From Engraulis encrasicolus (taxonomy: Eukaryota > Chordata > Actinopteri > Clupeiformes > Engraulidae), in NCBI RefSeq assembly GCF_034702125.1, contig NC_085876.1, positions 62,001-126,000 on the forward strand: a stretch of DNA of 64,000 bases. The letters are read 5' to 3'. Under the pieces are notes generated by a model. The model was not told where the DNA came from. It saw only the letters and a list, made by a program, of their open reading frames with translations, and did not search any database. Both the position numbers and the translations under genes were made by a program. This document shows, piece by piece, positions 1 to 64,000 of the stretch (position 1 is the stretch's first letter; each line of letters begins with the position of its first letter).

Positions 1-905
1 TGCCCTCAAACGGGTATCTATCGGGGCTGGCTTGGCCAGCTTGCTGTGGTGGTAGTTGCTACTAGGTTCTCCGTCCCCAACGTGGACCTACGGCCCTGAT
101 AGAGAATGGTCTTTTCTGCCAGCACGGTTGCACCTGCAGATGTTGTGTACTGAACATGCTAGGAATTCCCCCTTGTGCCAAGGCCTGGTTTGCTATCGGG
201 GAATACCACTTGATATTGGGCGCCTTGCTACACCTCTGTGGGCTCCAACTGCACATCGGTTACACCCAGACGGGTGGTTTCCCTGCCCTGGGTTCCCTCC
301 ACTGCGTGCTCTCCGTGGTATTGGATGTCCAGACGCTGCCTTTGTGCGCCTGGTGCCTAGCCTCTCTTCTTCGGGTTCGGAACTAAGACCCTGGGCCCTT
401 GGGCGGCTGTTGCGTCTCGAGCTGCGCGTTGGGTGAGCATGATGCTTATCGCTGCTGATGGACGCTACCTCTTCGCCTTCAACAGCTCTGGGCATCAGCA
501 GGAGAATGGTCTGTGCCCCGGCCAAGCTTTTGTTTGCGCATTCTAGGTAAAGGCAACTCAATCGGGAGTTTTTCAATACCCATAGTGGGATGTCGAGTGT
601 TTCGACAGAAAGAGAACTATAGGTTACCGAGGGTAACTCTGGTTCTCTGAGGGAGATGAACGAGACATCTCACTAGATTGCTACACTCACCCACACGCTC
701 AAAGGTTAGTTGCCTCAGATTGAAGCTCAGAGCCCAGCGCACCTCGGATTTGTCCCCGAGGGGGCAGGATCCCCAGCTGTGCAGCTCATTGGCATGACGG
801 CAAGATTGAAATCAAGTTTTGGCAAATGGTCGCGGGCGTTCCCTTTAGTGAGATGTCTGGTTCATATGCCTCAGAGAGCCGGGGTTACCCTTGGTAGCCT
901 ATAGT
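1..905 (+). mobile_element. DIRS-like retroelement, 3' terminal part
   Basis: No intact reading frame is visible. The stretch ends in a hairpin-forming pair: the arm at 617-672 (CTATAGGTTACC...GACATCTCACTA) is repeated in inverted form at 850-904. The sequence just before the hairpin (ATCGGGAGT, ACCCATAG, TTCGAC, GAAAGAGA) matches, in order, the sequence beside the 41146-41420 hairpin, which belongs to a DIRS element whose tyrosine recombinase is readable at 53.6-54.4 kb. That match is the main support for the assignment. The left end runs off the window, so the coding part is missing. The boundary at 905 is the end of the hairpin arm. Confidence 0.55.
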
Positions 906-1139
906 TATGTGCCTTTTTGCTTGATTGTGTTTCCTTCTATGATGAAATCATTGGAAATTCAAACAGTGAATGTTAACATTGATTTGGGCCACATCTGCTA
1001 GATTAATAGCAATTAATGAAGTTCTAGTGTCTTCTTTGATGGCCATCTTTAAAATGCAAATGAGTGGATTTGATTATAGGCCTATTGCTCTTAAGCACAA
1101 ACACACAAAATGACATACTTGTATCATCATTTTTTTGCT

Positions 1140-2215
1140 CACCTTTGGGCTAAATTCAGCCTTTTTGTGGCCATATTATAAAATGGCTTCCATTTCAAGT
1201 GGCGAGTCAGGAAGATTTGATTGTATTGTTTTTTTTGCACATTCATGCCAAAATTGATGCTTGTATAATAACTTGCTTGATCAATCCTGTGCAACAAATC
1301 CATTTCTATGGTATTTTTTGGCGGCCATCTTGGAAAATCGCCGTCATTTAAACTGGAAAATTACTTAGAATGTATTGTGTTGGTCTTAAGCACATAACTG
1401 CCAAATTTCTTGGTTGTGCTTGTATCATAATTTCCTTTCTCAATTCTGTGCAACAAATCCATTTTTACATTCTTTCATGGTGGCCATTTTGGAAAATTGC
1501 CACCATTGCAAATGGCAAATCAGACAGATTTGATCGTATTGGTCTTAAGCACATACATGTTGAATTTCATGCTTGTATCATACTTTTGTAGGTCAATTTT
1601 ATGCAATAAATCACTTTCTGGGGTCTTTTTTGGCAGCCATTTTGGAAAATGGCCACCATTTCAAGTGGCCAATCAGGTAGATTTGACCGTATTGGTCTTA
1701 AGCACATACATGTTGAATTTCATGCCTGTATCATCATTTTCTAGGTCAATTCTATGCAATAAATCTATTTCTGGGGTACTTTTTGGCGGCCATCTTAAAA
1801 AATGGCCGCCATTTGAAGTGGCCAATCAGGTAGATTTGATTGTATTGGTCTTGAGCACATATATGTTGAATTTCATACTTGTATCATAATTTACAAGGTC
1901 AATTACATGCAATAAATCAATTTCTGGTGTCTTTTTTGGCGGCCATCTTGGAAAATGGCCGCCATTTCAAGTGGCCAATCAGGTAGATCTGATCATATTG
2001 TTCTTGAGCACATACATGTTGAATTTCATGCTTGTATCATAATTTTCTAGGTCAATTCTATGCAATAAATCCATTTCTGGGGTCTTTTTTGGCGGCCATC
2101 TTGGAAAATGGCCGCCATTTCAAGTGGCCAATCGGGTAGATTTGATCGTATGGGTCTTGAGCACATACTTGCCGAATTTCACGCTTGTATCATAATTTGC
2201 ACGATTTTTCCTGTA
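1140..2215. repeat. Minisatellite, 153-bp period, about 7 units
   Basis: The block GTGGCCAATC recurs at 1665, 1818, 1971 and 2124, exactly 153 bp apart, with diverged units at about 1199, 1352 and 1512. Each unit contains GGCGGCCATCTTGG facing AAAATGGCCGCC, a short palindrome. Because 153 is a multiple of 3, one frame stays open across several units (1497-1889) with a 51-residue repeat. The right-hand units are the most alike; the left ones are degenerate. Confidence 0.9.
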
Positions 2216-5200
2216 GCCGCTCTACTATTAGATATTTGTCCCACTCTAATTCAAAAGAGAACTTAGAAACACACAGGTGATGCAAGTACACTGATTGTTT
2301 TTTTTATTATTATTTCCAAAGTTAAAATACTTTGCACCAAGTGGATAAAAGGAACATTAAATGAAACAGAAATTAGGGCCCACAATATGGACAAGGCACA
2401 GTATGGAATCAGCGGACCTAGGCACAGCAATGACACCGCACCCTCATGCAAACAAAATAAATCCACCCAAAAACGTATCAAACAGCAAACAAAATAAATC
2501 AAATCCTTCGCACAGCAAAGAATAAATATTGCACTGCAAACCAACAGCAATCTGATGCTGTGCCTATCCAGATGGTACAGCACTGGGCCCAGTCGACTGT
2601 GGTCCTACGGACTGGTACAAAACAAAACAAAAGAGGTATGGGACTATGCTGTGCTACCCCCTCTCAGGTCACAAATAGGAGGAATGAGTGACAGGTCAAC
2701 TAGTACAGTCAGAATGGGTTAGGCACAAGGATGAGAGCACACCATGCATAGAAAATAAACAAACATGCAAATCAACAAAATACCCCAAAAGAAACAAATA
2801 ACCGCACCCCACTATAACTAGATTTCACAGCAAAGCACAGCAATCCAGCGGTCTGCCTATTCCCAATCGGACTGACCCCCCCAAAGCCAACCTGTCCCTA
2901 GATGTCTTCTCACAATAGCACAGCTAACCCCAGATAAGAAAAAGAAAGAAAAGAAAGAACAAAACGATCCACTTAGTCAAAGAAATGTAAAATTGCACTT
3001 TTCCCTTGACCACCCCACTAATACCCCACACACACACGCACACACACAATCACACGCTGTCAGAGTTGCGGCCTGCGCCGGGTGTAGGCACCGCACAGTG
3101 CACAGACACTCACACAGTCACACACGCACCCGCACGCTCATGCGCATTGTGCGCGCACAGTCCAAGTCAAGTCTCCAGGGAGAGAAACAGTGACCACAGC
3201 GCACGCTGGAGCTGCAGCCAAGAAGCTTGTCCCACTGGCACCTCCACCTTCGGCTGTGGAAACAATATCCACACATAAGCGTAAGACAGGGCAGATATTA
3301 TCGTAATTTCTATTAACGCCTCACGAAGCAGGAAAGCATTACGGTTGATTAATTTACCTGATCGCGAAGTTTCCGCACTCCACAATAAACACCGGTTCAT
3401 ATGACGTCTTGAAGCAAGCACCCGTTTTTTGTAGGATGTGGTTGTTGTCGCAACTGTAAGGAAAATTACCCTAAGTGAACAACTTGTAAACCAAGCATGG
3501 AAGTAACAGCAAATGTCCAGTCAGCCAAGTCAAACAAGAACCGGCCACCATTTACCTTCACACGTAGTCAATTTTCTCTCTGCAATGCCGACCCTCGCTC
3601 AAAGCACGCTTTCTCTCCGCGATGCCAATGCTCAGGGAAGTCTCTCTACCAACCGGTTTCCCGTGGGGTATGGATACGCCACCACTAGAAGGAAGTGACC
3701 CAAATTACTTAGGTTGCGTATACAACATCAATAAGACTAAACGCACACAGCCAAATGCATCTCAAACTTAAGTGGCACAACCACTGTTACCTTCCGTCAA
3801 TGGGATGCCAACACAGACACGCTCCTCGCAGCTCCAACGTTCTGCTGCCTTCAGAAGCAAAGCCAAAGAACCAGTGCCCAAACGCTCAGGTATACTAATA
3901 GACATCACCATCACCTGCCAGCTGATCAATTAGCTACCGCGCCTCCAATGCTACTCTCCAGTCACGGCGTCGGTCCTTCCCACTTTTCCTGTGAAAACTC
4001 GTCCTCAACCAATTGTTTACTTTTGTGAATCATGTATGCATGTATGCGATAATCAGTGTATATGTGTCCGTGAAAGATGATTACCAACAATGCTTCACCA
4101 TACCAGGGTCATGCTGCCCACATTAGGTTTCGTTAGAATTCCTCCGTAGTTCTACTTGTCAGACGTAGCCTAGAACTACTTGTAATTTGCACTATTGGTG
4201 GAATTGTTTTACGCAAACAAAATAGACACACGTGAAATCCCCAACACATATCCCCAGCACAATATTGCAACACACACTTTGCACAATGATATTGAATGAG
4301 TCCAATGTTCTTGCAACACTTTCCCCCTGCCCTCATCAACATGAATGGAACATTCTTCCTAGCGTGCGCGCTCTCGCTTGCGATGTGGGTTTGAAAGTCA
4401 GTTTTCACTTCGCAACTCTAGAGCAAATCAGCTGGTGCTGCGCCGCTTGCTTGCTGGTCAATAAACGTTGAACTGAACCGTTTTGTGTGCGTGTATGCAT
4501 GCGTATAGCCTACCAACGTCTGCCCATGCCACGCGATGCATAGACAGTTCCAACACCAAATAATAAAGAGTAGGCTACATCAGAGCAGTGAGTCTTTAAA
4601 TTCAGTGAAACGTTTTTTTTTTTAAGTTGTTGCAACCATGCATGTTTTCTGTGGAAAACATCAGGTACTCATGGCGACGCCAGGCTTGCTGAAAACGGTG
4701 ACAAACACATTCAGAATACACATTTCTTAATGGGAAGTTGTTGAGAACAAAGTGTTCGCTAATGGGCATGAAGTCTTGTCATGCAAATGACCTGCCGTGT
4801 TCAGTGGAAGTCATCCCCCCTCCCGCATAGACAAGGCAACCCTTTCAACAGGGCCACGCAGAGTGGACCGTGGAATACTGCTTGAAATAAGTCGATAATG
4901 AAAATATTACGCGCAACGTCTACAAGAAAAGTAATGGCTATTATCACCGTTGCGCGTAAAGATGAGGAAGGGATGGATAGATGGATGGATGCTGTCCTAT
5001 GGAAGGGGCCGTTAAACAGTCTACATGACATCTTCATTAAAGTCGTTAAATAAGTACTTGTCAACAAAATCATGCCCCCGAAATCCGCCTCCATTAAAGG
5101 CAATAACCAACTGTCGGTCTACATATCACTGAAGCATAATCGCTCCCAAATGACTTCAGGCCGGTGAATGGTGAGCGCGATGCAATTAATTTTTCTGATT

Positions 5201-7014
5201 CCATTCTGCAGTTGGATGTTTATTCAGTGGAATTATGTGTGTAATATCAGCTCCATCCATCAAATGCAGCACAATCCCCGTTACTTTCACGTGAGGTTCA
5301 AATGGACATTAGGCCTACTCGACAAAAATGCAATTCTGGGTACCAACAACTGAAGTAGGCTACAACATAGAATATGTACCACATATAGGGGATTACCACC
5401 CAGATTTGGTGCAATTTGAGGACAAATTTCAATAGGCCAACTGCGACTTTGAATCACTTATTTCCCGGGATTCCCGGAATATGGTTTGTCTTTTCCTGTG
5501 ATTTGATTCATTTTCATTTTCAGTCCTTTATGTGCGTTATGCCCAGCTTTTATTGAATACAGCGCCGGTTTTGAAGTTCACCAAACGAGCATCAACTTTG
5601 TGCAAGTCATTAAAACTCTTTTTTACCAGCACTGACCTGTACACTGTTTCATTTATTAACTAATTGCACTTTCTGCCTTCTCGTTTCACATGTGATAAAT
5701 AAAGTGCTTGCATTGACACGCTGTTGTTTTAATTTCGCATTTCTTTCATGTCCACTTAGTATGCTTTATCCAATTATCCATGGATGCAGGATCATTCACT
5801 GGACTGGACACTATTGTAAGAGGTGAAATTTAGACCACGATTCAGGAACGACAGACAACAGGAGTAAAGGTTATGGTAGTTTTATTTTTACAATTTCATA
5901 AAATACAATTAGGAGGGAAAACCACCACAATATCCATGCAGCCAGCAGCGTCTGTAAACTGCTATCGTCTTTGAATAAATGAATAAATAATCACAATCTG
6001 GAGACACTCGGACGATAGTAGCCTACAAAAGTTAAGTTAAGTTACACACTCAGCCACTGCTGCCGGACGTTGGCTCGTCAATTACTTAATTCAACTATAA
6101 CACGCGCAATAGCCTACCCAGATGCAACTTATCCACAGTTCCCAAAGCGACCGGCCGCACGCAATGGATACCTACAGCCCACGTCCCGGCAAGACAGCTT
6201 GTAGCAGACAGCTCAGCAGCCCTGCCCCACCCCAGCGTGTAGCGCACAAGTCTACACTATTGTCCGAGTGTTGTTATTTCAAGAAAGCAAACTGTCACTG
6301 CCCGCCGGCCGCTGTCGTCACATCTTTTATTAACATTGGTATTTTTTTAACAAGTGAGGAGTTCGTTGATAGTTTCCTTAAGGGTGAAGTAGCCTACTCT
6401 TTAGGCTAGCGTTGCCTCCTCCAGCCAACCATCCGGCGCACAGTGTTCAGCCTGTAGCAGGATCGATAGGCTAATGATGATGGTCAGGGCGCACATCAGT
6501 GGTTGTCTATGCTTTTTTCTGGAATACTGTCGCCGATCAGATAGAAATGATCCTGTTATGAACCCGAGTTTAGTAGGTAACGCGCAGTGAACGAGGCAGC
6601 CTGCAAACAGTTTGAAGCGCAATGTGGCTGTAACAAGTTAGAAAGTAGCCAAACTCTGTTGCTTGTTAACCTTTTTAAATTATGTGCGTAATGGTGGGGT
6701 GGCGTCCGCGCCAATGTCATATCCTGAGCGTATTGCTCGGTGCATAATTCCAAGAGCAGTATAATGAAAAGGAAGAAAAGGAAGATGATAGGCTAGACCC
6801 GAAACGTTTGTCCCCTGTCTGTCGGTTTTATTTACTTTTTTCTGCTTTGTTTAATACAGTTTTTGATTCTGCATTCAGCTCCAGTGTGCTACTCCTTTCT
6901 TTCTTTTTAAATTATGAGCGTTCCACAAACTATCTTTCTTTGCGCACGCTATAAAATGGCAATAAACCTGTTACTATAAACTACTGGTTAACTATGTATG
7001 CTTTCTAATGTTGG
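2216..7014. other. No gene recognised; unassigned non-coding stretch
   Basis: No conserved protein, RNA gene or clear element boundary was seen. Short open frames here (for example 2263-2583 on the minus strand and 6122-6409 on the plus strand) have no recognisable motif. A CA-rich patch lies at 3025-3150, and AATAAA occurs near 5698 without a gene to attach it to. TAGGCCTA and TAGCCTAC motifs are frequent. Confidence 0.5.
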
Positions 7015-7374
7015 TAAAGGCGGCATAAGCGGGATAATGTATTGTCCACACATGACTACGGAAAATATATTTCCTTCGAAGCGGAATAACAGCACTCCGC
7101 CTTCGGCATCGGGGGTGTTATTCGCCCCGTAGGAAAATATTTTCTTATAGTCACGTGTGGACAGTGGTGTAGTCTACTTTTTTGAAGTGGGTATGCTGTA
7201 TATTCTCACATTTTTGAAGTGGGTATACTGTATATATTTATGCCATTCTAAATAATGGATCAATCAATTTTAAGTGGGTATACTGAATCCCCTAAAATTT
7301 AGAAGTGGGTATACTCCGCATACCTGCGTTCTACGTAGACTACACCACTGTGTATACATTATCCCTTACCTTTA
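7015..7374. mobile_element. MITE with inverted ends, carrying a second MITE
   Basis: The left end (TAAAGGCGGCATAAGCGGGA, then TAATGTATTGTCCACAC) is matched in inverted form by the right end (GTGTGGACA, then TACATTATCCCTTACC). The right arm is interrupted by an element starting and ending with CAGTGGTG/CACCACTG. Confidence 0.6.
7162..7350. mobile_element. hAT-like MITE (CAGTGGTGTAG family), nested
   Basis: Ends are CAGTGGTGTAGTCTAC and GTAGACTACACCACTG. It is about 189 bp and rich in GTGGGTATAC repeats. The same family lies in the opposite orientation at 24980-25169 with a perfect 8-bp target duplication, which supports hAT membership. Here the flanking duplication has decayed. Confidence 0.65.
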
Positions 7375-8720
7375 AATTACTGTTGTAGGCCTACATTTTA
7401 AAACATTTCGTCGATATTGTAGTGGTGCAACCGACTGTAGTTTTAAGTTATGAGATGGGCGCCAGTCAGGCAGCAATAAGACTGCCGTTACCTTTCCAAA
7501 AATGAATACAAATCAGTGACCAACACATTAGAAATAACTCAGATCATCACAACGAATATATTGTCTTATTTTTAGTAGTGCACTTTTGCAAAACCCTTGT
7601 TTGCAGACTTGTGCGCTTGGTCTCAATTTGGAACAGCTCACATCAATGTCTGGCTTTAGCGATTCTTGCGAATGGTGATCTTCTCGGTGCACACTTCATG
7701 GTTCCCTCTCTCTTGCTCTCTCGGCTTGTTGCTTACTGACAGTCTCACCCGCCATTTGAAATTAACCCCATTTTATAGACAGCACATGTGGTGCACAGGG
7801 GGTAACGCTGCTATCTCACTCCGGAGGAGGCAGAGGCAGTCCGTTACGATATAGTATATTTATAAAATAGGCTATAAAATAGGCCTAATGATAAGAAAAG
7901 CAGCCTGAACTAAAATGAAAAATTAATTTAAAAAAATAGAGACGCACGCAGGCACTTTCTACATGGTTCGATTTTTGTTTTCATTGCATTGTGGTGGTAG
8001 GCACACAAGTTTGATAAAATATAAAAAATAATAGGCTAATAAAATAGGCAGACTAAACTAAACGTCTGCCCAGTTACACGAAAGGTCTGCATGGGTTGAA
8101 CGTAACGTCCTTAGGTCTTCTACGAAAAATCCTCAGGTACTGCACGAAACGCCCCATGCCTTCTACGAATGGTCCCACGTTTTGTTCAAATGGTCCCCTC
8201 TCAACAATTCATTAGACGAATCGTCTCGCAACCAGTCTTACTTTGTACTTGAGGCCTTTTGCTGGCATCTGCGAAAGTGGAAGCACTGGATGGTCTCTTC
8301 AAATATATCCTAATAGGCCTACTAATATCCATGATGATTAACTTTGAACAGTTAGGCAGGCAGGCAACTACACAACGTGAATGTGTTTACATATTCCCTG
8401 GATCCTGATTGGTTCTCTCCGCCGCAGCCGAAAGGCACTGATTGGAAGGTCACATACCCGAATACAGAGCAGATGAAAATTATTCCTACTAAAGCGTAAA
8501 GTATGTTCAACAATATTTTTTAAATGACACCAAATTTATTTTGGATTAATCCAACGGCAGATCACAAGGCGTAGGGAACTTTGACGTGCGTAATTGCCAT
8601 TAAGAGCTGCGTATACGCTATTTAGAGGTGGGTAAACGCTATTTGGAGGTGGGTAAACGCTATTTCCTAAATCCCAGAGGTGCGTAAACGGCGTTTACGT
8701 GCGTTTACCCTCCACTACAG
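7375..8720. other. No gene recognised; includes short GGTAAACG direct repeats
   Basis: Nothing coding is recognisable. At 8605-8705 the block AGGTGGGTAAACGCTATTT and close variants occur three times in direct order and once inverted (CGTGCGTTTACCCTCC). Confidence 0.4.
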
Positions 8721-9040
8721 CCCTGAGTACATGGGTTTTTCACCTGGGTTAGTTACTCATAGTTGTCACGTTTTTTTAGCACGGTTTGTGACTATGGTTT
8801 AACCACAGATTGACTATAGTTTTTTGCCCGACACTGAAGAAGGTTAACCCCAAAAGGTCTGACGGGCAATAAACCACAAAACTTTGAGTGCCGTCCTGCT
8901 CTTTATTTCATTTGACTATGATTTGCCCATGGTTTAACTATGGATTTATCATCGTTTAAAATTAACCATTGTTTAACTATGACAACTACAGTAACCATGG
9001 TTAATAGTTATTCATTACATTACAGTGTGCTGACGCTTTT

Positions 9041-10306
9041 CCCAGGTGAAAAACCCATATACTTAAAGTGCACTTTTTTTGACCGTACTTAGTACAAAGT
9101 GTACTATTTTCAGCACTTTAAAGTGCGCTTCATTGCACTATTAATGCGCTGAAGCACTACTAAAGCAGTAAACACATTCGTATAGCATTAAAAGTGTGTT
9201 GGAGAACACTTCTATGACACTTTATTGTTACTTGAAGTTCAATAAAAGTATATTAACTTCATGCTTCTTTGGACTACATTGGAACATTTTAAGTCTGTAA
9301 ATGGTATATCATATTTAGTATTGTAAATATATTACAGGTATGCTTGAAGTTCAGTACAGTACACTCCCAAGTAAATTAAATAACATAAATGTAATGGTAT
9401 AATTCAAGCTGACTCTCAGAGCTTGCACAGCCCAAGTCACATTGGTGAATAGATACATTACACGACTGACATTCACAATAATTGTAGTGCCAGAGATTAC
9501 AGGTGCACATATGACTTTACCACAACCTTGTACCCTTTCCATATACACACTTCCTCCATTTCTTTGAACCACCATCCTTTGATTGATCGACTACTTCTAT
9601 TTTACCTCCTGCCATGAGACAGATGGAATTATAAGCCTGTATATACCAAAACATATACGTGACCATCGCAATGATGGTTGGACAGTGGTCATTTTTTTGT
9701 GTACCACTTTTTTTTTTTTAAACCCTACAATAAATGCAGAATATAACAATGAGTAATATTTTCATGCAAACCAAAGATATTCCTTAGAGATAAATGGCTT
9801 TCTGTTTGGGAAATTTAGCTCCAAGAAGTGTATTGCATGATGGATGATGCATGATGGGTAAATGCACTTTGTATAAGCACACTTTGAAGATATTTGAATT
9901 ACTACCATGGTGCACTTAGAAAAAGTATACTTGCAATATGTTAAAGCGATTTACTTTAAAGCGCACTATAGAAAATCACACTTCGAAGACATTTGGGTGA
10001 AGTATAATCATGGTGCACTTTAAAAAAGTACAATTGCAGTATGTTACTAAAAAATGCACTTTTAGTAAGTTATATTCCTCTAAATACACTTTAGCCAAAC
10101 ATCTTCCAAGTCCACTTTAAGTATGGTTGGCTAAGTGTACTTTCTTTGAGAGCAACTTAATTACATCTAATTTTAAGTACACTTTAAATAAGCATATTGT
10201 AAACTTACTTTTTCTTGGCACAAAAAGTATGAGTGCACTTTTAACATGCTAAGTATACTTCAGTCGTGCTTTTATTGTACTAAATTGAACCACTTTTTCA
10301 CCTGGG
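9041..10306. mobile_element. Non-autonomous DNA element with 13-bp TIRs and AAAGTGCACTTT repeats
   Basis: Perfect 13-bp inverted ends, CCCAGGTGAAAAA and TTTTTCACCTGGG. The interior is full of AAAGTGCACTTT-like palindromes. The matching site in copy 2 (about 13525) lacks it, so it is an insertion. An internally deleted relative lies at 15250-15590. No transposase frame was seen and the target duplication is unclear. Confidence 0.65.
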
Positions 10307-10308
10307 TT

Positions 10309-10483
10309 CTTTATCCGAAGCGACTTACAGGCTATTGGTTACAGTCCCTTGATCAATGTTATGTGCCTTGCTCAAGGACACTTCAGCCGTGGATGGAGGT
10401 CTATGGAATGTTTAGGGCAAGATTCAAACCTGCAATCCTGTGATCTAGAGTCCAACTCCCTAGCCATTACACCACAGCTACTC
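10309..10483 (-). mobile_element. tRNA-derived SINE
   Basis: Read on the minus strand, the head contains TGGTGTAATGG (A-box-like) and GCAGGTTTGAATC (B-box-like). The 3' part ends in GTCGCTTCGGATAAA. A second copy is at 13528-13697 in the same repeat context, so the SINE was in the composite before it duplicated. Confidence 0.7.
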
Positions 10484-11634
10484 ACAAGTAGTTATTCAGG
10501 GGTTTCGTGTTTTCTTGGGTAATCAAGAAAACCATGGTTTGTGACTACGGTTTAACCATGCACCCCTTCCCCCCACCATGTTTTTTAAAACCATGTTTTG
10601 TTTTTTTGTTTTTTTAAAGGGCTTTTGGGGTGGGCGACCATGTTTTTGTTTTTGTTTTTTTTTAAACATGGTTTGGGGGGAACCATGGTTTATGGGGTTA
10701 AACCATAAGTTAAACCATAGTCACAAACCATGGTTGTCATGGTTACACTAAAAACCATGATTAACTATAATACGGTAAATATGGTAAAACGGTATAATAT
10801 GGTAAATCGATGGTGAAACCATGATTAGTTTTCATAGTAGAACCATGTTTAATCTTTGTAAAGGCTACTACTATGACAGCTACTGTACTAGAACTATGGT
10901 TCTTTGATAGTACTTAGAATCACCATGGAATGTGGTAGTAAAACCATGGTTACTGCAGGTTGATTTTTGTAAGGGTAGAGTAATCATGACATACCATGGT
11001 AGAACCATAATGGTATTATATTATATATTATAACCATAATATTATTACTACATAAAAATCACAGTAATACCTTAGTAAGCCATAGTACAATTATGGTAGG
11101 TTCAGAGTACTTAGAGTAATCATGACATACCATGGTAGAACCCTGATAATCATGGTAATACCGTAATAAACCATGGTCAATTTTTGTAAGAGAAGCAACA
11201 CAGGGGCGTGATACCATTAAATCGTAGGCTATAAGAAAAATGTGTTGAAAAATGTGTGTCATTGCACTGTGTAGAGAGAGCACCCTCTGTGTTCTGCTAA
11301 ATGTGCAAATGCACAGTTGCGCGCAGAGGATTCGCCGACGCAGGAGCCTCGTGAAGTCTCTCCCAACATTTTCTGCAGAGCTCGTGGGGCACCATCATGC
11401 TAGTTATTCAGCCAATAAACTTGATATATTTCGAAGAAAAATACAGTATGTCTGTCTACTAAAATAGACTAAAGTTGAATGAAAGTTCAGCATCATTTCA
11501 AAGGTCCTGACCGACCGAAACCGACCCGAATATCATTACAAATATTTTTTTCATAACCTGTGCCACGGATGACCGCGGGTAACTGCGGGCGCCCGCTGAC
11601 TTCGGGTCAGCCCGCGCATCACTGGTACATACAG

Positions 11635-11635
<1 letters not shown>

Positions 11636-11729
<94 letters not shown>

Positions 11730-11732
11730 GCA
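11636..11732. repeat. (CT)n followed by (CA)n microsatellite
   Basis: About 70 bp of pure CT followed by about 25 bp of CA. Both strands give spurious open frames of alternating residues. Confidence 0.98.
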
Positions 11733-11739
11733 CACAACA

Positions 11740-12426
11740 AATTGTAATGTGATGAGATGTGTATGCCTGTTTTTTTTTCCATTTTGTTCATACCACAGCA
11801 CCCCCATGTGTGTCTTAGTAAGGATGTCTGAGTTATTTCTCTGAAGTGAGCTGAGCAGTGCAGTACTGAGTGAACATTCAGAGTATTCCATACATACATC
11901 ATACTAGGATCGCTCAAATCAAGAGATAGTGGATAAAGGGAGCCCCGTGTGAGCTTGATGGGCTACCAAGTCAGAAGGTTCTGTAAATGTTATTGCCTCC
12001 ACAAAGGAGGTTATGTTTTTGGGTGCGTCGTCTGTCTGTCTGTCTGAAGTGTCTGTCTGTCTGTTTGTCTGTCTGAAGTTGTTGGAAATGACCAAAGGAA
12101 CAAGTGATTAAATTTTGATGGTGATCCGGATCATGGTCCGGAACCAGGGCTTTTTTAAAGATTCGTCACCATTGCTAGACTAAAAATCTAGATGTCCCTA
12201 GAGACCGCAAATTGAATTGCGAGACAGGATGAATTTTGCCATTCCAGTTTCCACAAACACCACAAAAAGAAAGCAGAAAGTACAGTAAAAATAAAAATAG
12301 GGTGTAACATGGTAAAATGTTCTATCACACCGCTTCTTTGGCGGAGGTCTGCACACTCTGAGTGCATTTCTAGTTGGTTGATTAATTTAGTAATAATACA
12401 GTGTTGTTTTTTATTATGTCCAACAG
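11740..12426. other. Intron sequence upstream of the NT5C1 exon
   Basis: No coding sequence was seen. A CTGT/CTGA-rich stretch (12020-12075) and a common interspersed-type block (GTGATCCGGATCATGGTCCGG) are present. The stretch ends in a pyrimidine-rich tract and CAACAG acceptor at 12426. Confidence 0.5.
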
Positions 12427-12611
12427 GCATTGCAGCAGCCACTATGTTCATGCCAGAGAAACAGTTTGAAGTCTCGGAGACACAGCTCAGAGTAGCGTTT
12501 GATGGAGATGCGGTTCTCTTCTCGGACGAATCCGAACGCATCTTTAAAGCTCACGGCCTTGACAAGTTCTTTGAACATGAGCATGAAAATGAGGATATCC
12601 TTCTAGACCAC
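12427..12611 (+). CDS. nt5c1a: Cytosolic 5'-nucleotidase IA-like, penultimate exon
   Basis: Cytosolic 5'-nucleotidase I removes the phosphate from AMP and some other nucleoside monophosphates in the cytosol. This exon encodes about 62 residues, including [20 protein letters not shown] and [12 protein letters not shown], a core block of the family containing the DGDAVLFSD motif. It starts after CAACAG with a split Gly codon (phase 1) and ends at CAC before GTAAGTATG (phase 0). It joins in frame to the exon at 21663. From memory, residues such as ESERI and FEHE fit the NT5C1A paralogue better than NT5C1B, so the symbol is a best fit. Earlier exons, including the conserved segment that should precede GIAAAT, were not found in the upstream 12.4 kb. 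Confidence 0.93.
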
Positions 12612-12899
12612 GTAAGTATGTGAAAAGTCCTTCTTGACTTTGAAATATGACATAATATTGAAATAGTTGTATAACAAGTGACCATTCTACATTTGTTACC
12701 TAAAAACACATATACTTAAATCCATACGAAAATCGACCATGGTTTTACTATAAGAACTAAACCATGGTTTTTAGGCTAGTTATTCATAATCCTAGTTGTC
12801 TCTGGTTTTTTTTAGCACGGTTTGTGACTATGGTTTAACCATTGATTGACTATAGTTCAACCATGGTTTAACTATGATTTAACCATGGTTAGGCTTGGC

Positions 12900-13425
12900 A
12901 TGGTTTGGTTTGGTTTCCCTAATTTTGCATAACCCGGGCTTAGACTATGTGTAATGCAATAACGTGGAAAAGGATATGTGCGCTACTAGTGTATGGTTGC
13001 ATGTTAGATAGACCCAAGGAAGGAACGTTAGCATTAGCTTACAGATGAGAGGAGAATCTTGTAGATGCAACTAACCCAGTCCTCAGCTCACGTAGCCCGA
13101 TACCGCAAGCTGGTCGTTTCGTTAGTCCATTCAAATTAAGGAGTAGGTCCACTTCTCTTTTCCACTCCGCGTTCTTCCACCAGCAATACAAATTAATCCA
13201 AGAGCAACAGCGAGTCATGTCGGCCATGAGCAGGCTCTCACCCTACTATCCCCGGCGTGACAATAAAAAAAACCCAATGTTCACCTCCACCTGGCTTATA
13301 TGGGCGGTCTCAACCCCAAAACTAATAATGCCCTCCTTCACTTGGGCTGTGTGGGGTGTGCTATGTGGTCGTGCGTTGTATACTCTAGGTGCACTGACCT
13401 TTCCCTGACCTCTCCTATCGTAACA
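12900..13425. other. Unidentified insertion within composite copy 2
   Basis: This block interrupts AACCATGGTT-rich sequence that is continuous in copy 1. No inverted ends, poly(A) tail or protein motif were recognised, so its origin is unknown. Confidence 0.35.
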
Positions 13426-13527
13426 CTATGGATTTACCATCGTTTAACTATGCAAAAATTGACCATGTTTTTACTATGACAACTAACCATGGTTAATAGT
13501 TAATCATTACATTACAGTGAGGTGACG

Positions 13528-13697
13528 TTTTTTTATCCGAAGCGACTTACAGGCTATTGGTTACAGTTCCTGGATCAATGTTAGGTGCCTTGCTCAAGGG
13601 CACTTCAGCCATGAATGGAGGTCTACGGAATGGTGAGGGCAGGATTCAAACTGCAATCCTGTGATGTCCAACTCCCTAGCCATTACACCACGGCTAC
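13528..13697 (-). mobile_element. tRNA-derived SINE, second copy
   Basis: Same family as 10309-10483. On the minus strand TGGTGTAATGG and CAGTTTGAATCCTGCC mark the tRNA-like head, and the tail ends GTCGCTTCGGATAAAA. Confidence 0.7.
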
Positions 13698-13917
13698 TCA
13701 CATGTAGTTATTCAGAGCTTGCGTGTTTTCTTGGGTAACCAAGAAAACCATGGTTTGTGACTATGGTTCAACCATGCACCCCTTCCCCCACCATGTTTTT
13801 AAAAAACACGTTTTTTTTTGTTGTTTTTTAAGGGCTTTTGAGGTGGGCGGCCATTGTTTTTATTTTATTTTTTAAAAACATGGTTTGGGGGGAACCATGG
13901 TTTAGACCATGGGTTAT

Positions 13918-14348
13918 GGAAAGTAACTAATTACATTTACTCAAGTATTGTACTTGAGTAGCTTTTATGAGTACTTTGTACTTTTTAAGTAGTTTTAAAA
14001 ATTAATACTTTTACTTGTACTTGAGTACATTTTGACCTAAGTACTTTACTCAATTACACTGGAACCTGGCCTGAGTACTGAGTAAAAAAAATAGACAAAA
14101 TACCATGCAAAATAATGCCACCATCTGCCGGAAATGCAGCATTTCCAGTACTGTACTATCTTGGATCAATGTATTGAATGATGGTTGGTGCCAAGCAAGA
14201 GATAGAGGTTATGGAGGACGATATTCAAGAAAAAGAAACATGAGTAGATTGAGTAGATTTTTAGATAGGTACTTTTACTTTTACTCGAGTAGGATTTAAG
14301 CAAAGTAAAGATACTTTTACTTGAGTACACATTTTCTGTACTCTTTCC
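13918..14348. mobile_element. MITE with GGAAAG...CTTTCC ends (ACTTGAGTA-rich)
   Basis: Inverted ends GGAAAGTAAC and GTACTCTTTCC enclose many ACTTGAGTAC/TTTTACTC words. It interrupts sequence that is continuous in composite copy 1. No coding capacity. Confidence 0.6.
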
Positions 14349-14398
14349 AGCTCTGGAAACCAGTCACAAACCATGGTTGTCATGGTTGCACTAAAAAC

Positions 14399-14882
14399 CA
14401 GAGATGGGACCAAGTCACTAATTTGCAGGTCGCAAGTCTCAAGTCCTTCCAATCAAGTCCGAGTCAAGTCACAAGTTACGACACATTTGACCAAGTCAAG
14501 TCCAAGTCCAAGTCGTGCCAAAGCCAAGTCAAGTCCAAGTCCAAGTCTTATTTTTTCCAAGTCCTTAACAAGTCACCTTGTATTCTATGTTCAATTGATC
14601 ATATTTTTTTTTTTAGCATGGTTTGCGACTATGGTTAAAGGTAAATCATTTATTTTTTTATTTTTTTTCATGCATTTTTTTCCACACAAATGCAAAAACA
14701 TATATATGTATTCATTGACTTGGAGCACTATTGCAAGTAATTGCAAGCTAAAACTGTCAAGTCGAGTCAAGTCTCAAGTCAATAGCGTACAAGTCGAGTC
14801 AAGTCACAAGTCATTCCTAATATTGGCAAGTCAAGTCTCAAGTCGTGTCATTTGTGATTCAAGTCACAAGTTCACATCTCTG
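14399..14882. mobile_element. hAT-like non-autonomous element (CAAGTC-rich)
   Basis: Ends are CAGAGATGGGACCAAGTCAC and GTCACAAGTTCACATCTCTG. The flanks CTAAAAAC and CTAAAAAA form an 8-bp target duplication with one mismatch. Copy 1 of the composite keeps the uninterrupted site (CACTAAAAACCATGATTAAC). The interior is CAAGTC/CAAGTCCAAGT repeats. Confidence 0.8.
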
Positions 14883-15764
14883 CTAAAAAAACATGATTAA
14901 CTATAATCCATGGTAAATCTATGGTAAAACCATGATTAGTTTTCATAGTAGAACCATGGTTAATCTTTGTAAAGGCTACTACTATGACAGCTACTGTACT
15001 AGAACTATAGTTGGTTGATAGTACTTAGAATCACCATGAAATGAGATACTAAAACCATGGTTAGGCCTACTTACTGCATTAAAACCATGGTCGATTTTCG
15101 TAAGGGTAGAGTAATCATGACATACGATGGTAGAACCATGTTACTGCATAAACATCACAGTAATACCATAGTAAGCCATAGTACAATATGGTAGATTCAG
15201 AGTACTTAGAGTAATCATGACATACCATGGTAAATACTAGTATAGTAAGGAGTATGGAGTATGCTAAATTGGACAGCTTTAAATGCACTACTACCCTACT
15301 TTTGAAATTATGCTCCAGAAAACGCTTTTCATGCATTCGTATGGTATAAAGAGTGTGTTGCAGTATACTTCTATGACATTGTATTGTCAGTTGAAGTTCA
15401 TTACTCTAAATACACTTTAGTCAAACATATTCAAAGTCCACTTTCAGTATGGTTGGCTAAGTGTACTTGTACTGAGAGCAGCTTAATTACATCTAATTTT
15501 AAGTACACTTTAAATAAGCACATAGGAAACGTACCTTTTCTTAGCACAAAAAGTATGAGTGCACTTTTAACATGCTAAGTGGGTGATGGATACCTGTATG
15601 ACGTGGCCTTTTTTTTGGTCCTGTATGTCAAAGTTATGCAGTTTTTATAAAAAGGTGCTAAAAACTGGGTTTATGTTGTTCAGAATGTGCGGTTGTACAT
15701 GTTCATATAAATCACTTACAACATTAATCTTCAATGTATTCACAATTTAGAGCCAAAGTAGAAA

Positions 15765-16410
15765 AAGCTCATATGGTGTGACGGTTCCAATCCATGTCCC
15801 AAAGTTTGATTTTGAATAAAAACTGGAAAATGTACTAATTTTCTGTATATTCAGTCATTTAATCATAGCCAAGACATACATTGTTGAGCCTATTCAGTGA
15901 AGATTTCAGGCATTATAAATTTGAAGCCACCATTAACTGAATCATTTTGACCCCAAAATTGATATCATATGGTGTGACACCAGATTTCAATTTTTGAATG
16001 GTCAATTATTTGGACACCTTTGCCAAGTGGGGGTTCCTCATTCTTTCAGGAAGAACAATATCACCTAAGAAGGCCATTGACAGCTACAAGATGAGTTTAA
16101 GCTCTTCATAATGTCCCAAAGAAATCAAGTTTATCCGACACCGCTGCTCCGGTTCCATGTTGCATGTCTTTTGGTGTGACACATTTTACACAAAAATGAA
16201 GACAATAGATTATTTTTTTGTCAATATAACCTTGAAAACTATCTTGCCATATTGCATTTAGCATGGTTTTACATGGCTAACATGAATACACATTGCTTAA
16301 TCTCATGAAATAAGGCAATGAAACCTCATATGGTGTGACAAAATATCATAAGGTGTGATGGTTTTCTTGTCACACAATATTACAATTTTGTCACACCATA
16401 TGAGATTAGC
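15765..16410. repeat. Recurrent TCATATGGTGTGAC motif with a perfect 20-bp hairpin
   Basis: TCATATGGTGTGAC occurs at 15769, 15965 and about 16326, with degenerate forms near 16171 and 16348. CTCATATGGTGTGACAAAAT at 16325-16344 is perfectly inverted at 16385-16404 with a 40-bp spacer. No gene or transposon ends were identified. Confidence 0.7.
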
Positions 16411-16792
16411 TTCATTTTAATACATAAATACCACATACATTTAATTTTTCATGGCTAATATTCAGATTTGTTTGATGCTTTAAAATTATTGATGCTTTAA
16501 AACATGTTAGTAGTGTACAGTATACAGTCCCAGGAAAAAGTTTGTACACCCTTTGAAATTTCTTACATTTTTGTCAAAATTGATCATAAAACATGGTCGG
16601 ATCTTCCCGGAAATCTCAAGAAGGAGCAATCAGAGTCTGCTTTAATTAATTCCACCCAAACATTTACATGTTATCATATTTTTATTGGTCATAAGGCCAT
16701 AATATTCACAGGAGAGCAGGGCATAAGTAAGTACACCCTTGCATTAAGTAGGTTTTAACCCTCAGTTAGTTGCAATATCATCAACCAGACTT

Positions 16793-19188
16793 AATAATAA
16801 TAATAATAATACATTTTATTTTTGAGCGCCTTTCAAAATACCCAAGGACACTTTACAATCAAAAACAAATACATAACAGTAGAGAAAGTATAACAAAGCT
16901 TCAGTGAATTAACAATAGGAGAGTAATAAAAATGCAAGAATAAAATAGAAATAAAAGTAACTTACAATAAAATAAATGTTTTTTAAAATAAGAAAAAAGA
17001 AGTAGAATGCATTTGAAAATAAAATTAAAATGAGTGGGAAAAATAATATGTAAAATAATAATAAAAAAAAAAAAAAAGACTGATAATTAAAATAAGTGGA
17101 AGTGCCTGTCAGTGAAGTTAAAAAGCAGAAGAGAAAAGGTGTGTCTTTAGCTTAGATTTGAAAGTAGATAGTGAAGAGCATTGACGAAGTGAAAGTGGAA
17201 GAGAATTCCAAAGTTTGGGGCCAACAACACTGAATGCCCTGTCGCCCATGGTGCGCAGGTGTGTGGAGGGAACAGTAAGGAGGAGTGAGTCAGTGGATCG
17301 TAGTGTGCGGGTGGGATTGTATGGGGTGAGGAGACTTGTGATGTAGGAGGGTGCAAGGTTGTGCTGGGCCTTGTATACGAGGAGGAGAATTTTGAAATGG
17401 ATACGTGAATGGATAGGAAGCCAGTGTAATTGATAGAGGATAGGGGTAATGTGATGCCAGGGTCTGGTGTGTGTAAGTAATCTAGCTGCTGAGTTTTGAA
17501 TGTATTGTAGACGGTTTATCAATTTAGTGGGGAGACCAATGAGTAGGGCATTGCAATAATCTAATCTGGAGGTTACGAAAGAGTGAATGAGGGTCTCAGC
17601 AGAGGTAGGGGTGAGAGAGGGGCGGAGTCTGGAGATGGTTTTAAGGTGGAAAAATGCAGTTTTGGTGAGGTGTTTAATATGGGATTCAAAGGAGAGCGAA
17701 GAGTCGATGATGACGCCCAGATTTTTTACTTCAGAGGAAGTGGAGGTAAAATAGTCAGGGATAGAGAACTGAGAAAGGTTTATCTTTCTAAGTAATGATG
17801 GGGTGGCGATGATGATGGCTTCGGTTTTGCTTTGATTAAGTTTAAGAAAATTTTGGGTCATCCAATTACTAATTTCATTGAGGCAAGTTGTTAAGTTAGC
17901 AAGGGGGAGTGGATGGGAGGGTTTAGTGTGTATGTAGATTTGGGTGTCATCTGCATAACAATGGAAATTTAGGCCATGTTTTCGGAGAATGTTACCAAGG
18001 GGAAGAATATAGATGATGAAGAGTAGGGGGCCTAAAACTGAGCCTTGTGGAACACCATGTGTGAGGAGTGAACTTGGAGACCGGAAATCACCAATAGAGA
18101 CAAACTGCTCTCTTCCAGTTAGATAGGACCTGAACCATGAGAGTGCAGTACCATTGATGCCCAGTAGGGTTTCCAGCCTTGTGAGAAGGACGTTGTGGCA
18201 GACTGTGTCAAAAGCAGCTGTTAAATCAAGTAGCAGGAGGATACTGAAATGGCCTGAATCCGCAGCTAATAAAAGGTCGTTTACGACCTTGACTAGTGCA
18301 GTTTCAGTGCTATGCTTAGCCCTGAACCCAGACTGCAGTTCCTCCCATAGGCTAAATGATGTCATGTGTTCTTGAAGCTGTAAGGCCACAGTACGCTCTA
18401 GCAGCTTGGAGATGAAGGGAAGGTTTGAGATGGGACGGTAGTTTTTAAAATCATCCGCTGCAGCTCCAGCTTTTTTGAGGATAGGCGTGATGGCTGCAAT
18501 CTTTAGGGAGTTTGGAACTATGCCTGTCAGGAGAGAAGTGTTAATCATGTTGGTAAGGAGGGGACTGAGAACTGGTAGAGAGGCCTTGACAAGAGAGGAG
18601 GGCATAGGGTCAAGGAGACAGGTGGTAGGCCTGGCCTTCGTGGCAAGATCACAGACAGTTTCAATATTAACGGGAGAGAAGGAGGAAAATAGTTGTGGAG
18701 GTGGCTGAAGAGAAGGGCTGTCATTTAGAGTGGGGGAGGGGAGAGACTGTAGTTGAATGTAAATGGTGTTAATTTTGTTATTAAAATAATTCAAGAACTC
18801 ACAGCAGAGATCAGTTGAAGGGGTAAGTGGGAAGGGTTGAGATGGTTTGATAATATTGCTAATAGTGGAGAAGAGTGCTCTGGGATTGCCCTGGCCTGTA
18901 CTGATAATAGAGCTGTAATACGAGGACTTGGCCTTGTTTAGGGCTTCCTTGTATGCCAGGACATGGTCCTTATAAGCAAGCGCATGAACAGTAAGCCCAG
19001 TCTTTTTACTGAGACGCTCAAGCCTACGGCCAGCTGCCTTCATTTCCCTAAGCTCAGAATTAAACCAAGGAGCTGAGTGAGAAAAGGAGAAAACACGCGT
19101 TTTCAGGGGGGCAAGTTTGTCAAGTGTAGAGGAGAGATTAGAGTTATATGATGACACAAGTTCATCAGAGCACAGGCTGTGAGGCAGC
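16793..19188 (-). mobile_element. L2-type LINE, 5'-truncated, open reverse transcriptase frame
   Basis: A non-LTR retrotransposon that copies itself by target-primed reverse transcription. The minus-strand frame (17118-19190, about 690 codons) is open throughout. It contains the reverse transcriptase blocks FRAKHSTETAL, LLDLTAAFDTV, GVPQGSVLGPLLF and the catalytic YADD (17947-17958, about residue 411), followed by the L2/CR1-like C-terminal block LHWLPIHSRI...KLWNSLPLSLR. The 3' end (left) has the typical L2 tail with (ATT)n and the GTAAAGTGTCCTTGGGTATT block. A 4-bp repeat ACTT flanks it (16789-16792, 19189-19192). The uninterrupted site is readable in the opposite Tc1 arm. The upstream endonuclease part is missing through 5' truncation. 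Confidence 0.9.
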
Positions 19189-19192
19189 ACTT

Positions 19193-19620
19193 GTCCTGTA
19201 GTTGCAGATCAGATTAACAAAATAATCTGTTTGTATCTTGTCTCCCTCTTCTTTAGAGAACTGCCTCTCGTCAGCAAAGTTTGTGGGATGTCTGGAGTGC
19301 ATAGCTTTCTTGACTTCATGCCATTTAATCTCAACTGTTTTTTGTCAGGGCTTTGACTGGGCTATTTCAGAATGTGTATTTCATTATTATGAAGCCATTC
19401 TAAAGTCGATTTGCTTCTTAAGTATGGGTTGTTGTCACATTTCAGGACCCATCCTCTTGTGTGCTTCAACTGTGTGACTGACTTCCTCACGTTTTTTCTG
19501 TAAAATATCACAATAAACTTGAGTTCATTGTTCCAATGATTATAGCAAACTGTCAAGGGCCTGAGGCAGCAAGGTAGCCGCATATAATGATGCTCCCGCC
19601 ACCATACTCAGAAGAGGAGA
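19193..19620 (-). pseudogene. Tc1-like transposase fragment, left arm
   Basis: On the minus strand a frame reads KCDNNPYLRSKSTLEWLHNN, matching the Tc1 transposase region around the second catalytic Asp. Stops and frameshifts break it. It is an inverted duplicate of the copy in the right arm. Confidence 0.75.
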
Positions 19621-19789
19621 TGTAACCAAGAATAGCTAAAAACGGGATTCATTCTGCCAATCTAAAATTAATGGGGTTTCTGTCCAAAAAAATATTGCTG
19701 CACCTTTGAGGTTTGCGAAAAAGCATTTATATGCTTCATATAATTACTGCAAAATATTCTGTAGACCAACGTTGAAACCAAAGTTGAAT

Positions 19790-20340
19790 TGTTCAGGGGA
19801 ACATACAATGTCATGTTTGGAGGAGAACTGGAGAACCACACCTTCACCAAAACATCATCTCCGCCTTTGAGTATGGTGGCGGGAACATCATTATATGCAG
19901 CTACCTTGCTGCCTCAGGCCCTTTTGAGTTTGCTATCATCAGTGGAACAATGAACTCAGAAGTTTATCGAGATATTTTACAGAAAAAAAGTGAGGTAGTC
20001 TGTCACACAGTTGAAGCACACAAGAGGATGGGTGCTGAAATGTGACAACAACCCATACTTTAGAAGCAAATCGACTTTAGAATGGCTTCATAATAATGAA
20101 ACACACATTCTGGAATAGCCCAGTCAAAGCCCTGACAAAAAACAATTGAGATTATATGGCATGAAGTCAAGAAAGCTATGCACTCCAGACATTCCACAAA
20201 CCTTGCTGACGAGAGGCAGTTTTCTAAAGAAGAGGGAGACCAGATACATCCAGATTGTTTTGTTAATCTGATCTGCAACTACAGGAAACATCTGGTTGAG
20301 GTTATTGCGACTAACTTAGGGTTAAAACCTATTGAATGCA
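19790..20340 (+). pseudogene. Tc1-like transposase fragment, right arm
   Basis: In pieces, the plus strand gives the Tc1 transposase C-terminal half: YGGGNIIICSYLAASGPFEF, then RSKSTLEWLHNNE, then PSQSPDK (the conserved WPSQSPDLNPIE block, degenerate). Several in-frame stops make it non-functional. Confidence 0.75.
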
Positions 20341-20800
20341 AGGGTGTACTTATTTATGCCTTGCTGTCCTGTGAATGTTTATATCTTATGGCCAATGAAA
20401 ATATGAAAACTTGTAAATGTTTGGGTTGAATTAATTAAAGCAGACTCTGGTTGTTCCTTCTTGCGATTTCCGGGAAGATCAGACCATGTTTTATGACCAA
20501 TTTTGACAGAAAGGTAAGAAATTTCAAAGGGTGTACAAACTTTTTCCTGGGACTGTATGTATTATTCAGACACCAATACCAATACTTGGTCAAGCCTGTG
20601 TTCAAGCGGAATGGAGTAAATTATCTCCAGATGTCTCAAGACATAGATGTATGAAGTTGCACAAAGTGTGTTGCCAATTGATTTAATTCCTGTTTCTTCT
20701 ATTTACAATTTCATCATGTTGGGAAAAATTGAGTAATTTTAGGTCAAACATTGTGGATTCTCGAAAAATTGAAAAGAGTCATCATCTCGACCAAACTTAA

Positions 20801-21160
20801 AGGGACACTGTGTGACATTTTTAGTTGTTTATTTCCAGAATTCATGCTGCCCATTCACTAATGTTACCTTTTTCATGAATACTTACCACCAGCATCAAAT
20901 TCTACGTATTCATTGTGACTGGAAAAATTACACTTTTCATACATGAAAAGGGGGATCTTCTCCATGGTCCGCCATTTTGAATTTCAAAAAATAGCAATTT
21001 TTAGCTGCAAAAATGACTGTACTTGGACCATACTAGAAATATTTGTTTATTACTTAGTAAACTTTCATGTAAACTTTCACAAATTTGGCAATAGGCAGCC
21101 CAGTTTCAATGAGCAGCATAGTTGAGGTACCTTTTTTGACCATTTCCTGCAGTGTCCCTT
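20801..21160. mobile_element. TTAA-target MITE (AGGGACACTG ends)
   Basis: Inverted ends AGGGACACTG and CAGTGTCCCT are bordered on both sides by TTAA. TTAA target duplication with such ends is known for Kolobok and piggyBac superfamilies. No transposase. Confidence 0.75.
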
Positions 21161-21254
21161 TAAGTGATTTAGTAAAATCAAACATACACAACAAACCTCA
21201 ATAGAGCTTGACCCCACCAATAATTGTTTCTCAATTGTGCTATTCCATACCCTC

Positions 21255-21567
21255 TGTACCAGGAGGGACCAATGTCTCGAGGGTCGTTTGCGACCCCAAT
21301 ATAATTTCAGTGTTATGCATCTTCCCATGAAATATGACATATTTTGTACAGGAATCTTGAAAATTACATTTACAGGTACATTACAATCAGTTTACATTCA
21401 GGAGATCTAGAGAAGGTGGGATTTGTTTTCAAGGTGACTGCCTTCAATATAAGCCCAAAGAACGGAGAAATCCTGGTTTGTGTTCATAGTATGGCCCTCG
21501 GAGGAGTTTTACGGCCCTTGGAGGAGTTTGAAGTGGCCCCTCGAATGAAAAAGGTTCCCCACCCCTG
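21255..21567. mobile_element. hAT-like MITE fragment (CAGGGGTGGGGAACC family)
   Basis: The right end is GGTTCCCCACCCCTG; the left end is degenerate. The interior (GAGGGTCGTTTGCGACCCC, ATGAAATATGACATATTTTG, GGCCCTCGGAGGAG) matches the longer copy at 35836-36333. It ends about 95 bp upstream of the last NT5C1 exon. Confidence 0.65.
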
Positions 21568-21662
21568 CTCTGTACGAATAGAATTAGTATGAGGCTAATG
21601 CCCATGTGGAATGAAAAGCATTTTTCACCCTTTCATACTTTGCAAAATGTATACTCTCCTAG

Positions 21663-22022
21663 GGCCCGTTGAAGTGTTTCCTTGAAGCCCTGGGGAAGCT
21701 GCAAAAAAAATTCTATGCAAAAGGTCACCGCCTTGACTGCCCCATCCGCACCTACCTGGTCACGGCGCGGTCCGCCGCCAGCTCCGGTATCCGCGCCCTG
21801 AAGACGCTCCGAGCCTGGGGACTCGAGATGGACGAGGCTTTGTTCCTGGCCGGCGCCCCGAAAGGTCCCATGCTAGAGAAGATCCGGCCACACATCTACT
21901 TTGATGACCAAATGTTCCACGTGGAAGGGGCAGCTGAAATGGGCACCATCGCGGCGCACGTGCCCTATGGCATCGCCCAGAAACACCCCCACCATAAAAA
22001 CAGTTCAAAATCATCTAAGTAG
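21663..22022 (+). CDS. nt5c1a: Cytosolic 5'-nucleotidase IA-like, terminal exon
   Basis: Encodes the C-terminal 119 residues of the enzyme, ending at TAG. It begins [20 protein letters not shown] directly after an AG acceptor, in phase with the exon at 12427. The conserved blocks [49 protein letters not shown] and HVPYGIAQK are all intact, including the acidic DDQ motif typical of HAD-like phosphatases. The short lysine/histidine/serine-rich tail after IAQK is not conserved in the family. GC content and codon use differ sharply from the AT-rich repeats around it. Together the two exons give about half of the usual ~370-residue protein; no lesion was seen. Confidence 0.95.
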
Positions 22023-22052
22023 CAGAACGAAAACGGTTGTAGTAGAAGAAAC

Positions 22053-22263
22053 AAGGTTACATTTTACTTGACGCCAGTGTCATATAACGCATGCCAAGAC
22101 AAATCTCATAACAGTGTCAAAACGGTGTCGTGACACAGTCATGGATGAGTCATAAACATCATGTCAATGTCATGAACATTTTTGACACGTCCATGACGGT
22201 GTTATGACACTGTTATGTCTGATATGTCAGATGTATGACGTCGACATCAAGTTAAGTGTTACC
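22053..22263. mobile_element. MITE of GTCATGACAC repeats just after the NT5C1 stop
   Basis: Ends (AGGTTACATTTTACTTGACG and TCAAGTTAAGTGTTACC) are imperfect inverts, and the interior is made of GTCATGACAC-like words. It lies about 30 bp after the stop codon and so would fall in the 3' UTR of NT5C1. Confidence 0.55.
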
Positions 22264-22352
22264 AAAAAAAAGCCACACAATGGATAAGCCATTACACAAA
22301 CCCACCATCCTGAATATGGGGAAAGAAAGTTTGAAGAAAAAAAAGCACACTG

Positions 22353-22986
22353 TTAAGGTGACTGAAATCAAAATATGTTTTTTTTAAACGAAATATATCA
22401 AAATCATCCACTCTTTTTGAGGATGACCTAAACTCAGAATTTGGAAGTGAGAATTCCGGCCAATTTCAACATGCGGTTGTATTCAGTGCTTAATTTGTCA
22501 AGCGGGAGGTCCCGGAGCGCAGAGGATGGGTGGCTCCCCCCCGAGGTGGGGTCTGTGATGTCTTTACCTGAGGTTCTATCCAAGGTTCCGGAGCTCTCGT
22601 CTGAGGTTCCTGAGCTAGCTCCCCCTTGCTCCCCCTCAAATTAAGCACTGGTTGTATTATTCATGTCAGTACCCAGTGACGTGGCTCTTTTTGCTCAGCC
22701 CTTTCTGAGATCCTGCCCATTCTAATGAGGGCATGATTTGTTTTAAAACAGTTTTAAGTGTCCTAACATACTCCAAATATCATAGCAAAAGTGGGGATGG
22801 TTTTTGGTGTATTTCAAGATTTTTTTAAATATTATTTTTATGTAAAAAAAAAGCATGCTCCCATTAGAATGATCAGGATTCCAGAAAAGGACTGAACAAA
22901 AAATGTGCATCATCAGACACTGCCAAGTCAAGAGTATAGTGTGACCAATTCAACTGCATGTTGAGATTGTCCAGAATTCTCCTTAA
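22353..22986. mobile_element. Probable TTAA-target MITE, interrupted
   Basis: TTAA borders both sides (22353-22356 and 22983-22986). The right-hand part (CACTGCCAAGTCAAGAGTA...) resembles the MITE at 60787-61020. The ends are only weakly inverted. A hAT MITE sits inside at 22484-22650. Confidence 0.4.
22484..22650. mobile_element. hAT-like MITE, perfect 8-bp TSD
   Basis: Inverted ends CAGTGCTTAATTTG and CAAATTAAGCACTG; the flanks GTTGTATT are identical on both sides (22476-22483, 22651-22658). 167 bp, GC-rich interior. Confidence 0.88.
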
Positions 22987-23207
22987 GGGTTTCCACCTTG
23001 TCAATGTTGTTTGTTTTGCCAAACCAAAATTATGTGGCAGTACTGTATTGTGACACTTAATTAATTTAGTTTTTGGTGTTATTCTAATGAAAAACTACAA
23101 TGGATTGACCCCACGGTGGAGTCAAAGATACAGCACTTATTTCGTGCAAATAAACATGGGCAGCTGATCGGTGCAAAGTGCCTGTATATTCAATGAAGTG
23201 CTACAGT

Positions 23208-23732
23208 CAGGGCCGGCCCAAGCATTTATGGGGGCCCTAAGCAAAATTTCATCCAGGGCCCCCATACCACAGCCTACTAAGCTTCAGATACTACATAAGC
23301 TTCATTTACTTGCATGAGTGCGGGGTAGGAGCTAAGGACATAGGTAGGCTGCCTGTAGATCATGTACCCATCATGTACTGCACTTCTTGGAGTAAAATTT
23401 CTCAAACAGAAAGCCATTAATTACAAAGGAATATTTTCATTTCGTTTCAAAATTATTACTCTTCATTATATTTTGCATTTCTTGTAGGGTTTTTACAATT
23501 GAAAGTGGTACATGAAAAATGCATCCTGTACTCACAGTCATTGAGGTGTCCCCCTATATATAATGGCTCCTGTTTCCATTTGGTAGTAATTGGTACATGA
23601 GACAGAAATATATGACTAGGGAAAATGGTGGAGAGTTAATTTCTTCCTGGAACTTTGCTGCTCACAAGGGCCCCTGGTGGCGTGGGGGCCCTAAGCCATG
23701 GGATAGTTTGCTTATGCCTCGGGCCGGCCCTG
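23208..23732. mobile_element. hAT-like MITE (CAGGGCCGGCCC), perfect 8-bp TSD
   Basis: Starts CAGGGCCGGCCC and ends GGGCCGGCCCTG; both subterminal regions carry GGGGGCCCTAAGC. The target duplication GCTACAGT is perfect (23200-23207, 23733-23740). Confidence 0.9.
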
Positions 23733-24299
23733 GCTACAGTACTACCCCAATCTCTTCATATTTATCTCTTCATACAGAGTCTGACAGCTGTGAGATGTTA
23801 TTGTGTTTAAGTGTTGTACTACTACTGTACTGTATGATTTTTAAAATCATAGTGCTTTATTTTTACATTGAAGTAGAGAATGAATAAAACATGAAAAGCT
23901 ATCTGTTGTCTTCAAGTGTGTGCAAAGTGATTAATAGTATTGAAGGGAGGGTTTAGGAGGTGATCTCTCATGAGACAGTTAACTTTAGGCATGAGGCCTG
24001 ACATGATCAGCTAAAGGTGCCACTGGAAAGGAGCAGAGGCCAACAAAAGGGTAAAAGAGCAGTAGGGAGATTTCACAGAGGATAGAAGCATATGTCCAAA
24101 AACATGTCCAATAGAAGTCAGTGGTCTTTAGATGTGGTGTCTTCAAACAACATCTTGGCCTATATTCATCCCAAAACATTATCTGACGGAACATTTCCTT
24201 AACAATTATCATAATCCTGCATTTGGCTCCTCTGTGTCAGAAAAACTCCACAGAAAAACATTTGGATTTTATATACAGATCTCAAACCTCAATTAAAGC

Positions 24300-26172
24300 C
24301 GCAAGCGGCGATGACGGGCCCTCGCACTTACGTTGCAGGGCCGGGGCATGCCGCCAACGCCTCATTAACATTTCTTGTTTGTCTAAGCGAGATACACACA
24401 ACTTACTTTCATTCAACATGCACTAAAAAGGGAAAGTAAACACAAATTTTTAATATGATGCATAAATGCATAAAGCCATAATTTTCTTGTGCCACAAGAC
24501 ATGAAAAAGCCCTCCACAATTCTTCATCGTCAATGACTTGAGCTCATGTACAAAAAATATGAAGCACATTGGATGTATGGTGTAGGAGAAATACATCACA
24601 TTCCATTGTATGCAGATTTCAAAAAAGTCCAGTTATCTCACTTCCTGTTGGGCGTGGCCATGGCATCGTATTGACCTATGGGGCACCTAAGTCACGCCCT
24701 TCTACTTCCGATCCGTGGGGCTGGAGCTCTCAAAATTTTGAATGCGAGTTAATGGAGCGAATCAAGCTAAATCCTCATCCCGTTTGGCATGTGCTCCGGA
24801 TTTCACATATGATGACAGTGAATTTGAAAGGTTTGGATTTGCGTCGTAAGACCACTCATTTTCGACACACAAGAAACGTTATTTTAGCTTTTGTGCGAAA
24901 CTGTGTTAGAGACTACACTTGCGCCTCGCATATCTGACGTGAACCGAGGCACAGCCAACCCTACCGCTGCACCGTGGCTCAGTGGTGTAGTCTACGTAGA
25001 ACGCGGGTATACGGAGTATACCCACTTCTAAATTTCAGGGATTTCAGTATACCCACTTAAAATTGATTGATCCATTGTTTTGAATGGCACAAATATATAC
25101 AGTATACCCACTTAAAAAAAAAAACAAATATACAGTATACCCACCATAAAAAAGTAGACTACACCACTGCCGTGGCTTAAGTGGCTGCACGTCGGACATG
25201 CAACGTCTGTTGTGTAGTCCAAATAATTACATATTTTTGTACACACACAACTCAAAAATCGCTTGCCAAGTGAAGTCAACAAGCACTCCATTGGTTGTTA
25301 TTAATTCTGAGGCACAGCATATGTGTGATCGACGGCGAAATGCGAGGTGGGTCGGAAAATAGCTTTGATCAGTCCATTACAGCCCAGTCAAAAGTGTTTG
25401 CGTTCCCAGTCCCACAAGCCGCCCGGAAGGGGTGGAGACTTAGGTGCCCCATTTAGTCCGTTTTAGTGAGATACACTTTAGCTTGTACTCTATGCTGGCC
25501 CTGACCCTTAATGCATAAATATCTAATTTCTAGCACTTCCTTCATCTACCACATGGCGCTATGTCAAAAAATGCTATTTTAGTCACATAGAAATGTTCGT
25601 AATCATCATACAAATGATCCTGTGAAAGGACAGCATTGGAAAATGCTGCATAATGAATTTGTGATATTTTTTCAATTTTTTATGATACCTAAATTCATGA
25701 AGTCATAATTTTGTTACATTACAAGATATCAAAAATCCCTCCGCATTTCTTCATTGTCACGCCTTGACCCCATGTACAAGCAATATGAAGCAATATGATA
25801 CAAGCAATATGAAGCACATCGGATGTATGGTGTAGGACAAGTACATCACATTATAAGTCAATTTCAAAAAAGTCCAATTATCACACTTCCTGTGGGGCGT
25901 GGCCATGGCATCCCATGACCTTTATTGTTTGTCTTGGTGAGATACATTACCCCACCGACAAAGGGGTCCGTAGCATGTACTGTATACCGGCCCCGCCCCT
26001 TAATGCATAAATACCTGATTTTCTAGCACTTTATTCATCTACCATATGGTGGCGCTATGTTAGATTGCCTTTCCAGTCACATAGAAATGGTCATAGTCTT
26101 CATACAAACTATGCTGTGAAGAGACAGCATTGAGAAATGCTGCATAATGAATTTTTCATTTTTTATGTTTTT
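24300..26172. repeat. Degenerate interspersed repeat array, part 1
   Basis: Two units share GCACAT(T/C)GGATGTATGGTGTAG, CACTTCCTGTTGGGCGTGG and TGGTGGCGCTATGT-type blocks. Further units appear at 28723-30560. The function and superfamily are unknown. A hAT MITE (24980-25169) lies between the two units. Confidence 0.55.
24980..25169. mobile_element. hAT-like MITE (CAGTGGTGTAG), perfect 8-bp TSD
   Basis: Ends CAGTGGTGTAGTCTACGTAG and GTAGACTACACCACTG with CCGTGGCT duplicated on each side (24972-24979, 25170-25177). Same family as the copy at 7162-7350, opposite orientation. Confidence 0.88.
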
Positions 26173-26174
26173 TA

Positions 26175-28720
26175 CAGTTTTTCTCGATTGCTTCCACACA
26201 AATTCTGGTACTTCAAACACAATTCTCGGAACATCTCACCCATTTCCCAACTCCCCTAACCAATGTCACTGAACACTAAGCACAATTCCTTCTTTACACT
26301 CACATTTCAGTTTTAAAACCACTCCACACAATTATCTGGATTACACGTAAAGAAAATCCCTGGTTGTCGCATTGAACACACTGTCATTCAAAACACTAAA
26401 ATCAACAGCCATACTATGTTCACTTCCTCATCACATGGGCAAACTCTCTTCATACCGGTTTACAATCTGAAATCATCACCCCATAAGGACACACACACTG
26501 CATGTGATATTGATGAAAAGATGAGTGGATGCAGTGAGAAAACACATTTGTTTAGTTTTTGAACTCCAAAATACGTTATACAAGAGATCACTTTCATGTG
26601 GCTACCCAATATTTTACAATAAATTAGTGCATTTTTTTTAAATGTCAGAAAAATATGTAAAATATATTTTATGCCACACATCTGTGTACTCTGATTCTAA
26701 AAACAATATTTCAGTATTGTATTTACAGAAAAATACCCTCTTTAGTAAGTACAACACTGAACAAAATAAGTGTATACTGTGTGTCAAGTTGAGTATAGAG
26801 TTTTACCTTGTGCATATTAGTGTTCAATGGTTCACATAAGAGTGTATTAAAATGACTGCTTGTGTGTGTCATTTGAGAACAAAATTACCTTTTTAGAAGA
26901 GAGTACACTGTTTTGAGACAAGACATGCTTTTTTCAGAGGTAGTGTGGAGTTTTGCCCGTTGTGTGTGAGGTTTTGAGATTTGTGAGTTTTGAGAATTCG
27001 AGAACTGATTCAGAAAATTGTGTGTAAGAGTGATTCTCTAATTCGCCTACACTTTTAAGTCCGTGGATTTTATTTGGCAATTCCACTAACTATTAACTGC
27101 ATCCAATGATGTTTTGGACATTAGAAAACATTTATCTTTCATATAATACAGAAAGTGTAGACATAGCATTATTTCCCTCAGCAAGAATGAATATTTAATA
27201 CTGGTTTTGGGCGTTTTCATGCCGTCCTGTTTTACAAATGTCAGATTCAGTCTTCATATTAGCATGTAAAGAAACTTGTTTTGCCCAAGACGATTGCAAA
27301 TGTTGATTCACAGTAATCATCACAATATGACAAAACTGTCAGAAAGACCACTGTCCTTTCCATTATACATGAAATTTGCCATTTTGTGTGTGTCCACGAA
27401 AACTGTGTTAACCGTGTCACGGTCTGAAACCGCCTCCATAAATCAGTAATGGTTTGGTCTTAGGCCATACGAATAACATCACGTGATGTCATAACCTCTT
27501 TGGCAGGATACGGGAAGACTTTTTGGTAAATTTTGAGCTCCATCCTTCCATTATTTAATCCATTCTTTTTCATGTTCTCATAGCGGGAAAATTGCCTGTC
27601 AACAGTGTTATCAACATATTCATAAGAATCTGAATTAGAAATCACATGTAGAAAAACACAGATAAAGCATACAGATACATGAATTGATTAAGGTGTTGTG
27701 GTGGAACTTCTGAGGTCCTCAGTTAGCACAACACCATAAAAATGGCTGAAATGTCAACGGTGTTACCGTCAATGGTGTTACAATTAAGTATGACAGTCAG
27801 GGTTGCCAGATGAGGCTGATGATTTCCAGCCCAAAAAATGATCAAAATCCGCCCTAAAAACCCGCCCAATTTTATTGATTTATATGGCAGTGGGAAGGTT
27901 TTTCTGATAGATGCCATTTTTACCCGCACACGGCCATCCTAAGCAGCCCAATTGGGCGGGAACCAGCCCAATCTGGCAACACTGATGACAGTTGAGGAGG
28001 AGTATGTTTTTGCCAATTTATATCCATATTGACAGACAAACAAACAAAATAATTAGTGTTCTAGGGAGATGGGTTTGTCTGCTCTGTTTTTTTCTCCTAA
28101 AAAAGTGCCGACTTGTTCCCCTGCACTGTTGACCGTAACACAGTTGAGTTACACCGTTGACTGTTTTGAAAGTGTTTTTGCGCTATTGATCCCTTATGTG
28201 TTGGAAAAATCCTATGAACATACACTAGGGATTATCTCTGGAGAAGGAAGTCTTGAGTAAGGAGGATGACTATATTCAAATCAGACGTTACAGGGATTTA
28301 TGATGAAAAATGTGTCAGTCTGTATCACAGTGACTCATAAAATCCTACTTATGAAGCTCAACAATCACATTTTCTATATCAGTTGCACAGATTAATGACA
28401 ACATTACTGCTAAGGGACATAAGCACTTTCAAACATATATTGTTTCAACTCTGTAGTATTTTTATATATGTTTGAAATGACATAGTATTTGTCCATAACA
28501 CTGTTGACAAAATAATTAAGCAAATGTTCGCTTTCATTAGAGTATTTATCAAATGATTTAAGATTAAGCTTGGCAATTTGTTTGTTTGGAAACTTAAATA
28601 TATACACTATGTAAACATCTAGGTCATTTAGTCGAAAAAAAATACTGATAATTGACATTTTGCTTTTGCCAAAAGCGTAGGGAAATCGTAGAATCACTCG
28701 TAAGCAATCGAGAAAAACTG
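26175..28720. mobile_element. TA-flanked non-autonomous element, 2.5 kb, 19-bp TIR
   Basis: Ends CAGTTTTTCTCGATTGCTT and AAGCAATCGAGAAAAACTG are a perfect 19-bp inverted pair, flanked by TA (26173-26174, 28721-28722). The flanking repeat, compared with its sister unit near 25675, reads continuously without it. TA duplication suggests Tc1/mariner or a relative. Only short frames without transposase motifs are present. It carries a nested hAT MITE. Confidence 0.8.
27798..27984. mobile_element. hAT-like MITE (GTTGCCAGAT), perfect 8-bp TSD
   Basis: Ends CAGGGTTGCCAGAT and ATCTGGCAACACTG; flanks ATGACAGT on both sides (27790-27797, 27985-27992). The interior has CCCGCCCAATT and CCCAATTGGGCGGG. 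A relative lies at 56670-56886. Confidence 0.9.
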
Positions 28721-28722
28721 TA

Positions 28723-30560
28723 ATATGATAGGCCTACCTAAATTCATAAAGCCATAATGTCGTTATATTACAAGATATCAAAAATCTGTCATCTGCCATC
28801 ATCGTCAAGCTCTTGAGCTCATGTATATCCAATATAAAGCACTTTGGATATACGGTGTAGGACAAGTACATCACATTCCATTGTATGTCAATTTCAAAAA
28901 AGTCAAATGATCTCATTTCCTGGTGGGCATCATTGTGGTAGTAGTGGTCTTAGCACCTGTCAAATGTCCCTGTCAGTCTCTCTTTGGATTGCCATTTCAA
29001 TCATAAAGACACGTGCAACACCCAACTGCCATTAAAACCCAACTATATGCCATATATATATATATATATTGTAGTGCTGCACCTGGTTGCCATTGCAGTC
29101 ACACAGAAATGTTTCATAGTTCATTATGCTACCAGTTTCAGGCATGAAAGTGAAAGCATATGTCTATATCTTTGTCTTAGTGAGATGCACGTCCACAAGA
29201 AATGCATGCATGGCAACACACTCAAAAATGGCCCCCGTCCGAACATCTCCGTGCTAGGGTGTGCTATTGAGACTTATTTCACTTCCTGTTGGGCGCGACC
29301 ATGGCACCCTTAACATTTTTTGCATGTCACAGTGAGATACACAACCACATGAAATTTGGAGTCTATAGCTCCAACTATAAGCCAGGCTCGAATATCTCTC
29401 TGCTAGGGGGCGCCAAGGTTTCTCAATTTATTATCACAATACAGTATTTAATTTTGGGCTGATGTACATCCAAAATGAGGCAGATCTGCTGAACAGTTTA
29501 GCACAAGTACTATTTCACTTTTACAGCAATTCATCTGCCTACCATATGGTGGCGCTAAATTCTCATTGTCATTAAAATTGTCATTTCAGTCATATATAAA
29601 AGTTGGGAGTCATCATATGCATGCCCATGTGTAACGGAGGCTAACTGGCAGAGTTGGCGTGGAACGTTAGTAAACCTCCCTTCCGATAGCCTCATACAGT
29701 GTCGATGCTGTTGGGCTGGGAGACTGGTCCTTTAGTCCAGCTGTATCGTGCTGTGCCTCCCATTTCCTAACCGATGAAGTTGGCGAGGTCGCAAGTTCGT
29801 GCCCCGAGGGGGACGAACAGGTGCAGGAAGACCTCGGTCACAGTGCTGCCGAAACCCGGGGTGGGAGTGAGGTTTAAGGGGGAGAGTGTAACGATATAGT
29901 TGAAGAGGGCGCACATTCGCGCCCCGAGGGGGACAAACAGGTGCAGGAAGACCTCCGTCACACATGTACATTTCTTTGCTTTTCAATCACCATCAAATGA
30001 ATTGGTGGCAGATTTTCTGTGTTTTTATTCATTAAAATTCATCAAGACGCCATTTTGTTTTCTTACAACATATCGAAAATTCATCTGCAGTTCTTAATAT
30101 GCTATGTCTTGAGGTCATATACACCGAAAATGAGACAGATCGGGTGTACAGATTATGGGGAGTGTTTCAAATTTCATTGTATGCCAAATTCCATTGTAAG
30201 TCAGCTTTTATTGTCACTTTCATCATATGCACAAGACATACAGGGAAAAATGAAATTACGTTTTCTCTCTATACCATGCCAGGACAAGACATATACAAAC
30301 TGACATTTTAGGCATCAAGTTCAACTTCAAGTCCAATTATCTCACTTTCTGTTGGGCGTGACCATGGAATCCTGTGACTTTTTGTTCGTTTTAGTGAGAT
30401 ACACACCCAAACAAAAATCGGAGTCTGTAGCTTGTACCGCCCCAATAGCCTATGCGTTAGGGGGGTGCTGCAGAGCCCCTGGGCTGATTTAGGGGTGGGG
30501 CTTTTTTTGAGTTGTTGATTTTCATTACATACATACAACTGTGAGTTTTTTTCTACTGGG
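28723..30560. repeat. Degenerate interspersed repeat array, part 2
   Basis: Continues the array of 24300-26172 after the 2.5-kb insertion, with two more diverged units (TACGGTGTAGGACAAGTACA near 28852; GTTGGGCGTGACCATGG near 30352). It was the landing site of the miniature LTR element at 29630-29962. Confidence 0.5.
29630..29962 (+). mobile_element. Miniature LTR element (TRIM-like), copy 1
   Basis: LTR 1 is 29630-29842 (213 bp, TGTAACGG...GGTCACA). The internal region is 29843-29886 (44 bp), with a degraded primer site TGCTGCCGAAACCCGGG and the purine tract AAGGGGGAGAG. LTR 2 is 29887-29962, missing about 137 bp from its middle. CATG flanks both sides (29626-29629, 29963-29966). No protein is encoded. 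Confidence 0.85.
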
Positions 30561-31934
30561 AAACATTTTTTTTTAATTATTTTTTTTTTAAAATTAGACA
30601 CCTAAATTCATCAGCCTTACTACTAAAATAAGAAGCAGCACTCCATGGAGGTGCAGGGTGAAGACACATTGCTTTTGTTTCTCCCCACCAGGTTTGGCTG
30701 TGGCTTGAGTCTGTAAAGAAAACGAAAAATATGAGCAGAATGAATAGGCCATTTGAGATGTGTCAGCACATGAAGCTTTTTGTTCTTATAGGCTACAGGG
30801 TGTGTCAAACATGTATACACACTTTCAATCAATGTAATGTGGGTGTTTATTACCATTCACATCATGTTCATACAAGTGCTAAAAAATGTACAGACATCAT
30901 TTCATTTTATTTTATTGTCTCAAAATGACATCCATTCTAGTCTTTAGACATCAGTTGTATAGTGGGTGGTGATAAAACAATAAAATCACGTCTCCTCTCG
31001 TCTTCGGGTTGTCACCGACCCATTTTCAACTTTGACTGTGTAAATGAGCCCCTTATGTTTAGTTTCTTGTGTCAAGGCTTTTTGACTTTGTCAGCCACCT
31101 TTATTTTAACAAAATAAAGCAAAAACATTTTTTTTCATAAATTCTGTAATGCTGTATCAAAAAATATAGCACTTGTGGTGTTGGGGTCGTTTTCGACCCG
31201 GTTCATAATAAGTAGCTTATAGGGCGATCATTACAGCCAAAACTGAAATAAGAAATGAACTGCTAGGTAAAATAGATATTGCCAGCTCATCTACCAATCA
31301 TTTGAGCTCATGGGGCAGCATGACATCATGAGAATATGTATAAAAGCCCACGAGTTTGGACTTTTCCGTGTCATTTTGACTGGGGGGTTTTGTGCGTCAT
31401 TTCAGCATATGGATCAATTTAGTCTGGGCATAGTTCAGCATGCTCTCATTTAACAATGGAATAGTGTATCTAAGTAGGGTTCTAAAAGTGTTTTGACTAT
31501 TGTATGACAAGAAAAAAGACATAAGGAGATAAAACATAACAGTTTTCGCCGTTCGGAGTCTAATTTTGCATAGTTTTCATATGGATCCTTCAAATTATTT
31601 ATTTGGATCATATTCACGCTTTCATTATGTATGATGATGATTTGCTAAAGATTGGCTATGAAATAGTTTATAAAAATGTGCTAACATGGTAATTGAATGT
31701 GCCAAATACATTGCCAGCCCAAACTAGTAAAATATAGCCCTCAAATAACACTCACAGTTTTCTGTTTACATATTGAGCATTATTTGTAATAAATGTACAA
31801 GTATGACTCTACAGTGACTGTTACCCTATATCACTGCAAAGGTAAACCTCAGCTAGAGTGTGGATCCAGATGAGGGCTGAAAAGTGTTTACAGGAAATTT
31901 GACGAAAACAATAATTCATTTTCAGGGTTATATA

Positions 31935-32395
31935 CAGCTCCAGGCCTTTTTATTAGAATAGCATGAAAAAGTTGATTTATTTCCATAATTCCATCAATAA
32001 TGTTAAACTGTCATGGATTGTAGATTCATGGCCCAGTTTTTTAACTATTCCAATCATTATTTTTTTTCTTTTTATATACGTTGGCCTTCCAGCTCAAAAA
32101 ACCCATGAATTGGGGAATTCGCATTATTAGAATATTGTTATAAAATCACATTTTTCTTCATCAAAATTCGGGTCACATTAAATCAGTTGAAATTTGGTAC
32201 TTTCTACATAACATGCAATGGTCAATACTTGGTTAGGACATTCTCTGTCTTCATAATGGCCATGATGCGTTTAACATTGAAGTCAATGGCAAAAACAGTG
32301 CATGGGAGTTATGGAAGCCCAGATATCCTTGATGCTTTGCTGTCAGCTGTTCTTGTTTGTTGACCTGGTGCCCCACACTTCACTCTTCAAAATAC
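31935..32395 (-). mobile_element. Tc1-like element, one end and transposase remnant
   Basis: Begins TA-CAGCTCCAGGCCTTTTTATT, the style of a Tc1/mariner end. Sequence further in (near 32225-32385) resembles, on the minus strand, degraded Tc1 transposase. No matching right end was found before the (AC)n tract. Confidence 0.5.
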
Positions 32396-32571
32396 CCTGT
32401 AGATTTCCATGCCACGTTTTGGTGTTAACTCACCAGTTTAATTCTAAATCACCAGAATTTAAACCCCATTGAAAATGAATGGGGTTTAATTTCTGGTGAT
32501 GTAGAATTAAGCTGTCATGCCTCACCTGCAAGACTCTGCCCACAGCATTGGAGTTACATTTTGCCAGGCAT

Positions 32572-32710
<139 letters not shown>

Positions 32711-32839
32711 TGTGATGCATTGGTTTGGCTTGTCCCATGCAGTACGCCCCATCATCTATGCTTCATCTATGGTTCTGGGGGTGGGGTTCCTTGTACAGGG
32801 ACACCTATCATTCCTCACTTGATATTACACCTGACACAC

Positions 32840-32985
32840 AGTAGGTACACTTCAGATGGCCTCAATCAGCCATTCCACTTCTAACACCATTTTTAGTGAA
32901 GGGGAGTAGTTGCCCCACTGGGACTCAAACTCGGACCTACTGGGGTAAAAAACTGGGGCTCTGACCACTACACCACAGAGCCAGG
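32840..32985 (-). mobile_element. tRNA-derived SINE
   Basis: On the minus strand it begins CTGGCTCTGTGGTGTAGTGG (A box TGGTGTAGTGG), with a B-box-like GAGTTTGAGTCCC about 45 bp on. The tail merges into unassigned sequence. Confidence 0.6.
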
Positions 32986-33570
32986 CTTGATGGGAGAGTC
33001 AGCACACATCCACAATGGCCACTCCATCACAGTTCCTTCATTAAAAAAACCTATTTCCCTTGTTTCTCTATGGTAATTATATACGAGTCGAAAACGACCC
33101 GAATACCATAGATGTAACTGTTGTGAATAAAATAAAAATGAGAGACAAACATTGTTTTTCAAGATGTGTTCTACTACTGCACAGTGATATCCAGGTAGCA
33201 ATAAATCTGTGTAATTTCTTATATTACTTCTTAGAGGTTACTTTTTCATTCTTTTTAACAATCGAAATCAAGAGGTATGTGTACAAAACAAGAACCTCAA
33301 ACCCTTGACAAAACATTAAAACCAATATTTCCATAAGAAAGGGAAGCCTAAAGGGCAGTCAATCCATGAGAAAAAAGAATGATGAAATATCATTGTTATT
33401 TGTCACTTTTACAGCTGATTTAAAACACGGGTCGAAACCGACACGTGAACACCGGGCATGGTAATAGGAAATGAAGCCAAGACAAGGGTAAATAAATGTC
33501 TGTAAAATACATTTGACTGAAAATTGAAAAAAGTGGTGTAAAATTATTTTGTTGAAGAATAACAATGAAG

Positions 33571-34223
33571 GGGGCGCACTGTGGCTAAGCCCCCTGCATT
33601 TGGGCTTGCATGCCCAGGAACACCCAAGTTTGGAATCTGGCCTCTCATTTCCCAAAGTAATGGAAACCAACTAGCAGAGTGTGGCGTGGAACGTTAGTAA
33701 ACCTCCCTCCCGAAGCCTCAACACAGTGCGGTAGCGTTGGACTATCGAAGCAGCCCTCTAGCTCAGCGGTCTCGTACTGTGCCTCCCATTGCCGAACTGA
33801 TGTGTTGACGAGTTGGTGAATTTGTGGCCCCGAGGGGGACGAACTGCGCGGGAACACCTCAGTCACAGTGGTGCCATTGACCCGGGATGGGAGTGCAGTT
33901 TAGGGGGAGAGTTTAAACGAAGGCCAACTAGCAGAGTGTGGCGTGGAACGTTAGTAAACCTCCCTCCCGAGGCCTCAATACAGTGCGGGTAGCATTGGGC
34001 TATCAGACCGGCCCTTTAGCTCAGCGGTCTCAGTACGTGCCTCCCATTGCCGAATCAATACCTGAACAAGGTGGTGATTCGTGGCCCCGAGGGGGACGAA
34101 CTGCGCAGGAACACCTCCGTCACGCCAACCCTCCATCTCTCTCTCTCCACATTCACTTCCTGTCGCGTTTCACTGTCCAATCCGAAACAAAGGCCCAAAA
34201 AGCCAAAAAAATCTTTTTAAAAA
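33571..34223 (+). mobile_element. tRNA-type SINE split by a miniature LTR element
   Basis: The head (GGGGCGCACTGTGGCTAAGC, then CAAGTTTGGAATCTGG as a worn B box) lies at 33571-33655. The tail (CACTTCCTGTCGC...A-rich) lies at 34129-34223. The target duplication AAGAATAACAATGAAG / AAGAATAGCAATGAAG (33555-33570, 34224-34239) brackets both halves, so the element at 33656-34124 inserted after the SINE did. Confidence 0.8.
33656..34124 (+). mobile_element. Miniature LTR element (TRIM-like), copy 2
   Basis: LTR 1 is 33656-33867 and LTR 2 is 33912-34124 (212 and 213 bp). The internal region is 44 bp, with TGGTGCCATTGACCCGGGAT as primer site and TTTAGGGGGAGAG as purine tract. The flanks CCAA (33652-33655, 34125-34128) give a 4-bp target duplication. 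The LTRs are more diverged than in copy 3, so this copy is older. The A box TAGCTCAGCGG is exact in both LTRs (33759, 34017). Confidence 0.87.
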
Positions 34224-34293
34224 AAGAATAGCAATGAAGACAGCTGTTGTGTTATCTTGCGTATCATTCAGGTCTCACAAGGTTAACTCAAAT

Positions 34294-34450
34294 GGGGCGC
34301 CATGGGGGTGCCATGCTTCAATGGGCTAAGCCTCATACCATACTGTAACTCTGGGGACCTGGTTTGATTCTGACTCATGTCCGGATTCCCCCTCATTTCT
34401 TTCCCACTCATTTTCTGTCTGTGCCTTGCCTTTTGTGTCAATAGAATATC
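34294..34450 (+). mobile_element. tRNA-type SINE
   Basis: GGGGCGCCATGG... with TGGGCTAAGCC and a B-box-like CTGGTTTGATTCTGA, then the TTTCTTTCCCACTCATTTTC tail shared in style with the 33571 SINE. Confidence 0.55.
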
Positions 34451-34857
34451 AATGGTATTTAAAAAATGGGTACAAGTGTACCGTTCACTGGCTGCAACTG
34501 CAAGTAAACTGTAAAGATATAATGACGATATGAAAACTGGAGATGAGAGGATGGGTGGAGAAAACACAAAAATGTGTAGCCCAGGAAAAACATGACATCT
34601 TGATGTTTTCACATAAATCACCATGTAACAGAAATATTCTCCAGGTAGGTGATGCATTTTACTGTAATATGCCATTTTATATTTTCAACACTTTCACCAG
34701 TAGGTGGAGACAGACATCAAAAAGTCATAATCACAAGTTAAGGCCCGCCCGTGTTAATTTTTTTGCACTCTGCATTGCAATGTGAGATTTAATTTGTGAG
34801 AAATTTGAGATTATGAAAATAGACAGTCATATTATAATTATTAGTAGTATTATTAAT

Positions 34858-34882
34858 ATAGTAGTAGTAGTAGTAGTAGTAG

Positions 34883-34931
<49 letters not shown>

Positions 34932-34985
34932 AATAATTATTATTATAATTACTATTATAATGATAATAATTATTATTATTATTAG
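34858..34985. repeat. (GTA)n(GTT)n(ATT)n trinucleotide tract
   Basis: Runs of TAG, TTG and then ATT/AAT units with no other content. Confidence 0.97.
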
Positions 34986-35239
34986 CTTAATAGGCTATTC
35001 ATTTATATATTTATTAAATAAATGAGGGTGAAGAGTAGCCTTGACAAATGTTTTGTACAAGCAAAGGCAGTTTGGCAACAGTATTATAAACTTCATGAAA
35101 GACTACCTAAAGGTGTATACTAATCAGGATATAAAAATAGTAATCTTACTACAGTATCTTCTCTTCTCATAACTAAATTGAATGTGAAAAAGTTGCCAGC
35201 AGTTTAAGATTTTGCATAAAATAATGTTACAAAAGTAAC

Positions 35240-35672
35240 TAGACTGCATTCTTGCAGAAAATGGAAAAAGTGGGCTTGCACTGCCTTCCAGTGAGATTTA
35301 GAATTGAGTTTAAAACTCTTCTGGTAGTTTACAAGTCACCAAATGGCTTAGGCTCTAAATATACTGTATATCATCTGATGTCTTCAGAACCTACTCTTTC
35401 AGGGTGAAATGGCATTTAGTCATTATGCTGCAAAATGCTGGAACCAACTTCCTGTCCAAATTAGAACTGCCCCAACAGTATCTTGTTTTAAAAGGAAATT
35501 AAAAACAGCTTTATTCTCATCTGCCTTTGGTGATAGCTAGTTAATTACACACTATCTATAACACACAATATAGTTTTTTTCTTCTCTTTTCTCCATTCTT
35601 AAGCACACTGAATGACATTTATGTATGACAATGTGCTGTATAAATATTTTTGATTGATTGATTGATTGATTT
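35240..35672 (+). mobile_element. LINE 3' fragment (L2/Rex1-type)
   Basis: Broken frames read the C-terminal block shared by these LINEs: RIEFKTLLVVYKSPNGLGS, YAAKCWNQLPVQIRTAPT, then KRKLKTALFSSAFGDS. The 3' end is a (TGAT)n tail (35649-35670). The 5' part is missing. Confidence 0.75.
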
Positions 35673-35835
35673 AAAATGCAAAGTCCATAACATTGCTGTA
35701 AACACTGCAGTAGAACTGCTGCTAACTGTTTTGATAAGCTACAGTGAGTGTTTTATGTTTCTTACTTTTTTATTAACATGCTTTGGCATGTTATGGTTAA
35801 AAACACTGCTATTGTTTTGCGCATGAATGTGACGT

Positions 35836-36333
35836 CAGGGGTGGGGAACCTATGTTTCGAGGGCCGTTTACGACCCTGAGGCCGTTTTATCCGGCCCCCG
35901 ATATAATTTTAATGTTATGCAGCTTCACATGAAATATGACATATTTTGTAAAGGAATCTTAGAAATTACATCAGCAATAAAATGAAGCTATGTTCAGGGG
36001 ACCTAGAGAAGGTGGGGTCTGGTTTAACCCCTTAAGACGCGGCTTTATACATTTGTTGTTACCAGTATGGTAATGACCAAGTCGTGGTGCATTACTAAAG
36101 GGCCTGTGTTTTGTCATAGTATTGTAGTGCTATGGTAGTTACATTTCATTGACTATTGCAGCGTGCCACTGGAGGTACAGCGCGCATTAAGGGGCTACAG
36201 GTGTCTGCCTTCAATATTGGCCTAAAGTGCAGAGGTAAATCCTGGTTTGTGTTCATAGTACGGCCCTCGGAGGACTTTTATGGTCTTTGGAGGAATTTGA
36301 AGTGGCCTCTCGAATGAAAAAGGGGCCCCTGAT
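35836..36333. mobile_element. hAT-like MITE (CAGGGGTGGGGAACC) with a nested TA-flanked MITE
   Basis: Left end CAGGGGTGGGGAACC, right end GGGGCCCCTGA (worn). The interior matches the 21255-21567 copy. At 36027-36195 it is broken by an element with ACCCCTTAAGACGCG / CGCGCATTAAGGGGC ends and TA on both sides (36025-36026, 36196-36197); the sister copy lacks this block. Confidence 0.7.
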
Positions 36334-36933
36334 TTAAGTGCTTCCCAAAACATCACACTGGAGAAAAAAACAAATAACAAAAATAATGCACAATACTGCA
36401 AGAATTTGCTTTGCAGGATTGCAGTAGGCCTATTGTCATGCCCAAGACATTGCATACTGTACTGCTTTACATAACATTGCCACAAACACTACAGTGGAAC
36501 TGCTGCTAACTGTTTTGATAAGCAACAGTGAGATTATTTATGTTTCTTATATATTTTTATTAACATGCTTTGGCATGTTATACACTGCTATTATTTTGCG
36601 CATGAATGTGACGTCAGAGCTGGACTGGCCATGGTGCAATGATTTCCAACCTGGGAGTCAAGATGGATCACTGTAAGTGTTTGTGTTGTGACATGTTTTA
36701 AATTAATATGTAGACGGTGGGCTATCCAATCAGTTGTAGACGGGGAGGAACGGTAGCCTACCATGCCCCCCCCCCCCTCCCCCCCCCACACACACACACA
36801 CTACAAAACGCCACATGACTTTTTTTATCTTCAAGATGTCCTGAATAAGAATTTGAGTGGTAACAGTAATATAACTCACTCCCACTATGATATTTCACAT
36901 CATATTGTATATGACCCCATGCATTCTAGTCCT

Positions 36934-39723
36934 ATGTAGTGGTACACTGCCAAGGCCTCTAGAGCCATGATGCAGTTGGTTATAATAGCTTATGATATAC
37001 CATATGAAAGCTTGGAGTCTGTAGTATACATATATTATGCTGTATTTGGTGTACCGTTTGTATAACAACAGTTGCTAGGCAAAGCATCTTCCTTAGCAAC
37101 CAGCATCAGTGATACGGTTCCTCTGCGATTACATTGTGTTGTGATGTCTGGATCTAGATGGCTTCTTTGAACCTCCAAGATGTCCCTAATAAGAATTTGA
37201 GTGGTAACAGTAATACATTCCTACTGTACATCATTGTACATGACCCCAGTATGCTCTAGGCCATACGTTTTAGTCCTATGTAGTTGTAAACTGTCAAGGC
37301 CTTAACAGCCATTTTGCAGTTGGTTATCATAGCTTGCCATATCTGTAAGCTTGAAGTGTGTAGTTTATGAATATTATATCATATTTTTGGTGTACCATTT
37401 GGAAAAATATACTTGGTTCAGTTATATGATGTGTGAGAGTTGTTTTCATTTTTCTGATCCTTTAAATGACTCATCCATACAACCATACACATATATAAAG
37501 ACCTTACAGGCAAATACATTAACAATTTGTAAAAGTATAATAATAGTTTAATTACTAACTACTGGAAATATTGACAATATAGCGAGCAGTACTGTATGTG
37601 TCACTGTCACATCTGTGCAAGTTGGAGCACAACACCACAATAGAAGGAAACAAGTTGAATCATAAACAAAGTTTATTGAACATTTGGGGAAAGGTTTAGT
37701 CCAAGGCAGACAGTTCATTCACTGCTGCTGTCACTGTCTGTGCTTGACCAATCACTTTCAACTTCACTCTCACTGTTATCATCACAGTGGACTTCACCAC
37801 AGATGTTATCCAACCTCTGTGGCTGACTCTCACCTTCATACCACAGGGGCTGTAGACCACTTTATGCCATTAACCACCCATGTCCTTGACCCACGGATGG
37901 AATTACAGGATTGTTGATGTTGGCTCTTTTCCACAGGGCAACCTGAAAATGAACCCTATGGACATGCTGCGTGAGGCTTTTTCTGCATGGTGGTAGCAAA
38001 GCCATGTCATCAACCTTTTCAGCTTTCTTTCCGCCATACAAGGCCCATGTGAATTTTTCACAATCATCAATAAGGGCTTCTGTCACTGTCCAGGTTTCAC
38101 CAAGTTTGGCAAGGTTGGTAACAAACTGGGGGGCTTTGAACATCTTCGTTAGAGGAAGAAGTTTACCTTTGCCCCGGAATGCACTTGTCGCATCATTCCC
38201 AGTGAAGCCATGGAGACCAAGTACAGCTATGCACTTTTCTTGGCCAAGTTATGCTGCAGTTTGTGTGCCATTGATCAGTCTGGACTTTCTCTGTATCTTG
38301 GTGTCAAGTAGGATGTTGATGCCCATGGTTCCAGCAAAGTGCAGCAAAATGAAGAATAGGTCAGAGTCGGGACTCTTGATCCGTACGTTGGTATAATGCT
38401 CATTTGCAGCATATTGGCTGTCAAGGACAACCCTGGTGTCGGTCTCTTCCTGTGATGACCTGAGTAATGGAATTTCAGTCTTTGTTGTCAAACCGTCCCC
38501 TGATGTAAGAAGGTATGAACATTCTTCACAGATAAAAATGACTTTGCGGCCTTGCAGTTTTGAAGCGTACTTATCACCACTCCATTGCTGTAATATAAGC
38601 CTGATAAACTGCACCTTGTTTTCCTCATTCGTTAAAAACTGTTTCCACTCCGTGGGACGTTTTGTTGCTCCATCCCCTATAATTAACTTCTCTCCGCAGC
38701 CACAGCGTTTCCTTTCCATTGACTTGATGGATTCGGGTCTGTATTGGTCTGTGCTGAAAATGATGTCTCCACATCCAGACATAGTTATGCTGTCAAATAG
38801 CAATGAGGAGATCTCTGCAAATGTGTCTGGAATGTTCTAAATTAAAAAAAAGATGCACAATAAAATTATACATTACACACCATTATACACATTCCATTAC
38901 TGTATTACTGTATTAGCTGATAACTCTGATGTATTTTCCAGGGCCATTTACCATCATATTGTAGAAGCAAGCATTTCCATCATATACTGTAAGGGTCTCT
39001 GATGGTGGAGGAATGGCAGAATTTGGTTGATCTTTCACCAGTTAGTGGAACACCAGAACATGGCTGGTGATTGGTTGATTGATTGAGTGGTGGTTGGTGA
39101 TTGGTTAATTGGTTGAGTGAAGGTCTTTATATACCGGTATATGTAAGTCATTTAAAGAATTGAAAAAAAAAACAGAGCTCTCACACATCATATAACTGAA
39201 CCAAGTATATTTTTCCAAATGTCATAGGTACACCAAAAATATGATATAATATTCATAAACTACACACTCCAAGCTTACATATGGTATATGGCAAGCTATG
39301 ACAACCAACTGCAAAATGGCTGTTAAGACCTTGACAGTTTATAACGACATAGGACTAAAACGTATAGCCTAGAGCATACTGGGGTCATGTACAATATGAT
39401 GTACAGTAGGAATGAATTATATTACTGTTACCACTCAAATTCTTATTAGGGACATCTTGGAGGTTCAAAGAAGTCATGTGGCACTCGGGAAAAGCCATCT
39501 AGATCCAGACATCACAACACAATGTAATCGCAGAGGAACCGTATCACTGATGCTGGTTGCTAAGTAAGATGCTTTGCCTAGCAACTGTTTCTATGCAAAA
39601 AGGTACATCAAATACAGTATAATATATGTACACTACAGACTCCAATCTTTCATATGGTATATCATAAGCTATTATAACCAACTGCATCATGGCTCTAGAG
39701 GCCTTGGCAGTGTACCACTACAT
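36934..39723 (-). mobile_element. DNA element with ~500-bp TIRs around a PIN/FEN-like gene exon
   Basis: The left arm 36934-37439 and right arm 39178-39723 are long inverted repeats, more than 90 percent alike by eye apart from small indels (for example CCATGATGCAGTTGGTTATA and AAGATGTCCCTAATAAGAAT). Inside each arm a block is tandemly duplicated (…GTGGTAACAGTAATA…), and part of it continues left to about 36812. Between the arms lie one coding exon and its poly(A) signal on the minus strand, and nothing else recognisable. The superfamily is not known to me, and the target duplication was not resolved. Confidence 0.7.
37715..38836 (-). pseudogene. C-terminal exon of TE-associated PIN/FEN-like family protein
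   Basis: A single frame of about 373 codons, broken by two in-frame TAA codons (38249-38251 and 37862-37864). It starts after a pyrimidine tract and TTTAG acceptor (minus strand) and ends at TGA; AATAAA lies 38 bp on (37672-37677). In order it shows TFAEISSLLFDSI, STDQYRPESIKSMERKRCG, EWKQFLTNEENK, SSQEETDTRVVL, IKSPDSDLFFILLHF, GLHGFTGNDATSAFRGKGK, LPPCRKSLTQHVHRVHFQ, a GHGW block and an acidic serine-rich tail. I know this layout from uncharacterised multi-copy animal proteins. The spaced acidic residues suggest a PIN/FEN-type nuclease fold, which is inference. Host function is unknown. Confidence 0.75.
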
Positions 39724-40439
39724 GCTGCATTGCATGGCGCCTGCTATCCAACTACATGGTCCAGCTGATTAGATGCCCGTGTGCCACGTGAGGTGACGTT
39801 GTACACAAAGTCAATGAGGAATATGAATAGGCCTATTAATAATAGCATTAACCCTCTGGAGTCTAGGGCCTCTCAGAGGCTTTCAGGCAGTTTGGAACAC
39901 CTTTACTTTTTTCAAGTATTTCAACTATCTGTAAACATCTATACTAATGTGGCTCATATGGCTGTATTCTGAAAAGTCTAACATAAAGAATATGATAGTA
40001 AAGTGAATGTAATACAAACATGTTTTATTTCAATTGAGTGTAAACACAACTGTACAAAAGAAATGGTTTCAGAAGTCTTTGAACAGTGCAAGAAAACACA
40101 ATATAAATATATTTATATATTATATATATTTATATATTATATTTATATTTAGTTTCAACCTTGTAAGCAAAAGTGTTGGCTGCATAAAAGAGCATTTTGA
40201 AATGTTTTGTTGTTTCCGTGTAAAGTGCAAAAAAGTAATTGTATGTCAAGGTACTGCATCTGTTATTCAGAATATTAATGAGACGGGTGGGCAACACCTC
40301 TGATGCCCCCCACCCCCCTGTCACTTGCCATGTAGCTGTATCTGTATGCCGCTGCCACAAGCACAGAAAATACATAGCTACTGTAGGCATCAGTCTGCTT
40401 TCCCAACTAGGCCTACTGCTAGTAAAGGTGTGTATAGTG

Positions 40440-40685
40440 GGCTGTGTTGGCTTAGGCGGTAGAGGAGCCGCTCGGCATCCAGAAGTTTGCAGGTTCGGGC
40501 CCGCTCTGCCCATTGATGTGTCCTTGAGCAAGAGACATTGCTTCTGGTGGCATGGTGGTACCTTGTGTAGAAGCCACTGCTATGAGTGTGTGAGTGTGAG
40601 TGTGAATGGGTGAATGTGAGGCATACAAAGTGCTTTGAGTGCTCAAGGGAGTGGAAAGGCGCCATATAGACTAGAAGCATTTCCA
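40440..40685 (+). mobile_element. tRNA-derived SINE
   Basis: Head with TTGGCTTAGGCGGTAGAGG (A box) and GCAGGTTCGGGCCCG (B box). The body is GTGAGTGTGAATGGGTGAAT, and the tail AAGTGCTTTGAGTGCTCAAG...GCGCCATATAG has the fish SINE/LINE-tail style. Confidence 0.7.
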
Positions 40686-40699
40686 GAAAAAGGCCCTTT

Positions 40700-40930
40700 A
40701 TAAGGGTGTTAGAAGCATTTTTTAGTAAAAGTTGGGAACCTAGTTTTCTAAGACAATTAGAGTACCCTGAATTCAGCTAGCCTGGTTCCCAAGCTGAATT
40801 TTGAGTTTTTGACCATGAAATGGGCAAAAAACAAAATGGCCGCCGAAATTCTTGATTTTGGGCAGAATACGTTAGAAAGTACCACTTCTCCATGGAAATA
40901 AATGTGCAATGCTCACATATTTGCATTTAT
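40700..40930 (+). repeat. Left inverted end paired with 56310-56535
   Basis: GTTAGAAGCA...AAAAGTTGGGAACC, GGTTCCCAAGCTG, AACAAAATGGCCGCC and GGAAATAAATG occur in the same order, inverted, at 56310-56535. The pair encloses the DIRS/Gypsy block and an N-terminal gene piece. Confidence 0.75.
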
Positions 40931-41145
40931 CATGTATTCCTACACTTACACAAAGGCAAATTGTCATGGCAAAAAGATAAAAATTACTATAATTATGCCT
41001 TTCTAATAATAAGATATTCTCGTAAATTGGCATTCAATAGCAATAGCCTCCGTAAAGCACATTATCATACAAAATTGTCATTCAATAAGATTTGGAAAGA
41101 AAAAGAGAGACAAAGAAGATAGTATTATCTAAAAGACTAAATATT

Positions 41146-41640
41146 GGGACATGAATATGTCCCCGGTTTTTTTAAGGAGATGAGTGAGCCATCTCTATGG
41201 GAGCGCACTCTCAGCTGTACGATTAGCTGAAGACCTTTGCAATCACGCCAAAGGTCCAATCAACTGCGTAGTGGGCAGGATGTCCACTTCGTCAAAACCG
41301 AATGGTTGCGCGCAAATAAGCCACTTTGATGCCAAACCTCTCTTCGGCTGTCGGCAATAAGGGTGTCTTGAGAGATGGCTCACTCATCTCCTTCAGAGAA
41401 CCGGGGACATATTCATGTCCTAATGCTCTCTTTCAGTCGAATCGTTCGCATATCTATGGGAGAGTTACAATCACTCCCGATTGCTGGTCCAAACTAGGCA
41501 GAACTCCAAGAGCCTCCTGTAAGTGTAGTGGAGCGCTGCTCCTTTAAGGGAAAGTCTGACGCTGCGGCACACGTCACCACGCCGCTCGTAGAGGCTTATG
41601 GGAAGTCTCTTCATAAACACTGCCAGTGGCTAGTATTCAG
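41146..41640 (-). mobile_element. DIRS 3' terminal part with hairpin
   Basis: GGGACATGAATATGTCCCCG ... CATCTCT (41146-41196) is inverted at 41371-41420. The sequence beyond (to about 41640) contains the AATCGGGAGTG and GAAAGAGA blocks seen in the DIRS end at 1-905. It is probably the 3' end of the element whose recombinase lies at 53569-55020, the Gypsy array having landed between. Confidence 0.6.
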
Positions 41641-41649
41641 TAAGCCTGC

Positions 41650-43061
41650 AAAGTTCCCCTTTGCGCGTTTCATCGCCACCGGCGAATGCTGTGGTTGCTT
41701 CTCCCCTCGCCGTCGAGAGGAGTGCGGTGTCCAGTTCAGATCTAGGAGATGTGGACCATTTCTTGTCCTCGTGAGTATGTGGACCATTTCTTGTCGCTGT
41801 TTATGTGCTAGCCAGCAGCTAGTGGCTAACTTCGCGTCTGCTGTTCTATAGGTTGTGATTCCAACTTGGCGTCTCTTACTTGGCTAGAGTGATCTCTTGC
41901 TTCTCCACTGGCAAGGACTTCGGTGGACAATACCAACGGTTACCTTGCGCTTTTCCCGTCTCCTGCACGCCGGTATGTATTATAGTGGGTTAGCTTGTGC
42001 CTTTACCCAGCCCTGACTGTTTGTTTTCGTACCATGGTTGCTAACGACGGCCATTATTATGGTTTCAGCGTGTGGTCGCTACCGGCGCCTCGGCCGTGTA
42101 CCTCTGTATTGGCACTCCGACTGTGAGAATCGCGCATCGGTGCACCCTCATCTCCGGGTAAGGTAACCTCTCGGCAGCAGAATCGTGTGATAGTGGGTGT
42201 CCTGCTAGCTTGGCTAACGCTCTCCTCCTCCCTCGCAGGTTGTATCCGTGTGGCCGTGGTCAGACACACCACGCGTTTAGGTGCACGAGCGGCGACTTTT
42301 AGCCCCGGTTGTGTGGTGCCTCTGGAAGCCGGGAACCTGTATCTCGGCTGCTGCTCCGGCCTCGGGAACTTTGGACATTCGTGTGTGCGTTGGCGCGCTC
42401 TAGTTCAGTGTGTGTGTGTGTGTGTGTGTGTGTCATGATTGTGTGTGTGTGTGCGTGTGGTACGGCCACTATTAGTCCCTGGGCCAGAAGGCTAACAGGG
42501 CTGGACTAACTCTACTTCCCATCTTTTACTTTTGTTTGCTGTGCCCCTCTTCTAACCCTGTGTGCTGATTTTTGACTTAATCCTTTTGTTTATGGTTTTG
42601 TTTATGCAGTGTTTCGTTTTCTTTGCTTTATTTGGTTTGCTGTGAATTATTTAATTTATTTTCTTTTATTAACCCTTTAGAGTTGGTACCAACCTGAAAA
42701 GTCTAAGATAAGCCCCAGGGGCTGAAGTGTCTGTGTCTGTGCAATCCATTTGAGCCATGTTGGCTACCCCTAGTGACTACACTGTTTGTGGATCTGTGTG
42801 TGTTGTGGCAGAACACCCACCACACTGTAATTTATATATTTTTTATAATGAAAGTAATAATAAAGAATTGAATTATTAATTGTCACCACTGTCTCTGCCT
42901 CCATTGTGCACGAACCTGTGTTTGCCTGGTAATCTATTGTGCGGGTACATTGTGTGTTGGTCCGGGGTATCTGTAACTACCCCTAATTCATTTCCTCCGG
43001 GGGCTCCACCCCCGGGGGTGGCGTAGTCGAACTACTTCCTGTAACGGTCTCGCCCACTACA
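41650..43061 (+). mobile_element. 5' LTR of Gypsy element A (start not resolved)
   Basis: Ends ...CCCACTACA immediately before a TTT spacer and the primer binding site. AATAAA (42860) and the GC-rich U5 fit an LTR. Three GT...AG segments of 81, 96 and 81 bp (41771-41851, 41973-42068, 42158-42238) look like mini-introns. A (GT)n tract sits at 42411-42432. It does not align with the LTR at the 3' side of the element. The left boundary is approximate because no second copy is present. Confidence 0.6.
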
Positions 43062-43064
43062 TTT

Positions 43065-43083
43065 TGGCGTAGTCGGCAGGATT
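43065..43083 (+). promoter_or_regulatory. Primer binding site, tRNA-Ser
   Basis: TGGCGTAGTCGGCAGGATT is complementary over 19 nt to the 3' end of vertebrate tRNA-Ser (AGA/UGA type, recalled), including CCA. It sits 3 bp after the LTR end. Confidence 0.85.
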
Positions 43084-43359
43084 GGCATAGGAGCAGAGAC
43101 ACTGGTTTCATTTTTTTTAGGTTTTTGTTTTGTCACTCTTTGTAATAGAAATTTGTCATATGGTCAATGGTTGAATGAGTGTATGTATGTGGTTGGTTGA
43201 AAGTGAGAGCACCACTGAATAAGCGCTGTGAGTTTGTGTTTTTCCTGTAGAAGCGGAGCAGCAGCCGAGGTTGGGAGACCGCCCCTCTCTCGGGATTTGG
43301 ACCAGCCATCCCTGTGAGTTTTTGCATTTTCCAAATTTGTCTTGATCGGTTTCCGCAGC

Positions 43360-44442
43360 ATGTCGCGGGACGCACAAGAGATTAGGGATGAGTTGGCTGA
43401 GGTAAGAGCCGAGAATGAGCGCTTAAAGGCCTCCCTCGCCCAGCGGGCCACAAGTACGAGCACACTAAATGGTAGCGCCCCGGCAGGGTCCGCTACAGAA
43501 CGTTTGGTCTTTGTCCCAAGGGAAAAGAAGTGCCTATTGTTTAAGGGAAATGGGGGCATAAGTATCGAGGCGTGGAAGGAGGAGGCGGAAGCATGTATGC
43601 GGGCGCACCATTTTTCTGCTGCCGAGAGAGCCTATTTTCTTTACGATCACTTGGATGGCGAGGCACGGGATGAGATCCGCTATAGGCCGAGAGAAGAAAA
43701 AGAAAACCCAGAGAAAATTTTTGAAATTTTACAGGAGCTTTACGGTTGCCCACAGTCATACGTGGCCTTGCAGGAGGCGTTCTTTTCGAGAAAACAGCAA
43801 GAGGGAGAGACACTGCTAGAGTTTTCAATCGCATTAATGACCCTTATTGATAAGGTTAGACGAAATGCGCCTGAGGGAATTCTTAACGCTGACGTTCTTC
43901 TGCGTGATCAGTTTGTGGAGCATGTTAACGAGGGCGCCTTGCGTCGTCACTTGAAGAGTTTCATTCGGACCACGCCGTTAGCCACTTTGATCGCGGTGCG
44001 TAAGGAAGCCATGCGTTGGGAACGGAGGGGCGCCGCCGAACCGCAGCGGCCGCGTAGCTTTTCCTTGTCTTCACTCGATCGCTCCCTTGGGGTCCCTGGT
44101 ACCTCTTGCGCCGTAAGCATGGATCCCCGTGGTGGGGCGCCGACCAGATCTGATATGGAGAAGTTGCAGGCCGACATGGCGAAGCTCATGGAAATGGTGC
44201 AAAATCAACAGGCTCAGTTGCAGCATTTTTCTCGGGGTGCGGCCACACAGGGGGAGCCACGGAGGCGAGGTCGGTCTCCTCGGGAGGGACCCCTTGTCTG
44301 CTGGTGCTGTCGTGCGACAGGCCATATTGCTGCGGATTGTGACGGAGAACGAGTGGTGGGGCCCCCACAAGCACCCTCCCGTAGAGGCTCCGGGTTTTCG
44401 GAGAATGGGCCCCTCCAACCGAACCAGCCCTCGGGAAACTGA
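43360..44442 (+). CDS. Gypsy element A gag
   Basis: Gag forms the particle that packages retrotransposon RNA in the cytoplasm. The frame opens at 43342, but the first ATG is at 43360, right after a TTTCCGCAG that could be a splice acceptor of the leader. The N-terminus is a short coiled coil (EIRDELAEVRAENERLKASL). The body (LLFKGNGGISIEAWKEEAE ... FFSRKQQEGETLLEFSIALM) resembles the Gypsy/PNMA-Arc gag fold. One CCHC zinc knuckle, CWCCRATGHIAADC, is near residue 320. About 360 residues. The protease frame overlaps it in the -1 direction, as expected for frameshift expression. No internal lesion seen. Confidence 0.88.
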   Translation: MSRDAQEIRDELAEVRAENERLKASLAQRATSTSTLNGSAPAGSATERLVFVPREKKCLLFKGNGGISIEAWKEEAEACMRAHHFSAAERAYFLYDHLDGEARDEIRYRPREEKENPEKIFEILQELYGCPQSYVALQEAFFSRKQQEGETLLEFSIALMTLIDKVRRNAPEGILNADVLLRDQFVEHVNEGALRRHLKSFIRTTPLATLIAVRKEAMRWERRGAAEPQRPRSFSLSSLDRSLGVPGTSCAVSMDPRGGAPTRSDMEKLQADMAKLMEMVQNQQAQLQHFSRGAATQGEPRRRGRSPREGPLVCWCCRATGHIAADCDGERVVGPPQAPSRRGSGFSENGPLQPNQPSGN

Positions 44443-44462
44443 CGCCCACCGGACTGAGGAGT

Positions 44463-45152
44463 CACAGTCCGGGGGGGGCCTCTCTTGGCTCACGTAATGC
44501 CCTTGCCCCTGCCAATGCCGCCGAGGCGTTACTTTCTAACTGTCCACATCTGCTCGTCCGGATGGGCGGGGTTCAGGTCCCCTGTCTCATTGACACTGGG
44601 TCTATGGTGTCCACCGTCACTGAAAGTTTCTTCGCTGCCAACTTCGAATCTTTGGGGCAGGAGCGTTTACGCTCATGTCACTGGCTGCAGCTCCGAGCGG
44701 CCAACGGCCTAGAGATTCCTTACTTGGGCTACTTGGAGCTGAATATTGAGCTTTGCGGGAAGAGTATGCCTGATTGCGGTGTTCTGGTCGTTCGCGACCC
44801 CCCAGGGGGCACGGCTTCCGTGGTCCCTGGGGTTCTTGGTATGAATGTTATCGGCAAGTGTTATAAGGAACTTTTTGGGCGGCACGGTCCCACGCTTTTC
44901 GATCTCCCATCAGTGTCAACTGCCCCTCGACCGGTGGTGAAAGCGCTGCAACACTGTCATCAGGCTGAAATCCGGCCCACCCCAGAGACCAGTGGCATGG
45001 TGAATGTCCGGGGCCGTGCGCCATGGCGGGTTCCGGGGGGGACCATGAAGTTGATTCCTGCCACCTGCCCTGAGCAACATTCAGGGCTTGGAACCCTCTT
45101 TGAGCCGACGGACCGGGGGTTGCCCGGGGGGTTGCTGGTGTCCCCTGCCTAG
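44463..45152 (+). CDS. Gypsy element A protease region
   Basis: The aspartic protease cuts the gag-pol polyprotein. The active-site block is CLIDTGSMVST (about 44580-44612), with the downstream hydrophobic VVPGVLGMNVIG block. The frame is -1 relative to gag and is already open upstream of the ATG at 44562, so it is probably expressed as a gag fusion. It is closed by an amber codon at 45150-45152; the same frame continues directly into reverse transcriptase. The bases after the TAG (GTG) do not match the usual retroviral readthrough context, so this is more likely a nonsense mutation. Confidence 0.82.
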   Translation, partial: HSPGGASLGSRNALAPANAAEALLSNCPHLLVRMGGVQVPCLIDTGSMVSTVTESFFAANFESLGQERLRSCHWLQLRAANGLEIPYLGYLELNIELCGKSMPDCGVLVVRDPPGGTASVVPGVLGMNVIGKCYKELFGRHGPTLFDLPSVSTAPRPVVKALQHCHQAEIRPTPETSGMVNVRGRAPWRVPGGTMKLIPATCPEQHSGLGTLFEPTDRGLPGGLLVSPA

Positions 45153-47519
45153 GTGCAGGTGACCCGTGGCTTGGTGCAGATCCCTGTAGTTAACGTCGGT
45201 TGTACGGACGTCCTGCTGTACCCTCGTACTAGACTCGGACAGGTGAATGCTGTGTCGATCATCAGCTTGCCACGGGACGTGGTGGAGGTCCGTTCCGTGG
45301 CCGCCATTACTGACCCTCAGGACTTGTTACCCCTGCCTGCCGAGGAACAGGCTGAGGTCCGGGCCCTGCTTCTGAGGTACTCTTCGGTCTTCTCCGCCCA
45401 TGAGGGCGACTTGGGTTGCACTTCCCTAATCTCGCACGACATCCCGCTGTTGGATCCGACACCGGTCCGGCAGCGTTACAGGCGCATTGCCCCCTCCGAC
45501 TACGAGGCCGTAAAAACCCATATCAACCAGCTCCTCCAGGCGAAGGTCATCAGAGAAAGCAGTAGTCCATTCGCTTCTCCCCTTGTTCTAGTCCGGAAGA
45601 AGGATGGGAGCTTGCGACTCTGTGTCGACTATCGCCTGTTAAATGCCCGAACTCGGAAGGATGCCTTTCCACTCCCTCGGATCGAGGAGACATTGGACAT
45701 GTTGGCAGGTGCCCGCTGGTTTTCTACGATGGACTTAGCCAGTGGGTACAACCAAGTCCCCGTGACAGAAGGTGATCGGGCCAAAACGGCATTCTGTACC
45801 CCCTTCGGGTTGTTCGAATGGAACAGAATGCCTTTTGGCCTGTGCAATGCACCAGGTACATTTCAACGATTAATGCAACGTATGTTCGGCGACCAACAGT
45901 GTCATTCCGTTCTACTGTATCTTGACGACATCGTGATCTTCTCGTCCACCGTGGCGCAACATCTACAGCGCCTGGAGATGGTCTTGACCCGGTTGCAGTC
46001 GGAGGGGCTGAAGGCTAAATTAGGGAAGTGCGCGTTCTTTAAGCCGGAGGTTCAGTACTTGGGACATGTGATCTCTCAGCACGGTGTCTCTACCGACCCT
46101 GGCAAGGTGGAGGCAGTGTCCACATGGCGGCGACCTGCCAATGTGTCGGAGCTCCGATCATTCCTAGGCTTCGCCAGCTATTATCGACGATTCGTTGAAG
46201 GATTCGCAAAGCTGGCCGCGCCGTTGCATCGATTGGTGGCCACCTTGAACGGGAGCCGTTCCCGTCGGCCCTCGGGGCAGCAGTTCCTTGATGCATGGTC
46301 AGAGGATTGCGAAAGAAGTTTTGAGGAACTCAAGGGGAGGCTCGTGTCGGCGCCGGTACTGGCGTACGCGGACTTTAGCCGCCCATTTATTCTTGAGGTC
46401 GACGCCAGCCATTGCGGACTGGGCGCGGTCCTCTCGCAGGAGGTGGACGGCAAAGTCCGACCGGTGGCATACGCCAGTAGAACGTTAAGACCTACAGAGC
46501 GGAATATGAACAATTACAGTTCTATGAAGCTCGAGTTCCTCGCCCTAAAATGGGCCGTCACCGAGAAGTTTCGCGAATATCTCTTGGGCCAGAAGTGTGT
46601 CATGTACACTGATAATAACCCCCTGAGTCACCTCACTACTTCCAAACTTGGGGCGGTCGAACACCGGTGGGCCGCACAGCTCGCATCATTTGATTTTGAA
46701 TTAAAGTACCGCTCGGGTAAATCTAACGGTAATGCGGACGGCCTGTCGCGGCAGAATCAGCCAGACCAAGAAGACGTGAGTGACCTGGTTCCGGGTACAG
46801 CGGTCCCTAGATTGCTGCAACAGGTAGCGGCTCAGGGAGACGGCAGCACCGCCTCTCAGTCCAGTGTCTCGGGGTTGTTCCCCCACGCTTTGCCGGTTCT
46901 GCGCACTCTGCAAGCAAGCGACCCCGGTGGTCAGCTGCAACCGGCCGCTGTCCCGGGGGGTAGCATCACCGCCTCTCAGTTGGTTGTTTCGGTGCTGCCC
47001 TCCCACTCTTTGCCGGACCTGTGCGCTCTGCAAGAAGGAGACCCTGTTATCCAGCCGATTCTGGCCTTCTGGAAGGCGCGTCGGCGGCCTACTCGTGAGG
47101 AACGGGAAGCTCTGTCACCCTTGGCCTTGATCCTGTTGCGGCAGTGGAAACGGTTTGTGGAGAACGATGGAGTCCTTTACCGGAGAGTGCTACACCCCAG
47201 TGGCCGTGATGAGTGCCTCCAGCTGGTTTTGCCGGCTGCCCTGCAATCAGAGGTCCTAAACCAGCTCCACGAGCACCATGGCCACCAGGGGATTAATCGA
47301 ACACTGGAGTTGGTTGGGCAACGGTGTTACTGGCCCCGCATGTTTGCGGAGGTGCGCCGATGGTGTGAAAAGTGCCTTAGGTGCCAAGAGTCCAAAGGGG
47401 AGCCTCCTCTAGCCGCCGCGTATATGGGCCACCTACTGGCATCTCGGCCCAACGAAGTGGTAGCTGTGGATTTCACGCTTTTGGAGCCCACGTCGGGGGG
47501 GGGGTGGAGAACGTTTTAG
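45153..47519 (+). CDS. Gypsy element A reverse transcriptase, RNase H, integrase N-terminus
   Basis: The polymerase region of a Ty3/Gypsy element: copies the RNA and begins integration. Order seen: RT fingers (VRKKDGSLRLCVDYRLLN), MDLASGYNQV, the catalytic YLDD at about residue 256, RNase H (EVDASHCGLGAVLS near residue 417, TDNNPLSHL), then the integrase zinc motif (HEHHGHQG ... CEKCLRC, residues about 706-745). The first catalytic Asp of integrase (AVDF) is near residue 772. The frame is lost at a run of ten G (47495-47504). The motifs themselves are intact, so the copy is young but disabled by the amber codon upstream and this frameshift. Confidence 0.92.
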   Translation: MQVTRGLVQIPVVNVGCTDVLLYPRTRLGQVNAVSIISLPRDVVEVRSVAAITDPQDLLPLPAEEQAEVRALLLRYSSVFSAHEGDLGCTSLISHDIPLLDPTPVRQRYRRIAPSDYEAVKTHINQLLQAKVIRESSSPFASPLVLVRKKDGSLRLCVDYRLLNARTRKDAFPLPRIEETLDMLAGARWFSTMDLASGYNQVPVTEGDRAKTAFCTPFGLFEWNRMPFGLCNAPGTFQRLMQRMFGDQQCHSVLLYLDDIVIFSSTVAQHLQRLEMVLTRLQSEGLKAKLGKCAFFKPEVQYLGHVISQHGVSTDPGKVEAVSTWRRPANVSELRSFLGFASYYRRFVEGFAKLAAPLHRLVATLNGSRSRRPSGQQFLDAWSEDCERSFEELKGRLVSAPVLAYADFSRPFILEVDASHCGLGAVLSQEVDGKVRPVAYASRTLRPTERNMNNYSSMKLEFLALKWAVTEKFREYLLGQKCVMYTDNNPLSHLTTSKLGAVEHRWAAQLASFDFELKYRSGKSNGNADGLSRQNQPDQEDVSDLVPGTAVPRLLQQVAAQGDGSTASQSSVSGLFPHALPVLRTLQASDPGGQLQPAAVPGGSITASQLVVSVLPSHSLPDLCALQEGDPVIQPILAFWKARRRPTREEREALSPLALILLRQWKRFVENDGVLYRRVLHPSGRDECLQLVLPAALQSEVLNQLHEHHGHQGINRTLELVGQRCYWPRMFAEVRRWCEKCLRCQESKGEPPLAAAYMGHLLASRPNEVVAVDFTLLEPTSGGGWRTF

Positions 47520-48703
47520 TCATCACGGACGTCTTCAGTAAGTATTCCATCGCCGTCCCCACCCGGGATCAGCGGGCCTCGACGGTCGCCCAGGTCTTGC
47601 TTGTGGAATGGTTCTACCGGTTCGGAATTCCTGGTCGGCTCCACTCCGACCAGGGGCGCTGTTTCGAGGGCACCCTGATTCAGCAGCTTTGCGGGCTGTA
47701 CGGGGTCCAGAAGTCCCGAACCACCCCGTACCACCCGGCCGGGAACGGCCAATGTGAGCGATTTAACCGCACTCTACACAACCTCCTGCGTACCCTACCG
47801 GCCTCTCGGAAGCGCGACTGGGCAACTTGCCTGCCGCACGTAACCTTCTGTTATAATACCACCCCGCATCAAGCGACAGGAGAATCGCCACACTTCCTTA
47901 TGTTCGGCCAAGAGCCACAGCTACCCGTAGACTTCCTCCTGGGCCGAGTTCGGCCACCGGTCCATGGTCGAGTGTGCGACTGGATACAGGAGCATCAGGC
48001 CCGGCTTCAAGTGGCATTTGATGGGGCTCGGGAGCGTTTGGCCGCAGCGGCGGAATATCGCAAGGACAGACACGATGCACGGGTGAAGACTGCTGTTTTA
48101 GAAGTAGGGCAACGGGTATATGTACGCAACCTCGGCGTGCGAGGTCGAAATAAAATCCAAGATGTGTGGAACTCTCAGGTACACATGGTGGTGCGTACCT
48201 CTTCGGAGAGCGGAGCCGTGTACACGATCGCCCCTGTCAACGATCCAACGAAGCTGAAGCACGTCCACCGCAGCATGCTGAAAGGAGTGGTGGGCCCCCT
48301 GGCCCCCGACAACCCCCCGGGGTCGGGCCGACCAGGTGAACCTACCCCTGTCGACTCAGGGGAGCTATCGAGCGAAGAAGATATCCTTCTTGGGGAGCAG
48401 GTGGGCGATGCTGGCTTGGGTGTCCCAGCAGAGCCCCATGCACCCCAGGGTGGCACCTCAGGAGGAAACGAAGGGCAGCGTCGGACTTCGCAGGCTTCCC
48501 ACAGCAGTTCGGCCGCTCAGCTACCCGGTCGTGGCACTAGCAGCAGCGAGGTGCCCCCACGCCGGACTTCCCGGGACAACACTCTAATCCCCATCGGCTG
48601 CCTGGTGGGGCGACTCCAAACTTTTAATGGAATTTTGGATCTGGGAGTGGGGGGGAAGGCGTCCCTGCATCGTCGGGCCGACGATTCAACATGTGGGGGG
48701 TAG
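47505..48703 (+). pseudogene. Gypsy element A integrase core and C-terminus (shifted frame)
   Basis: Continues integrase in another frame after the G-run. It contains LVITDVFSKY, HSDQG (second catalytic Asp, codon at 47648), TPYHPAGNGQCERFNRTL (catalytic Glu, codon at 47756) and the GPY/F-like C-terminal region. It ends with a proline/serine-rich tail and the usual RRTSRDN-type end. TAG at 48701-48703 lies 5 bp before the 3' LTR; no env-like frame is present. Confidence 0.88.
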
Positions 48704-48708
48704 ATGAA
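48690..48708 (+). promoter_or_regulatory. Polypurine tract of Gypsy element A
   Basis: TGTGGGGGGTAGATGAA abuts the LTR start. The gag-only element has a comparable CTGGGGCGAA at 50791-50800, and both are preceded by CGATTCAA, which supports common descent of the two 3' ends. Confidence 0.6.
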
Positions 48709-50050
48709 TGTAACAGGTTGGACTAGGTCCCCTGTTAGTGTGCATGTTGTAATTGAAAACAGCTGCCCGTGTGGGCGAGGGTGGAGCCCTTCCGGTTAGT
48801 ATAAATTGCCTACTATGTTGTCTGTTAGCCAGGTGTGGCTAACCTCAGTACCGGTTGGCGCTTGGGGAAGCCCTGTACGCTGGGTGAAGTAGGTGATGTT
48901 GGCGTGTTGGGTGTTGGACCCACACTGGAGCGCGTAGAGCGCAGCTGAAATGCGGACGCCAGGTTGCCGCATGTAGCCTAACCGGCTCGAAGGTAAGCCC
49001 TTCTGTGTGCACCTGGCGATAGCCAATTATGTTTGTACTGTGGCTAACGAGATGTTGTTTCACTGCAGCATTGCATGGTGAAGCAAGGGTCAACCGTAGA
49101 CTTCCAAGCTCGGTCCAGTGCTTCCCAATTGCAACTGAAGGTAATTTCTAATTAACCGTCACTCTGTGCCTGTGGCTTTCATGCCACACCTTGCTCATTG
49201 ATAATGGCATTTCCCTGGCATTAACCCAGTCTGTCTTGTGCTTTCTAGGTTGAGCACATTATTGTCAATTGGCTGGGGTGGGGGGACGCCGCCGTCTTTT
49301 CCCGGTGTTTGTGTTTGTTATTTTGCCTTTTACCACCACGAGCTCTTTTAGTAGTGCAGGTTGTTGTTCCTTTGCGCAGGTGCGCGACGCTTTCGTCTTT
49401 CAGCCATACGGTCTGACACGGTCAGCTCCAGTCACCCACCCCTTAGACAAGGGATGAGTGATTGGGGACTGGCCGGTTGAGATTTGTAGCAGTATCGTGT
49501 AAACTTATTGGTGAGGTGTAGATCCCCTGAGTGGTATAGTAAACTCTCTGCCAAGAGGCCTGATTTGATAAACATAGGCTACCTCTTCACTGCGAATCAT
49601 TTCAGTGTGCTGTGACTTATTTTGTTTATTTTGATTATGTTTTGTGTGTACAGTTTTGATTGATTGCAGTGTTATTTTGCATTCGCAGTGCAGTGTGTAG
49701 TTAACACACTCAGTAAATTACCTGTACTAGGCCTACTCAGTGCTCTCGCACTTAAGCCGTCACCGTTTCACGATATGTACCTGTATTGACTTCAGTAGAG
49801 TTAAGACTCTGTGTATATGGACTCAAGTGAACTGCCTGCTCATTTTGAAAACGAATAAGACTGAAAGCAGAAGAAAATAAAAACTATTGTATGTGCAACA
49901 GCTGTGTCATCCTTGTCATCTAGAACCTGTCGGGGAAAAAATGTATTTTTAACATCTGGGTTGTCTCACCCTTAACGAGACTGGCGTAGTCACCTTTTAA
50001 AACCTAATTGCTTAAAAGTTAGTAATCCTACCAACCTCCACTCTGCTACA
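48709..50050 (+). mobile_element. LTR shared by Gypsy element A (3') and gag-only element B (5')
   Basis: 1342 bp, TGTAACAGG...GCTACA. TATAAAT lies at 48800-48806 and AATAAA at 49876-49881, so transcription would give an unusually long R region of about 1 kb. Two GT...AG segments (48993-49068 and 49141-49248) look like mini-introns. It differs from the LTR at 50801-53568 at only about half a dozen positions. Confidence 0.92.
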
Positions 50051-50053
50051 TTT

Positions 50054-50071
50054 TGGCGTAGTCGGCAGGAT
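50054..50071 (+). promoter_or_regulatory. Primer binding site of element B, tRNA-Ser
   Basis: TGGCGTAGTCGGCAGGAT, 18 nt complementary to the tRNA-Ser 3' end, 3 bp after the LTR. The ATG of the gag-like frame (50070) overlaps its last two bases. Confidence 0.85.
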
Positions 50072-50669
50072 GACCTGTGAGGCACAGCTGTTGGTTAGAG
50101 CTCGTGGTTTTCTTTTTTTTCTTTTTGTTGTTTTACTGGGGAAAGACGGCGGCTGCCCCCTCGGCGGGCGACACCGCGGCGGGCACCCAGGGCCCAAAAT
50201 GATTGAACTGGCGGAGCTACAGGAGATGGCAGCGCGGAACCAGCGGCAGCTGGACCTGCTGAGCCAATGGGTCGACGCGCAGCCAGAGTCTCCACGGTCG
50301 CCGCTCACGTGCTGGAGGTGCCATCAGCCAGGGCACCTGGAGCGAGAGTGCGACTGGCCACGGGTTGTTGCGCGGCCCCGGTCTCCACGGCCACCAATCA
50401 AGTGCTGGAGGTGCCACCAGCCAGGGCACCTGGCACGGGAGTGTGATGGGCCACGGGTCTCTCGTCGTGTGCGAACCCCGCCGACAGTCCAATCGGAGAG
50501 TGAGCAGCGCCGGGGCACCCCCCAGCACCAGCCAGGACCAGGCTGGATAGCCACACCTCGGGCGGAGGCCGGCCGCTCTCTGGGGACTCAACCATGGCCA
50601 CTCCATCGCCATCCGGCGTTTTATTGTTTTGTGTGTGTATATGTGCCGTGGTGGTTATGTTGTTGTTGA
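50070..50669 (+). CDS. Element B gag-like protein with two CCHC knuckles
   Basis: The only coding capacity in a 750-bp internal region. The 199-residue frame has a hydrophobic stretch after the start (FLFFLFVVLL), a predicted helix (ELAELQEMAARNQRQLDLLS) and two nearly identical zinc knuckles, CWRCHQPGHLERECD and CWRCHQPGHLARECD, about 27 residues apart. Zinc knuckles of this type bind RNA in Gypsy gag proteins. Protease, polymerase and integrase are absent, so it must depend on a helper. The capsid part is also missing. Whether the frame is translated is uncertain; the knuckle duplication looks selected or recently copied. Confidence 0.7.
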   Translation: MTCEAQLLVRARGFLFFLFVVLLGKDGGCPLGGRHRGGHPGPKMIELAELQEMAARNQRQLDLLSQWVDAQPESPRSPLTCWRCHQPGHLERECDWPRVVARPRSPRPPIKCWRCHQPGHLARECDGPRVSRRVRTPPTVQSESEQRRGTPQHQPGPGWIATPRAEAGRSLGTQPWPLHRHPAFYCFVCVYVPWWLCCC

Positions 50670-50800
50670 TAAGTGTGTTGGGTATGTGTTAGGTGTGCGC
50701 GCGGGTGTGTGCGTGTGTGTGCGTGTGTGTGTGTCTATCCCCATCATAGGGTGAGCTACAGTGCGGCACCGGGACGGTACCGATTCAAAGCTGGGGCGAA

Positions 50801-53568
50801 TGTAACAGGTTGGACTAGGTCCCCTGTTAGTGTGCATGTTGTAATTGAAAACAGCTGCCCGTGTGGGCGAGGGTGGAGCCCTTCCGGTTAGTATAAATTG
50901 CCTACTATGTTGTCTGTTAGCCAGGTGTGGCTAACCTCAGTACCGGTTGGCGCTTGGGGAAGCCCTGTACGCTGGGTGAAGTAGGTGATGTTGGCGTGTT
51001 GGGTGTTGGACCCACACTGGAGCGCGTAGAGCGCAGCTGAAATGCGGACGCCAGGTTGCCGCATGTAGCCTAACCGGCTCGAAGGTAAGCCCTTCTGTGT
51101 GCACCTGGCGATAGCCAATTATGTTTGTACTGTGGCTAACGAGATGTTGTTTCACTGCAGCATTGCATGGTGAAGCAAGGGTCAACCGTAGACTTCCAAG
51201 CTCGGTCCAGTGCTTCCCAATTGCAACTGAAGGTAATTTCTAATTAACCGTCACTCTGTGCCTGTGGCTTTCATGCCACACCTTGCTCATTGATAATGGC
51301 ATTTCCCTGGCATTAACCCAGTCTGTCTTGTGCTTTCTAGGTTGAGCACATTATTGTCAATTGGCTGGGGTGGGGGACGCCGCCGTCTTTTCCCGGTGTT
51401 TGTGTTTGTTATTTTGCCTTTTACCACCACAAGCTCTTTTAGTAGTGGCAGGTTGTTGTTCCTTTGCGCAGGTGCGCGACGCTTTCGTCTTTCAGCCATA
51501 CGGTCTGACACGGTCAGCTCCAGTCACCCACCCCTTAGACAAGGGATGAGTGATTGGGGACTGGCCGGTTGAGATTTGTAGCAGTATCGTGTAAACTTAT
51601 TGGTGAGGTGTAGATCCCCTGAGTGGTATAGTAAACTCTCTGCCAAGAGGCCTGATTTGATAAACATAGGCTACCTCTTCACTGCGAATCATTTCAGTGT
51701 GCTGTGACTTATTTTGTTTATTTTGATTATGTTTTGTGTGTACAGTTTTGATTGATTGCAGTGTTATTTTGCATTCGCAGTGCAGTGTGTAGTTAACACA
51801 CTCAGTAAATTACCTGTACTAGGCCTACTCAGTGCTCTCGCACTTAAGCCGTCACCGTTTCACGATATGTACCTGTATTGACTTCAGTAGAGTTAAGACT
51901 CTGTGTATATGGACTCAAGTGAACTGCCTGCTCATTTTGAAAACGAATAAGACTGAAAGCAGAAGAAAATAAAAACTATTGTACAAAGCGGATTCCAAAA
52001 AAGTTGGGACGCTTTGTATTTTGTGAATAAAATCAAAATTGTGGCATTTTCAAAACATTCAATATGTTAATAAGGTAGAACATCATATACAGATAACATA
52101 TCAGTTGTTGAAGTCAAACAGAATTATTGTTTTGAGGTAATTATGTGATCATTTAAATTTTCACCCTTGCAACAAATCCCAAAAAAGTTGGGACAGGGCC
52201 AATACAATGTTTTTTATATTGGATAAGACTAAACACAACACAAGGGATGAGACCGAACAGTTAAATACTTTGACTAATGGCATAATATTGTCCAAAAATT
52301 AAATATTTTTTATGTGCGAGACATGATTTCAGCAGCTCAACTGATAGGTGTGTTCTTCAACTTGTTTACCTTTTTGTTATGCTTAATATCTGGCATATCC
52401 TGACTGCAAGAAAACAATTTTGTGACCTGTTTACTCTTATGATGGAACCACACTGTTGGAACATAGAAGAGATTGAAATTTGCCACCGTTATGGGGCAAT
52501 ATCTAAAGGCGGTGCTCCAAAATATAATGCCTTGGTAGCTATGTATGCTGTTTAAAGTCTGTATATATCATTCAACATTAATTTTAATGCTCTACATGAG
52601 CAAGAAGACCACAACCAAGGTACCTCTGCACCCCCTTACCATCATATATGCTCTCTTTCAGACTGACCACTAAATCAAGCTGAAGTATCCATTTTCTATA
52701 TAACCTGGAGGGTGCATGACTCCAAGATTTTAAAAAAGGATGAAATATTTTCCATTCTGTAATCAGAGGACAGTTTCACATGTCTCCTAGGTCCATCTAG
52801 AATAAACTTTTCCGCATGCAACACTGTTTAATGTCTGCATCATGTGCATTAATCAAGTGTTGTGTTTATGGTCATTTTTTCGAAAGCTGTCATTGTTGGA
52901 GTGTCATAGTTTGCTTATTGACGACGAGTATGCCATGATCTCATAACTCATGTAATGATTACACAGAACTCTATATTGTGGAAATAGGCATTATATGCCT
53001 GCAATTTGGATAATTCAATCTTTCTGTGTAATAGCTAAGTAATTAGCCCCTCAAAATCTTTGCTTCTGAGTGCCACAGCCTCTCTGTGATGGTATTTTAT
53101 TTGTGCATTCATATTGGCAGTCAATATAGTTCCTTTTAAAATATTCTTCCTTGTGTTATTTTTAGAATTATCCAACTATTATAACATGTTTTGGCCCTGT
53201 CCCAACTTTTTGGAGATTTGTTGCATGGGTCAAATGTTAAATGATAACATAATTACCTCAAACCAATAATTCTGCTCGACTTAAACAACTGATATCTTGT
53301 CTGTACATAATGCTCTACCTTATTAACATATTGGATGCTTTGAAAATGCCAGCATTTTTATTTTATTTACAACATACAAAGTGTCCCAACTTTTTCGGAA
53401 TCCGCTTGTATGTGCAACAGCTGTGTCATCCTTGTCATCTAGAACCTGTCGGGGAAAATTGTATTTTTAACATCTGGGTTGTCTCACCCTTAACGAGACT
53501 GACGTAGTCACCTTTTAAAACCTAATTGCTTAAAAGTTAGTAATCCTACCAACCTCCACTCTGCTACA
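50801..53568 (+). mobile_element. 3' LTR of element B, interrupted by a DNA transposon
   Basis: Same LTR as 48709-50050 (50801-51983 and 53411-53568), with TATAAAT at 50892. The 1.4-kb IR/DR element at 51984-53408 sits in the region just after the AATAAA. Confidence 0.93.
51984..53408. mobile_element. IR/DR-type Tc1/mariner-like element, non-coding
   Basis: TA is duplicated at both sides (51982-51983, 53409-53410); the intact LTR copy shows the empty site CTATTGTATGTGC. Terminal inverted repeats are about 220 bp and roughly 85-90 percent alike. Each TIR carries the direct repeat AAAAAGTTGGGAC at its outer and inner edge (51998-52010, 52182-52194, 53199-53211, 53383-53395). This is the IR/DR arrangement known from Sleeping Beauty-type elements. 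No transposase frame lies between. Confidence 0.9.
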
Positions 53569-55020
53569 TAAGGATAGCGTTCCTATCACCCTACAAGCAA
53601 TCAGTGGTTCTGCACAGAACCCTATATTCCTGTGGCAACGTGGTCACATCTAGCCGGTAGAACCGGACAAAGGTGGCGGGGTTGGCCCAACCAACCGCTC
53701 TGCACACCTCTGAAACTGCTGCACCCTTGAAGAGAGGACAAGATGTAGAGACCTGCACTGGTAAAATGAGCCCTAATCTGAGCCGGGGGTTGGCGACCCT
53801 CGGACTCATATGCCAGGGCAATGGTTTGAACCAACCATTTGGAGACCTCTATTTCAAAACTGTGAGCCCTGTAGGGGGCTTGATGAAGCACACAAACAGC
53901 TGCTCAGTGTTCCTAAAAGAGTGAGTCCTGTTCATGTAGATGCGTAAAGCGTGCACAGGGCACAAGTTGTGTTGTCACCTCTCTTCCACGGATCTGAAAG
54001 GTGGTGTGCAAAAGCAGTTTGGAGAGGCCCCTCTTGGAGGGGCTCGACAGGGTCCCCACACATAGCCTCCAGTACAAGAGAGATATCCCAGGGGGGTATC
54101 GTCTGATGTAGCACGGGTCGTAAGTATCTAGTGGATGGGCACTCAGAGTGTTGGAACCGAATCCTACATTGCACGATGAAATCGCTGCAAAGTAGACTTA
54201 AATGGTAAAGCCTTGTCTCCCCCCAATAAGTCTTGTAGGAAGGACAACACCATCAGTACTGAACACTGAAAAGTTGTCTTGTCGCGTTGGTCACACTAGC
54301 GTTGGAAGACAGACCACTTCAGGTTATACAGTGTCAAAGTAGATTGGGCCCTGGCCCCTTGAATTGTCCTGATAACGTTATCCAGAAAACCGGTTAGGTT
54401 CAAATGTTCCCTTGCCAGACCCATAGGGGACCCATAGGGTATGTCATCCTCCTGGTCCGTTGCCAGACTCGAACCTGCAGGAGAGGGGAAAGTAGCAGGA
54501 GGGGCTGAAGCCCCTGAGCCCCGTGGGCTAAGGGGGGACAAACCCTGAGAAATCTTGCCTCCTTGCAGGAGGGGAAAAAGGGAGGCGTCAGGCGAAGGCG
54601 CTCGTGGTGCATTATGCAGGACTTTTGGAGTCTACAAGCGCGCCATGTCTGGTGACAGGGTGCGCTTTCGTGCCAAGCGCAGTGGCCTGCGGTGATGCCC
54701 AAGGGGCTCCAAGGCAGCTGCTCGAGCTGGGGCAGCCACATCAGCCACTAGGGTGGTGGTCAGTACCTGCTGTATGAGATTCTCTGTGGTGGCAGGGAGT
54801 TGGGATAAAGAGTTGTCCACCTTAGGCGGGAGATCGAAGCACTTTGCCAGGGGGGAGTCAGAGTCTGACTCCACTGAAATTCGTTGCCAGCAGTCGACCG
54901 TAGTCAATAGAACAAAGGGACAGAGCAGGCTAGAACTAGTCAAGCTCTCGTAACTCGTGTCGTTCAAGGTACTTGTGACCTCAGTCAGGAGACGTGAGTC
55001 CAAGGAACCGGGTACGCACA
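53569..55020 (-). pseudogene. DIRS element with tyrosine recombinase remnant
   Basis: DIRS elements integrate with a tyrosine recombinase instead of an integrase. On the minus strand, in several frames: LTLYNLKWSVFQRWC-type start (about 54300), PPWDISLVLEAMCGDPVEPL (about 54080), KWLVQTIALAYESEG...PAQIRAHFT (about 53800) and AVSEVCRAVGWANPATFVRF followed by YRLDV with the presumed catalytic Tyr (about 53650). Frameshifts separate these. Further upstream (54632-55000) is a gag-like stretch. The reverse transcriptase and RNase H part was not seen. The right boundary with the gene piece at 55030 is approximate. Confidence 0.75.
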
Positions 55021-55029
55021 AATGTTTGT

Positions 55030-55836
55030 AAAGAACTTTTACTCTGTATTGTTTCAAATCTGCCGTGAGTAGATTCCGTCATTGTGAAGTTTCTTGATGC
55101 CATGGGGAGGACACTGTACATTTCATATGTTTGATCTGCAATGTGTGATCTCAGGTTAAAAGAGAGTGTCCACCTACACAAAGCTGAGGCTGTCTCGGTG
55201 ATCACAATGATGCTCTTTTATTGCCTGTGACATTTACCCACTTCATAGCCTGATCAGAATCTGGCTGAACTTGTGAGCTGATCTCTTGACCACAAAGTGG
55301 CCTTTTTGGAATTCAGACAAAATGGTTCTGGAAGCTGACTCATCAAGTACATACACTGGACCCCATTGTGCATAATTAAGATGGCCATACCGCTTAAAGT
55401 AGGGCAACATTAGGCTGAAAGAGTGAAAATTCAGATCCCAGGTAGCTTCACGTTGTTCTCTTGTGTATTGCAGCAGAACAGTAACCATATCCATATACTG
55501 CCACCAGTTCACATCATCAGATTGACTCTCAGCAATATCATGCAGAAGATTTCTGTCCTTTTCCTGATACTGGAATGAAATCAGTTCACTAATTGTCTGA
55601 GGATCATCACCATTAGCCATCCTAGCAAGACAGGTAGAGAAGACTTGGCATGAGAAGACCCTAAAGGGATGCCATGGCTTTGTTGGATGCCTTTCCTGCC
55701 AGAATAAGTTCAACAGGGCCTTATCCAAGCAATCCACCATCCATACATTGGTCAGTCCAGATCCATTCATATGTTCTCCTATGGCCTTAAGGAAGTTCAT
55801 TGACAAGTTAAGTCCTCCTAGGCGAGGTATTCATCT
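55030..55836 (-). pseudogene. N-terminal/middle part of the same PIN/FEN-like family
   Basis: Minus-strand blocks in family order: RLGGLNLSMNFLKAIGEHMN with GSGL, WWQYMDMVTVLLQYTREQRE, LMLPYFKRYGHLNYAQWGPV, EFQKGHFVVKRSAHKFSQ, then in shifted frames DSDQAMKWVNVTG and TASALCRWTLSFNLRSHIAD. At least two one-base frameshifts (near 55263 and 55205) break it. A CAACAG acceptor candidate lies just before the start. It complements the exon at 37715-38836, which holds the C-terminal half, on the same strand and in the right order. Whether they were one gene or two copies cannot be settled here. Role unknown. Confidence 0.7.
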
Positions 55837-56309
55837 GTTGTTCTATTCTGAAATTGTCCACTTTAACTCTTTAAGTCTGCAGTACAATGCTTTTTTCAAC
55901 TGTGATAACTGTATGTTCCTGTCCAAAATGTTAAGATACGACAATGCATTTGTATTCAAAGTATCAAAATGTGTGCAAAACGTGTGCAGTAGCGAGGACT
56001 ATTGGCAAATACCCCGCAGCAGTCTGTTGTTCCTTTGATGACAGTGACTGATTGGACACTGACCAAGAAGTCTTCATGTCTAAGTTTTGACAGTGCAAGA
56101 AGAAAGGTAGATCCGTAGCCTTTGCTTGTCTAGCATTGTCTTTGCATTGTCTAGCACCATATAAACACGCATAGGCTACAAATATCTTATGAGAAAAGCT
56201 AAATATTTAAAACGTTTAGGCTAACACCTAGCCTACAATATTAGCATTATTAGCATTCTAGAAGCTATTTTATACTTTTTAAAATCCTCTATAGTAGATA
56301 CATTCATCA

Positions 56310-56535
56310 AGAAACATTAATGGGACACAAAATGTTAGAAAATAGCATTTATTTCCAAGTACAGCAATACTTGGTAAAAATGCTCTGTCAAAAATAGCGT
56401 ATTTTGGCAGCCATTTTGTTTTTCAAATTTAACTGTCAAAACCTCAAAATCCAGCTTGGGAACCGGCCTAGTTGAATTCAGCACACTTAAATTATGTTAA
56501 GTAAATAGGTTCCCAACTTTTACTGCTTCTAACAT
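56310..56535 (-). repeat. Right inverted end paired with 40700-40930
   Basis: Inverted counterpart of 40700-40930, including GGTTCCCAACTTTTACTGCT and GGCAGCCATTTTGTTTTTC. After removing the DIRS/Gypsy block, the two ends would bracket roughly 2 kb holding the N-terminal gene piece. Confidence 0.75.
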
Positions 56536-56669
56536 TCACAAATATGAAAAATGTGACTAGACTAATATAAATGCAGTCCATTTACCATAGACATACTGTA
56601 GGGCTATATAAGTAAAAGAAGATGATTATAGAGCTCACAAGTACTCAAAACTCTATGGTATTTCTTGTT

Positions 56670-56886
56670 AGTGTTGCCAGATTGGGCGGTTACCCGCCCA
56701 ATTGGGCTACTTGCGATGGCCGTCTGCGGGTAAAAAAAGGGAAAAATCGGGCATTTGGCATTTTTTCTGCTGTTTTATGCCCATAGAAGTCAAAGTAATT
56801 TGTTGAAATTGGGAAGAATTTAGCGCATTTTGGTGGTTTTTGATAACCTTTTGGGCGGGATTTGATCAGACACATCTGGCAACACT
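56670..56886. mobile_element. hAT-like MITE (GTTGCCAGATTGGGC family)
   Basis: AGTGTTGCCAGATTGGGCGG...ATCTGGCAACACT, with CCCGCCCAATTGGGC inside. Relative of 27798-27984. The opposite palindrome arm lacks it. The target duplication is not clean. Confidence 0.7.
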
Positions 56887-57063
56887 AAGTTCCGGTTCCC
56901 TTTGTGTCCGAAAATTAATGGGGACCAGTCTCAAATAAGGTGTGTGTGCAAATGCGTGATTAGCGAACCCCCTCAAACTGACGAGGGTATTAAAAATAGG
57001 CTGTAGGGATGACATGATTGACCATTCTTGTGTCAAACACCAGCATAAACATGATGTTGCTAT

Positions 57064-57234
57064 TGTTATGTCTGTTTGTTGCCTGTTCATGCTGCATATT
57101 CCCGGATGCTGCTTCATAACAATACTCATGCAGGGCATGCTGGGAACGCGGGTTTTAGGGAAATAAATGGCTGCTATGACCAGAGTTGGACATCTCCGTG
57201 TCTAGTGTATTTGATCGTTTTATTGTACATAACA
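57064..57234 (+). mobile_element. 5' LTR of small Gypsy element C
   Basis: 171 bp, TGTTATGTC...ACATAACA, with AAATAAATGG as poly(A) signal. The partner is at 59275-59446 with only two differences. Flanks GCTAT / GTTAT suggest a 5-bp target duplication. Confidence 0.93.
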
Positions 57235-57235
57235 T

Positions 57236-57250
57236 TGGCGACGAGGATGG
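57236..57250 (+). promoter_or_regulatory. Primer binding site of element C, tRNA-Ser (GCT)
   Basis: TGGCGACGAGGATGG is complementary to the recalled 3' end of tRNA-Ser(GCT) over 15 nt. The gag start codon ATG (57247) lies inside it. Confidence 0.75.
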
Positions 57251-58358
57251 AGCTTAACCTACCACCACCACTCAGTTTTTAGCACTGCCTGGCGAACCCC
57301 CGGTGCCTTGGGTTCGTTGGCTTGAAACTTTTGAAAACTATATTGACGCCCTGGGACTTCACGAGGCTAACGACGTTCGAAGACGGGCTCTTCTCATCCA
57401 CTGCCTGGGTACTGAGGGACAACGGATCTTTCGGACATTGGGACAGGCAAAAAAGTATAAAGACGCCACGAAGTTGCTGGAGGCACACTTTGCCGCTCCA
57501 CAGACTGTAATCCTTCGTCGGATCGTGTTTCGTCAGCGCAAGCAAAATGTCGGTGAGTCGATTCAACACTATGTAGCCGACCTGCGCGGCTTAGCCTCCC
57601 TCTGTAAATTCGGCTCCATGGAGGATGAAATGATATGAGACCAGCTCGCAGAACACGCCAGCCATTCTAAGATAAGAGAGAAGTTGATTATGTCACCGGA
57701 CGACTTGACTTTAACGAAAGCCTTAGAGATTGCCTTGCAAATCGAGATGGCCACCGAGCTAGCCACGAAATTGTCTTCCCGCGCTTCTGCGCTGCCCGCG
57801 TTGACTCAACACGTAGAGGAGCCCGAACGCTCGCCAAGCCCCACGCCCTCGGAGGAGGCAGAGGGGATACACTTCACTGCACGTCCGCAGTTCCAGTCAC
57901 GCCGCAGTTGTGGCGATTGTGGCTCTTCTTCACACTCCAGCAGGGCGCCAGCGTGCCCGGCCAGGGGACAGGTGTGTAAAAAGTGTGGGAAGAGCAACCA
58001 CTTTGCCCGAGTCTGCCGTTCTGCACCGGCCACGACCCGACCACAAAGCTCCCCTCATCTCGGCCCTCGACCTGCATCCTCTTCTGCAGGTCCCGCTGCC
58101 ATACACTCAGTAAGCTCGTGCCCTGCGCCCATACAGTCAGTCGACTCCGTCCGTGTGCCATTCAAGACATGTTCAATTGAATTGGATGGTGTCTGTGTCC
58201 CATTGCTGCTGGATACGGGAGCAGCGGTGTCCCTCCTCAACTTGCCCACAGTACAGCGTTTCCTGCCCCAAATACAGCTACAGGCGCCATCAGCAGTGTT
58301 ACATGAATACGGTAATTCAAGTATTACTCTGGTGGGCTCTTTGACCTGTGCAGTTTGA
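57247..58358 (+). pseudogene. Element C gag and protease
   Basis: Gag (WVRWLETFENYIDALGLHE, FRQRKQNVGESIQHYVADLR), a zinc knuckle CKKCGKSNHFARVC near 57978, and an aspartic protease block PLLLDTGAAVSLL near 58202. Lesions: a frameshift near 57275 soon after the start, TGA at 57636-57638, and TGA at 58356-58358. Gag and protease share one frame, as in other tRNA-Ser Gypsy lineages I know in fish. Confidence 0.85.
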
Positions 58359-59274
58359 CACGGCAGCAAATGCGTCCCGGCCTTCACCTTCCAAGTGGCA
58401 CAACACGACGGTGCCAACCTCATGGGCCCGGACCTGATCACCAGCCTGGGCTTCACCCTCCTGGACAGCAGGGGTGCAGCCATCTTCCACGTCGGATCGC
58501 CATGGGAGCAGTGGTGGCCCCAACTTTTCTCTGGCCTGGGCTCCATCTCTGCCTTCACGCACCAGCCTCTCCTGCGCACGGAAAGGCGCCCGTCATCCAA
58601 ACCTCTCCGCCGCATTCCTCTGGCACTGCGTGACGACGTCACGGTGGAGCTAAGGAAGCTGCTGGAAGCATCATAGAACCGGTGGATGCGTCACCATGGA
58701 TCTCCAACCTGGTGATAGCAAAAAAGAAATCAGGGGGCCTGCGAGTGTGTGTCGACTTGAGGGCAGTGAATCAAGCGGTTATTCCCGACAAGTACCCGCT
58801 GCCCACCGCAGAGGAGTTGACCTCTCAATTCTACGGCTCCAAGCTGTTCAGCAAGCTCGACCTCCGTCAGGGCTACTTACAGGTTCCTCTCCACCCTGAT
58901 AGCCGCAGCCTGACGGCATTTATCACACACGCCGGTGTTTTCCGCTACACCAAGGTACCTTTCAGCCTCTGCTCTGCCCCTAGCTGTTTCCAGAAGATCA
59001 TGTCCACCATCTTTGCTGGCATTCCAGGAATGGTCATCTTCCTCAAAGACATAGTGGTCCATGGTCCGACACCCGTCATCCACGACCAACGTTTGACACA
59101 GGTGCTGGACACTTTAATCTCCCACAACCTCACGCTGAATGGGGAGAAATGTCTCTTCTCGCCACCTGAGGTGGAGTTTGTGGGGTTTCGCCTGACCCCA
59201 GACGGGCTCAGCCCTCTACAGTCCAACATAGAGGCCATCCAGCGGCTGCCCATGCAACCGCTGGCTGGGAAAAA
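58359..59274 (+). pseudogene. Element C reverse transcriptase, truncated, catalytic Asp replaced
   Basis: RT blocks SPWISNLVIAKKKSGGLRVC, KLFSKLDLRQGYLQVPL, FRYTKVPFSLCSAPSCFQ. The catalytic box reads FLKDIVV, so the first Asp of the (Y/F)LDD motif is Lys. A one-base deletion lies near 58673. The frame ends 3 codons into the 3' LTR: RNase H and integrase are deleted. It cannot make a working polymerase. Confidence 0.88.
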
Positions 59275-59446
59275 TGTTATGTCTGCTTTGTTGCCTGTTC
59301 ATGCTGCATATTCCCGGATGCTGCTTCATAACAATACTCATGCAGGGCATGCTGGGAACGCGGGTTTTAGGGAAATAAATGGCTGCTATGACCAGAGTTG
59401 GACATCTCCGTGTCTAGTGTATTTGACCGTTTTATTGTACATAACA
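59275..59446 (+). mobile_element. 3' LTR of small Gypsy element C
   Basis: 172 bp, preceded by the purine-rich CTGGGAAAAA. One indel and one substitution against the 5' LTR. Confidence 0.93.
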
Positions 59447-59779
59447 GTTATCACATGCTTAACCCGGAAAACTGGCAGACTACAGTACAATAGGGAGACC
59501 AACAGCCACAAACTGCCACAAACCTTACTGGTACGAGACTTGGGAAATATTTCTAACCAAGCTCTGATACAGGTTGTTTTTCACTCCTGGTAACACTCTT
59601 TTGATAAAACTTAAAAAGTGCCATAACTGCAATTACTCAAATCACCTTGGTTTAGAAGTATACTTTCGAAACTTACCATCGAGGAGAAGTTTGCTCATGC
59701 GAAGTTTGCTGTGGGTTACCATGGACACGGCTCGCGAAATCTCCCTCCTGTAGTCTGCCAGTTTTCTGGATTAAGCATG

Positions 59780-60504
59780 TGTAACGGAGGCTAACTAGCA
59801 CAGAGTTGGCGTGGAACGTTGGTAAACCTCCCTCCGATAGCTTCATACAGTCTTGTGCCGTTGGGCCGAGAGACTAGTCTCTTGGCCCAGCGGTATCGTA
59901 CTGTGTCTCCCATTGCCGAACCGTTGTAGTTGACGAGGTCGCACGTTCGATCCCCGAGGGGGGTGACCAGGTGCAAGATGACATCCGTCACAGTGGTGCC
60001 GTGACCCGGATGGGAGTGAGGTTTAAGGGGGAGAGTGTAACGGAGGCTAACTAGCACAGAGTTGGCGTGGAACGTTGGTAAACCTCCCTCCGATAGCTTC
60101 ATACAGTCTCGTGCCGTTGGGCCGAGAGACTAGTCTCTTGGCCCAGCGGTATCGTACTGTGTCTCCCATTGCCGAACCGTTGTAGTTGACGAGGTCGCAC
60201 GTTCGATCCCCGAGGGGGGTGACCAGGTGCAAGATGACATCCGTCACAGTGGTGCCGTGACCCGGATGGGAGTGAGGTTTAAGGGGGAGAGTGTAACGGA
60301 GGCTAACTAGCACAGAGTTGGCGTGGAACGTTGGTAAACCTCCCTCCGATAGCTTCATACAGTCTCGTGCCGTTGGGCCGAGAGACTAGTCTCTTGGCCC
60401 AGCGGTATCGTACTGTGTCTCCCATTGCCGAACCGTTGTAGTTGACGAGGTCGCACGTTCGATCCCCGAGGGGGGTGAACAGGTGCAAGATGACCTCCGT
60501 CACA
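59780..60504 (+). mobile_element. Miniature LTR element (TRIM-like), copy 3, tandem trimer
   Basis: LTRs of exactly 213 bp at 59780-59992, 60036-60248 and 60292-60504, separated by 43-bp internal regions (59993-60035, 60249-60291). Each internal region is one G, the primer site TGGTGCCGTGACCCGGAT (17 of 18 complementary to tRNA-His 3' end), a dozen bases, and the purine tract AAGGGGGAGAG. The LTRs differ at one to three positions. The target duplication CATG (59776-59779, 60505-60508) is confirmed by the opposite palindrome arm, which has a single CATG. Each LTR has TGGCCCAGCGG (A box) and CGTTCGATCCC (B box) 50 bp apart. No protein. Confidence 0.93.
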
Positions 60505-60786
60505 CATGTAATGGCAACATCGTATTTATGTAGGCGTTTGACCCAAGAATGGTCAATCATGTCATCCCCACAGTCTATTTTTAATACCCTCGTCAGTTTG
60601 CTAATAGCATGTTTGCACACATGCCCCATTTGAGACTGGTCCCCATTCATTTTCGTCCGCAAAGGGAACCAGTTAGTCTTTAAATGCTGACAAGAAATAC
60701 AATAGAGTTTTGAGTACTTGTGAGCTATATTGTCAACAGTGATAGGAGATAAAGGTTAGTAAGCTTATGACATGAAGCACCTTTAA

Positions 60787-61020
60787 AGGATAACTTCAGT
60801 CAATTTCTACATGCAGTAATGTTCACACTAATGTTACGCAACATCAGCAGACAACTAACAAACAGCGATACCTTTTGGGAAAATGTAAACAAATTCTGCC
60901 CCTAGAATTGCTCAGATTTCGGAAAGGGCTGAGCCCAAAAATGCAGCATCGCCGGGTACTGACAAGTCAAGGGTAGCGTGAGCAATACAACAGCATATTG
61001 AAATTGGAAGAAGTTCCCCT
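60787..61020. mobile_element. TTAA-target MITE (AGG..AACTTC ends)
   Basis: Ends AGGATAACTTC and GAAGTTCCCCT with TTAA on both sides (60783-60786, 61021-61024). The interior resembles 22353-22986. Confidence 0.7.
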
Positions 61021-61171
61021 TTAAGAGCGAGGACAGTTTAGTCAGAACACTTGACCTCCATTCATAAATACATGGCCTAAAACCCTTTTGTGTGGAACTC
61101 AACCAGATTGGAACGTCCCCATTACTATTCTGGTGATTAAAGGGAGTATCTAAGAGGCTAGTAATTGGAGC

Positions 61172-61326
61172 CAGGGAAGCTGACAAGGGGGGACAAAGGG
61201 GTCAGTTGTCCTAGGCCCAAGGAAAGAGGGGGCCCAGAATTGGGTTTTCATTACATTATATGTATTGGATGGGGGAGCTTTCAGAGGACTTTGCCCAGGG
61301 CCCAGCAGAAGCTGTCAGCGGCCCTG
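61172..61326. mobile_element. hAT-like MITE, perfect 8-bp TSD
   Basis: Ends CAGGGAAGCTGACA and TGTCAGCGGCCCTG; flanks ATTGGAGC on both sides (61164-61171, 61327-61334). 155 bp. Confidence 0.87.
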
Positions 61327-61334
61327 ATTGGAGC

Positions 61335-62315
61335 AATGCAGATTAATTAAAATATTTCCCATGTGAAGCTGCACAAAATGGCTCTGAGTTATGATATGAA
61401 CACTGTAGGGAAATTCTTTCACAGATTGAGACTGAGCCTCCTCGACAGACTGGGTCCAACAGACGAGGACATTTGCACAAATTACACCCATATTTCTACA
61501 AAGAATGGTCAACATTTTGAATTCACATGTCAACTTGTTTTGTGTAAACGTTAGGCCTAAATAAATGAAACGTATGCTTATATTGAGTTTTTGGGGCTAG
61601 TTTACAGGTGCACGATACACTGAAAAAAGGACATGGCCACCTCATTTATTTAAGTGACCATCATAGGTGTATTTAACACAATTGTACTCCATTCTGGGAG
61701 AACATTATCTTAATGTGAGCGCATCAGAATTTATTTATATATGCTTTGTAATAGTGTATCACTCCAATCACACGTGAGTGCAACGCCTGAGTGACGGCAG
61801 ATAAATTACTCAACTTTCTTGGCAGCATAGGCGGGCACAAATAGCGAGCAGGTGGTGCTAAAGCACCTGCCCCCTTTCCCTACAGGACAAAAAATGCCCT
61901 CTTAGTAAGTTCTTTTTGGAATGTTTTTTGTCACTGTGTGTTGTGTTGTATCATGTTGACATGATAATCTACAAATGCTTCACGATCAACAGCATGTGAC
62001 AATCCCGATATAATAGGCCTATATAGCCTCAATTGCCTAGTATAACTCAGCTGGGCTTACTGTCACCAAAATTGTAATGACCAAGCCTTGATCCATTACT
62101 TAAGGCTCTCGGTCATGTCATAGCAATGTTGGCCCACCTGCGCAGAGAGGCTATGGAGGTGTTTGCAGTCATCATCATGTTGGACCCAAAGGCGCATCTT
62201 GTCACCAGTCTAGGCAGGCAGCTGCTTGGGGCAGCTGCTTGGTGTTATGGTGAATAACACCTACGACTTTAAACTACAGTATGGGTGATTTGTAGAGTAG
62301 AGTAGTAGAGTATAA
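61335..62315. other. No gene recognised
   Basis: AT-rich, with short frames lacking motifs. A block near 61830-61890 (GTGGTGCTAAAGCACCTGCC) could be a worn repeat. Confidence 0.4.
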
Positions 62316-62317
62316 TT

Positions 62318-62395
62318 TATCAAGATTCAAGATTCAAGATTCAAGGAGTTTATTGTCATTGTCAATGAAGTCAACGAAATTTTGGGTGGAGCAAC
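62318..62395. repeat. (AAGATTC)n with TTTATTGTCATTGTC block
   Basis: Four AAGATTC units followed by GGAGTTTATTGTCATTGTCA, a common fish interspersed block, probably the 3' end of a retroelement. Confidence 0.5.
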
Positions 62396-62760
62396 AACAC
62401 TGCGTAGTTTGAAGTAGGCCTATAGAAGTAACCTAAAAGAAGTAGTCAAATAAAGTCTAAATTCATGAAGTATATCATGAAGTATAATAAATTAAAGTAA
62501 ATAATAGTAATAATATGAGTATTAATAAATTAATCAAGTAAATCAAAAACAGTAAAATAAAAAAAAATAAAAAAATGTGATCCTCTCCCCACAATTCAAA
62601 GTTAATAACCCAGTGCTGTTTTATATTTTCGATCTCGGGGGAAATTAAGGTGTCAAGTAGCATACACATAAATACAGAAGAAGACACAAGGACATTACAC
62701 ATGGCACATACATTCACAAATATTCACCATACATATTTACAGGGTCAGATCTCCCTGCAC

Positions 62761-62898
<138 letters not shown>

Positions 62899-62899
62899 G

Positions 62900-64000
62900 A
62901 TCAAAAACTTAAAAAGTGTCCAAAGTGTCTAGGTGCCAAAGTCACTATGCATAGTCGAAGGAAGAGATCCAGGGTCAAGTATCAATAGAAAGAGCTGGGA
63001 ATAAACATGTTGCCCACCACTACACTGTGCTCAATGTAGGCAACAAAACACACTTGCAGCATCGTTCTACTCCTGACCTGGTTGCCACCACAACCATTAT
63101 GGCCTCATAAGATCATCCCAGGGTAGTTCAAGGGTTCCGGGTAGTTCCTTTGTGAGACTTCTTGAAGGCTCTTTAGAAGAGGCTTCCTCCTTGAGGGATA
63201 ACAGCCATTGCTGTGTGTGAAACAGAAGTGTCAAAAGTAAAATAAGTAAATGGTGTACAACACCAGTAAAATATAGGCCTATTATGTAGTTGTTACACCA
63301 GTTATTCAATTGAGTAGATAGACTATGATAGCCTATTTCTTAATTGATCCAAATAGCTCAGAATCAGCTGATCATAAGACAGGTAGCCTACTGTAGTCTA
63401 CGGTAGACCAACTCTGTTATTTTGACTTTTACTTTTGCCACCTCTGGTGTGATGTCTGGATGTGATCCTGAGATAGGCACTCAAGTTCTTTGGCTAACCA
63501 TGGTGGGTGAGGCCTCAGTTTTCAGTCTAACAGGGCCTGTTAGACCGTTGGAGGGTCTTGGTCACTGTGCTGTTGCTCCTAGGCCATCTTTATGTAGAGC
63601 AACCATTCTCTTGTCCAGATATCCAGAGAGTTCTTTATCATGATGTGCCATGCTGAACTTGTAGCCTGTAAATAACAAATATATTTAAAAAGACTATCTG
63701 CACAATTTGGACATTTTTTTACTTTTGTTGTTGGCCATGGTTTGGGCACTAAAGGATGTAGGCCTTTATCCTTGTAACAAAATGTAGCCTACTCTGTTAT
63801 AGGCCTATAAGAACAGGCCAACAATTCCTTCTTTTAGTGTGAAAGTGTAATTTATTTTAGTCTATTCTGTGTTGTCATAAAAATATTTAATTATCTGAAG
63901 AAATGTGAGGGGTGTAGCTAAATTTTGTAGGCCCTATTAGACTATAGTAAAGTGTGATGCGTTATTAGCTCAATACCTCATCATCTGCAACCTATTAGGC
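62900..64000. other. No gene recognised
   Basis: No conserved frame, RNA gene or element boundary seen. TAGGCCTA occurs at about 63275 and 63800. Confidence 0.4.

Follow-up and report, generated by a model that had tools for sequence, protein, structure and literature searches.

What kind of element lies at positions 59780-60504 of a 64-kb stretch of European anchovy DNA (64,000 nucleotides, all of which were analysed and which we call the window), where LTRs of 213 bp are separated by internal regions of only 43 bp? This locus (L3) and two others (L1 and L2) had been taken in a sequence-only reading for copies of one miniature LTR element. We consider it likely that the three loci belong to one family of non-autonomous LTR retroelements of the Helenus type, that is, TRIMs with a tRNA-derived, probably RNA polymerase III (Pol III), promoter in the LTR.

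The anatomy of the three loci was established by direct reading and realignment. L3 has the order LTR-43-LTR-43-LTR, with 213 bp in each LTR, and is flanked by CATG on both sides. L1 (29630-29962) consists of a 213-bp LTR, a 44-bp internal region, and a deleted LTR, between copies of CATG, and L2 (33656-34124) consists of a 212-bp LTR, a 44-bp internal region, and a 213-bp LTR between copies of CCAA. The internal lengths of 43-44 bp and the exact 4-bp duplications CATG, CCAA, and CATG were thus as first read. LTRs of 212-213 bp with TGT...ACA ends had been ascribed to all three loci; this holds for L3, but the second LTR of L1 is reduced to 76 bp, keeping its first 7 bp and about its last 66-71 bp, so that L1 has a single full LTR, and the outer ends of L2 have decayed to AGT...ACG. 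The features are as follows, all on the + strand except the duplications, which carry no strand.

59776..59779, 5' target-site duplication CATG of L3
59780..59992, + strand, L3 LTR a, 213 bp, TGT...ACA
59845..59906, + strand, near-perfect 62-nt hairpin of L3 LTR a (folded with flanks), with box A in its 3' arm
59883..59893, + strand, box-A-like motif TGGCCCAGCGG of L3 LTR a, LTR positions 104-114
59944..59954, + strand, box-B-like motif CGTTCGATCCC of L3 LTR a, LTR positions 165-175
59994..60011, + strand, L3 primer-binding site TGGTGCCGTGACCCGGAT, complementary at 18/18 positions to the tRNA-His of the anchovy itself once base 73 and CCA are supplied
60020..60035, + strand, L3 polypurine tract GGTTTAAGGGGGAGAG, abutting LTR b
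60036..60248, + strand, L3 LTR b, 213 bp
60249..60291, + strand, second internal region of L3, 43 bp, same sequence as the first, primer site at 60250-60267
60292..60504, + strand, L3 LTR c, 213 bp
60505..60508, 3' target-site duplication CATG of L3
29626..29629, 5' target-site duplication CATG of L1
29630..29842, + strand, L1 LTR, 213 bp, 84% identical to L3
29843..29886, + strand, L1 internal region, 44 bp, primer site at 29844-29861
29887..29962, + strand, second LTR of L1, with internal deletion
29963..29966, 3' target-site duplication CATG of L1
33652..33655, 5' target-site duplication CCAA of L2
33656..33867, + strand, 5' LTR of L2, older subfamily, box A TAGCTCAGC intact and box B decayed
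33868..33911, + strand, L2 internal region, 44 bp, with a third type of primer site
33912..34124, + strand, 3' LTR of L2, 87% identical to the 5' LTR over 202 bp
34125..34128, 3' target-site duplication CCAA of L2

Because the LTR boundaries were set by the junctions between LTR and core, the duplications at the flanks test them independently. When the window was searched with the LTR by nhmmer (E values 2.9e-65 to 1.8e-08) and blastn, matches were confined to the three loci and to matches of the LTR palindrome with itself, with no further copy in the 64 kb. The tRNA-His primer-site pattern matched twice in the window at up to three mismatches, both times inside L3, and two matches were reached in none of 100 shuffles. 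The longest stop-free frames across L3 were 112 aa, and a protein-space search with the longest frame spanning LTR, core, and LTR gave no homologue (four candidates, none with E<=10). The element has the features by which TRIMs are recognized, namely two LTRs, a length under about 1000 bp, no coding capacity (as judged from the frames of L3), a primer site, a polypurine tract, and short duplications of fixed length.

The empty site of L3 is also visible in the window, as a single CATG in the opposite arm of an inverted repeat. When the insert and one duplication copy were removed on each side, the two arms aligned without gaps across both insertion points; one arm of this older inverted repeat took L3, and the other took a broken Gypsy element with the imperfect duplication GCTAT/GTTAT. 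The Gypsy remnant (57064-59446) and L3 were inserted <10 bp apart in the aligned arms of the inverted repeat (56628-60730), which is possibly an insertion hot spot.

Other repeats were observed in the window. A Gypsy pol region at 43062-48708 has a primer site at 43065 that fits tRNA-Ser at 18/18 positions, and a 788-aa frame in this region is 97% identical to an unnamed protein of the assembly. At 48706-53569, direct repeats of 1.19 kb (99.7% identical) surround a 906-bp stretch with a zinc-knuckle-like frame, and the second repeat is apparently split by an insert at 51984-53405; this is possibly a long non-autonomous LTR element. Positions 1162-2198 contain 6.7 tandem copies of a 153-bp unit (81% matches), and a LINE-like frame at 17118-19208 matches an Engraulis encrasicolus protein with 97% identity across 74% of the frame.

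We searched the European anchovy assembly (1.433 Gb, 1880 contigs) for further copies. At up to three mismatches, a core 29-mer gave 539 matches and an LTR 29-mer gave 2141, with none for either reversed control. A first look yielded 1594 candidates with the L3 query and 3314 with the L2 query, from each of which 40 were scored. Three sets of loci were then described. L001-L008 were the best matches to the three-LTR query and are arrays by selection, L001 being L3 itself. L009-L038 were the first 30 listed exact matches to a core word that includes the primer site, so that conservation of the primer site in that set is by construction. L039-L068 were the best matches to the L2 copy, chosen independently of the primer site, with L039 being L2 itself. 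Four loci that repeated others (L021, L026, L027, and L034) were dropped.

Duplications were counted in 30 of the 34 unique young loci, namely those with at least two complete LTRs (L014, L017, L020, and L035 were excluded), and the mis-parsed locus L037 was scored as a miss. Exact 4-bp duplications were found in 25 of the 30, including L3, and four more matched at three of four bases. In these 25, the first base was C or T in 23 and the last was A or G in 22, which shows a weak target preference of YNNR. In the older set, exact 4-bp duplications at the extrapolated ends were present at 9 of 30 loci, including L2 and one copy of the L3 type. Identity between the 5' and 3' LTRs of the young elements, the mis-parsed one left out, ranged between 190/209 and 213/213, which suggests that some of the insertions are recent. 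The 26 unique elements kept in the core-word sample comprised 20 with two LTRs, three with three LTRs, and three with one long LTR, and the commonest form was the 469-bp LTR-43-LTR; L008, the 27th in this sample, is a three-LTR array, and four-LTR arrays also occur (L003 and L004). The polypurine tract GGTTTAAGGGGGAGAG was present in 38 of 42 young cores, the word that selected most of this sample overlapping it by 2 bases. These results indicate that the copies are dispersed insertions rather than a satellite, as the exact duplications argue, and they bear out a TRIM in a teleost, with LTR-core-LTR units bounded by 4-bp duplications in most sampled copies and a purine tract conserved in most young cores. 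Long arrays without duplications were not seen in these samples. LTR and core patterns of the element gave no match in viral and prokaryote contigs.

We next consider the tRNA-like boxes in the LTR, which had been missed when the locus was first read and which decide the Helenus classification. With position weight matrices for the boxes, the summed box A and box B score of L3 was the best among 638 tiles of the window and was reached by none of 1000 dinucleotide shuffles; 32 of 1000 shuffles reached the score of L1, and 277 and 7 reached those of the two L2 LTRs. Among 127 LTRs of 63 elements, the 99th percentile of mononucleotide shuffles was exceeded by 71 young LTRs (of 75) and 25 old ones (of 52). 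The best box A was TGGCCCAGC in 69/75 young LTRs and TAGCTCAGC in 35/52 old LTRs, and box B was CGTTCGATCCC in 51/75 and GGTTCGATCCC in 6/75 young LTRs but variable in the 52 old ones. The window copies of the two LTR subfamilies differ by about 25%, and box A, and less so box B, holds its place (near LTR positions 104 and 165) in both. In a local alignment with a tRNA panel, L3 resembled the T-arm of tRNA-Ile (23/27 columns) and the D-arm of initiator tRNA-Met, in the right order, with a best score reached by 2 of 300 shuffles; the scores of L1 (63/300) and the L2 LTRs (237 and 99/300) were at shuffle level. Two results speak against a tRNA origin: at the three loci no Rfam tRNA model matched even at E<=10, and ARAGORN found no tRNA. 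The search of tRNA and ribozyme families gave sub-threshold matches to other families only.

The hairpin of L3 LTR a, which spans box A, has a folding energy of -43 kcal/mol (z -8.0, folded with flanks). The corresponding z was -4.0 in L1, and the two L2 LTRs (-0.8 and 0.2) were not beyond shuffles. Against 30 mononucleotide shuffles each, the median z was -7.4 for 31 young LTRs and -2.8 for 25 old ones, with z<-2 in 31/31 and 18/25, respectively. Across an alignment of 41 distinct rows, the covariation score, the paired cells, and the double-change cells (40 versus a mean of 19.4) exceeded all 500 shuffles; the number of pairs with double changes was 6 versus 5.4 (reached by 246/500 shuffles), and further pair types were reached by 490/500. 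The excesses in covariation score, paired cells, and double-change cells are open to another reading, because two related sequence groups can give them without structure. Covariation across the five window LTRs gave nothing clearly above shuffles.

The primer site of L3, TGGTGCCGTGACCCGGAT, matched human tRNA-His at 17/18 positions, the reference being human tRNA-His primers printed in PMC12217144 and PMC3253121. In the anchovy itself, all 20 genome matches to a tRNA-His pattern, which left the variable T-stem positions open and whose matches were taken without reading the anticodon, read GCAGCAACCCCGGTTCGAATCCGGGTCACGGC, with CCGGG in the 3' strand of the T-stem. This reading removes the sole mismatch, and with base 73 and CCA added by us, L3 fits the tRNA-His of its own species at 18/18. 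The proposed tRNA-His-like site thus stands for L3 but not for the other two loci. Measured against a tRNA panel, the L1 site fits tRNA-Phe at 16/18 and tRNA-His at 12/18 positions, and the L2 site, at 11/18 and 10/18, fits neither. The tRNA-Phe-like site had 14 exact word matches in the genome and 36 at up to two mismatches, among them L1 and nine reading TGGTGCCGTGACCCGGGA. The third type, TGGTGCCG[C/T]TGACCCGGGA, had 308 matches to an extended word at up to one mismatch. Sites of the tRNA-His type and of the third type were found in both LTR subfamilies. In LTR elements, the new plus-strand primer site is copied from the primer, so mixed site types are the expected trace of repeated primer switching, although they are not proof of it. 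Phe-like and third-type cores were observed side by side in a single tandem array (C4:30821441-30821981 of G000).

One locus provides sequence evidence for tRNA-His as primer beyond the 18-nt complementarity. L077 (G000:C3:31076932-31077432) has a complete LTR, then a G, and directly after it 38 nt of tRNA-His complement, which match the human sequence at 35/38 positions. Compared over 36 nt with the anchovy tRNA-His gene, the sole mismatch lies at nt 19. By our count on the human tRNA-His sequence, nt 19 lies opposite A58, and the end of the copy adjoins G37. L077 is the only genome match to its 25-nt tRNA-His word at up to one mismatch, and no 4-bp duplication is visible around it. Animal tRNA genes do not encode CCA, and therefore the stretch looks like a copy of a mature tRNA rather than a nearby gene. 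tRNA-His carries m1G37. The modification m1A58 has been reported in primer tRNAs including tRNA-His, and in HIV-1, extension past A58 was observed when the methylase was mutated (PMC13191261).

Elsewhere, 48 tRNA-His primer sites were not followed by G, and 18 of these were read (C, 7/7; A, 3/3; T, 8/38). Seventeen of the 18 adjoin the anchovy family, and one, L079 (G000:C5:36155380-36155904), stands alone as an exact tRNA-His primer site of 18 nt, with nothing else of the element detected in 525 bases. At another locus, L082 (G000:C14:54828856-54829560), an LTR is followed by three 115-bp units, each a primer site plus LTR positions 116-213, within one CTGG duplication. These look like strong-stop units or the product of a deletion and unequal crossing-over. 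L082 is explained equally well by a deletion with a 2-bp microhomology and subsequent unequal crossing-over, so its use as a map of an RNA start at LTR position 116 was set aside and no start site was drawn from it.

The arrays were examined through the differences among their LTRs. The three LTRs of L3 differ at three sites, at which the middle LTR b has, from left to right, the states of c, a, and a, and at the two right-hand sites LTR c has the state common to L1 and L2. A single crossing-over that joins the 3' LTR of one copy to the 5' LTR of a second copy would be expected to leave exactly such a hybrid. The arrays at L006 and L033 show the same site order; L005 does not fit a single crossing-over, and L002, L007, and L008 were uninformative. 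The L3 array is best explained by unequal crossing-over after insertion, not by copying of a concatemer. In plant TRIMs, arrays of three LTRs with two internal regions (L3I2) inside one duplication are known and make up 63 of 93 maize arrays (PMC4717578); L3 shares this arrangement and has, in addition, a hybrid middle LTR.

The alternative that we take most seriously, while still considering it unlikely, is an ordinary TRIM transcribed by Pol II, in which the boxes would be left over from a SINE that inserted into the LTR long ago and would no longer drive transcription. TTTT is missing from 136 of 139 LTRs, so those LTRs contain no Pol III terminator, and this, together with the lack of a tRNA covariance-model match and the weak box scores of L1, L2, and 27 of 52 old LTRs, is what such an element would lead one to expect. 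On the other hand, AATAAA or ATTAAA occurred in none of the 139 LTRs and TATA[AT]A in none of the three window copies, the box pair of L3 has the highest score of the 638 tiles, and box A, less so box B, keeps its place in both of the divergent subfamilies. With no T run in most LTRs and no polyadenylation signal, transcription must end in the flank or at an unrecognized signal; in 33 young elements, the first TTTT lies 3-630 bp downstream.

The remaining explanations are far less probable still. Tandem Repeats Finder reports L3 as a 256-bp tandem repeat of 2.8 copies, and this, with the four-LTR arrays, is how a satellite or tandem repeat with an incidental LTR-like structure might appear. 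We rejected this reading, to which we attach almost no probability, because 20 of the 26 core-word elements have two LTRs, three have three, and three have one, exact 4-bp duplications enclose the whole unit in 25/30, and the primer site fits the host tRNA-His at 18/18. A tRNA-derived SINE moved by a LINE and LTR-like by resemblance would have the same small size and tRNA-type boxes. It was rejected as exceedingly improbable, because the duplications are 4 bp long, the ends are TGT...ACA, and both a primer site and a purine tract are present. Small LTR units, tandem copies, and 4-bp duplications are also features of retrozymes, which spread as ribozyme-made circular RNA. No ribozyme family was detected at Rfam thresholds in the window, however, nor at E<=10 in the three loci, and with no self-cleaving ribozyme detected, we rejected a retrozyme-like element as a vanishingly small prospect.

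The Helenus-type reading agrees with what is in print on that group. Helenus (TRIMp3) is defined by tRNA-like sequence in the LTR, with box A as TRGCY..YGG and box B as GGTTC (Kojima 2024, PMC10886601); the anchovy element agrees with this in box A and loosely in box B. The same source describes 4-bp duplications in animals, which the anchovy element also has, tRNA-His, tRNA-Leu, and tRNA-Lys primers in vertebrates, and tandem arrays, and gives as hosts coelacanth, sturgeon, paddlefish, and ostariophysan fishes, among others (PMC10886601). The first supposition, that such a TRIM is unusual in a vertebrate, is accordingly not supported. The tandem arrays are described for LTR-11_DR, 5575 LTRs were counted in zebrafish, and Pol III transcription is described as not validated for Helenus (PMC10886601). 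By description, LTR-11_DR and the ostariophysan Helenus share with the anchovy element boxes A and B, a primer site, a purine tract, 4-bp duplications, tRNA-His among the primers, and tandem arrays. The anchovy element differs in its host, Clupeiformes being absent from Table 1 and "clupe" from the main text of PMC10886601, in its core of 43-44 bp, and in having three types of primer site in one family. "Helenus" does not occur in the accessible text of the anchovy genome paper (PMC13403563; 1.4 Gb assembly), no further Helenus report appeared among the literature matches listed, and a literature text search with DNA words of the element gave no match. With this element, an anchovy joins the hosts of tRNA-promoter TRIMs that we could find in print.

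Other small elements share some of these properties. Cassandra, a plant TRIM, also has a small-RNA Pol III promoter in the LTR, but one derived from 5S rRNA, in elements of 565-860 bp (PMC10886601), whereas the putative anchovy promoter is of tRNA type, the two-LTR form is 469 bp, and the LTRs mostly have no T-run terminator. The very small non-autonomous SMART element FRetro129 of grasses likewise has TGT...ACA ends but is 292 bp long, with 85-bp LTRs, a 122-bp internal region, 5-bp duplications, and a putative Copia partner (PMC3281118), in contrast to the 4-bp duplications of the fish element. An element of 233 bp with 52-bp LTRs is also in print (PMC4717578). The internal region of the Selaginella Helenus is called "only" 85 bp (PMC10886601); being shorter than these printed lengths of 85 and 122 bp and than the interior of the 233-bp element, the 43-bp core may be a size record, fish Helenus core lengths aside.

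We propose the following model. Pol III would initiate inside the LTR, shortly before box A, and the transcript would continue across the 43-bp core and the following LTR until it reached a run of T in the flanking DNA. This transcript would then be packaged, copied from tRNA-His, and integrated by the proteins of a Gypsy-type element. The core would give only the primer site and the purine tract, which would leave the LTR as the place of any packaging signal, with the hairpin as a candidate. Both the use of Pol III and a Gypsy partner are what we infer from sequence. The 4-bp duplications fit mobilization by Gypsy; no Gypsy partner was found, as the two Gypsy elements of the window do not use tRNA-His and none was present at the 18 of 48 candidate sites that were read.

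In its fullest form, which we put forward tentatively and at rather less than even confidence, this model would make the anchovy family the most stripped-down LTR retroelement known, with no more than primer site and purine tract in its 43-bp core and all other cis functions in a Pol III-type LTR. One family would have switched among tRNA-His, tRNA-Phe, and a third primer with the flanking bases unchanged. L077 would be the fossil of a polymerase that copied a modified tRNA-His past A58, with a substitution opposite A58 and a stop next to G37, and Helenus would be older than the divergence of the ostariophysans from the lineage of herrings and anchovies. The family is abundant and offers a direct way to ask, in a vertebrate, what an LTR element requires in cis: as only 43 bp separate the LTRs, packaging, priming, and strand transfer must draw their signals from the primer site, the purine tract, and the LTR. 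Its primer-site types likewise allow primer switching to be counted in a vertebrate genome.
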